Origin: Syntrophomonadaceae bacterium | GTDB taxonomy: Bacteria > Bacillota > Dethiobacteria > DTU022 | Direction: 5' to 3' | Assembly (NCBI GenBank): GCA_003554395.1 | Contig: PWGD01000063.1 | Span: 1-44,573 of the forward strand | DNA: 44,573 bases | In this document: in pieces, positions 1-44,573 of the stretch | Layout: every line of letters starts with the position of its first letter | How positions within the stretch are numbered: the stretch's first letter is position 1 | Notes under the pieces: model-generated | Told to the model about the DNA's origin: nothing | The model's database searches: none | The model's input: only the letters and a program-made list of their open reading frames with translations | Made by a program: the position numbers and the translations under genes

Positions 1-1
1 C

Positions 2-2920
2 AATGACTGTTCGATGTGAATTCTCTCGCCCAAACTGGTCGAGGTCGACCGGCACACCAACATCGAAGTCATTTCCTATACCGAAGTTGACAGCGTAGAA
101 GGGGAAGCGGGCAATTTCAGGGTCAGGCTGAGGAAAAAGCCCCGCTATATCCGGGAAGACAAGTGTACCGGCTGCACCGTGTGCACAGAATACTGCCCGG
201 TCCAGTACCCCGATGAATTCAACCAGGATATTTCAAACAACAAGGCTATCCATATCTATTACTCCCAGGCTATTCCCTTGATTACTTACATTGATGAAAA
301 CTGCCTTTACTTAAAAGAGAAAAAATGCCTGATCTGCGAGGCGGTCTGTCAAAATGAAGCTATAGATTTCAGCCAGACTGAAGAAATAATGGAAATTAAT
401 GTCGGGGCGGTAATTTTAGCCCCCGGTTATGAAGAATATGATCCCAGGATCAGGGGAGACTATGGAGCCGGAAAGTACGAAAACGTGGTCACCAGTATGG
501 ACTATGAGCGTTTGACCGATTCCACCGGCCCCTACGAGGGGCAGGTCCTGCGTCCTTCGGACCTGGAGCATCCCCGTAAAGTAGCCTGGATCCACTGTGT
601 TGGCTCCAGGCAGGTCAACCCGCCGGGAGCCAACAGCTACTGCTCCTCGGTATGCTGTACCTACACCCAGAAACAGGTCATTTTAACCAAGGAGCATGAT
701 CCGGAAACCGAATGCACTGTTTTCCACAACGATATCCGTTCCTACGGCAAAGATTTTGAAAGGTTTTACCAGAGGGCGGAAGAAATGCCGGGGGTCAGGT
801 TTTTTAGGAGTTATGTGTCAGTAGTCAGGGAAGACCCGGAAACTAAAAACGTGACTTTAAAATACACCACCCCCGAGGAAGGGGTAAGGGAAGAAGAATT
901 TGACCTGGTGGTTCTTTCAGTAGGCATGAGCCCGCCCCCGGATGTGGAAGGGCTGGCTAAAAAGTTCGGGCTCGAATTGAATGACCACAGTTTTTGCAAA
1001 ACCAACCCGGTCAACCCCATGGAAACATCACGTCCGGGCTTCTACATCAGCGGAGCTTTTCAGGGCCCGCTCGATATCCCAGAAACGGTGGTTACCGCCA
1101 GCGGGGCCGGTTCCCAGTGCGGCGAGCTGCTTAATTACCGTAAAGGCGACCTGTCCGTGGAAAGGGTTTACCCGCCGGAAAAAGACGTTTCCCTGGAAGA
1201 ACCGCGGATCGGAGTCTTTGTCTGTCACTGCGGGGCCAATATCGGCCGGGTGGTCAACGTGCCCTCCGCCGTTGACTACGCCTTGACCCTCCCCAACGTG
1301 GTCTATGCCCAGGAACAGCTTTTTTCCTGCGCCACCAACTGCGCTGAAGAAATAACCGACATGATCAAAGAAAAAGACCTGAACCGGGTTATCGTCGCCG
1401 CCTGCTCTCCGCGGACGCTGGAAATGCTCTTCCGGGACACCCTCAGGGAAGCGGGCTTGAACCAGTACTACTACGAAATGGCCAATATCCGGGAGCACTG
1501 CTCCTGGGTCCATCCCAAGCAAAAAGATGAAGCCACTCAAAAAGCGAAAGATATCATCAGGATGGCCGTGGCAAGGACCCGCTACCTGGAACCGCTGATG
1601 GAAATCGATCTACCGGTGGACAAAAGAGCCCTGGTCGTCGGGGGCGGCATTGCCGGGATGACCTGTGCCCTGTCCATTGCCGAGCACGGCCACCACGTAT
1701 ACCTGGTGGAAAAAGAACCCGTCCTCGGGGGAACGGCCAGGAAAGTTTATGACACCCTGGAAGGCCTTGATGTCCAGGAATTCCTGCGCGATCTGATCGA
1801 AAGGGTCTACCGGCACCCCCTGATCCATGTTTATACCGGGGCCGAGATTACAGGGACTGCCGGCTACATCGGCAACTTTGCCACCACAATCCAGTCCGGC
1901 CGGGGCCGGGCGGAGATCAAGCACGGGGCCACGGTGATCGCAACCGGGGCCGACGTTTACACTCCCACCGAGTATCTCTACGGTGAAGACAAGCGGGTTA
2001 TGACCCAGCTGGAACTGGAGGAAAAAATTGCCACCGGAGACGAAATGGTAGCCAATGCGGAAAACGTGGTCATGATCCAGTGCGTGGGCTGCAGAAATGA
2101 GGACCGCAATTACTGCAGCCGGATCTGCTGCAACGAATCAGTCAAAAATGCCCTGATTTTAAAAGAAAAGAACCCCGATCGGGATGTCTACATCCTTTTC
2201 AGGGATATGAGAACTTACGGTTACAACGAAGACTATTACCGGGAAGCCGCCGACAAAGGGGTCGTTTTTATCCGCTATGAACCCGAACAGGAGCCGCAGC
2301 TTGAACCGGCCGAAGAAGAAGGACGTCCGGTTTTAAAAGTGACCCTCCCCGATTACGTGCTGCAAAAAAATATCGAAATAGATGCCGACCTCATCGCCCT
2401 GGCCGCTGCGGTTATTCCTTCCGCCGGGACCAGGAAAATTGAAAACCTGTTCAAGGTTGGCCTGAACCCGGACGGCTTTTTCAAGGAAGCGCATGTCAAG
2501 TTAAGACCGGTCGAATTTGCGGCTGAAGGAGTATATCTGTGCGGTATCGCCCACTACCCCAAGCTGATTTCGGAAACCATCAGCCAGGCTTACGGCGCCG
2601 CCGGCAGGGTCCTGGCCCTGCTTTCCAACGACATCGTTACAGCTTCCGGGGCGATCTGTGAAGTGGAGGAAAGCAAATGCGTTACCTGCGGGGCCTGCAT
2701 TGATGCCTGCGCCTACGGGGCCATAGAATTCCAGGCTACAGAAACCGGCCTGACGGCGGCCGTAAACCCGGTCCTGTGCAAAGGAGACGGTCTCTGCAAC
2801 GCCGTCTGCCCGACGGGGGCAATCCAGTTAAAGCACTTTACCGATGAGGAGCTGCTCAGTCAAATCGATGCGGCCGTCCCCGAAGAAGAAAGCGCAGATA
2901 AAAAAGAAGCTGCCGTTTAA
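2..2920 (+). CDS. hdrA: HdrA-like (BamE-like) FAD/Fe-S protein, 5'-truncated at the window edge, with an in-frame TGA (probable Sec) at 17-19
   Basis: The frame of ORF 179..2920 stays open upstream through the TGA to base 2: ..NDCSM[TGA]ILSPKLVEVDRHTNIEVISYTEVDSVEGEAGNFRVRLRKKPRYIREDKCTGCTVCTEYCP. This is the HdrA CSMC region followed by a ferredoxin motif. The second half has the Rossmann motif VVGGGIAGMTCALSIAEHGHHVYLVEKEPVLGG, with C-terminal 2x[4Fe-4S]. Confidence 0.9.
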
Positions 2921-2972
2921 AAACAGATAACCGGCGGTAAAGGTGAAAAACTAAACCAGGAGGTGGCGGCGG

Positions 2973-3737
2973 ATGAGTGATCAGCACACATTCAAACCAA
3001 AAGTAATCGGCTTCGTATGCCAGTGGTGAGGATATGGAGCTGCGGCCCTGGCTGGAGTTTCCAGACTACAATATACAACTGAAATCAGGCTGATTCGGGT
3101 CATGTGCAGCGGACGGGTCGATCTGTCCCACCTGTTCAGGGCCTTTTCGAACGGGATTGACGGCGTCTTCATCGGAGGCTGTCACCTGAAAGAGTGCAAC
3201 TACGTTACCCAGGGCAATTACCATGCCCTGAACCTGGTTCTATTGAGCAAGCGGATCATGAAACATATCGGGCTGAACCCCGACCGCTTGAGGATAGAGT
3301 TCATGTCTTCCGGCGAAGGGAACCTGTTTGCCCGGGCCGTGGATGATTTTGTAAAAACGGTCCGGGAAGCGGGACCGCTCGGCATCAGCGAAGGGCTGGA
3401 CCGTGAAACCCTGGAGCTTAATTTAAAAGCCGTATCCAGGCTGATCCCCTATATCAGGCTGGTAGAAAGCGAGCGGTTAAGGGCCCATTTTGAAACCCAG
3501 GACCAGTTTAAAGCCTTTTATGCCAGCGATGAATTTGAAAGGCTTTTTAAAGAACTGATCGCCGATAAACTGGCCATTGGCCAGATCATGGCCCTGCTGC
3601 AGGAGAAACCCCTATCCACCGGTGAAATTTCGGAAATCCTGGGCCTGAGCCAGTCCGATGTATCAAAACACCTGAACAATTCGGCCAAGCAGGGATTGGT
3701 CAGGTATGAAGAAAACCAGAAACGCTTCGCTTTATAA
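2973..3737 (+). CDS. mvhD: MvhD-like (BamF-like) hydrogenase/Hdr Fe-S subunit with an in-frame TGA (probable Sec) at 3027-3029 and a C-terminal winged-helix-like segment
   Basis: RBS ccaggaggtggcggcgg then ATG 2973: MSDQHTFKPKVIGFVCQW[TGA]GYGAAALAGVSRLQYTTEIRLIRVMCSGRVDLSHL.., continuous with ORF 3102..3737. The W-U/C-x-Y-x-A-A-x-x-A-G pattern is typical of MvhD. Confidence 0.9.
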
Positions 3738-3803
3738 GGAAAATTTACAAATTGTGTTGATCGGGGCATGATCATGATCAAGGAGGAAATCATATAAGAG
3801 GCC

Positions 3804-4256
3804 ATGGATATCAATAGAATTGATCAAATCATAGACCGGCATAACTGTGAAGCCAGTTCTTTAATTCAAGTTTTGCTGGAAATCCAAAGCGAGAACCACT
3901 GGCTGCCCAAACAGGCCCTGGAAAGGATCAGCGAAAGGTTAGAGGTGCCTTTATCCCGGATCCAGCATATTGCCACTTTTTACAAAGCCTTTAGCCTGGT
4001 GCCCAAAGGCCGGCATGAGATTCACATCTGCATGGGCACCGCCTGCCATGTCCGCGGAGCCCAAAACATTCTCAGCGCCGTGGAAGACCTGACCGGCATA
4101 AAACCCGGCGAAACAGACCTGGATTTGAAATTCAGCCTGGAAACCGTAAACTGCCTGGGGTGCTGCGCCCTTGGACCGGTAATGGATGTTAACGGGCAAA
4201 TTCACGGTAATCTCGCGCCGGCTGACACAGAAGAAGCGCTAAAAAAATATGAGTGA
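3804..4256 (+). CDS. nuoE: NuoE-like [2Fe-2S] thioredoxin-fold subunit (BamG-like)
   Basis: ORF of 150 aa; CMGTACHVRGAQ and VNCLGCCALGPVMDVNG motifs. Confidence 0.93.
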   Translation: MDINRIDQIIDRHNCEASSLIQVLLEIQSENHWLPKQALERISERLEVPLSRIQHIATFYKAFSLVPKGRHEIHICMGTACHVRGAQNILSAVEDLTGIKPGETDLDLKFSLETVNCLGCCALGPVMDVNGQIHGNLAPADTEEALKKYE

Positions 4257-4265
4257 GGGAAATCT

Positions 4266-6194
4266 ATGCCACGGATAAATTCACCTGATGAGCTGGAAAA
4301 AGTCAGAAATGAAATATTATCCCAAAAAGATGCAAATAAGCCCTGTATTTCTATTTGTGCCGGCACCGGCTGCCTGGCCTGTGGTGCAGCCGAAGTGATT
4401 GCCGCTTTTAAGGAGGAAATTAACAAACAGGGGTTGGAGGCCGATGTCGACACCAAAGGGACCGGTTGCCCCGGTTTTTGCGAAAGAGGCCCCATTGTGG
4501 TTATTTATCCTGAAGAGATCTGTTATCTCCAGGTTAAGCCTGAAGATGCACCTGAAATTATTGCTCAGACCATCAAAGAGAAAAAAGTTTTAGAACGCCT
4601 TCTTTATCTTGATCCATCAACAAACGAGAGTGCAACCAGGGAATCGGATATTCCTTTTTACAATAACCAGGAACGACTTATTATCAGTAATAATATTAAA
4701 ATTGATTCGAAGAGCATCGAAGATTATCTGGCTATCGGTGGTTACTCTGCCCTGGCGAAAGTTCTTTTCCAGATGACTCCTGAACAGGTGCTGGAAGAGG
4801 TTGGAAAAACCAATCTGAGGGGCAGAGGAGGTGGCGGTTTTCCGGCTGCATTAAAGTGGGAAGGATCGCGTAATGCCCCTGATCCTGAGAAATACGTAAT
4901 CGTTAACGCCGACGAAGGTGACCCGGGAGCCTTCATGGACAGAGCGTTGCTTGAAGGAAACCCGCATTTAATCCTTGAGGGATTAATGATTGGCGCTTAT
5001 ACTATCGGCGCCCGTGAAGGTTATATTTACGTCCGGCAGGAATACCCCCTGGCAGTAGAAAATGTGAACATTGCCATCAGGCATGCTGAAGAATACGGTT
5101 TATTGGGAAATAATATTCTTGGTTCCGGTTTTGATTTTACCGTTGAGGTTCATCAGGGCGCGGGCGCATTTGTCTGCGGCGAATCAAGTGCCTTGATGAC
5201 CGCACTGGAAGGCAAGACGGGGGAACCCAGGCCGAAATATATCCGCTCCAACATCAGGGGCCTGTGGGAAAAACCAACCGTTCTAAACAATGTTGAAACC
5301 TGGGCCAACGTGCCTTTGATCCTCAATAATGGCGCCGACTGGTTTAACAGTTATGGAACAGATAGGAGCAAGGGAACAAAAATCTTTTCCCTGGTAGGTA
5401 AAATCAATAATACCGGTCTCGTAGAAATTCCGATGGGCATGGCCCTGCGGGATATTATTTATAAGGTCGGCGGTGGGATTCCGGAAAATAAAAAGTTTAA
5501 AGCTGTCCAAACCGGTGGCCCCTCCGGGGGATGTTTGCCCGACAGTATGCTGGACTTAGAGGTTAGTTTCGACGAACTGACCGCCGCCGGATCAATGATG
5601 GGCTCCGGCGGGATGATTGTTATGGATGAGGATACCTGTATGGTTGATGTGGCCAGGTACTTTTTAGATTTCCTAACCGATGAATCCTGCGGCAAATGCG
5701 TGCCCTGCCGCGAGGGCGTCAAGCAAATGTTGAAAATCCTGACCAATATAACAAAGGGCCGGGGCAAAGAAGGCGACCTTGAACTTTTAGAAGAGCTGGG
5801 CGAGGTAGTCAAAGATATATCCCTCTGCGCCCTGGGCCAAACTGCTCCCAATCCATTCCTCAGCACCTTGAAATATTTCAGAGAGGAATACGAAGCGCAT
5901 ATCGAGGATAAAAGATGCCCGGCCCTCTACTGTAAAGAATTAATTTCCTACTATATTGACCCGGAAAAATGCCAGGCCTGCATGGCCTGCCTTAAAAAAT
6001 GCCCTTCAGATGCCATTATAGGCGGCAAGAAAACCATCCATATCATTGACCAGGATAAATGCACCAAATGTAATACCTGCCTTGATGTTTGTCCTCCCCG
6101 CTTCAAAGCGGTGAGCAAAATATCCGGCGAGCCTGTCCCGCCTCCTATTCCTGAGGAAGAAAGAACCATTACCAGGGGGAATAAAGAAAAATGA
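4266..6194 (+). CDS. nuoF: NuoF-like FMN/NADH-binding subunit with N-terminal [2Fe-2S] and C-terminal 2x[4Fe-4S] domains (BamH-like)
   Basis: ORF of 642 aa; GRGGGGFPAALKWE, NADEGDPGAFMDRALLEGNPH, ESCGKCVPCREG and C-terminal CxxCxxCxxxCP motifs. Confidence 0.95.
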   Translation: MPRINSPDELEKVRNEILSQKDANKPCISICAGTGCLACGAAEVIAAFKEEINKQGLEADVDTKGTGCPGFCERGPIVVIYPEEICYLQVKPEDAPEIIAQTIKEKKVLERLLYLDPSTNESATRESDIPFYNNQERLIISNNIKIDSKSIEDYLAIGGYSALAKVLFQMTPEQVLEEVGKTNLRGRGGGGFPAALKWEGSRNAPDPEKYVIVNADEGDPGAFMDRALLEGNPHLILEGLMIGAYTIGAREGYIYVRQEYPLAVENVNIAIRHAEEYGLLGNNILGSGFDFTVEVHQGAGAFVCGESSALMTALEGKTGEPRPKYIRSNIRGLWEKPTVLNNVETWANVPLILNNGADWFNSYGTDRSKGTKIFSLVGKINNTGLVEIPMGMALRDIIYKVGGGIPENKKFKAVQTGGPSGGCLPDSMLDLEVSFDELTAAGSMMGSGGMIVMDEDTCMVDVARYFLDFLTDESCGKCVPCREGVKQMLKILTNITKGRGKEGDLELLEELGEVVKDISLCALGQTAPNPFLSTLKYFREEYEAHIEDKRCPALYCKELISYYIDPEKCQACMACLKKCPSDAIIGGKKTIHIIDQDKCTKCNTCLDVCPPRFKAVSKISGEPVPPPIPEEERTITRGNKEK

Positions 6195-6811
6195 GCAAAA
6201 TCCTGTTAAAAATTGACGGAAAAGAAATCGAAGCAGAAGAAGGCATGACTCTCCTGGAGGCAGCCCGGGACGGGGGTATTGAAATCCCGGCCCTCTGTCA
6301 CCACGAAAAACTCGAACCCTACGGAGCCTGCCGGATCTGCACGGTGGAAGCAGAAAAAAACGGCCGTTCGAAGCTTGTCGTTTCCTGCGTTTACCCGGTC
6401 GAAAAAGGGCTGAACGTAACAACCAGGTCCGAAAAAATTGACCGGGTCCGCAAAACAATCCTGGAACTGCTTTTATCCCATGCCCCTGATTCTGAAAAGC
6501 TCCTGGAACTGGCTGCAGAATATGGAGCCAACAAAGATCGCTTCGAGAAAGAACCGTCATTTTGCGTTCACTGCGGCCTCTGTGTGCGCTACTGCGCCGA
6601 AATAAAGGGAAAATTTGCAGTTGGCTTTATCAACCGGGGATCCAGGCGCGAGATAAACTTTCTCCCGGAACTGGCTGCTGCCGAGTGCTGGAAGTGCAAG
6701 GAATGCTTTCCCCTGTGCCCGACTTCGGCCCTGCAGGCGGCCTTTGTTTTTACAGAAGCCCAGTTTTCTGAAACTCCCGCTTTCGAAACCGATTCAGGCA
6801 ACAAATATTAA
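6191..6811 (+). CDS. NuoG N-terminal-domain-like Fe-S protein (BamI-like)
   Basis: 206 aa; plant-type ferredoxin motif EIPALCHHEKLEPYGACRICTVE plus two [4Fe-4S] clusters; overlaps the nuoF stop. Confidence 0.9.
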   Translation: MSKILLKIDGKEIEAEEGMTLLEAARDGGIEIPALCHHEKLEPYGACRICTVEAEKNGRSKLVVSCVYPVEKGLNVTTRSEKIDRVRKTILELLLSHAPDSEKLLELAAEYGANKDRFEKEPSFCVHCGLCVRYCAEIKGKFAVGFINRGSRREINFLPELAAAECWKCKECFPLCPTSALQAAFVFTEAQFSETPAFETDSGNKY

Positions 6812-6817
6812 ACTGGC

Positions 6818-8776
6818 TTATTGTTCCTGGAAGGCCAGTTCAATCATATAAACTCCGGAAGAAAATTTCTTGTCCGTTATATGGCCGGTTTTTTCCAGCA
6901 GGTGCAGAACATGCTTGTTGTCCGGCAGGATCTCGGCCGTAAAGCCGGTCAGGCCCTGCTTCTGGGCGATATTGGCCAGGTACGAGAGGAGCTCGGAACC
7001 AAGGCCCTGGCCTTGGTAATCATCCCTGATCACCAGCGCTACCTGGGCGGTCAGGGCCCCCTCCAGGATTACATACTGGCCCACCCCGATCACAATCTCG
7101 GCCCCTTCATGCTCAATGGTAGCCAGGATCACCATTTCACGGGTATAATCGATCACCAGGAACAGATCCTGCAACATATCGCGGGGCATATCTTCGCGCC
7201 GCGATAAAAAGCGGTTATACCTGGTTTCCTCTGAAAGGCTGTAAAAGAAATCTTTCAATAAGGGCTCGTCGCTTATTTTCACCGGCCTGAAGAAAAATTC
7301 CAGCCCCGTCCTGGTGGTCCTGCGCGTTTCCAGTTCGGCCGGGTAACGGCCCTTTTCGCCGGAAATATAGGCCTGGTCCCGGTAAATAAGGGCAGCTTCC
7401 CTGGCTTCCTCGATCAGCCAGGGCTGAAAGGAAGGATGGGCGATGGAAATCAGGGCCATGGCCCTCTCCCTGACATTCTTGCCGTGCAAATAGGCGATGC
7501 CGTATTCAGTGACCACGTAGTGGATATCCCCCCGGGTCAGGGTAACCCCGGCCCCTTCTTTGAGGAAGGGCACGATCCTGGAAACCTTACCGCCCTGCCC
7601 GGTCGAAGGCAAAGTCAGGATGCTTCTTCCCCTTTTAGCCAGCACCGCCCCGCGCATGAAATCAGCCTGGCCCCCGATTCCGCTGAAGAAGTACTTGCCC
7701 AGCGATTCGGCGGTGGCCTGGCCGGTAAGATCTATTTCCAGGGCCGTGTTCATAGCTACCATGTTTTTATTCTGGGCGATATTGACCGGGTCATTGGTGT
7801 AGTCAATCGACCGGAATTCTATGGCCGGGTTATCATCCAGGTAGCTGTAGGTATCCCTGCTTCCGATACAGAAAGAGGCCACAGTTTTATCCCGGTCCAC
7901 TGTTTTCCTGGAGTTATTGATAACTCCCCTTTTCATCAGGTCGACAATACCGTCCCCTAAAAGTTCGGAGTGAATGCCCAGATCCTTCTTATTCCTGAGG
8001 TTGGAAAGAATGGCGTTGGGCAGGGTTCCGTAACCGACCTGGATGGTATCGCCATCATCGATGATCCGGGCCACATATTCACCGATTTGACCGACCTGAT
8101 CCGGCGGCGGGTCGGAGGTTTCGTGTTCCAAAAGGGGTTCATCATGGGGGACTATGAAATCAACATCTTCAATATGGATAAAGGTATCGCCATGAATCCG
8201 GGGCATTTCCGCATTAACCTGGGCAATGACCAGGGTCGCATTTTCTACGGCGGCTTTGGTAATGTCAATACTGATCCCCATGCTCATGAAGCCGTGGCCG
8301 TCCGGGGGAGAAACCTGGACCAGGGCTACATCGACCGGCACCAGTTTGCGCTTAAAGAGGTCCGGAATGTCGGAAGCAAAAATAGGGGTGTAATCGGCTA
8401 AACCTTTATTGACTACTTCCCTTGAGTTTTCAGCAATAAAAAAGGTGTTGTGGCGGAAATTTTTCCTGAACTTCCGGTCCGTGTACGGGGCCACTCCGAG
8501 GGTCCAGACGTGAAGGACCTCTGCATCGAAAAAAGCCTTGGGATTCGATTCCACAAAATTGATCATGGCCTGGACCAGGTACTGCGGTTCTCCGCAGGCG
8601 GTGCCGATAAAAATCCGGTCTCCGGCGTGTATGTGGCTGAAAATCTCCTTTTCCGGGACAAACTTTTCCGGGTACTTTTCTTTTAACTCCTCCGGCCAGG
8701 TTTTTGGAGGCTTGCTGCCCGGCTCAATTTCACGGTCTGCAGAGATTTCCCGGTTTTCTCCGTCCATGGCGTCCAT
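6818..8776 (-). CDS. Acetyl-CoA hydrolase/4-hydroxybutyrate CoA-transferase-family protein fused to a C-terminal GNAT domain
   Basis: ORF 6818..8785. CoA-transferase region GGQADFMRGA / TRGDIHYVVTEYGIAYLHGKNVRERA; GNAT-like tail VALVIRDDYQGQGLGSELLSYLANIAQKQGL. Likely ATG at 8776 with SD gaggga. Confidence 0.88.
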   Translation of the reverse strand: MDAMDGENREISADREIEPGSKPPKTWPEELKEKYPEKFVPEKEIFSHIHAGDRIFIGTACGEPQYLVQAMINFVESNPKAFFDAEVLHVWTLGVAPYTDRKFRKNFRHNTFFIAENSREVVNKGLADYTPIFASDIPDLFKRKLVPVDVALVQVSPPDGHGFMSMGISIDITKAAVENATLVIAQVNAEMPRIHGDTFIHIEDVDFIVPHDEPLLEHETSDPPPDQVGQIGEYVARIIDDGDTIQVGYGTLPNAILSNLRNKKDLGIHSELLGDGIVDLMKRGVINNSRKTVDRDKTVASFCIGSRDTYSYLDDNPAIEFRSIDYTNDPVNIAQNKNMVAMNTALEIDLTGQATAESLGKYFFSGIGGQADFMRGAVLAKRGRSILTLPSTGQGGKVSRIVPFLKEGAGVTLTRGDIHYVVTEYGIAYLHGKNVRERAMALISIAHPSFQPWLIEEAREAALIYRDQAYISGEKGRYPAELETRRTTRTGLEFFFRPVKISDEPLLKDFFYSLSEETRYNRFLSRREDMPRDMLQDLFLVIDYTREMVILATIEHEGAEIVIGVGQYVILEGALTAQVALVIRDDYQGQGLGSELLSYLANIAQKQGLTGFTAEILPDNKHVLHLLEKTGHITDKKFSSGVYMIELAFQEQ

Positions 8777-8968
8777 ACATATCACTCCCTCAAATACCCC
8801 AGGGCCCTCTCAAGGCTCCGGGGCTTGATCCTGCCGGTTTTGCCTTTGATACCATTATTGTATCACAACGCCGGCCGGGCTTATCAAATTAAAATAGCGG
8901 GACTTTTAAACCGACCGGACATGGAGTATACTGAGTTTAAATTACCGCTCAGGCAAGGAGGAATAGCC

Positions 8969-9370
8969 ATGGATCACCGGGAGACGGACCGCTCCCAACT
9001 CTTGCGGGAACGATACAAAGACGATCTATTTCCCTGTAAACTCGGCATCAAACTTGAGGAAGTCCGGGCCGGCTATGCCCGGGTAAGCATGGTGGTTACC
9101 CCGGATATGCACAACTTTAACGGCGTCACCCACGGCGGGGCCCTGTTTACCCTGGCCGACACCGCCTTCGGTATGGCTTCAAATACCAGGGGAACGGCTT
9201 TGGCAATGCATATCAGCATTAATTACCTTAAGGGCACCGTCAGCGGCGACCGCCTGACTGCTGAAGCTGAAGAAGAGCACCTGACCCGCTCTACCGGAAT
9301 CTACCGCATGAGCGTATACAAGGGCGAAGATAAAGTAGCCCTGTTAAGAGGAACCGTATTCCGAAAGTAG
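8969..9370 (+). CDS. PaaI-like hotdog-fold thioesterase
   Basis: Start ATG 8969 after caaggaggaatagcc; HNFNGVTHGGALFTLADTAFGMASN motif. The ORF track start at 8825 is probably too long. Confidence 0.88.
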   Translation: MDHRETDRSQLLRERYKDDLFPCKLGIKLEEVRAGYARVSMVVTPDMHNFNGVTHGGALFTLADTAFGMASNTRGTALAMHISINYLKGTVSGDRLTAEAEEEHLTRSTGIYRMSVYKGEDKVALLRGTVFRK

Positions 9371-9441
9371 GGCCGGCAGCATTAAAACTTCGGTCCCCAA
9401 AATAAAATCCCGCCGCCAGTACAAGAAGGTAAAATGTGCTT

Positions 9442-9570
9442 TTGAATGTGCTGGTGGTTGTAATGATCTGCGCCGGAGCCTCGCTGCTAGGGGTGGAATC
9501 AAGCGCCGAATACTACCGGGGAATGGCCAACAGCTACCTGGAACAGGGCATTGGCAGGGTAGAGGGCTGA
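9442..9570 (+). CDS. Short hypothetical ORF (42 aa), hydrophobic N-terminus
   Basis: TTG-start frame MNVLVVVMICAGASLLGVESSAEYYRGMANSYLEQGIGRVEG*; weak RBS. Confidence 0.2.
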   Translation: MNVLVVVMICAGASLLGVESSAEYYRGMANSYLEQGIGRVEG

Positions 9571-9741
9571 TGACAGCTCTAACACGGTATTAATGCTGCC
9601 GCTTATAGATTTTGCGTCCTGGCCCCCTGCAAAACCCCTGTGCCGGTTTGGCCCCCTGCTTTCGGTTAGATTATGCCCGGGATTGGCCGCCGTGTAAATT
9701 GATTTAGTCTGCAGACAATGATCAGCCTTCTTAAGATATTC

Positions 9742-9770
9742 TTGTTTATATTCAAAATTTGCTATATACT
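9742..9770 (+). promoter_or_regulatory. Putative sigma-A-type promoter for uspA
   Basis: TTGTTT (9742-9747), 17-bp spacer, TATACT (9765-9770), upstream of CDS 9858. Confidence 0.5.
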
Positions 9771-9857
9771 ATAAACGCAGGACACCAGAAGCATTTATAA
9801 CCTTACTAAACCGCTCCTATCAGCGGCAGATTTGAAAAGAAAGGACGTGCACCGGGG

Positions 9858-10280
9858 ATGGATAAAATTTTACTGGCCACAGATGGATCCAAACATTCAA
9901 AAAAGACCATTGAACAGGCTATTGAATTTGCTAAAAAATTTGAAACTGAAGTCACTCTCCTCTACGTCATTGAAGTGAACCCGCAGCAGGGTTACGATTT
10001 CTTTGCCTCCTACAAAAAAAAGGAACAGGAACTGATCAGCACCGGTGAAGAAGTCCTCCAAAAAGCGGCCGAATCTTTTAAAGAACAGGGGATTGCGGTC
10101 AATACCAGGCTGGAAAAGGGAAACCCTGCCGATATTATCTGTGATATTGCCCATAAGGAAGACTTCGGACTGGTCATCCTGGGCGGCAGGGGCCTGGGCA
10201 AAATCAGCGGGGTCCTGCTGGGAAGTGTCAGCAACGCCGTGGCCAACTGCCTGGGTAAAAATCTTATGATCGTCAAATAG
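9858..10280 (+). CDS. Universal stress protein UspA family
   Basis: 140 aa; KILLATDGSKHSKK N-terminus and GGRGLGKISGVLLGSVSNAVAN ATP-binding motif. Confidence 0.93.
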   Translation: MDKILLATDGSKHSKKTIEQAIEFAKKFETEVTLLYVIEVNPQQGYDFFASYKKKEQELISTGEEVLQKAAESFKEQGIAVNTRLEKGNPADIICDIAHKEDFGLVILGGRGLGKISGVLLGSVSNAVANCLGKNLMIVK

Positions 10281-10328
10281 CTTTTAATATGGCCCCCCTC
10301 GGGGTTTCCAATTATTCCTGGCATAAAA

Positions 10329-10368
10329 AAAACGGGTGCCTTTTAAAGACAAGGTACCCGTGTTTTTT
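10329..10368. terminator. Bidirectional intrinsic terminator between convergent uspA and thiolase
   Basis: aaaaaACGGGTGCCttttaaagacaaGGTACCCGTgtttttt; A-tract and T-tract flank the stem. Confidence 0.8.
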
Positions 10369-10419
10369 ATTATATCCCTACATCTTATATCCATTTCAAT
10401 GAGCAGCTCTCTGCCGGCT

Positions 10420-11616
10420 CTAACCGCTTACTTTTACCACCATAGCCGCACCGGTATCGCCGGCGGCGCAGCCGGTAAACAAACCGTAACCACCGCCTGC
10501 CAGGACCAGTTCCTCAATCATTTCAATAATGCAGCGCCCCGCCGTCGGGCCCTGGGGATGGCCAAATATGATTGAGCTTCCGTAATTATTAAAATCCATC
10601 ACGTCAATCCCGAGTTCATTAGCCAGGTAGATATCATTGGCGGCGAAGGGGTTATGGGTTTTGATTACCTTGACATCTTTAATGGTCAAACCCGCTTTTT
10701 CCAGGGCCATCTTGGCAGAAGGAACGGGCGAAATCGCCATATGGGCCTTCGGAGCCCGGCTGTAGCCGTAGGAAATAACCCCGACCTCCACACCGGGATC
10801 CGCGCTCAATGCAAGGGCTTCCTCCCTCCCGGTCACGATGACGCCGCAGTTACCGTCAGCCGGGTGAGTTTGTGAACCAAAAGTGTGGGCCCCGTCCGGA
10901 AGCACCGGTTTGAGCCGGGCCAGGCCCTCTTCGGTGGTTTGGGCTATGCCTTCATCGGCCTCCAGCAGGCCTTTTTCCTTTCGACTGATCTTGAATTCGA
11001 CCGGAAACATGTAGCGTTTTTGAAATTCGCGATCATTCTTTAACGCATCCAGGTACTGCTCGTAACGCTTGAAGGTCACTGCGTCACACTGCTCCCTGGT
11101 AATATCTCCGGCCATACGCACCACGTTTTCGGCGGTTTGAATCATGGAAGTGCCGCCCCAGGGGTCTTTTCCAAAATGATCCATAACCCAGTCTTCCGAA
11201 ATAACCTGCCCCCCGGGCCCGAGGGGATTGGGCCAGACCGTGTGGGGCCCGTTGGAAGTGCGGTCGACCATCAGGCAAAAAATGGTTTTGTGCGAACCCG
11301 TTTCAATACCCATGGCCGCCATATTAATGCCGGTAGTCGAAGTGGAGCAGGCCTGGGATATATGGACCGCTGAAATCCTTTCCGCTCCCATCATGGCCGC
11401 CGCCCAGGGCGAAGAATAGAAACTATAGGGCTGCCCAATCGTCTTCCCAAATACCAGGTAGTCAAAGATAGCCGGATCGATCTCCCTGTCCGCAAACCAT
11501 CTCTTGGCAGTAGAGGCGCCAAGTTCAATGGCGTTTTCGTTGGCCAGGCTGCCCTGCCAGCGGGAAAATGGGGTGCTGTAATAACCCCGGTACGGAATAA
11601 ATGCTTTTGAATACAT
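10420..11616 (-). CDS. Thiolase-family acyl-CoA acetyltransferase
   Basis: 398 aa; ACSTSTTGINMAAMGIETG active-site region, KTHNPFAANDIYLANELG and GHPQGPTAGRCIIE motifs. Confidence 0.85.
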   Translation of the reverse strand: MYSKAFIPYRGYYSTPFSRWQGSLANENAIELGASTAKRWFADREIDPAIFDYLVFGKTIGQPYSFYSSPWAAAMMGAERISAVHISQACSTSTTGINMAAMGIETGSHKTIFCLMVDRTSNGPHTVWPNPLGPGGQVISEDWVMDHFGKDPWGGTSMIQTAENVVRMAGDITREQCDAVTFKRYEQYLDALKNDREFQKRYMFPVEFKISRKEKGLLEADEGIAQTTEEGLARLKPVLPDGAHTFGSQTHPADGNCGVIVTGREEALALSADPGVEVGVISYGYSRAPKAHMAISPVPSAKMALEKAGLTIKDVKVIKTHNPFAANDIYLANELGIDVMDFNNYGSSIIFGHPQGPTAGRCIIEMIEELVLAGGGYGLFTGCAAGDTGAAMVVKVSG

Positions 11617-12208
11617 TTTCTGCCTCCCCTTGGTTAATTAATTTATTTGACCTATTGTTAACATTTTTTCTTTTCATATATTTTTTTCGCCATTTCAGCC
11701 TCCATTCCTGCCGGACCGGGAAATTATATTGGCCCCGACTCAAAACTAACCTTAAGGGCATATTCATGATTTAGACAATAAATAATAGCCCCTTAACCCT
11801 CTATAAAGCTTTTGAAATATAAGGGTTAAAAAGTTGCGCCTTATTTAACAATATGATATAAAATCGTATATAGTTATTTGAACAAAAAATCATTATTGAT
11901 TATTAAAAAGATTTGTGTTAGACTTAACCATATTATTATCAGAACTATTCGTGCATTTGAAACTGACCTACCCGGTTGATCTCGGACTTCAGATTTACTT
12001 CATGCCTATGGAACCGTAAGTGTATCGCTTTTTTAATTTCGTCAACCGAATGGATTGAAAAGTTTTACGGGGCTTCTTTATCCGCCTCCATCTTAAGCTC
12101 ATCAAAAGAAGGTGATGCTATAGGAGCATAAAGGTGTATATCTGTAAGAGTTTTGGGATCAGAAATTGTTAACAGCTTCACATTATCAGAAGGAGGGTCA
12201 AGTAAGTA

Positions 12209-13339
12209 ATGAAAACCAAGCTTTTTTTGCTGATGCTGATTTTAGCCCTGGTGCTTGTGCCCGTTCTCAGCGGTTGTGAACCGGCAGAAGAACCGGTCGA
12301 TGAACCGGTCGATGAACCTGATGAAGAACCAGTGGATGAGCCGGAAGAAGAAGGCCAGAGCTTTATCCTGGAATTCGCTACATTCTGGCCGGAAGGAGAC
12401 TTCCAGGTAGCCGAGGGCCACAAAAGCTGGGCCCAGGAAATTTCTGACCGCGTGGCTGCCGAAACACCGCATACGGTCGACTTTAACTGGCATTACGCCC
12501 AGGCATTACTTGAAATGCCGGAACTTTACGGGGGAACTGCCGACGGGGTTGCCGATATCGCGACCACCTGCCCGGCCTATACACCGGGTGTATTCCCCAT
12601 AACGGACGCTTTTGAACAGCCTGGTTTTAATAACGACAATGCCCTGGTTGCTTCTGTGACCATGCACGAAGCCTGGAAGCAGTACGAACTGCTGCAGGAA
12701 GAGTACGCCGACGTCAAGATCATGCACTTCTGGGCTACCGGGCCCGGCGATTTTATGACCAATACCAGGGTCGAAACAATGGAAGACTTAGACGGCCTTG
12801 ATATCAGGGCTGTGGGAGGTACAATACCCTGGGTTAGAGCGCTGGGAGCCAACCCGGTTTCCTTCGGCATGGGCGCCTCTTATGAAAATATTGAAACCGG
12901 GGTCGTAGACGGTCTGCTTGCTCCGACCGATACGCTCCAGGGCTTCAGGCTGGCAGAAGTAACAGATTATATCACCAAGTGCCCGCCTACCTATAACATT
13001 ATTTTCATGAAGGTTATGAACTGGGATACCTGGAATGCATTCCCCGAATCAGTGCAGCAGATTTTCGATGAAGTGAACGAGGAATTTGTAATCGAGTACG
13101 GAAAACTGAGGACAGACTATACCGTTGAAGGCCAGAGATTTGGCGTCGAAGAACACGGTATGGAAGTTATCGAACTTACTGAAGAGGAATACCAGCGCTG
13201 GGTGGACCTGATCGACCCGATCATGGAAGATTGGGTTGAACAGGCTGATGCTGCCGGACTGCCGGGCGACGAGATCATGGATCTTGCCCTCGAGCTCGAT
13301 GCCAGATTCTCTGAAGAATATGGAGACTACGGCAATTAA
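12209..13339 (+). CDS. dctP: TRAP transporter substrate-binding lipoprotein (DctP family)
   Basis: Lipobox VLSGC; DctP core (ATFWPEGDFQVAEGHKSWAQEIS..., MEDLDGLDIRAVGGTIPWVRALGANPVSFGM); followed by DctQ and DctM genes. Confidence 0.92.
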   Translation: MKTKLFLLMLILALVLVPVLSGCEPAEEPVDEPVDEPDEEPVDEPEEEGQSFILEFATFWPEGDFQVAEGHKSWAQEISDRVAAETPHTVDFNWHYAQALLEMPELYGGTADGVADIATTCPAYTPGVFPITDAFEQPGFNNDNALVASVTMHEAWKQYELLQEEYADVKIMHFWATGPGDFMTNTRVETMEDLDGLDIRAVGGTIPWVRALGANPVSFGMGASYENIETGVVDGLLAPTDTLQGFRLAEVTDYITKCPPTYNIIFMKVMNWDTWNAFPESVQQIFDEVNEEFVIEYGKLRTDYTVEGQRFGVEEHGMEVIELTEEEYQRWVDLIDPIMEDWVEQADAAGLPGDEIMDLALELDARFSEEYGDYGN

Positions 13340-13489
13340 AAGGTAACATAAGGGCAAGTATTGTATGTGTTACCTGTGTAGCTGAAAGAGAGGGCTTTCA
13401 CCCCCCGGGATACGTCCCCGCAAAGGTGGATGCCCTCTCTAATCGAACAAACAAATCTAAAAATGTTAACTTCAGGGGGGCGGTTGTAC

Positions 13490-13990
13490 TTGCTAAATCT
13501 ATTTGAACGATTTGTCCAAAACCTGACCTGGCGAACAGCACAGTTAGCCCAGCTGGCCATGGTCGTTGTGATGGCCATAACTGTAACCAATGTGATAATC
13601 CGTATCCCTTTGAGGCCGATCGGGGGCGCCGTAGAACTGGTAGAAATGTCCGGCGCCGTGCTGCTCGGCCTCGGTGTTGCTTATACGGCTATCATGAAAG
13701 GCCACATCATGGTCGGAGTCCTGGTGGAACGTTTCTCGCCCCGGGTACAGGGTTTAATTGAACTTGTTGTTTCTACCATCGCTCTTGTTTTCTCATATCT
13801 CCTGGCCAGAGAAATTTTATATTTTGCCTATGAAAGAATGATGGCCGGATATGAAACCGGACACCTGAAAGTTCCCATAGCTCCTTCTATTTACCTGGTT
13901 GCTTTTGGCTTTATTATGCTGGCTATGGTGCTGCTGCTGGATCTAATCAAGGCTGCAATTACTGTCGTTAAGGGAAGTGAAAGTCAATGA
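13490..13990 (+). CDS. dctQ: TRAP transporter small permease (DctQ)
   Basis: Four-TM small permease between dctP and dctM; likely TTG start near 13484/13490 after ttcagggggg. ORF track starts at 13430. Confidence 0.85.
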   Translation: MLNLFERFVQNLTWRTAQLAQLAMVVVMAITVTNVIIRIPLRPIGGAVELVEMSGAVLLGLGVAYTAIMKGHIMVGVLVERFSPRVQGLIELVVSTIALVFSYLLAREILYFAYERMMAGYETGHLKVPIAPSIYLVAFGFIMLAMVLLLDLIKAAITVVKGSESQ

Positions 13991-15291
13991 GCCCAATCCA
14001 AATCGGGGTTATTTCAATCTTGTTTGTTTTTATCTTCCTTTTTGCAAGAATGCCCGTCGCTTATGTAATGCTGGTAGTAGGAATGACCGGTTTTGCCATC
14101 GTAAGAACCCCTGAGGCCATGTTTTCTCTTTCCAGCCAGACCATCTATAACACCTTCGCTTCCTATTCCCTGTTGGTTGTTCCCATGTTTGTCTGGATGG
14201 GCTATGTGGCCTTTTATTCCGGTTTAAGCTCAAGAATTTACGACGCTACCTATAAGGTCATGGGCAGCTTAAAAGCGGGCCTGCTTCTGGCAACTATAGC
14301 TGCATGCACCGCTTTTGGAGCAATCTGTGGTTCAACGACGGCTACTGCGGCAACGATGAGTGCCGTAGCCCTGCCGGAGATGAAAAAATATAAATATAAT
14401 CGATCTCTTTCCACGGCTACGATCGCTGCGGCTGCTATTCTGGGGGTCATGATTCCACCCAGTGTCATTTTCATCCTCTACGGAGTCTCCGCAGGTGAAT
14501 CTATTCGCCGCCTGTTCATGGCCGGTATCTTCCCCGGACTGCTTTTAATGGTCTTGTTTATGCTGGCTGCCTACCTGCAGACAGTGCGAAGGCCCGAACT
14601 GGCGCCGGCAGGAGAAAGCGTTTCCTGGTCTGATAAATTTAAAGCCGTCATCAGCGGCGGAGTAGAAGTGATCATAATCTTCATAGCCGTAATGGGGGGG
14701 CTTTTTGGTGGAATCTTCACCCCAACCGAAGCCGGGGCTGTCGGTGTTTTCGCCACCCTGGTCGTGGCCCTGATCAGGCGTCAGCTGAGCTGGGAAGGCT
14801 TCAAAAACTCTCTAACAGACTCGGTTCGCATATCGGCCATGATCATGTTTCTGGTAGCGGCAGCGGCAATTTACGGCCGCTTTTTGGGTATGACCGGATT
14901 ACCTAGAGGACTCGCCACCTGGGCAGTGGAGCTTCCCCTCCCACCCGTGGCTATTATAGCGGTTATTCTTATTATCTACCTGATTTTAGGATTCTTTATT
15001 GACGCCCTGGCCCTGATTCTTCTCACCGTGCCTATTTTTTACCCGGTGGCGGTAGAGCTCGGCTTTGACCCGATCTGGTTTGGGGTCATCATTGTGCTGG
15101 CCCTGGGAATGGGTGTGATTACCCCTCCGGTTGGGGCCAATGTTTATGTTGTAGCCGGGGTGGACAGGGAAACCCCGGTCATGGAAATTTTCCGGGGCGT
15201 AGGCTGGTACCTGGTGGCAATCATAGTATGTGCCGCCCTTCTGATCGCCTTTCCCCAGATTGCCCTTTTCCTGCCCAGTTTTGTCCAATAG
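13987..15291 (+). CDS. dctM: TRAP transporter large permease (DctM)
   Basis: 434 aa hydrophobic; PTEAGAVGVFATL and GVITPPVGANVYVVAGV motifs; overlaps dctQ by 4 nt. Confidence 0.95.
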   Translation: MSPIQIGVISILFVFIFLFARMPVAYVMLVVGMTGFAIVRTPEAMFSLSSQTIYNTFASYSLLVVPMFVWMGYVAFYSGLSSRIYDATYKVMGSLKAGLLLATIAACTAFGAICGSTTATAATMSAVALPEMKKYKYNRSLSTATIAAAAILGVMIPPSVIFILYGVSAGESIRRLFMAGIFPGLLLMVLFMLAAYLQTVRRPELAPAGESVSWSDKFKAVISGGVEVIIIFIAVMGGLFGGIFTPTEAGAVGVFATLVVALIRRQLSWEGFKNSLTDSVRISAMIMFLVAAAAIYGRFLGMTGLPRGLATWAVELPLPPVAIIAVILIIYLILGFFIDALALILLTVPIFYPVAVELGFDPIWFGVIIVLALGMGVITPPVGANVYVVAGVDRETPVMEIFRGVGWYLVAIIVCAALLIAFPQIALFLPSFVQ

Positions 15292-15346
15292 AATTTTGAA
15301 AGGCTAAGCCCGTTGACTTTGAAAATAAAATAATGCCATAAAATAA

Positions 15347-15383
15347 GCACAAGCCGGACAAACACTTTCCGGCTTGTGCTTTT
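15347..15383 (+). terminator. Intrinsic terminator after TRAP operon
   Basis: GCACAAGCCGG(11-nt loop)CCGGCTTGTGC then TTTT. Confidence 0.85.
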
Positions 15384-15506
15384 GCCTAACCCTGCTAGCC
15401 CGGCCACAACGCACCTCAACCAGGCAAAATCAATCAAAAATATATTATCAAACTATCTCAAGAACAGGTGCCATCTCCCTTTTTCAGCATGCCCATGCAG
15501 GTTGCT

Positions 15507-16238
15507 TCAATTCCCAATATTGTGATCGCCGAAATCATTTGCAGTGGGCTTTTCAATAATAAACAGGCTATCTTCGCTGTTTCTGCTCAACTTCATGGCC
15601 TTCGAAATGGCCTGGGTCCGGTTTTTAACCTGCAGTTTGCGGTAAATATTACGCAGGTGCGTTTTTACAGTATCCACGGCCAGGTTTGTGGCCGAGGAAA
15701 TTTCTTTGTTGGTCAGGCCCCGGACCAGGTGTCTGAGGATTTCCTGCTCCCTCGGGGTCAGCTCGACAGGTTCTTCATCTTTTTTCAACGGTTTTATTTC
15801 AGTATGTTTTTTGCTCAGGCGGGTATAGTCGTTAACAATTTGCCGAAAAACAGACTGGTCGATTATGGTTTCGCCGCCGTGCACCCTTTTAATAGTATCA
15901 ATTAAATTCTGCCGGCTGACATGTTTGAGGATATAGCCGGAAGCCCCGGCCTGCAGGGCTAAGCGAATAGACTCAGTATCCTCAAATACAGTCAAAAAGA
16001 TAATTTTTATATCTGGATTGCGGGCCAGGATTTGCCTGGCCGACTCAATTCCGTTGACACCCTCCATTTTAATATCCATCAGTATAATATCGGGGGCCAG
16101 CGCCTGGGCTTTTTCCAGCGCTTCGCTACTGTTGCCACAGCTTCCGGCTACAGTTATCTCTTCGCTATCATCCAGCATATTGGCCAAGCCTTCTCTGACC
16201 ATCGGATGATCATCGACAATGAGTAAGCTTATGGTCAC
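15507..16238 (-). CDS. NarL/LuxR-family response regulator
   Basis: MTISLLIVDDHPMVREGLANMLDD receiver and LTPREQEILRHLVRGLTNKEISSATNLAVDTVKTHLRNIYRKL HTH. Confidence 0.95.
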   Translation of the reverse strand: MTISLLIVDDHPMVREGLANMLDDSEEITVAGSCGNSSEALEKAQALAPDIILMDIKMEGVNGIESARQILARNPDIKIIFLTVFEDTESIRLALQAGASGYILKHVSRQNLIDTIKRVHGGETIIDQSVFRQIVNDYTRLSKKHTEIKPLKKDEEPVELTPREQEILRHLVRGLTNKEISSATNLAVDTVKTHLRNIYRKLQVKNRTQAISKAMKLSRNSEDSLFIIEKPTANDFGDHNIGN

Positions 16239-17950
16239 TTTCCTGGCTCCTCCCTGGAAGTGGTTTTAACGGGAATACTGACCTTAATTTTGGTGCCTTT
16301 ACCGGGCTTAGAATCAATTTTGCAGTCTCCGCCCAGCAGCAGGGCCCGTTCCTGGATTCCGGCCAGGCCCAGGCGGTGCATAGGCTGCAGCTGGTCATCA
16401 TAATTTTTATTAATCCCCAGACCGTCATCCTCTACAACCAGCTCCACATTTTCATTTCCGAGAGCAAGGCTTACTTTGACGTTGGAAGCTCCGGCATGCT
16501 TGATCACATTGGTCAGGGCCTCCTGCAGGATTCTGAACAGGGCTACTTCTGTTTTCGAAGCCAGCCTCTGTTTTTCGCCGGTAATTTCCAGCTCAATGGG
16601 CAAATTATACTTCTCGCTGATACTGTTGGCATGAGCTTCTACGGCCGGGACCAGGCCGTAGTTGTCTAAAATAATCGGCCGCAGGTCGTATAAGATCCGC
16701 CTGATTTCCTGGATCTGTTCATTGAGGATGCCCGTTAATTCAATGATTTCTCCATGCCATTTTTCCGGCTCCATTTCTTCGGTTGAAGATAGGCGCTGCA
16801 GGCGGTACCAGATGGCGATCAGGGACTGGATAATCCCATCGTGCAGATCGGCGGCTATAAATTTACGCTCATCCTCCTGGGCAGTAATCAGTTTATTGAC
16901 CAGCTGGTGCAGGAGCTGTTCCTTTTGCCCCAGCATGTCGATCAACCTGGCATTTTCTATAGCCACGGCAGTAGCCCGGGCAATGGCAAATATTATTTCT
17001 ATTTCTTCACCGTCAAAACCTTTCGCTTCCGGCGGGCGATCCACCTGCATAATGCCAATTGATGTGCCCTTGCTCAAAATAGGGGCCAGCACAACCCAAC
17101 CGTAATTAAAGTCCTCGACATTTTCCCTGGTCAGCATTTTCTCGCTGTTCCGGGGGTTAACTACCACGGGCTGGCCGGTTTTGATCGCTTTTTTTATGGC
17201 CGGAAAGCCCGGCCTGCCTTTTAAGGCCTTAAATTTTCCCTTTAAAACCGGATCGTAGCTGCCCACCGCAACGGCGGGAATCAAGGTCTGATCGTCTTCA
17301 TCAAGGAGGTAAATACAGCTTTTGGCCGAAAACAAGTCCGCAGTCAACTGGGCTACAACATGGAGGACCTGCCTGATATCCAGGGTAGAGCTGATCGTAT
17401 TGATCATTTCCAACCAAACGGATAGCTTTCTCAGGTGGCGATCTTTTTGCCTATGGAAGAGGGATTCCTGGATAATATCGGCCATGTGCCGCCCCAGGGA
17501 AGCGGCCTTGGCCAGCATATATTCGCCGGTCTGGTAATCAGTGTTGAATATGCCAATTTCCATGGTTCCCACCGGATCGCCGGCCTGTAAAAAAACCGGC
17601 AGATTGGTGGATATGACTGGAGCCAGGGGGTCAAGCAATTTTTTTCTGTGCCTGTTTTCGGGTTTAGAGAGATAGTTATTTAACTGGATACAACGTTCCG
17701 ATTGGACAGCAGTCCCGCTATCCAGGTGGCCCGGTTGCCTGGAAGAATGCCAGCAAACCGGCACCTTACCTTCACGAAGGAGCATCAGGGTGGCCCGGTG
17801 AAAATCATAATGATCTACCGAAGCCTGCAGGGTATGCTGCAGGTTAAGATCTACCTGTTCAATCGATTCAAAATTAGGACTGACCCGGCAAATTAGGATT
17901 AACTCCGGTTTATCTTTCTTTCCTGACGACTGCCCGCTCTTAGTTGTCAA
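16235..17950 (-). CDS. GAF-domain sensor histidine kinase (HisKA_3/HATPase)
   Basis: 571 aa; DERKFIAADLHDGIIQSLIAI H-box, VEDDGLGINKNYDD and GLAGIQERALLLGG; overlaps the response regulator. Confidence 0.94.
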   Translation of the reverse strand: MTTKSGQSSGKKDKPELILICRVSPNFESIEQVDLNLQHTLQASVDHYDFHRATLMLLREGKVPVCWHSSRQPGHLDSGTAVQSERCIQLNNYLSKPENRHRKKLLDPLAPVISTNLPVFLQAGDPVGTMEIGIFNTDYQTGEYMLAKAASLGRHMADIIQESLFHRQKDRHLRKLSVWLEMINTISSTLDIRQVLHVVAQLTADLFSAKSCIYLLDEDDQTLIPAVAVGSYDPVLKGKFKALKGRPGFPAIKKAIKTGQPVVVNPRNSEKMLTRENVEDFNYGWVVLAPILSKGTSIGIMQVDRPPEAKGFDGEEIEIIFAIARATAVAIENARLIDMLGQKEQLLHQLVNKLITAQEDERKFIAADLHDGIIQSLIAIWYRLQRLSSTEEMEPEKWHGEIIELTGILNEQIQEIRRILYDLRPIILDNYGLVPAVEAHANSISEKYNLPIELEITGEKQRLASKTEVALFRILQEALTNVIKHAGASNVKVSLALGNENVELVVEDDGLGINKNYDDQLQPMHRLGLAGIQERALLLGGDCKIDSKPGKGTKIKVSIPVKTTSREEPGK

Positions 17951-18070
17951 ATGCCCACCGCCTTTGCCCGGAAGCCCGGTTGTTCAGGCACAAACCTGAT
18001 CTCTTTTATCTTAATGAAAACTGCTGCCTCAATTTTATCTTTTCCTTTTTATGGAGTCAACAAGGAGTTC

Positions 18071-18172
18071 TTTAAAGTGTTCATCCTTAGGGGTTAGCCC
18101 TGATTTCATACTTTTTAACCTTGTTTCCATGCTTTTAAGGGATTTTCTTAATGTCTGTTTTTATTTAAGCTT
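18071..18172. repeat. Dispersed intergenic repeat, copy 1
   Basis: tttaaagtgttcatccttaggggttagccctgatttcatactttttaaccttgtttccatgcttttaagggatttt... closely matches 33229-33331. Confidence 0.8.
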
Positions 18173-18224
18173 AAGTATAGTGGCAATAGTATAAACAAAT
18201 TCCCTGTAAGTAGTTAATGTAAGA

Positions 18225-19073
18225 TTGAAATTAGCGAAACTGGAACATGCGGCAGAGATAAAATCTGCCGCATGGAGAATTAAAGCGGAAACCCATAATA
18301 ATATGAACCAAATCATGCTTGATTGGCAAAATTACATTGATAATCTTGTTTTTGGAATCAGTGAACAGGAAGTTTCTTTGCTGAAATACATTGTCGATCA
18401 TTACCCGGTCAATTCGGCTCTTGATGTTGCCTGCGGGGACGGCATTGCCGCAATCATGCTGGCAGAGTGGGGTATAAGTGTTACCGCCCTGGATTGTGAC
18501 CCGGACCGGATTAGAAATAACCGTTGTAAAAGCAAGTCGGCCGGCGTCCAGCTTAATTTCGGCTGTGCTGATCTGAGAGACCTTTCAAAAAACTGCAAAC
18601 AAAAATGCGACCTGGCTTTATGCCTGAAAGATTCTCTCTCCAGACTGATGACAGAAGCAGATATCTGGGGCACCCTGGTTCAAATCTACCTGGCCCTGGA
18701 ACCGGGCGGGCTTATTGTCCTCCACACTTTTGACTATGACCGCCTCTTCTCCACCAATGATTTTGCGATGAAGGCAATAAATGACAGCTGCCTGGGGAAG
18801 AAGGCTAAAATATCCTTTCAGCACAGAACGGAAAAAACAGGATCCCGTTTCATTATCGAATCACCGGCGGGTTCAATTTACCGGGAAGAAGAACCTGGAA
18901 ATAAAAGTTATATTCCGGTCAGGCCGATCTATAAAAAAGAGCTGGATATTTGGTTGGCCGAACTGGGCTTCAAAAAAGTTCAGGCCCTGGAAGAAACAGC
19001 AGAAACTAATTTGGCAGGAAAAGCCTGGAAAAGGGTGACCGTAGCGGTCCGGCCCAAATCTGCCGCTCACTAA
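18225..19073 (+). CDS. Class I SAM-dependent methyltransferase
   Basis: VNSALDVACGDGIAAIMLAEWGISVTALDCDPDRI motif I/II. The start could be TTG 18225 or a downstream ATG. Confidence 0.85.
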   Translation: MKLAKLEHAAEIKSAAWRIKAETHNNMNQIMLDWQNYIDNLVFGISEQEVSLLKYIVDHYPVNSALDVACGDGIAAIMLAEWGISVTALDCDPDRIRNNRCKSKSAGVQLNFGCADLRDLSKNCKQKCDLALCLKDSLSRLMTEADIWGTLVQIYLALEPGGLIVLHTFDYDRLFSTNDFAMKAINDSCLGKKAKISFQHRTEKTGSRFIIESPAGSIYREEEPGNKSYIPVRPIYKKELDIWLAELGFKKVQALEETAETNLAGKAWKRVTVAVRPKSAAH

Positions 19074-19088
19074 TTAGGAGGTGTTTAC

Positions 19089-19835
19089 ATGCGTTTGGAA
19101 AACAAAGTGGCAATCGTGACCGGAGCAAGCAAGGGCATCGGAGAAGCGGTATCTTTGGCCCTGGCCGGCGAAGGCGCCGACCTGGTCCTGGTTAGCCGGA
19201 GCATAAAAGAAGAAGACCGGGTGGTCGGTGAAATTAAAAAAATGGGCCGCCGGGTCTTGGTCAGGCAGGTAGATGTGGGAGACCACAACCAGGTATCCAA
19301 GATGGTCGAAAGCGCGCTGGAAGAATACGGGCATATTGATGTGCTCTTCAATAATGCCGGCATCTATAAACCGGCCATGCTCTGGAAAATGAGCCCGGAA
19401 CAGTGGGACGAAGTATTAAGAATTAACCTCAGCGGGACTTTTTTCTGCCTCCAGGCCGTGGCAAAACCGATGATCGAACAGAAAAAGGGCTCGATTATCA
19501 ATGTTACCTCTTCAGCCGGCCTGATGGGAACTATCGGGCAGATTAACTATACTGCGGCCAAGGGGGGCGTTTATGCCATGACTAAATCTGCCGCCAAAGA
19601 ACTGGCCCGCTACAATATCCGGGTCAACACAATCTCCCCGATGGCAGAAACCGACATGACCCGGGTTATCGCTTCCGACCCCAAGTTTAAAGCAAAATAC
19701 CTGGAACGGATTCCCCTGGGCCGCTTCGGGCAGCCTGAAGAAATCGCCCCGGCGGTAGTCTTTCTGGCCGCAGATGATTCAAGCTACATTACCGGCCAAA
19801 CCCTGTGCATCGACGGCGGGATGATCATGCTTTAG
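19089..19835 (+). CDS. SDR-family 3-oxoacyl/3-hydroxyacyl dehydrogenase
   Basis: VTGASKGIGEAVSLAL, NNAG and YTAAKGG catalytic motifs, C-terminal ITGQTLCIDGGM; RBS aggaggtgtttac. Confidence 0.95.
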   Translation: MRLENKVAIVTGASKGIGEAVSLALAGEGADLVLVSRSIKEEDRVVGEIKKMGRRVLVRQVDVGDHNQVSKMVESALEEYGHIDVLFNNAGIYKPAMLWKMSPEQWDEVLRINLSGTFFCLQAVAKPMIEQKKGSIINVTSSAGLMGTIGQINYTAAKGGVYAMTKSAAKELARYNIRVNTISPMAETDMTRVIASDPKFKAKYLERIPLGRFGQPEEIAPAVVFLAADDSSYITGQTLCIDGGMIML

Positions 19836-19928
19836 GAGCCATCCCCTGCCGAAACTGCTTTAAAGAACTATCAACCAGAAACAAAATGGGGAGCATATTA
19901 ATTTAAAATCTTGATAGGAGGAGTTATT

Positions 19929-21083
19929 ATGGCTAACGATGTAGCCATCATCGGAGTGGGGCAGAGCAATTTTGTCAGGGGCTATGAAGGATCGATCAGG
20001 GAACTATCTTTTGAAGCCTACAGAGAAGCGATGCAGGATGCGGGACTAACCAGAGATGATCTGGATGCTTCAATAATCTGCTCCGCCCCGGAATACGACA
20101 AGCAGCGCAGCCCTTCCGGGTTGATTGCAGAATACCTGGGATTAAATCCCCAGCCCACCTTTGCCGTGGAAAGCGTCTGTTCCTCGAGCACAACCGGTTT
20201 AAAAACCGCCTATGCCCTGATCAAAAGCGGCCTGCACCAGGCAGTGGCGGTGGTGGGCTTTCAGAAGATGTCTGAAATATCATCGGCCGACTCCCAGGAA
20301 CGCATGGGCCGCGGAGCGGACATCATGTGGGAATCACCCTTTGGCACAACCATGCCTGCTTACTACGCCATGCACGCCAGGGCCCATTTTGACACTTACG
20401 GCACCACGGAGGAGGACCTGGCCCTGATCAGGGTTAAGGCGGCCAAGTACGGCCAGCTGAACGAAAAAGCCGTTTACAGGAAAGACCTGGTCATGGATAA
20501 GATCATGGAAAGCGATTATGTCTCCAGCCCCCTGAAGCGATTTGACTGCTGCGCCAATGCCGACGGCTCCTCCTGCATCATCTTGGCTTCCGCGGAAAAA
20601 GCAAAGCAATCATCAGTCCAGCCGGTCTGGATCCTGGGCCTGGGCTCGGCCACTGCTTCCTACAGCGTCACCGGCAGAAATACCTATGCCGGCCTGGAAA
20701 GTGCCCGCGAAGCGGCCCGCCAGGCCTACCGGATGGCTTCCATGGAGCCGCAAGATATCGATGTGGCCGAAGTGCACGACTGCTTTACCATAGCTGAATT
20801 AATGGCTTACGAAAACCTGGGCTTTGCTGAACCCGGACGCGGGGCGGAACTAATCCGCAACCGGGAAACTTACCTGGAAGGGAAAATACCTGTTAATGTC
20901 GACGGCGGGCTTCTCTCCAAGGGCCACCCGATCGGGGCTACCGGAGGTTCCCAGGTCCGGACCATAGTTCAGCAGCTGCGGGGAGAAGCCGGAAAAATCC
21001 AGGTCCCGGGGGCGAAAACCGGCCTTGTTCACAATATTGGCGGGGTAGGGATTTATGCCAACGTCATCATCATGGGATCATAA
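19929..21083 (+). CDS. Thiolase-family protein (SCP2/BbsB-like thiolase)
   Basis: MANDVAIIGVGQSNFVRG, VESVCSSSTTGLKTAYALI, EVHDCFTIAELMAYENLG, GGLLSKGHPIGATGGSQVR; start ATG 19929 with ggaggag RBS. Confidence 0.88.
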   Translation: MANDVAIIGVGQSNFVRGYEGSIRELSFEAYREAMQDAGLTRDDLDASIICSAPEYDKQRSPSGLIAEYLGLNPQPTFAVESVCSSSTTGLKTAYALIKSGLHQAVAVVGFQKMSEISSADSQERMGRGADIMWESPFGTTMPAYYAMHARAHFDTYGTTEEDLALIRVKAAKYGQLNEKAVYRKDLVMDKIMESDYVSSPLKRFDCCANADGSSCIILASAEKAKQSSVQPVWILGLGSATASYSVTGRNTYAGLESAREAARQAYRMASMEPQDIDVAEVHDCFTIAELMAYENLGFAEPGRGAELIRNRETYLEGKIPVNVDGGLLSKGHPIGATGGSQVRTIVQQLRGEAGKIQVPGAKTGLVHNIGGVGIYANVIIMGS

Positions 21084-21103
21084 TTTAAAGGGGATAAGCC
21101 CAA

Positions 21104-21964
21104 GTGAAAACACCTGTTGTTGATTTTCATATTCATCCCATTGTCTATGATCAGTTTTATGTCGAAACCGCCCTGGACTGGATCAAAGAAATGCATGACG
21201 GCAAAGACTGGGAGCGGTTTTACCGGGACTTTTCAGATCCTGATTATTTAAGCGGCTACCTGCGGGAGAATGGAATTGACTACGGGGTGGTGATGGCAGA
21301 AATATCGCCGATGGTGACCGGGGTTTGCACCAATGAATACGTGCTGCAGTTTTGCCGGGATCAGGAAAGATTAATTCCCTTTGCCAGCATCAACCCCAGC
21401 CTGACCGTAAATACCGGCCGCGAATTAAAAAGGCTGGTCGAAGAAGGATTCCGGGGCGTTAAGCTGTATCCTACTTATCAGCACTGCTATCCCAACGACC
21501 GCAAACTCTATCCGCTGTACGGACAGGCTGAGCAGCTGCGGGTCCCGGTCATGATTCATACCGGTACCTCGATTTTTAAAGGAGCCAAGTTAAAATACGG
21601 CGATCCGCTTTACCTTGATGAAGTAGCGGTGGACTTTCCCGACCTTGATATAATCCTGGTCCACAGCGGAAGGGGTTTCTGGTATGACCGGGCTTTCGTT
21701 TTAGCTCGCATTCATGAAAATGTCTACATGGAAGTGGCCGGCCTCCCTCCCCAGAAACTGCTCGATTACTTTCCGGAACTGGAACGGATAGCCGACAAAG
21801 TCCTGTTTGGGACGGATTGGCCCGGCATAATTGATCCGGAGGGAAACATCAGGGCCATCTGCAACCTGCCTTTAAGCGAACAGGCGATTGAAAAGATCTT
21901 AGGCGGTAATGCTGCCAGGTTGCTGGGTCTGCCCGGGAAAAGACCGGGGCGAACCAAAATGTAA
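21104..21964 (+). CDS. Amidohydrolase-family metal-dependent hydrolase/decarboxylase
   Basis: DFHIHP near the N-terminus, GFRGVKLYPTYQHCYPND, VMIHTGTS and FGTDWPGI motifs; GTG start. Confidence 0.88.
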   Translation: MKTPVVDFHIHPIVYDQFYVETALDWIKEMHDGKDWERFYRDFSDPDYLSGYLRENGIDYGVVMAEISPMVTGVCTNEYVLQFCRDQERLIPFASINPSLTVNTGRELKRLVEEGFRGVKLYPTYQHCYPNDRKLYPLYGQAEQLRVPVMIHTGTSIFKGAKLKYGDPLYLDEVAVDFPDLDIILVHSGRGFWYDRAFVLARIHENVYMEVAGLPPQKLLDYFPELERIADKVLFGTDWPGIIDPEGNIRAICNLPLSEQAIEKILGGNAARLLGLPGKRPGRTKM

Positions 21965-22296
21965 AATCAGGGTGTAAATTTATAATATAGGCAAAAGAAG
22001 GGGATAATTTTTCTGTGTTGAATCAAGAATATTGAAACGACAAAGAGGAGGTGTAGACTCCAAAACTGAACCGCTCATGAAAGCAGCAAACTGCTTTGGG
22101 AAGAGTTTTTTAATACCCTGTTTGTAGAATGGCAGAATGGATGCCTATAAGTTCCACTGTCATGGAAGATATGTGATAGGGCAGTAAGGCCTCCGCCCTG
22201 CCCGGGCCCGAAGAAACCGCCGCCGGTCCCGGCCTCAAAAGGGCAGGATCTTTATCAGGTTCAGGCGGTATATAAAAATATGGAGGTGTCGTAAAG

Positions 22297-23319
22297 ATGA
22301 CCAAATTCAACCCCCTCAATATACTGGTCGCCCTGCAGCCCGGGCTGGGCAGTCCGGATGAATATAAAGATATCATCGAAGAAAGGTTTCCCGAAAAAAC
22401 GGCCAGGGGCGAAATCAGGATCCGCCTGATCCAGGACGGATCAGCCGAATCAATTCCCGATGAGTACCTGGACACCCATATCGTCGGCTCCGGGGTCATC
22501 GTGGAGAGAGTCCCGGAAATGAAAAATTTGCAGTGGATAATGTCCTTTAGCGCTGGAATCGACCACTGGGCCAAGTGGGGCCAGGTGCCACCCCATGTCC
22601 CCCTGACCTGCCTCCCCGGTGGATCGGGCATCCCGGTAGCCGAGTTCGTAATCGGCTTAATGCTCAACCTGGCCAAAAAATACAACCAGCTCTGGGATCA
22701 GCAAAAAGAAAAGAAATTTATGCGGGTCCGGGGCGAAGAACTGTACGGAAAAACCATTGGCATTGTCGGCCTGGGCGGGATCGGCCGCCAGATTGCCAAG
22801 CGGGCCAAGGGTTTTGACATGCATGTGATCGGGACCGATATCATGAAAATGGATATTCCCCATGTCGATGAACTGTACTTGAACGACCAGGTGGATGATG
22901 TTATCAAGCAGGCCGATTACCTGGTCCTTTCCTGTCCGCTCACCGATGATACCGAGGGCATGATGAATGAAAGAACCTTCAAACTGATGAAGAATAACGC
23001 CTACCTGGTTAACTGCGCCCGGGGGGCATTAATTGTCAAAGAAGATCTGATCAAGGCTTTAACTGAAGGATGGATTGCCGGAGCGGCCAACGATACCCAC
23101 TGGATCAAAAAGCCCCTGCCTTCATACCTGCCCCCGGAAGACGAACTCTGGGATTGCAAAAATATATTGATTACACCTCATATTTCGAGCTGGACCGACC
23201 AGTATGCGCCAAGGTTCGGAGGGGCTTTTGTCGATAACATTGAACGTTTCTTGAAGGGGGAGCCGCTTTTAAACGTAGTGCCCGGCTTCGAAGGAGATCC
23301 GCAGTGGCTGAAAAAATAA
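22297..23319 (+). CDS. D-isomer-specific 2-hydroxyacid dehydrogenase family
   Basis: GKTIGIVGLGGIGRQIAKRAKGFDMHVIGTD Rossmann motif, LVNCARGALI, ILITPHISSWT. Confidence 0.92.
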   Translation: MTKFNPLNILVALQPGLGSPDEYKDIIEERFPEKTARGEIRIRLIQDGSAESIPDEYLDTHIVGSGVIVERVPEMKNLQWIMSFSAGIDHWAKWGQVPPHVPLTCLPGGSGIPVAEFVIGLMLNLAKKYNQLWDQQKEKKFMRVRGEELYGKTIGIVGLGGIGRQIAKRAKGFDMHVIGTDIMKMDIPHVDELYLNDQVDDVIKQADYLVLSCPLTDDTEGMMNERTFKLMKNNAYLVNCARGALIVKEDLIKALTEGWIAGAANDTHWIKKPLPSYLPPEDELWDCKNILITPHISSWTDQYAPRFGGAFVDNIERFLKGEPLLNVVPGFEGDPQWLKK

Positions 23320-23358
23320 ACACCCTGCCCTATAAAACTATAAAGGAGAGGACGTTCC

Positions 23359-24501
23359 ATTAATACAGAACTTATAGCGCCATTTGAAAATGCGCTGGCC
23401 CGAAAAGTCGAAGCTGTAGAGCAGTGGAAAACAGAGCGGGGCGGAAAAGTAATCGGCTTTCTCCTGACCGATGTCCCTGAAGAACTGATCCATGCCGCCG
23501 GCTTTTACCCCTACGGGATCGTGGGTGGAAGCACGAACCTGGAAGCAGCCAATACCCATCTCCAGGCCTGGGCCTGTTCTTATTCCCGGAGCTCCCTGGC
23601 CCGGTCCCTGGAAGGTAAACTGGACTTCCTGGACGGGCTGATCATACCCCAGACCTGCGACACGATGCGGATGCTCCTTGACCTGTGGCAACAAATCCGG
23701 CCCCTGCCTTACATGGAGAACTTCCGCCTGCCGCGGCAGGTGGACCGTTCCAGCGCCAGGAAATACCTCCTGGGAGAGCTGGAAAGAATCAAAAAAGGCC
23801 TGGAAGAGTTCCGGGGTTCTCCCATTGAAGCTGAAAGCCTCCATCAAAGTATCAACCTGTACAACCACAACCGGCAGCTTCTGCGCAAAATAGCCTATCT
23901 GCATGCCCACCGCCCGGATCTGATCAGCTCCCGCCAGCTCTATACCGTCATTAATGGCACTATGATTATGGCCAGGGAAAAAGTAAACCGGCTGCTGCAG
24001 TCTCTAACGGAAGACCTGGAACAGAGCCTGGAAACTTCAGGCAACGGCAGCCGCATTCGTCTTTTAATGTCGGGCACCCTGCTGGAACCATTCGAAGTCC
24101 TCGATTTTATTGAAGAATTTGGAGGAACCGTCGTCGCGGACGACTTTCAGAACGGCTTCCGCTACATTGAAGCAGATGTTGAGCCCGGCCGGGATCCGCT
24201 TGAAGCGCTGGCCGAACGCCAGCTAAACCGGATTCCTTCTGCTGCCTTTGATCTTGAAAAGAGGCCAAGAAGGATTTTCCTGACCGAACTGGCCAGGGCA
24301 AAAGAAGCCAGGGGGGCGATATTACTTCACCATACCTTTTGCGAACCGGAAAACTTTGACGGCTATGACAACCTGCGGGCCCTGCAAAAAGAAGGCCTCC
24401 AGGCCATGCGCATTGAAACCCAGTTTGGTGGCGCCGGGCTGGGCCAGATCAGGACCAGGGTCCATGCTTTCATGGAAATGGTTGGAGGTGTGATCCGGTG
24501 A
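23359..24501 (+). CDS. bcrC: 2-hydroxyacyl-CoA dehydratase/benzoyl-CoA reductase family, BcrC-like subunit; probable ATT start
   Basis: The frame is open upstream of the track start (23521) to TAA 23341. The upstream peptide INTELIAPFENALARKVEAVEQWKTERGGKVIGFLLTDVPEELIHAAGFYPYGIVGGS is the conserved family N-terminus. SD aaaggagagg precedes ATT 23359. C-terminus AILLHHTFCEPENFDGYDNL. Confidence 0.85.
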   Translation: MNTELIAPFENALARKVEAVEQWKTERGGKVIGFLLTDVPEELIHAAGFYPYGIVGGSTNLEAANTHLQAWACSYSRSSLARSLEGKLDFLDGLIIPQTCDTMRMLLDLWQQIRPLPYMENFRLPRQVDRSSARKYLLGELERIKKGLEEFRGSPIEAESLHQSINLYNHNRQLLRKIAYLHAHRPDLISSRQLYTVINGTMIMAREKVNRLLQSLTEDLEQSLETSGNGSRIRLLMSGTLLEPFEVLDFIEEFGGTVVADDFQNGFRYIEADVEPGRDPLEALAERQLNRIPSAAFDLEKRPRRIFLTELARAKEARGAILLHHTFCEPENFDGYDNLRALQKEGLQAMRIETQFGGAGLGQIRTRVHAFMEMVGGVIR

Positions 24502-25718
24502 CCGCAAAAAATGTTTTTAAAACGGCCGAATTGATGAAAGAAATAATGAAAAACTACAATCAAGCCGGGCGGGAGGCAAAAAGCGAAGGCATCCCGGTAG
24601 CCTGGGTTACCGCCGTATTTCCAGTGGAAATTATCTATGCCGCCGGCCTGTTCCCCTATTACCCGGAAAATTTCGGCGCTGTGGCCGGAGCCAAAAAAGT
24701 CACCCACCAGCTTTCCGCTGCTGCTGAAGCCAGAGGTTATGCCAGCGATCTTTGCGGTTATGCCCGCTGTGGCATAGGGGATGCCTACTCGGACGAGCAC
24801 CCGGTTGGAAAAATCCTGGAACCAGATCTGCTCTTTTGCTGCAACACCCAGTGCGGGAGCCTGCCGAAATGGTTTGAAGTTGCCGGCAGGTTTTACGACT
24901 CCCCCTATTTCCTGCTGGATTCGCCCAGGGTGGGGGTGGAAACAGATCAGCTTTGCATCGAATACTTTATTGATCAACTCCATGAAATGATCGGCTTCAT
25001 CGAAAAACAAACCGGCACCGCCTTTGATTATGACCGCCTGAGGGAAGTGTTAAGCCTTTCCAATGAAGCCTGCCGACTCTGGAATGAAATCCTTGACTCA
25101 GCAGCCCTCAAACCGGCTCCCTTTGGCTTTTTCGATGCCTGTTTCCATATGGCCCCCATCGTCACCCTCAGAGGAACCAGGGCGGCTGTGGACTATTACC
25201 GGGCTTTGAAAGAAGAAATCGACGAACGGATTGAAAAAGGCATAACCGCCATCCCGGAGGAGCGCTACAAGATCTATTTTGACCACATCCCCTGCTGGCC
25301 AAAACTGCGCTGGTTTTCAGATCTCTTCGCTTCGCATGGCGCCCTGGTCGTTGCTTCCCAGTACACTCACTCCTGGGCCTATTCCTTTGACCTTGAGCGC
25401 CCCCTGGAGAGCCTGGCTGAAAGCTACACCCATGAATTTGTAAACCGCTGTTTTGAATACCGCGTCAACCGTAAAATCAGCTTCATGAAAAAATACAACG
25501 TGGACGGCTTCGTATTATTTTCCAACCGCAGCTGTAAGCCCAACGCTTTTGGCCTTTACGCCAAAAGCAGGTTGATCAGAGAGCAAACCGGTCTTCCAGG
25601 CGCAGTATTCGAAGCGGACATGTCTGACCTGCGTTTGTTTTCTGAGGATCAGGTTTTAGCAAAGCTGGAACCATTCTTTGAACAACTAAAATCAAACAGG
25701 ACCAACAAGGAGGGTTAG
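24498..25718 (+). CDS. bcrB: 2-hydroxyacyl-CoA dehydratase/benzoyl-CoA reductase family, BcrB-like subunit
   Basis: 406 aa; FPVEIIYAAGLFPYYPE, SDLCGYARCGIGD, FDYDRLREVLSLSNEA, LRGTRAAVDYYRALKEEIDERIEKG, FSNRSCKPNAFG; overlaps bcrC-like by 4 nt. Confidence 0.85.
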   Translation: MTAKNVFKTAELMKEIMKNYNQAGREAKSEGIPVAWVTAVFPVEIIYAAGLFPYYPENFGAVAGAKKVTHQLSAAAEARGYASDLCGYARCGIGDAYSDEHPVGKILEPDLLFCCNTQCGSLPKWFEVAGRFYDSPYFLLDSPRVGVETDQLCIEYFIDQLHEMIGFIEKQTGTAFDYDRLREVLSLSNEACRLWNEILDSAALKPAPFGFFDACFHMAPIVTLRGTRAAVDYYRALKEEIDERIEKGITAIPEERYKIYFDHIPCWPKLRWFSDLFASHGALVVASQYTHSWAYSFDLERPLESLAESYTHEFVNRCFEYRVNRKISFMKKYNVDGFVLFSNRSCKPNAFGLYAKSRLIREQTGLPGAVFEADMSDLRLFSEDQVLAKLEPFFEQLKSNRTNKEG

Positions 25719-25720
25719 TA

Positions 25721-27469
25721 TTGAAAAAATTAATGACCGGAAATGAGGCCTTTGCCTACGGCGCCTACCTGGCTGGAGTCCGGGTTGGAGCTGCCTATCC
25801 CGGCACTCCCAGCTCGGAAATATTAGCCAATTATGCTAAATACCCGGGGGTATTCGCCGAATGGTCTCCCAATGAAAAAGTATCCCTTGATGTCGCAATC
25901 GGAGCATCTTATGCAGGCACCAGGGCCATGAGCACCATGAAGCATGTCGGCTTAAATGTGGCCGCAGATTCATTGTTTTATGCCGTCTATACCGGCCTGA
26001 AGGCCGGCCTGGTTATTGTTTGCGCCGATGACCCCAACATGCACAGCTCCCAGAACGAGCAGGATAACCGCAATTACGCCAAGTTCGCCAAGTGCCCCAT
26101 GATTGAACCGTCCGACAGTGAGGAAGCCAAGCAATTTGTGGGGTTAGCCCTTGACATGAGTGAACAGTTTGACACCCCGGTTATCGTCCGCAGCGTCACC
26201 CGCCTCTCCCATTCATCCACCCCGGTGGAAGTCACCGATCAGGAACCGCCGCCGCCGCCGGAGGAACTGCCTGCTTACGAACGGAACGCTCAACAGTTCG
26301 TCATGGTTCCCGCCAATGCCAGGCGCCGCCATCCGGTGGTTGAAGAACGGTTAAAACAGCTGGCTGAGTTTGCCGATTCCACCCCGATTAATTACATTGA
26401 ACCCGGAGATAGCAAGCTGGGTATTGTCAGCGCCGGAGTCAGCTACCATTACGCCAGGGAAGTATTTCCCGACGCCACTTTTCTTAAACTGGGCATGGTT
26501 TATCCCCTGCCGGAAAAGCTGATCCGTAAATTTGCGGACCAGGTTGAGACCATAGTAGTCGTAGAAGAGCTCGATCCTTTCCTGGAAGAGCATCTGAAAC
26601 TGATGGGCCTTGAGGTCCGGGGTAAAGATATCTTCCCTATCCTGGGCGAATTTAGCCCTTCCCTGGTCCGCAGCTGTGCTGTCGAGGCCGGGTTGATCGA
26701 AGCTCCCGAAGCGCCGCCCGAAATTAAAAGCAGCCTGGACCGTCCGATGCGCCCGCCCATGCTCTGCCCCGGCTGCGGTCACCGGGCCCTCTTCCATGTT
26801 TTAAGGGAAGCGGGCGTTGTGGTGACCGGTGACATCGGCTGTTATACCCTGGCTTTTGCCCCGCCGCTGAGCGCCATGCATACCACCGGCTGCATGGGAG
26901 CCAGCATCGGCGTTGCTCACGGCATTGATAAAGCCGGGGTGAAAGATGATGTAGTCGCCGTCCTGGGAGACTCCACTTTTCTGCATTCCGGGGTCCACCC
27001 CATCATTGATGTCCTCTACAACCAGGGCTCCTCTACCACGATCATCTCGGACAACAATGCCACTGCTATGACCGGCTTCCAGGAACACCCGGGAACCGGT
27101 AAAACAATCCAGGGCCGGGAAACCAAGGTAGTGGATCCGGAAAAACTGGTCCGCGGCATCGGATATGAAAAAGTAGATATCTGTGATCCATACGATATCG
27201 ACAAAATGGAAGAAATACTGCAGGATCACCTCAAAAGCGAAGAACCGTCAGTCATTATCGCCCGCCACCCCTGTGTCCTGAGCACCAGGGAAAAACATAC
27301 CCCACCCGAGGTAGACCCCGAAATCTGCATTAACTGCGGCATCTGCCTTGATATCGCGTGTTCTCCGCTGGTCCAGGAGGAAGATCATGTCCGTATCGAT
27401 ACCCTGTTATGTAATGGCTGCGGCCTTTGCGTAAAAGTATGTCCCCAGGAGGCCATTATCGAGAAGTAA
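25721..27469 (+). CDS. iorA: Indolepyruvate:ferredoxin oxidoreductase alpha subunit-like
   Basis: 582 aa; MTGNEAFAYGAYLAGVRVGAAYPGTPSSEI, TPP region LCPGCGHRALF and GDIGCYTLAFAPP, C-terminal 2x[4Fe-4S]; TTG start after aaggaggg. Confidence 0.93.
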   Translation: MKKLMTGNEAFAYGAYLAGVRVGAAYPGTPSSEILANYAKYPGVFAEWSPNEKVSLDVAIGASYAGTRAMSTMKHVGLNVAADSLFYAVYTGLKAGLVIVCADDPNMHSSQNEQDNRNYAKFAKCPMIEPSDSEEAKQFVGLALDMSEQFDTPVIVRSVTRLSHSSTPVEVTDQEPPPPPEELPAYERNAQQFVMVPANARRRHPVVEERLKQLAEFADSTPINYIEPGDSKLGIVSAGVSYHYAREVFPDATFLKLGMVYPLPEKLIRKFADQVETIVVVEELDPFLEEHLKLMGLEVRGKDIFPILGEFSPSLVRSCAVEAGLIEAPEAPPEIKSSLDRPMRPPMLCPGCGHRALFHVLREAGVVVTGDIGCYTLAFAPPLSAMHTTGCMGASIGVAHGIDKAGVKDDVVAVLGDSTFLHSGVHPIIDVLYNQGSSTTIISDNNATAMTGFQEHPGTGKTIQGRETKVVDPEKLVRGIGYEKVDICDPYDIDKMEEILQDHLKSEEPSVIIARHPCVLSTREKHTPPEVDPEICINCGICLDIACSPLVQEEDHVRIDTLLCNGCGLCVKVCPQEAIIEK

Positions 27470-27511
27470 AACCTGGCAGCCTTAAAAAATATTAGAGGGA
27501 GGCACGAAATA

Positions 27512-28063
27512 ATGAAAAACATAGACTTTCTGATGGCAGGAGTGGGCGGTCAGGGCACAATCCTGGCCAGCAACATCCTGGCCGAGGTAGGGCTGCAGCT
27601 TGGATATGACGTAAAAAAAGCCGAAGTGCACGGCATGGCCCAAAGGGGCGGCCAGGTGGACAGCCATATCCGCTGGGGAGAAAAAGGCTACTCGCCCCTG
27701 GTCGAAGAGAACAACGCCGATTATATGATCGGTTTTGAAATGCTTGAAGCAGCCAGGTTCCCCCACTTCTTAAAAGCACACTCCCTGGCCCTGGTAAACG
27801 ATTACCGGATCAATCCGCCCCTGGTCAACCTGGGCAAAGCTACCTATCCTTCAAAAAAAGAAATTGAAACCTTGATCCTGGAAAGGGCTGATAAAGTACT
27901 CTGGATAGAAGGGACGGGAATTGCCAAGAATTTAGGGAACCCGGCCATGGTAGGAGTGGTTATGCTCGGGGCCCTTTCCACCCTGATCGGTGGAGACAGG
28001 GAAGCATGGCTTGATGTCGTCGGGCGGATGGTACCACAGAAATTTGTGGAACTCAATAAATAA
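27512..28063 (+). CDS. iorB: Indolepyruvate:ferredoxin oxidoreductase beta subunit-like
   Basis: 183 aa; DFLMAGVGGQGTILASNILAEVG and AEVHGMAQRGGQVDSHIRWG. Confidence 0.94.
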   Translation: MKNIDFLMAGVGGQGTILASNILAEVGLQLGYDVKKAEVHGMAQRGGQVDSHIRWGEKGYSPLVEENNADYMIGFEMLEAARFPHFLKAHSLALVNDYRINPPLVNLGKATYPSKKEIETLILERADKVLWIEGTGIAKNLGNPAMVGVVMLGALSTLIGGDREAWLDVVGRMVPQKFVELNK

Positions 28064-28224
28064 GCCTTCAATGCAGGCCGGGAAGCTACCAGCTAACCTG
28101 GCCGGATCAAGAGATCGGCCAGGGTGAAAGTTTTGCTGTTTTCAGTCTGCGGGTTTCCGGCAGCTGCCTGGACCAAAACCGGCGGCCCGCTGACTGATTA
28201 ACATATAACAAAGGAGGGAATAAG

Positions 28225-29790
28225 GGGAATTTTGCTTCTTACGGTATTATCAATGCCCACAAATATCCGGAGAAAGATTTCTTAATAGAGTGCAGTCCAT
28301 CAAAAAATGAGCGGCGGGTGCTTACCTGGAAAGAATTTAACGATCAGGCCAACCGTGTCGCCAATTATCTAAAAAACCAGCTGGGGATTAAAAAAGGCGA
28401 CTTCGTTTTGCACCTGCAGATGAACAGCCTGGAATGGATGGTCACCTATCATGCCATCCTCAGGACAGGAGCGGTGGCGGTCCCGCTAAACTTCCGTTTT
28501 GCCAGTTCGGATATCAAGTATGCAGCCGAGGCCAGCAACCCTAAAGTTTTCATCTTAAGCGACGGCTTCCTGGAAAAAGTAGAACCAATCCGGGATGATA
28601 TGAAAACAATTGAATCATATATCTGTATCGGTGACAATGTCCCTGACAATATGATCCCCTACTCCGAGGTCCTTGAACATCCCGAAAACGATGACCTTCT
28701 TGTCGACGTCAATGAAGATGACGAAGCCGAACTGATGTTTACATCGGGGACTACCGGTCCACCCAAGCCGGTCTGCCAGGCCCACAAAACTCTGTACGAA
28801 ATCGGTCTGGGGAATGCCCTCACTTACTCGGAAGGGCATGAAACGGTATATTTAGCCGCCCATCCGCTTTATCACAGCGGCAGCCTTTTCCTGTCTTTCC
28901 CCTCGTACCTGGCCGGCGGCAAGATCGTCATGCTCCTGGAACTTTCAGATCCCAAATATTTGCTTGAAACCATCGCTAAAGAAAAGATCAACAATGGCTG
29001 GGTCACGGTTCCCACCATGTCCGACTCCATTAATGCCATCAAAAAGGGACAGATCGATATTAACGATTTCGACCTTTCCCATGTTACCGGCAACATTGTC
29101 ATCGGCGCCCAGCCGGTACCTTCAGCGCTCTTCAAGGACATGAAAAAACTGCTGCCCTTTAAAACCGGCAATATCTACGGGATTACCGAGGGCGGGGGAG
29201 GCGGAACCTTTAACCTCTATGATGAAGATGTTCTTGATCGTCCCGGATCTATCGGCAAACCAACCTTTAACGTATCCGCCCGCGTGGTCGATGACCACAG
29301 CAATGATGTCCCGGTCGGCGAAGTCGGAGAGCTGCTCTTGAATGGCCCCCGCAATATGAAAGAATACTTTAAAAACCCGGAAATGACCGAAAGGGCCATC
29401 AGGGACGGCTGGCTCTACACCGGGGACCTGGTCCGGAAAGACGAAGACGGTTACGTATATATTGCCGATCGTAAAAAAGACCTGATCATCAGAGGCGGTG
29501 AAAATATCTTCCCGGTTGAAATTGAAGATATTTTGCGGCGCAACCCGAAAATAGCCGATGTAGCCGTGATCGGTTATCCCCATGAACGCTACGTTGAAAT
29601 AGCCATGGCTGTTGTCCAGCTCTATCCGGAAGAAGAAATGACCGAGCAGGAAGTAATCGACTTCTGTAAGGAAGAAGGCCTGGCCCGCTACAAATGGCCG
29701 GAAAAAGTCGTTTTTGACCAGGTCATGCGCAATGTCACCGGTAAGATTGATAAACCCCGCCTGCGGGAAAAATATATCGGTGAAAACTAA
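28225..29790 (+). CDS. AMP-dependent acyl/aryl-CoA synthetase (ANL family); start unclear
   Basis: The track start GTG 28318 truncates the N-terminus. The upstream frame encodes NFASYGIINAHKYPEKDFLIECSPSKNERRVLTWKEFNDQANRV just after SD aaaggaggg. FTSGTTGPPKPV, YTGDLVRKDEDGYVYIADRKKDLIIRGGENI and C-terminal VTGKIDKPRLREKY. Confidence 0.85.
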   Translation, partial: GNFASYGIINAHKYPEKDFLIECSPSKNERRVLTWKEFNDQANRVANYLKNQLGIKKGDFVLHLQMNSLEWMVTYHAILRTGAVAVPLNFRFASSDIKYAAEASNPKVFILSDGFLEKVEPIRDDMKTIESYICIGDNVPDNMIPYSEVLEHPENDDLLVDVNEDDEAELMFTSGTTGPPKPVCQAHKTLYEIGLGNALTYSEGHETVYLAAHPLYHSGSLFLSFPSYLAGGKIVMLLELSDPKYLLETIAKEKINNGWVTVPTMSDSINAIKKGQIDINDFDLSHVTGNIVIGAQPVPSALFKDMKKLLPFKTGNIYGITEGGGGGTFNLYDEDVLDRPGSIGKPTFNVSARVVDDHSNDVPVGEVGELLLNGPRNMKEYFKNPEMTERAIRDGWLYTGDLVRKDEDGYVYIADRKKDLIIRGGENIFPVEIEDILRRNPKIADVAVIGYPHERYVEIAMAVVQLYPEEEMTEQEVIDFCKEEGLARYKWPEKVVFDQVMRNVTGKIDKPRLREKYIGEN

Positions 29791-29820
29791 TTTATACATA
29801 AATCCGGACAAGGGGACCGA

Positions 29821-29858
29821 AAAAAGGGGGGTGCAGAGTATGCCCCCCCTTTTTTTTG
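29821..29858 (+). terminator. Intrinsic terminator after CoA ligase
   Basis: aaaaaGGGGGGTgcagagtatGCCCCCCttttttttt. Confidence 0.85.
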
Positions 29859-29942
29859 AGACAAATTTTACAGCCTGGAACTGTCTCGCTATTCCGTGCG
29901 TTCCTGCTTAAAACTTGAGCAGGACCCGATTAACCGCCCTGC

Positions 29943-31526
29943 TTAACCGGTGGTCCAGGTGCCGTACTTTTCGCGCAGGACCCGGTGCAGGATTTTGCCG
30001 GTAGCGGTAACCGGCATTTCACTTTCCTTGATAAAATCAATTGATTTGGGCCTTTTGTAACCGGCAATTTTATCGCGGCAGTAATCGATAATCTCCCTGG
30101 CCAGCTCTTCTCCGGGCTCATAGTCTTGATGGGGAACAATAACCGCTTTTACCGCTTCCCCCCATTTATCATCGGGAACCCCGATCACGGCTATGTTTTT
30201 AACCGACGGGTGACCGCCAACCACATTCTCGACTTCGGAAGGATAGACATTTTCCCCTCCGGTAATAATCATATTTTGCTTTCGGTCCACCAGATAATAG
30301 TAACCTTCTTCGTCCCGGCGGGCCATGTCGCCGGCAGAACACCATTCACCATGAAAAGCGGTCTCCGTTTTTTCCCTGTCTTTCCAGTACTCCCTGAAAA
30401 CGATGGGCGAGCGGCTGTAGAGCTCGCCAACTTCACCTTCGGGGACTTCCTCACCGGTAATGTCAAGCAGTTTGATCCGGTCCGTGCCGAATATTTCCCT
30501 GCCGATGGAGCCGAGCTTGGTAAACTGCTCCTCAGGCCGCAGGTAGGTGACCAGCCCGGCTTCTGTTGACCCGTAGGCTTCCCACAGTTCAGCTGATTTA
30601 AAATACTCCATGATCGCCAGCTTCAGGTCTTTCCGGGCCGGGGCCGATGAAATCAAAAGCTGCCGCATACTGCTGACATCATATTTTTGCTTAACATCTT
30701 CAGGCAGGCTGAGGATGGTAATGTAATGAGTCGGCACCAGCGAAGTATAAGTGATCTTGAACTCGGATATGGTTTTTAAAAAGTCTTCGGGATCGAAAGT
30801 GGTCATGTTGTAAACCATGACCGGCGCCGCCAGCAGGGTGTAAGCGAAAGAATAATAAATTGAATTGACGTGGCACATCGGCATGACCAGCAGGATCTTA
30901 TCCTGTGATCGGACGCCCATGTTAATATTGCTAAGCACGTACTGGGCCATATAACTTTCATGGGTCCTGACTGCGCCCTTGGGTTTGCCTGTGGTCCCCG
31001 AGGTATACATGATGGTCCAGATATCGGCCGCATCGACCATGACATCAGGTTCCCCGGCCGGGCTCTGTTCAACAAACTTTTCGTAATCGACAAAACCCTC
31101 CGGCGCTTCCTCGCTGCCGATGCAGATATAATTATCGGCAGGGATCGTTTTTAATTTGCCGCTGACACTCTTGACCCCGTCCACAAAAGGAGCTTCAACG
31201 ATAAAAGCTTTGCATTCGGCATGATTTACAATATATTCATATTCTCGCGGAGTAAGCCGGAACATGATCGGAACAGCTACCTGTCCGCCCTTGGCGCAAG
31301 CGGCATAGATTTCCATCCACTCTGCCCGGTTGTAAGCCAGGACCGCTACCCGGTCTCCATAGCCCACCCCTTTTTCACGAAGCCCATTGGCTATGCGGCA
31401 GGCCCGATCGTTCCATTCCCTGAAAGTAAAACTCTTGTTTTTATCCTGGCAGCCCAGGTGATCGGGATAGTTAAAAGCATTGTTTTTTAGAACGGCCCCA
31501 ACATGCATCCACTTGCTTACGGTCAT
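29943..31526 (-). CDS. AMP-dependent acyl/aryl-CoA synthetase (ANL family)
   Basis: 527 aa; MYTSGTTGKPKGAVRTH, EAYGSTEAGLVTYL, SAGDMARRDEEGYYYLVDRKQNMIITGGENVYPSEVE, PVTATGKILHRVLREKYG. Confidence 0.94.
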   Translation of the reverse strand: MTVSKWMHVGAVLKNNAFNYPDHLGCQDKNKSFTFREWNDRACRIANGLREKGVGYGDRVAVLAYNRAEWMEIYAACAKGGQVAVPIMFRLTPREYEYIVNHAECKAFIVEAPFVDGVKSVSGKLKTIPADNYICIGSEEAPEGFVDYEKFVEQSPAGEPDVMVDAADIWTIMYTSGTTGKPKGAVRTHESYMAQYVLSNINMGVRSQDKILLVMPMCHVNSIYYSFAYTLLAAPVMVYNMTTFDPEDFLKTISEFKITYTSLVPTHYITILSLPEDVKQKYDVSSMRQLLISSAPARKDLKLAIMEYFKSAELWEAYGSTEAGLVTYLRPEEQFTKLGSIGREIFGTDRIKLLDITGEEVPEGEVGELYSRSPIVFREYWKDREKTETAFHGEWCSAGDMARRDEEGYYYLVDRKQNMIITGGENVYPSEVENVVGGHPSVKNIAVIGVPDDKWGEAVKAVIVPHQDYEPGEELAREIIDYCRDKIAGYKRPKSIDFIKESEMPVTATGKILHRVLREKYGTWTTG

Positions 31527-31932
31527 CTTATCCCCACTCCCAATAGTAATTTTTTTGATTGATACGGCCGGTAGATGTGTGAAAAATTTCTATCGTATAT
31601 TAATATTAATTATTCTTCATTATTGAATGTATCCCTTCCTAAAAGGAACCATTAAGCAGAGGTAGCCCATTTATCACACTCCTGCAAAAAAAATACCTCT
31701 TTTAGGTGATGGTAAAATATAATAAAATTTTATAATATTTAATTTATAAGAAGTACTTTTGATCTTCCCTTCCTGAAATTTTTCTCAAAAAATATTAAGG
31801 GGGTATCAACTGGTCATCAAATTTGTGGCAATCATATAAAAGTAAACCTGGAAAAACGCCGGCCGGTGGGACTGTTATATTTACCAAAAAGCGGGGTTAT
31901 CCAAAATGACCCGTAAGGAGGAATAAAGTAAA

Positions 31933-33228
31933 ATGGCATTTTATGACGAGAAGCAGGAAACCATGTCCCGGGATGAAATGGAGGAAATTCAGCTCGAAAA
32001 ATTTAAAAAACAGGCCCGGAGAGTTTATAAAAATCCTTTTATTAAAAACAGGTTCGACGAAAAAGGTTTGCTGCCTGAAGATATTAAAAGCTGGGATGAT
32101 ATCAAAAAAGTTCCTTTCATGTCTAAAAGCGACCTGAGGGATAATTACCCCACCGGGCTGGTATCCGGCAATTGGGAAGATGCAGTGCGAATCCATATGA
32201 CTTCCGGCACCACGGGGGTGCCCACTCCCATGATTTACAGCCAAAACGATCTCGATGTCTGGACCTCCTGCATGGCTCGAAATTTTGTGGCCGGGGGCTT
32301 GAAGAAAAGCGATATTATTCAGCAATCCCACGGTTACGGCCTCTTTACGGGCGGCTTTGGTTTTCATTACGGACTGGAAACGGTAGGGGCTAAAATCATC
32401 CCCACCGGGGCGGGCGGCACGGAAAGGCAGCTGCGCCTGATGCGGGACTGGGGAACCACCGTCTTTACCGGCACCCCTTCCTACGCTGTATATATAGCCG
32501 AATTTGCCTCGGAGAAAGGCATCGACCCGGTGAAAGACCTTAAACTGCGCCTCGGCTTTCACGGCGGTGAACCCTGTTCGGACGAATTGAGGGAAAGGAT
32601 CAACGAGCGCCTCGGTTACAAAGCCCACGGGGGCGGCATGAGGCGCTGTTACGGCCTTACCGAAATGGGCGGCCCACTGGCCATGGACTGCGACTATGAA
32701 AACGGCATTCACATCTGGGGCGATCATTACCTGGTTGAAATCCTGGACCCTGAAACCATGGAACCGGCCCAAAAGGGAGAGCCGGGCGAACTGGTTATCA
32801 GCAATCTCAGCTTTGAAATTATGCCTCTGTTGCGTTACCGCACCGGAGACCACGTCATTGCCAGCTTCGAGCAGTGCTACTGCAGGCGAACTCATCCCCG
32901 CATCACTACCTTCCTGGGCCGTCTCGATGACATGATCCTGGTCGGCGGGACCAATATATTCCCCTGCCAGGTGGAATACATCCTGCTTAACCATTCTGAG
33001 CTCAGTGAAAACTGGCAAATAATAGTCGGAGAGAAAAAGGGCCTCCACACTATGAAAATTGAAATTGAACCTGCCACCTGGACCGATGTTGACGAGCATT
33101 TCATAGCAGCCCTGGAAAAAGAACTCCACCAGAACCTGGCCAAAAAATGCGAGATTGAAATAAAACCGATCGGCAGCCTGCCCCGCTTCGAAGGGAAAGC
33201 GGTCCGGGTCATTGACCACCGGACCTGA
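31933..33228 (+). CDS. Phenylacetate-CoA ligase (PaaK)-family protein
   Basis: 431 aa; IHMTSGTTGVPTPMIYSQND, GGMRRCYGLTEMGGP, LLRYRTGDHVI, GRLDDMILVGGTNIFPCQVEYILL. Confidence 0.93.
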   Translation: MAFYDEKQETMSRDEMEEIQLEKFKKQARRVYKNPFIKNRFDEKGLLPEDIKSWDDIKKVPFMSKSDLRDNYPTGLVSGNWEDAVRIHMTSGTTGVPTPMIYSQNDLDVWTSCMARNFVAGGLKKSDIIQQSHGYGLFTGGFGFHYGLETVGAKIIPTGAGGTERQLRLMRDWGTTVFTGTPSYAVYIAEFASEKGIDPVKDLKLRLGFHGGEPCSDELRERINERLGYKAHGGGMRRCYGLTEMGGPLAMDCDYENGIHIWGDHYLVEILDPETMEPAQKGEPGELVISNLSFEIMPLLRYRTGDHVIASFEQCYCRRTHPRITTFLGRLDDMILVGGTNIFPCQVEYILLNHSELSENWQIIVGEKKGLHTMKIEIEPATWTDVDEHFIAALEKELHQNLAKKCEIEIKPIGSLPRFEGKAVRVIDHRT

Positions 33229-33331
33229 TTTAAAGGTGCTCAACCTAAGGGGTTAGCCCTGTTTTCACCCTATTTTAACCTTGATTCCATGCTTTTAAGG
33301 GATTTTTTTCAAGTGAATCTTTCATTAAGCT
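33229..33331. repeat. Dispersed intergenic repeat, copy 2
   Basis: tttaaaggtgctcaacctaaggggttagccctgttttcaccctattttaaccttgattccatgcttttaagggattttttt... matches 18071-18172 in the same orientation. Confidence 0.8.
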
Positions 33332-33353
33332 AAAAGGGAAAAATAAAAAGGTA

Positions 33354-33381
33354 TTTGCAGTATTTCGAAGAAATATATAAT
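33354..33381 (+). promoter_or_regulatory. Putative promoter with internal palindromic operator upstream of the DUF35-oah operon
   Basis: TTTGCA (33354-33359), 16-bp spacer containing TATTTC-GAA-GAAATA (33361-33375), TATAAT (33376-33381). Confidence 0.45.
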
Positions 33382-33521
33382 TCAGACGCTACTGTCAATC
33401 CACCTTGCCGACGATAAGCAGGCGGAGACCAGACCACTGCACTTAAGTCCCCGCTGCCAGGTAAATAAGCAATGTTCAATACTGTGAACGGGGCCGATGG
33501 TGGCCGGAGGAGGAGAGCAAA

Positions 33522-33935
33522 ATGGGTTTTGAACGTTTTGGAAGATTGAGTTTTACTGCTCAGTCAAAAACGGCAGACTTTGTCGATTTTTTGGAAAAGG
33601 GAGACCTCTATGCCACCCGGTGCGGCGACTGCGGGCTCATCTTTTTCCCTCCCCGGGCAGATTGCTGTTCCTGCTTGAGCAGTGCCATGGACTGGGTCAA
33701 GGTTGATCCCAGGGGCAAACTGGTCAGCTTTACCAGGTCCTATTTTGCCCCAACCGGTTTTGAAAATGATGTCCCTTACGTCCTGGCGGTGGCGGAATTT
33801 GACAACATCAAGGTCTTTGGCCGTTTTAAAGAAGGTTATACGGAGGATGATCTTTCCGCCGGTATGGAAGTGGCGCTGAAACCCCTTACCCTGCCCGACG
33901 GACAGATCAGCTATCAATTCGAACCGGCTTCTTAA
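33522..33935 (+). CDS. DUF35/OB-fold Zn-ribbon acyl-CoA-associated protein
   Basis: YATRCGDCGLIFFPPRADCCSCLSSAMDWVKVDPRGKLVSFT: rubredoxin-like Zn ribbon plus OB fold. Confidence 0.9.
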   Translation: MGFERFGRLSFTAQSKTADFVDFLEKGDLYATRCGDCGLIFFPPRADCCSCLSSAMDWVKVDPRGKLVSFTRSYFAPTGFENDVPYVLAVAEFDNIKVFGRFKEGYTEDDLSAGMEVALKPLTLPDGQISYQFEPAS

Positions 33936-34078
33936 ACTTGGTTGGCAGCAATAGATTTAAAATACAATGCCCAGGCTTGAACCAGGGAGGTGGATAAACA
34001 CGAAAAATGATCACCATCTGAATCTGACACCAGGTTTAGATTAAGGACTTAATGATACCATTAAAAAGGAGGATTAGC

Positions 34079-35209
34079 ATGGATTTGAACAAATGGCCCC
34101 GCCAGGAGGGGATAGTCGATCATCAGCTTTATGGCGATGATTATTTTGGGACGGAACCTCCCTGCATCAAATTTGAAATAAAACCGGTCCTTGATCCCGA
34201 AGGAAAGCAGGTGGAAGGCCTTAACACAGCCTGGGTCACGCTGAACAATCCCAGGCAGTACAACTCCTATACCACCGAAATGGTAAAAGGGGTTATTGCC
34301 GGAATGCACAAGGCTTCCATGGATCGCTCCGTGGTGGCCGTAATTTTTACCGGCGCTGAAGACAGGGCCTTCTGCACAGGCGGCAATACCAAGGAATATG
34401 CCGAATACTACAGCGGCAACCCCAGCGAATACGGCGCCTACATGGACCTTTTCAACGGCATGGTCGATTCGATCCTGATGTGCAAAAAGCCGGTTATCTG
34501 CCGCGTTAACGGAATGCGGGTGGCCGGAGGACAGGAAATCGGAATGGCCTGCGACCTTACTTTATCTTCCGACTTAGCTGTTTTCGGGCAGGCCGGCCCC
34601 AGGCACGGTTCGGCCCCGGTAGGCGGCTCTACCGACTTTCTCCCCGTTTACCTGACCATGGAACAGGCCATGTGGAGCTGTATTTCCTGCGAGATGTGGA
34701 GTGCCTATAAGATGCAGCGGGTTGGCCTGATTTCCAAGGCTGTGCCGGTGCTCAAAATTAACGGAGAATTTGTCCGCAACCCCCTGATTGTCACCGATAA
34801 ATATATAGAAGACGGCGAAATTGTCTACGGCGAAATGGCTAAAGGAGAACAAAAGCAAAAGGGCAAAGAAATGCTCAAGTCCGGCGAAACAGACTTCACA
34901 ATGCTGGATCAAGAAATAGATAAAGTGATCTGGACCCTGAGCAATTTATTCCCCAACTGCCTGATGATGTCCATTGACGGTGTCCGCCAGAAGAAGAAGT
35001 TTTTCTGGGATCAGGCCAAGCTTCCCAGCCGCCACTGGCTGTCCGCCAACATGCAGACTGAAGCATACCTGGGCTTTAACGCCTTTAACACCAAGAAACT
35101 GACCGGCAAGGATACCATTGATTTCATCAAGTACCGCCAGCTTCTTGCAGAAGCCAAGCCTTTCGACCAGGATCTGATCGATGCGGTCATGGCAGATCGG
35201 CTTGAGTAA
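34079..35209 (+). CDS. oah: 6-oxocyclohex-1-ene-1-carbonyl-CoA hydrolase (Oah/BamA)
   Basis: Crotonase-family 376 aa with the long N-terminal region: MDLNKWPRQEGIVDHQLYGDDYFGTEPPCIKFEIKP... LNNPRQYNSYTTEMVKGVIAGMHKASMDRSVVAVIFTGAEDRAFCTGGNTKEYAEYYSGNPSEYGAYMDLFNGMVD. ATG 34079 after aaaaaggagg. Confidence 0.93.
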   Translation: MDLNKWPRQEGIVDHQLYGDDYFGTEPPCIKFEIKPVLDPEGKQVEGLNTAWVTLNNPRQYNSYTTEMVKGVIAGMHKASMDRSVVAVIFTGAEDRAFCTGGNTKEYAEYYSGNPSEYGAYMDLFNGMVDSILMCKKPVICRVNGMRVAGGQEIGMACDLTLSSDLAVFGQAGPRHGSAPVGGSTDFLPVYLTMEQAMWSCISCEMWSAYKMQRVGLISKAVPVLKINGEFVRNPLIVTDKYIEDGEIVYGEMAKGEQKQKGKEMLKSGETDFTMLDQEIDKVIWTLSNLFPNCLMMSIDGVRQKKKFFWDQAKLPSRHWLSANMQTEAYLGFNAFNTKKLTGKDTIDFIKYRQLLAEAKPFDQDLIDAVMADRLE

Positions 35210-35248
35210 AAGCCTGCTGCAGTTGTAACTGCAACCCTGCCTAGAACA

Positions 35249-35313
35249 GCCGGTGGCCCCTGTCAAAGCAGTATTCAAAGCGGCTCACTGCCGCCTTGCC
35301 CGGGGCCACCGGC
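35249..35313. repeat. Large inverted repeat with nested hairpin between oah and dch
   Basis: GCCGGTGGCCCC (35249-35260) and GGGGCCACCGGC (35302-35313), perfect 12 bp; inner GCGG..CCGC at 35280-35294. Confidence 0.85.
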
Positions 35314-35358
35314 CTTCATTGACTCCATCCTGAAGCAGGCAAAAAGAGGTGAATATTT

Positions 35359-36123
35359 TTGGCTTACAAGTATATGCAAACTTCAAGCGAAGACGGAGTG
35401 GCAACCATTACTTTAAACCATCCCCCACTCAATGTTTTAAACATTGAGATGATGGAAGAATTAATCCTGGCCCTGCAGTGGGCCGGAAAACAACCCGACC
35501 CCGTGGTTGCCATTACCGGTGAAGGCAAGGCTTTTTCTGCCGGCGTCGACATTGCCGATCATACTCCGGAAAAGGTCGATGCTATGATTGACGTTTTCGA
35601 CCGCCTTTTCCTGGCCATGGCCGACATTGAAAAACCAATCGCCGCCCTGGTTAACGGGGCAGCGCTCGGTGGTGGATACGAAATTGTCCTGTTCTGCGAC
35701 CTGGTGGTGGCCTCTGAAAAAGCCAAGCTGGGCCAACCGGAAATACAGGTCGGGGTTTTCCCGCCGATTGCCTGTTACGTCCTACCCAGGCTCACTTCAT
35801 GGCCCCTGGCCATGGAAATACTTTTAAGCGGTGATACTTTCGAGGCGGCGCGGGGCGAACAGATGGGCCTGGTAAACAAGGTGGTTCCCGCCGATAGTTT
35901 CCAGGCTGAAGCCAAAGATTTTCTGAAGCGTTTCACCCGGTTAAGCCCGCCCGTTCTGGCGCTGACCAAAAAAGCCGCCCTGGCCGGCCTGGGCAAAGAC
36001 TTCAAAGCAGGCCTCAGAGCCATAGATCGAATCTACCTCGATCAAGTCATGAAAACTGAAGATGCCGTTGAGGGGCTGCAGGCCTTCATGGAAAAACGTA
36101 AACCGGTCTGGAAAGGAAAATAA
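35359..36123 (+). CDS. dch: Cyclohexa-1,5-diene-1-carbonyl-CoA hydratase (Dch/BamR)-like crotonase
   Basis: 254 aa; NHPPLNVLNIEMMEEL, GEGKAFSAGVDIADHTPEKVDAMI, GAALGGGYEIVLFCDLVVASE; lies between oah and had genes. TTG start. Confidence 0.88.
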   Translation: MAYKYMQTSSEDGVATITLNHPPLNVLNIEMMEELILALQWAGKQPDPVVAITGEGKAFSAGVDIADHTPEKVDAMIDVFDRLFLAMADIEKPIAALVNGAALGGGYEIVLFCDLVVASEKAKLGQPEIQVGVFPPIACYVLPRLTSWPLAMEILLSGDTFEAARGEQMGLVNKVVPADSFQAEAKDFLKRFTRLSPPVLALTKKAALAGLGKDFKAGLRAIDRIYLDQVMKTEDAVEGLQAFMEKRKPVWKGK

Positions 36124-36147
36124 TATTGCCAAAGGAGGTTTTACCTC

Positions 36148-37215
36148 ATGAGCGTACCGGCAAAAATTGAAACCTGGCAGATGAAAGAACCCGGAAAACT
36201 GGAAAAGACCAGTATCGAAGTTCCGGAACTGCAGCCCGGCGAAGTCCTGGTAGAGGTAGCCGGATGCGGAGTTTGCCATACTGATGTCGGTTATTTTTAC
36301 GATGGCGTGCCCACGGTCAACGATCCACCTCTGACCCTGGGTCATGAGATTAGCGGAAAAGTTGTGGCCGGAGATGAGCATTTAATTGGAAAAGAAGTAA
36401 TTATCCCAGCGGTAATGCCCTGTAATAAGTGCGATATTTGCGCTGCCGGCAGAGGAAACCGCTGCCTTAAACAAAAAATGCCCGGCAATAGTATGGGTAT
36501 TTACGGCGGTTTTTCCAGCCACATTCCGGTCCCTTCAGAAGATCTCTGTGTCATAGAAGACCGTAAAGGAATGCCCCTGGAATACCTTTCCGTAGTGGCC
36601 GATGCCATCACATCTCCGTACCAGGCCGCCAAAAGGGGCGATATCCAGCCCGGAGACCGGGTGGTTGTTATCGGCGCTACCGGGGGCATCGGTGTATACA
36701 TGACCCAGATCGCCAGGGCCCTGGGGGCGGAAGCGGTTATCGCCATTGCCAGGAGCAAGGAAAAACTGGAGCGTTCCCTGGACTACGGCGCCACCCATAC
36801 CATCAGCACCCTTGACCAGGGAGTAAAAGATGTCCGCAATACCTACAAGGGTTACTGCAAAGAAAACGGCCTGCCCGGACACGGGTGGAAAATATTCGAG
36901 TGTTCCGGCTCCAAGATAGGCCAGGAAATCGGCTTGGAACTGCTGTCTTTCACCGGCAAGCTGGTGGTTGTCGGTTTCGGAATGCAAAAAGTGGAATATA
37001 TGCTTTCCCGCCTGATGGCTTTCGATGCGGAGATTATCGGAACCTGGGGCTGCCTGCCCCGCTACTATAAGGAAGTCCTGCAGATGGTCATGGATGATAA
37101 AATAAAAATCGATCCATTTGTAGAAGTGAGGCCTATGAGCCATATCGAAAAATCTTTCGAAGAATCACATGCCGGCAAATTGATGAAGCGCGTCATTTTA
37201 GAACCTGATTTTTAA
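36148..37215 (+). CDS. had: 6-hydroxycyclohex-1-ene-1-carbonyl-CoA dehydrogenase (Had/BamQ)
   Basis: Zn-dependent ADH family; CGVCHTDVGYFYDGVPTVNDPPLTLGHEISG, CNKCDICAAGRGNRC, GATGGIGVYMTQIARALG; follows dch. Confidence 0.92.
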   Translation: MSVPAKIETWQMKEPGKLEKTSIEVPELQPGEVLVEVAGCGVCHTDVGYFYDGVPTVNDPPLTLGHEISGKVVAGDEHLIGKEVIIPAVMPCNKCDICAAGRGNRCLKQKMPGNSMGIYGGFSSHIPVPSEDLCVIEDRKGMPLEYLSVVADAITSPYQAAKRGDIQPGDRVVVIGATGGIGVYMTQIARALGAEAVIAIARSKEKLERSLDYGATHTISTLDQGVKDVRNTYKGYCKENGLPGHGWKIFECSGSKIGQEIGLELLSFTGKLVVVGFGMQKVEYMLSRLMAFDAEIIGTWGCLPRYYKEVLQMVMDDKIKIDPFVEVRPMSHIEKSFEESHAGKLMKRVILEPDF

Positions 37216-37270
37216 GCCATGGTTTAAATTGACCGGGTGCCGGGCTAATCCAACCGGCAAAAAACTCTAA

Positions 37271-37338
37271 CGGGAGATTAAAAACTCCCGAAGTAAAGAC
37301 GCTCCCTCCCGGCTTTCAGGTTAGGGCAGGGAGGGAGG
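37271..37338 (+). terminator. Tandem hairpins downstream of had (possible terminator/processing site)
   Basis: CGGGAGattaaaaaCTCCCG at 37271-37290; CTCCCTCCC (37302-37310) and GGGAGGGAG (37329-37337). Confidence 0.5.
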
Positions 37339-37410
37339 TTCTTCTTCCCTACTTTTAAAATTAAAATATAATAAACCGGAAGAAGACAGAAACGGGGGAG
37401 GCAAACAGGA

Positions 37411-38787
37411 GTGGAATATCTTATTATAGGAAACAGCGCTGCCGCGGTGGGAGCAATTGAATCAATCCGCCGGATTGATCAAACCGGCAACCTGACCATA
37501 GTGAGCAATGAAAAAGAACACGTTTATTCCAGGCCGCTGATAGCACATTACCTGGCCGGGGATGTAACAGAAGACCGCATGCCATACCGTCCGGAAGATT
37601 TCTATCAAAAACACCGGGTAAAGACACTGCTTGGTAAAACGGTGACAGATTTAGACACTCTAGCCGAGCAGGTCTGCCTTGAAGACGGGACCATAATCAA
37701 ATATGACCGCCTGCTATTAAGCACCGGATCCAAGGTCAATGTTCCTCCCATTGCCGGTTGCGGGGATTTCGAAGGGGTCGGCATTTTCCAAACTTACGAA
37801 GATACCAGGCAAATAATAGCTCGCCTCCAAAAAGGAAAACGGGCCGTGGTCATCGGCGCCGGTTTGATCGGCCTCAGGGCCGCCTACGGCCTCCAGGAAG
37901 CCGGGGCCGAAGTAACCCTCGTCGAGCTGCTGCCTCGAATTGCCAGCAGGGTCCTTGACCAAAAAGGTTCGGAAATGGTTCGCAAACAATTGGAAGAAGG
38001 CGGCATTAAAGTTATAACCAACTGCGCTGTTCAGGAAATAACCGGGACCGCAGAAGAAGGGGTAAAAGGGATTATCCTTAAAAACGGGGAAAAGATTGAC
38101 TGCAGTGTGGTAATTATTGCCACGGGAGTTGCTCCCAATACCACCCTGGCCGAAAACACGCTGATTGAAGTGAACATGGGCATTGTGGTTAACCCCTACT
38201 TCCAAACTTCCTTTTCCAATATTTTTGCCGCCGGCGATGTTGCCGAAACTTTCGATATTCCCAGGGCAACCGGAATGGTCAATGCCAATTGGCCTAATGC
38301 CTACGAGCAGGGCCGCTATGCCGGTTTATGCATGGCGGGCGAAATGCAGCGCTACCCGGGATCGGTAGGCATGAATTCGGTCTCTTTCTATGATGTTCCG
38401 TTGATCTCCATGGGTCTGTTCGATCCGGAGGCTGAAGGTATAGAAGGAGCCGAAGTTAAAGTAAGAATTAGCGAAAAAAATAATATTTATCAAAAACTGG
38501 TCTTTAAGGACAACCGCTTGAAAGGGGCCGTTTTGATCGGGGATATCAGTTATGCAGGCGCAATCAACGACCTGATCAGGGAACAGAGTTTGGTCGGCAT
38601 CATCAAGGATTCCATCCTGGAGGAAAAATACCAGCTTTACGACTACCTGCGCAAAAAAAGAGAAGCCGACGTGGAAGGTATCGCCATCGAGTGGCCTGAA
38701 ACGCACTCTTCAACGAGGCGTTACGAAAAAAGTTTTAACGAGAAAAGCTGGACAGAAAGAGAGCTGGATAAAAGGGCCTGGCGTTAA
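37411..38787 (+). CDS. aorC: FAD-dependent pyridine nucleotide oxidoreductase, AorC-like subunit of an AOR complex
   Basis: 458 aa; MEYLIIGNSAAAVGAIESIRRID, RAVVIGAGLIGLRAAYGLQEAGAEVTLVE, FAAGDVAET; directly upstream of the AOR gene. Confidence 0.8.
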   Translation: MEYLIIGNSAAAVGAIESIRRIDQTGNLTIVSNEKEHVYSRPLIAHYLAGDVTEDRMPYRPEDFYQKHRVKTLLGKTVTDLDTLAEQVCLEDGTIIKYDRLLLSTGSKVNVPPIAGCGDFEGVGIFQTYEDTRQIIARLQKGKRAVVIGAGLIGLRAAYGLQEAGAEVTLVELLPRIASRVLDQKGSEMVRKQLEEGGIKVITNCAVQEITGTAEEGVKGIILKNGEKIDCSVVIIATGVAPNTTLAENTLIEVNMGIVVNPYFQTSFSNIFAAGDVAETFDIPRATGMVNANWPNAYEQGRYAGLCMAGEMQRYPGSVGMNSVSFYDVPLISMGLFDPEAEGIEGAEVKVRISEKNNIYQKLVFKDNRLKGAVLIGDISYAGAINDLIREQSLVGIIKDSILEEKYQLYDYLRKKREADVEGIAIEWPETHSSTRRYEKSFNEKSWTERELDKRAWR

Positions 38788-38816
38788 AGGACCGGACCTT
38801 TAGAGAGGTGATTACA

Positions 38817-40676
38817 GTGGAAGAAACAAGACCGCTATGCGTCAATGCAATTGTAAACCTTACTGACCGGACTGTAGATTTCGTGGAGACTCCGGAGGAA
38901 ATTATCAGAAACTTCGTCGGCGGCCGGGGACTGAACATGTATTACCTGTACAAGTATTTAAAACCGCAGGCCGACCCGTTATCGCCAGATAACGTCTTAA
39001 TTTTGGGCACCGGTATTTTAACCGGAACCCTGGCTCCCAATACCGGGCGGCACAGCGTCACCTGTAAATCGCCCGAATCAGGGATCATCGGCGATTCCAA
39101 CATCGGAGGCTTCCTGGGTCCGGAGATGCGGTTTGCCGGGATTGACCGGTTGATCATCCTCGGTAAGGCAGAAAGCCCGGTCTACCTGTACCTGGAGGAC
39201 GGAAAAATCGAAATCCGCGATGCTTCAGATTACTGGGGCCTGCTTTGCAGTGAAACCGAGGCCAAGTTCCATTATGACCTGGGTTCCGACGTTGAAGTAC
39301 AGTCGATTGGTCCGGCCGGTGAAAACATGGTCCGCTTTGCCTGCACCCGCTACGGCGTAAAAAACGCCGCCGGACGCTGCGGCACCGGGGCGGTCTGGGG
39401 CTCAAAAAACCTGAAGGCTGTTGTGGCCAGGGGCAACCGGGGGCTGCCTGTAGCTGATCCCCAGGGCATGATTGATAAATATTTAGAACTGAGGGACTAT
39501 CTAAAAGAATCCAAAGTTATAAATGTCCTGGGCCGGGTGGGAACTCCCCTGCTTTACGACGTCAGCAACTACCTGGGCGCCATCCGGACCCATAACAGCC
39601 AGCAAACTGTGTTTTTTGACTCTCTCAACGCCGAAGAAGTCCACAAGCATGTTGAAAAAATGATCGGCTGTTACGGCTGCGTGGTCCACTGCCGGCACCG
39701 CAATACTTTAGGCGGGGAAGGCCCCGAGTATACTACGGAAGTGCTTCTGGGAGCAAACATCGGCGTCGCCGACACCGCCAAGATGATCGACCTGAACAAT
39801 ATTGTTAACGACCTGGGCCTGGATGTCTCCTCTACCGGGACTTACATCGCCTGGGCCATTGAACTGTTCGAGAAGGGTTACCTGAACGAAGAAACTGCAG
39901 GCCGCATCCTTCGCTTTGGCGATTACGAGATGGCCAAAAAATTAATCTATGATATCGCCTACCGGAAAGGCCTGGGCGACACCCTGGCCGAAGGGAGCAG
40001 GCTGGTCCAAAAATTTGGCCCGGAAACAGCCGACTTCCTGATCGCCATCAAGGGCCTGCCCCAGTCCGATCCCCATGATGTGCGCTACCTGAAAGGCTTC
40101 GCCCTGGGAATTGCCACTTCTTCCCGCGGCGCCGACCACCTCAGGAGCAGGCCTACCCTGGAAATCCTGGATCTGCCCGTTTCATTTACCACTCAGCTTT
40201 ACGGAGAACCGGTCGATCCAAACCCAACCTCCTATGAATCCAAGAGCACGGTGGTCCATTTCAGCGAAACCATTTATGCCGTTGTCGACTGCATGGGCAT
40301 CTGCAAGTTTGTCTGTCACGGTTTCAACAGCCCGCGGAATTTGAACTACGATCATTTCAGCGAACTGACCAGGCTGGCCACCGGGCTGGAGCTTAGCAAG
40401 GATGAATTAAAAAGGGTTGGACGCAGAGTCCTAGACCAGGAAAGGCTGATCAATTACCAGGAAAAAGGCATTACCAGAAAAGACGATACCCTGCCGGCCC
40501 GTTACTTTGATGAACCCATGCCCAGCGCCCGGGCCAAGGGAAGCCATATCGACCGGGAAGGTTTTAATAAAATGCTTGATGAATATTATGATCTGGCCGG
40601 GTGGGATCGCGACGGGATGCTTCCCCGGGAAAGAATCGAAGAATTAAACCGTCTCAGGGATCTGACCGATAAATAG
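38817..40676 (+). CDS. aorB: Tungsten-dependent aldehyde:ferredoxin oxidoreductase family (AorB-like)
   Basis: FVGGRGLNMYYLYKYLKP, GTGILTGTLAPNTGRHSVTCKSPESGIIGDSNIGG, IGCYGCVVHCRH cluster motif, GPEYTTEVLLGANIGV. Likely GTG 38817; track starts at 38808. Confidence 0.93.
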   Translation: MEETRPLCVNAIVNLTDRTVDFVETPEEIIRNFVGGRGLNMYYLYKYLKPQADPLSPDNVLILGTGILTGTLAPNTGRHSVTCKSPESGIIGDSNIGGFLGPEMRFAGIDRLIILGKAESPVYLYLEDGKIEIRDASDYWGLLCSETEAKFHYDLGSDVEVQSIGPAGENMVRFACTRYGVKNAAGRCGTGAVWGSKNLKAVVARGNRGLPVADPQGMIDKYLELRDYLKESKVINVLGRVGTPLLYDVSNYLGAIRTHNSQQTVFFDSLNAEEVHKHVEKMIGCYGCVVHCRHRNTLGGEGPEYTTEVLLGANIGVADTAKMIDLNNIVNDLGLDVSSTGTYIAWAIELFEKGYLNEETAGRILRFGDYEMAKKLIYDIAYRKGLGDTLAEGSRLVQKFGPETADFLIAIKGLPQSDPHDVRYLKGFALGIATSSRGADHLRSRPTLEILDLPVSFTTQLYGEPVDPNPTSYESKSTVVHFSETIYAVVDCMGICKFVCHGFNSPRNLNYDHFSELTRLATGLELSKDELKRVGRRVLDQERLINYQEKGITRKDDTLPARYFDEPMPSARAKGSHIDREGFNKMLDEYYDLAGWDRDGMLPRERIEELNRLRDLTDK

Positions 40677-40689
40677 GGGGATTGATAAT

Positions 40690-41157
40690 ATGGCCGTAAA
40701 ACAAAAACAAATCTACTGCCGGCCGGCGCTGTGTATCGGGTGCCGGATCTGCGCCAACGCCTGCGCCCTGACCCACGAAGGGGAAGCCAACCCGCGCCTG
40801 GGGCGGATCAACATCCGTCAGAATTTATTTGAGCGCTACGAATACCAGGAGTTGTGCCGTCACTGTGAAGATCCTCCCTGTCTCGATGCCTGTATGGTCG
40901 GCTGTATTGAAAAGGACGAAGAAACAGGGATTGTCACCAACGACGACCGCTGTGTGGGGTGCTGGATGTGTGTGATGGTCTGCCCCTACGGCAGCATGAA
41001 AAGAAACCTGGTCCGGCAAATGGCCGTTAAATGCGACCAGTGCAAAGAGCTGGATGGGCCGGTATGCGTCGAAGCCTGTCCCACGGGGGCCCTGGTATTC
41101 GAAGACCGGGAAGATGTTACTGAAAAACCTTTCTTTACCGGACCCTCGGTAACCTAA
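40690..41157 (+). CDS. aorA: Polyferredoxin-like Fe-S subunit with 4x[4Fe-4S] motifs (AorA-like)
   Basis: 155 aa; CIGCRICANAC, CRHCEDPPCLDAC, CVGCWMCVMVCPYG, CDQC..CVEACPTGAL. Confidence 0.88.
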   Translation: MAVKQKQIYCRPALCIGCRICANACALTHEGEANPRLGRINIRQNLFERYEYQELCRHCEDPPCLDACMVGCIEKDEETGIVTNDDRCVGCWMCVMVCPYGSMKRNLVRQMAVKCDQCKELDGPVCVEACPTGALVFEDREDVTEKPFFTGPSVT

Positions 41158-41230
41158 ATTTTAAACCTTAAAGCCTGAGTCCGGACGGCCAGGAGCCGCT
41201 TAAGCAGGCTGGATCACGGGAGCGCTAGCA

Positions 41231-41509
41231 GTGGCAATCAAGGTAGAATTTAAGTCAGCTTTGAAAGATGTCACCGGCACGCCAAAAGCTGCCCTTGACA
41301 AGTCTTTCAACACATTTGAAAAAGCGATCAATGAGCTTATCAGGCAGTATCCCGGCCTGAAAGACGAAATGTTTTACTCCGACGGGTCGATCGATTTTGC
41401 CTACCAGATCTTTCACAACGGCAACCGCCTTTCCTGGCCGGAAGACAAGGATGTTAAACTCAAAGATGGCGATGAACTGGTGTTTTTAATTTTCATGGCC
41501 GGCGGTTAA
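41231..41509 (+). CDS. MoaD/ThiS-family sulfur carrier protein
   Basis: 92 aa; DGDELVFLIFMAGG with C-terminal GG; directly after the AOR genes. Confidence 0.9.
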   Translation: MAIKVEFKSALKDVTGTPKAALDKSFNTFEKAINELIRQYPGLKDEMFYSDGSIDFAYQIFHNGNRLSWPEDKDVKLKDGDELVFLIFMAGG

Positions 41510-41615
41510 GAAACGAACCGCCAAGAAATCACCCCGGCCAAGCCGGCGATATAAGCAGTTTTGATCATCCAGACCCGCCTTACCGGCCTCTAAAAAATTT
41601 AAGAAAAAGGTGATC

Positions 41616-42902
41616 ATGGTGATAGGCCGATTGTTTTCCAGGGAAGGAAAGCCGGGACTTCATTACGGTTACATTATCATCAGCATCGGGACTATAATCG
41701 TGGTCGGTTCCCTTGGTTTTGCCCGTTTCGGCTATACCATGATCCTCCCGGTCATGCAGCGCAGCCTGGAACTGAGCTCCACCGAAATGGGCCTTTTGGC
41801 CACGGGCAACCTGACCGGTTACCTGATTTTTTCCCTCCTGGGAGGAATCCTGGCCAGCAGGTATGGCCCGAAAGTTGTTATTACCTGTTCCCTTTTCGTG
41901 GTCGCCCTGGCCATGGTAGGAACCGGTTTCGTCCAGGGTTTTGCCCTGGCCTTCGTGATGCGCCTGATCACCGGCCTGGGCAGCGGGGGCAGTAACGTCC
42001 CTATGATGGGTCTGGCCTCTTCCTGGTTTTCTCCGCGTAAAAGAGGCATGGCCACCGGCCTGATGTCGGGGGGAAGCGGGATTGGCCTGGTTCTGGTCGG
42101 CATTATCCTCCCCCGGGTCTTTGGCCACTACGGCGAATTTGGCTGGCGGGTCAGCTGGTACCTGCTCGGCGGCCTGGTTTTACTGATTGCCATCCTGGCC
42201 TACAGGTTTTTAATCAACAGACCCAGTCAGCTGGGCCTGCCCCTGGTCGGCGGCGAAATGGAACCCGAAGGCAGCGGTAAAGCCTCTTCATTGCAGTGGT
42301 CTCTCGTTTTTGGCTCCAGGACGATCTGGCACATGGCTGTGATCTATTTTCTTTTTGGATTTTCTTACATTATTTATTCCACCTTTTTCGCTTCTTTTTT
42401 GGTTGATGAAAGGGGGATGCTGGAAACTACTGCCGGCGGTTTATGGGCGCTGATCGGGGGGCTCAGTATTTTCAGCGGCCTCTTGTGGGGCATGTTTTCA
42501 GATCATTTCGGCCGTCGGGCCGGCTTTGTAGCCATATTTACCCTCCAGTTTATTTCCTTTCTAATTTTTTCCCGCACTTTTGATCTCAGCGGTTACCTGA
42601 TCTCCTCCATCCTTTTCGGGCTCACTGCCTGGAGCATTCCCGGGGTCATGGCCGCCAGCGTGGGCGATCACCTGGGAAGTAGGCTCGCACCGGCAGGCCT
42701 GGGCCTGGTCACCCTAATTTTTGGCATCGGGCAGGCCCTGGGGCCGGCCATCGCCGGTTACCTGGCCGACCTGACCACATCATTTTCCCTGGCCTTCCTG
42801 ATTGCCGCTTTTGGAGCGCTGCTGGGGGCGGTAGTTTCCTTGTTCTTGAAACTGCAGCAGGAGCCCGGTCCGGTAAATGTGAAAACACCTTATTCTCAAT
42901 AG
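41616..42902 (+). CDS. MFS transporter
   Basis: About 430 aa hydrophobic; GSGGSNVPMMGLASSWFSPRKRGMATGLMSGGSGIG motif. Track start 41610, ATG 41616 more likely. Confidence 0.92.
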   Translation: MVIGRLFSREGKPGLHYGYIIISIGTIIVVGSLGFARFGYTMILPVMQRSLELSSTEMGLLATGNLTGYLIFSLLGGILASRYGPKVVITCSLFVVALAMVGTGFVQGFALAFVMRLITGLGSGGSNVPMMGLASSWFSPRKRGMATGLMSGGSGIGLVLVGIILPRVFGHYGEFGWRVSWYLLGGLVLLIAILAYRFLINRPSQLGLPLVGGEMEPEGSGKASSLQWSLVFGSRTIWHMAVIYFLFGFSYIIYSTFFASFLVDERGMLETTAGGLWALIGGLSIFSGLLWGMFSDHFGRRAGFVAIFTLQFISFLIFSRTFDLSGYLISSILFGLTAWSIPGVMAASVGDHLGSRLAPAGLGLVTLIFGIGQALGPAIAGYLADLTTSFSLAFLIAAFGALLGAVVSLFLKLQQEPGPVNVKTPYSQ

Positions 42903-42962
42903 CCGACATAACATATTAAGATACTGACCGGGGTAACAAACCACAGATTAAACCCGTCTTCA

Positions 42963-42992
42963 CCGGGCCTCTATTTTAAGCCTGGTTTTTTT
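42963..42992 (+). terminator. Intrinsic terminator after MFS gene
   Basis: CCGGGCctctattttaaGCCTGG followed by TTTTTTT. Confidence 0.7.
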
Positions 42993-43053
42993 ATGATAAA
43001 ATAATCTGGGCTTCAAACCCACAACTTTTAGGATAAAGCGAGCTAATAAGGTA

Positions 43054-44573
43054 ATGGAAGATGATGGATCCAGGATGCAAAATGACGACAAGTTAGAAGA
43101 AGAAGTAATCGGCAGAGGTGAAGAGCAGACCTACCCGCTGCGCAAAAAATTTGGGCTGGTGGCCGGTCCCCTCTTTTTCCTGCTGTGCCTGATTTTTATA
43201 CCGGTAACCGAAGCCTTTACCTTCGCCATGAGAAGCGCCCTGGCTTCCACGGGCTGGATAGCGATCTGGTGGCTAACTGAAGCCGTGCCCATCCCGGCCA
43301 CCTCTATCCTGCCGCTGATCCTGTTTCCTTTAACCGGGACCATGGAATTTGGGAAAACTGCCACCGGCTATGCCGATTCGATTGTTTTTCTGTTCCTGGG
43401 CGGTTTTATGCTGGCGGCGGCCATGCAGCGCTGGAATCTGCACCGCAGGATGGCCCTGGCCATCGTAAAAGCGATGGGGCCACAGCCTAACCGGCTCATT
43501 TTTGGCTTCATGGTGGCTACCGGATTCCTATCCATGTGGATCAGCAATACGGCCACTTCTATGATGCTGATGCCGGTCGGGCTGGCGGTTATTCTGCAGT
43601 TGGCCCGCCTGATCAAGGAACAAAACCTGGATATCGAAGTGGAAGCCGGCAAGTTTTCTTTTGGCACCGCCCTGATGCTGGGCATCGCTTATTCCGCCTC
43701 TGTTGGGGGCATGGCCACATTGATCGGCACCCCGCCCAACGCCATTTTTGCTTCGGTGGCGAAAGCAACCCTGAACAAAAGCATATCCTTCCTGGATTGG
43801 ATGATCTTTGGCCTACCCCTGGCCCTGGTTTTTATCGTTGTAAGCTGGTTTTACCTGATCAAAATTTTTAAACTGGACCGCATCAAAGGGCTCAAAACGG
43901 GAAAAGAAGTAATTGAACAGGAAATAAAACAGCTGGGGCCTATGAAAAAGGAAGAAAAAATGGTCCTGGTGGTTTTCTCACTGGTCGCCCTGGGCTGGAT
44001 CAGCAGGAGCCTGCTGCTGGAAGATCTTGTCCCTGCTTTAAATGACCCCATGATTGCCGTGATTGGCGCCCTGATCCTGTTCTTCCTCCCTTCAGATTTA
44101 AAAAGGGGAATTTTCCTGCTGGACTGGGAGACGGCCGTCAAAATACCCTGGGGCATCCTGCTCCTTTTCGGTGGCGGTATTGCCATTGCCACCGGGTTTA
44201 CTGAATCCGGCCTGACCGAATGGTTGGGCGATCAGCTGGCAGTGCTTCAGCATACTCCGCTCCTGCTGGTCATTTTCGGCATATTTGCCCTGGTCGTTTT
44301 CATGTCCAATATAACCTCCAATACCGGGACTGTTTCTATGATGCTGCCGGTAATGATCGCCATGGCCGGAGCAATGGCCGTCCAACCCCTGGGTTTTATG
44401 ATCGTAGCTACCGTGGCGGCCTCTTTCGCTTTTATCCTTCCTGTCGCCACCCCGCCGAATGCTGTGGTTTTCGGCAGCGGCTACATTTCTATCGAACAGA
44501 TGGCCAAAGCCGGCCTGGGCATTACCATTATCACCATCATTTTACTGCCCCTGATCCTCTATTTCTGGCTGCC
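43054..44573 (+). CDS. SLC13/DASS-family sodium:anion symporter, truncated by the window end
   Basis: Manual translation from ATG 43054 has no stop to the window end: MEDDGSRMQNDDKLEEEVIGRGEEQTYPLRKKFGLVAGP... WISNTATSMMLMPVG, LIGTPPNAIF, MSNITSNTGTVSMMLPV, VATPPNAVVFG. Confidence 0.93.
   Translation, partial: MEDDGSRMQNDDKLEEEVIGRGEEQTYPLRKKFGLVAGPLFFLLCLIFIPVTEAFTFAMRSALASTGWIAIWWLTEAVPIPATSILPLILFPLTGTMEFGKTATGYADSIVFLFLGGFMLAAAMQRWNLHRRMALAIVKAMGPQPNRLIFGFMVATGFLSMWISNTATSMMLMPVGLAVILQLARLIKEQNLDIEVEAGKFSFGTALMLGIAYSASVGGMATLIGTPPNAIFASVAKATLNKSISFLDWMIFGLPLALVFIVVSWFYLIKIFKLDRIKGLKTGKEVIEQEIKQLGPMKKEEKMVLVVFSLVALGWISRSLLLEDLVPALNDPMIAVIGALILFFLPSDLKRGIFLLDWETAVKIPWGILLLFGGGIAIATGFTESGLTEWLGDQLAVLQHTPLLLVIFGIFALVVFMSNITSNTGTVSMMLPVMIAMAGAMAVQPLGFMIVATVAASFAFILPVATPPNAVVFGSGYISIEQMAKAGLGITIITIILLPLILYFWL

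Follow-up and report, generated by a model that had tools for sequence, protein, structure and literature searches.

The window, that is, the whole 44,573-nt stretch of DNA analysed, carries two genes, designated dhC and dhB, that together encode two different subunits of the PF06050 (HGD-D) family, with profile matches of 267 and 254 bits, respectively (cut-off 28). The coordinates bear out the arrangement reported in an earlier note on this DNA, with the two genes overlapping by 4 nt (GTGA), iorA beginning 2 nt past the end of dhB, and iorB following. The proposed first codon of dhC is an ATT at 23359, and the next in-frame ATG, GTG or TTG lies at 23521. ATT is a plausible start codon, since five loci from the same genus also have it there, more distant loci have TTG or GTG instead, and a start at 23521 would lose the conserved N-terminus. 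DhC contains only three cysteines (C73, C100, C328), while the invariant columns of DhB include C86, C119 and C346 as well as a catalytic-type Glu57.

dhC-dhB lies within a gene cluster for benzoyl-CoA catabolism, with Bam subunits, Oah, Had, a PaaK-like ligase, AOR and a TRAP transporter (Table 1). IorA passed the equivalog model TIGR03336 (671.6 bits, cut-off 650.9); IorB remained below its equivalog cut-off (205 vs 237 bits), IorB still being its best-fitting family. Searches of solved structures at strict cut-offs gave no match for IorA or the 2-hydroxyacid dehydrogenase. The aldehyde oxidoreductase at 38808-40676 was considered as BamB and rejected, its 398 bits to 1aor against 194 to BamB marking it as a true AOR.

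Table 1. Predicted genes and gene groups of the window, in order of position.
Feature	Coordinates	Strand	Assignment	Basis and remarks
HdrA-, FlpD-, NuoE-, NuoF-, NuoG-like genes	179..6811	+	BamEFGHI-type electron module	Pfam
DctPQM	12209..15291	+	TRAP transporter	Pfam
Two-component regulator and sensor kinase	15507..17950	-		Pfam; conserved with module in relatives
SDR	19089..19835	+	proposed 3-hydroxyacyl-CoA dehydrogenase	PF13561; conserved in cluster
SCPx/BbsB-like thiolase	19911..21083	+	proposed products aroyl-CoA and acetyl-CoA	NF004720 422 bits, over cut-off; BbsB model 167 bits
D-2-hydroxyacid dehydrogenase	22297..23319	+	proposed phenylpyruvate to (R)-phenyllactate	PF02826; kept before dhC in relatives
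dhC	23359..24501	+	HadC-like beta subunit, 2-hydroxyacyl-CoA dehydratase	PF06050, HadC profile, fold, cysteines
dhB	24498..25718	+	HadB-like alpha (catalytic) subunit	PF06050, HadB profile, fold, invariant columns
iorA	25721..27469	+	arylpyruvate:ferredoxin oxidoreductase alpha subunit (TPP, two [4Fe-4S])	TIGR03336
iorB	27512..28063	+	arylpyruvate:ferredoxin oxidoreductase beta subunit	PF01558, IorB models
AMP-forming acyl-CoA ligase 1	28318..29790	+		NCBIfam; linked in relatives; start possibly further upstream
AMP-forming acyl-CoA ligase 2	29943..31526	-	proposed 2-hydroxyacid-CoA ligase	NCBIfam, gene order
PaaK-like gene	31933..33228	+	phenylacetate-CoA ligase	TIGR02155 354 bits, below cut-off 646; PF14535
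DUF35/ChsH2-like gene	33522..33935	+	OB partner of thiolase	PF01796, PF12172; adjoins thiolase in relatives
TIGR03200 gene	34052..35209	+		557 bits, cut-off 464
Dch-like enoyl-CoA hydratase	35359..36123	+		PF00378; TIGR03189 151 bits, below cut-off
TIGR03201 gene	36148..37215	+		486 bits, cut-off 339
PadH-like NADH reductase, aldehyde oxidoreductase, Fe-S subunit	37411..41157	+	AorCBA-like	closest to true AORs

Conservation of the locus

The tight link of the pair to IorAB claimed in the earlier note held up across genomes. Of the 42 relatives, 35 encoded IorA at the same locus, and in about 25 it came immediately downstream of the pair. No IorA gene was found at the other seven loci, five of which have about 10 kb of downstream sequence, and this counts against our preferred reading. 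Among 98 genomes of the class, 26 of the 27 with DhB had this IorA subtype and 25 had BamB, co-occurrences whose p-values ignore shared ancestry. One relative, locus L058, presents a single same-strand string of 2-hydroxyacid dehydrogenase (2-HADH), ligase, activase, DhC, DhB, IorA, IorB, PaaK, 3-hydroxyacyl-CoA dehydrogenase (3HCDH), thiolase and enoyl-CoA hydratase (ECH). Three other loci (L055, L057, L060) share the order DhC-DhB-3HCDH-ECH-IorA-IorB-thiolase-DUF35. In L058 and L068, the counterpart of ligase 2 lies directly before the activase gene and dhC.

The genome also encodes a class II benzoyl-CoA reductase: BamB was found on contig C41 (locus L077; 1017 bits to 4z3w) with adjoining BamC- and BamD-like ORFs. 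In a sister genome (G009), bamBCD-I, the module and oah/dch/had occur on one contig, the BamEFGHI-type genes directly after bamBCD.

Relationship of DhC-DhB to dehydratases and reductases

The two subunits had previously been described as BcrC-BcrB-like, a description that the profile scores do not favour: DhC scored 212 bits with HadC vs 166 with BcrC, and DhB 266 bits with HadB vs 173 with BcrB. Neither subunit passed any equivalog cut-off, whether for HadBC (NF052455 and NF052456; 266 of 750 and 212 of 700 bits, respectively) or for class I reductases (BcrB 173/487, BcrC 166/421, BzdO 134/449 and BzdN 143/454 bits). In pairwise scores, DhB and DhC were nearest to HadB and HadC, which were also their closest matches by predicted fold (DhB: HadB TM 0.92, rmsd 2.1, and MbdO TM 0.89, rmsd 3.6; DhC: HadC TM 0.93). 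A tree of the subunits, as the earlier note had proposed, built on few references with BcrBC, FldBC and HgdAB not among them, agreed only moderately: DhB grouped with HadB, apart from MbdO/BzdO, with moderate support (bootstrap 88), and DhC was placed indecisively, equally sister to HadC and MbdN.

The cluster ligands tell a similar story, each subunit having three cluster cysteines for a single cubane and no double-cubane set. DhC has L, Q and S in place of C36, C263 and C293 of BzdN, half of the six that hold its double cubane; MbdN also lacks these cysteines, so their absence excludes only a BZD-type reductase. His131 of BzdO was of no use as a reductase test, being absent from MbdO too. 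Against the dehydratase reading, Ser37 of HadB corresponds to position 39 here, which is Ala in the orthologues inspected. Overall, DhC-DhB is most likely an ATP-activated radical 2-hydroxyacyl-CoA dehydratase and not an activase-free benzoyl-CoA reductase, its most likely substrate being (R)-phenyllactyl-CoA or a closely similar aryl compound.

Activase genes

As the earlier note had observed, the window contains no activase gene; neither BcrAD/BadFG on the contig nor a heterodimeric activase (BcrAD/BzdPQ/MbdPQ) beside the pair, as a class I reductase would have, was found. The genome-wide search by family that the note had called for gave a different picture, with three activase-family genes, of which one (C58) is an intact HgdC type with both cluster cysteines. 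In L058 and L068, a single HgdC-type activase gene directly precedes dhC, in a string that runs on into IorAB. Locus L068 holds a second 2-HADH-ligase-activase-DhC-DhB set without IorAB directly after it. C58, supplied from elsewhere in the genome, would be the activator of DhC-DhB. Tandem activases in the order-mates L109 and L111 were also considered as the DhCB activase and rejected as the main reading, the second of each being BzdQ over cut-off; on the stretches read around these BzdPQ genes, the partner BzdNO pair was not seen.

Proposed route to benzoyl-CoA

The best explanation, which we consider probable, is that DhCB acts as a dehydratase in a module leading from arylpyruvate to aroyl-CoA, with IorAB most likely carboxylating. 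The PaaK-like ligase would make phenylacetyl-CoA, from which IorAB would form phenylpyruvate with CO2 and reduced ferredoxin. The D-2-hydroxyacid dehydrogenase would then reduce the arylpyruvate to aryl-lactate (phenylpyruvate to phenyllactate), an AMP-forming ligase would yield the aryl-lactyl-CoA (phenyllactyl-CoA), and DhCB, with an HgdC-type activase provided by C58 here and by the string itself in L058 and L068, would remove water to give cinnamoyl-CoA. Beta-oxidation and the DUF35-linked thiolase would release benzoyl-CoA and acetyl-CoA, the former entering the class II (Bam) pathway. The analysis shows what the genes are and how they are ordered, their co-occurrence, the cluster cysteines and the predicted fold; the substrate, the direction of IorAB, the acting ligase, the acting hydratase and C58 as activator are inferred. 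The cinnamoyl-CoA hydratase is a tentative assignment because the window has only one enoyl-CoA hydratase, perhaps Dch. The low score of the window PaaK-like gene (354 bits, vs 575 for PaaK of L058; cut-off 646) counts against this explanation. The suggestion in the earlier note that arylpyruvate chemistry might be tied to a radical dehydration appears to have been right.

IorAB usually works oxidatively, which counts against the carboxylating direction. So does its abundance in Desulfococcus multivorans, where induced IorAB peaked on phenylpyruvate and stood lower on phenylacetate (PMC5109826). With the same dehydratase, an oxidative IorAB would split arylpyruvate from amino acids between arylacetyl-CoA and a lactate/cinnamoyl-CoA branch, its reduced ferredoxin feeding the activase and Bam while the PaaK-like ligase recycles arylacetate; the AOR genes of the window would suit an arylacetaldehyde branch. 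We nevertheless regard this as rather unlikely. Arylacetyl-CoA would have no recognised exit (PadE over cut-off in 0 of the 98 class genomes, nothing recognised as PadB-like in this genome), PaaK is part of the L058 string, and a dehydratase recycles its electron, so that ferredoxin is needed in trace only (PMC11971306).

That DhCB is instead class I benzoyl-CoA-reductase-like, acting on an aromatic or enoyl-CoA substrate with its activase elsewhere and IorAB reducing ferredoxin, is improbable. The shared superfamily, the location in a benzoyl-CoA cluster and the tree position of DhC, as near to MbdN as to HadC, are in its favour, but profiles, fold and the DhB tree point to the dehydratases, BamB is already in the genome, and relatives have BzdPQ (L109, L111) or BzdN (L060) besides DhCB, which has 2-HADH, ligase, 3HCDH, ECH and thiolase as neighbours. 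The original proposal that IorAB replaces the ATP-dependent BcrAD activase and passes electrons straight to the catalytic pair, suggested by gene adjacency, the overlap and the lack of an activase in the window, is hardly tenable given the intact C58, the activase in the DhCB-IorAB strings of L058 and L068, and the second L068 set.

Comparison with known systems

The dehydratase closest to DhC-DhB, the (R)-2-hydroxyisocaproyl-CoA dehydratase HadBC-HadI of C. difficile, likewise has two PF06050 subunits with three cluster cysteines each, a glutamate (HadB Glu55) matching Glu57 of DhB, an HgdC-type activase and a D-2-hydroxyacid dehydrogenase alongside. Identity is only 31%/30%, however, and had and fld clusters use a CoA transferase, whereas here AMP-forming ligases are adjacent and the pair is linked to IorAB and benzoyl-CoA genes. 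FldBC, the phenyllactyl-CoA dehydratase of C. sporogenes, is the other close known system of this kind; the sequence comparison covered HadBC. BcrCBAD, BzdNOPQ and MbdONPQ share superfamily and fold with DhCB and occur in aromatic clusters, but differ in the lower scores of DhCB with their profiles and folds, the lack of a heterodimeric activase in the window and the missing BzdN double-cubane cysteines.

The Pad pathway (phenylacetyl-CoA to phenylglyoxylate to benzoyl-CoA) has the same start and end compounds as the route proposed here but differs in its genes, PadE and PadB not having been recognised in the searches noted above. Reductive carboxylation of phenylacetate in rumen anaerobes and methanogens is the same arylacetate-to-arylpyruvate chemistry, although biosynthetic (phenylalanine) there; in methanogens, IorAB acts in this conversion. 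Formation of phenylalanine from phenylacetate and phenylpyruvate is mentioned in PMC7356843. For anaerobic benzene degradation, the chemistry of our route, in which phenylpyruvate reaches benzoyl-CoA by way of a phenyllactyl-CoA dehydratase, has been put forward as a hypothetical step (PMC13416013).

As described in its proteogenomic study, D. multivorans resembles our organism in having bam genes, TRAP, CoA ligase, dehydrogenase, hydratase, thiolase, IorAB and a two-component system without PadB and PadEFGHI, and differs in that the study does not mention a dehydratase pair (PMC5109826). Growth on phenylacetate and on phenylpyruvate induced TRAP, CoA ligase, dehydrogenase, hydratase and thiolase, while the study calls the path from there to benzoyl-CoA unclear (PMC5109826).

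Our literature search, limited to openly accessible papers, found no description of a carboxylative phenylacetate route; the enzyme families are known, and as far as we searched the route is undescribed. We tentatively suggest, as a possibility a little short of even, that strict anaerobes with a class II reductase replace the Pad route by a CO2-fixing arylacetate pathway via arylpyruvate, aryl-lactyl-CoA and a ketyl-radical dehydration. How phenylacetate, phenylpyruvate and phenyllactate reach benzoyl-CoA in Pad-less strict anaerobes is stated to be unclear in the D. multivorans study (PMC5109826), and the module would offer a nearly complete, gene-by-gene, testable answer. If true, it would tie radical dehydration of the amino-acid type to the degradation of aromatic rings, CO2 would serve as co-substrate in a catabolic route for aromatics, and the gap stated for sulfate reducers would become testable through the proposed route.

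Gene Layout and Family Assignment

Two neighboring PF06050 genes, dhC and dhB, share the bases GTGA, and iorA begins 2 nt after the second, followed by iorB (profile assignment). The earlier note had described this layout correctly, including its coordinates, the 4-nt overlap and the absence of an activase gene from the window; the contig carries no BcrAD/BadFG gene. It had also called the pair BcrC-BcrB-like, but both subunits score higher with HadC/HadB than with BcrC/BcrB: NCBIfam models gave HadB 266, BcrB 173 and BzdO 134 bits for DhB, and HadC 212, double-cubane 178, BcrC 166 and BzdN 143 bits for DhC, with neither protein reaching any equivalog cut-off. Subunits of 2-hydroxyacyl-CoA dehydratase (HAD) were also the closest solved structures by sequence (DhB: HadB 211 bits, MbdO 135, BzdO 127; DhC: HadC 179 bits, BzdN 135, MbdN 115) and the best fold matches of the AlphaFold models (mean pLDDT 88), with TM 0.92 and rmsd 2.1 for DhB against HadB (MbdO 0.89/3.6; BzdO 0.88/2.9) and TM 0.93 for DhC against HadC (BzdN 0.90; MbdN 0.84). 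In a maximum-likelihood tree, MbdO and BzdO fell outside the group of DhB, HadB and two activase-linked relatives (ultrafast bootstrap 88); the same analysis placed HadC + MbdN as sister of DhC (96), which favors neither dehydratase nor reductase. Three cluster cysteines per subunit are kept in DhB, DhC and every aligned orthologue, DhC having only three in all versus the six that BzdN uses for its double cubane (PMC11971306). Equally conserved is DhB Glu57, aligned with HadB Glu55, and the corresponding BzdO glutamate was named acid/base catalyst (PMC11971306). HadB Ser at position 39 (DhB numbering) is Ala in the aligned DhB orthologues. Judging from sequences and models, we read DhCB as a putative HAD-type dehydratase of a separate subgroup.

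The dhC frame holds no ATG, GTG or TTG upstream of codon 55. Its start is likely an ATT, preceded by AGGAGAGG, a strong ribosome-binding site, since the identical ATT occurs in five same-genus loci (L029-L033) and TTG or GTG takes its place in the more distant L034, L036, L037 and L038. Conserved ATT starts are rare. The genome has a second PF06050 pair, possibly a double-cubane reductase because its smaller subunit keeps all six BzdN double-cubane cysteines, and a third, divergent pair.

Coordinates of features in the window and in related loci
Feature	Location	Remark
dhC	window 23359-24501	ATT at 23359-23361
dhB	window 24498-25718	
iorA	window 25721-27469	
iorB	window 27512-28063	
HdrA/BamE-like gene	window 17-19, 179-2920; L123 6380-9416	in-frame TGA at NDCSM*ILSPKLVEVD
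FlpD/MvhD-like + ArsR-type helix-turn-helix domains	window 3102-3737	single 211-aa fusion
CoA transferase-GNAT acetyltransferase domains	window 6818-8785	655-aa fusion
Amidohydro_2 protein	window 21104-21964	between thiolase and 2-HADH
Second PF06050 pair	L015 6962-9467	contig C48
Third PF06050 pair	L016 11475-13872	contig C84
BzdPQ or BzdN near DhCB module	L109 3641-5324; L111 9953-11609; L060 20248-21171	class I

Conservation and Activase

The DhCB-IorAB string proved conserved, with IorA on the same locus in 35 of 42 fetched relatives and directly after DhB in about 25; relatives were collected with exact peptide patterns, a method that misses distant ones. Among 98 class genomes, counted as independent though they are not, DhB orthologues occurred in 27, accompanied by IorA sharing 65% identity or more in 26 of these (Fisher 2e-21), by BamB in 25 (9e-19) and by Oah in 22 (4e-15); DhB and IorA were neighbors in 20.

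The source genome carries PF01869 genes on contigs C58, C63 and C54. The C58 protein, an activase (263 aa; TIGR00241, 292 bits) encoded after lon and engB, has cysteines C125 and C164 within HgdC/HadI motifs. As TIGR00241 was found in 94/98 class genomes, C58-type genes lack specific co-distribution with DhB. Locus L058 reads, all in one direction, 2-hydroxyacid dehydrogenase (2-HADH), AMP ligase, activase, DhC, DhB, IorA, IorB, PaaK (575 bits), 3-hydroxyacyl-CoA dehydrogenase (3HCDH), thiolase, enoyl-CoA hydratase (ECH). L068 repeats the order from 2-HADH to IorB and has an additional 2-HADH, ligase, activase, DhC, DhB set without IorAB after it. Because these strings carry an activase beside DhCB-IorAB, IorAB does not replace the activase, contrary to the earlier proposal; the original observation stands, its interpretation in part.

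Benzoyl-CoA Gene Surroundings

The BamB gene lies on contig C41, with BamC- and BamD-like ORFs after it; its product scores 1017 bits against BamB of G. metallireducens. Window genes for Oah (557 bits, cut-off 464) and Had (486 bits, cut-off 339) both pass, accompanied by a Dch-like hydratase, a PaaK-like ligase, AOR with Fe-S and NADH subunits, TRAP transporter genes and an HdrA-FlpD-NuoEFG set. In the sister genome G009, bamB through AOR lie on one contig with the DhCB-IorAB module midway. Given BamB and this context, benzoyl-CoA in this genome is most likely reduced by a class II enzyme rather than by DhCB.

Some genomes with class I genes near the module also carry BamB, hence parts of both reductase classes. 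The in-frame TGA of the HdrA/BamE-like gene recurs in G009, so the product is probably a selenoprotein whose true start lies upstream of the contig edge; BamE has been counted among selenocysteine-type genes (PMC5109826). The Amidohydro_2 gene occupies the thiolase/2-HADH interval in 18/42 loci and is missing from others such as L054-L063.

Proposed Route

Gene order in L055, L057 and L060 is DhC, DhB, 3HCDH, ECH, IorA, IorB, thiolase, DUF35. From the gene content and order observed in the L058 string, we infer a pathway with one step per gene. PaaK would convert phenylacetate to phenylacetyl-CoA, IorAB would carboxylate this with CO2 to phenylpyruvate, 2-HADH would yield phenyllactate and the AMP ligase phenyllactyl-CoA; DhCB with its activase would then form cinnamoyl-CoA, leading via 3-hydroxy and 3-oxo intermediates to benzoyl-CoA + acetyl-CoA. 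The carboxylating direction is favored because the known phenylacetyl-CoA exit (Pad) was not seen: PadE exceeded the cut-off of a possibly narrow model in 0/98 class genomes, and no PadB-like molybdopterin enzyme was recognized in the ~94% complete source genome, whose candidates resemble formate dehydrogenase/NuoG plus one stand-alone.

On phenylacetate and phenylpyruvate, D. multivorans makes TRAP, CoA ligase, dehydrogenase, hydratase and thiolase proteins, and IorAB chiefly on phenylpyruvate, less on phenylacetate; a two-component system lies in that same cluster, close to bam genes (PMC5109826). It lacks PadB and PadEFGHI, and its route to benzoyl-CoA was termed unclear (PMC5109826). For benzene, conversion of phenylpyruvate via phenyllactyl-CoA dehydratase to cinnamoyl-CoA and benzoyl-CoA has been hypothesized (PMC13416013). 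Among the open-access papers searched, we found no proposal of IorAB carboxylation in phenylacetate catabolism. Built from known enzyme families, the conserved module appears to form an undescribed route into benzoyl-CoA.
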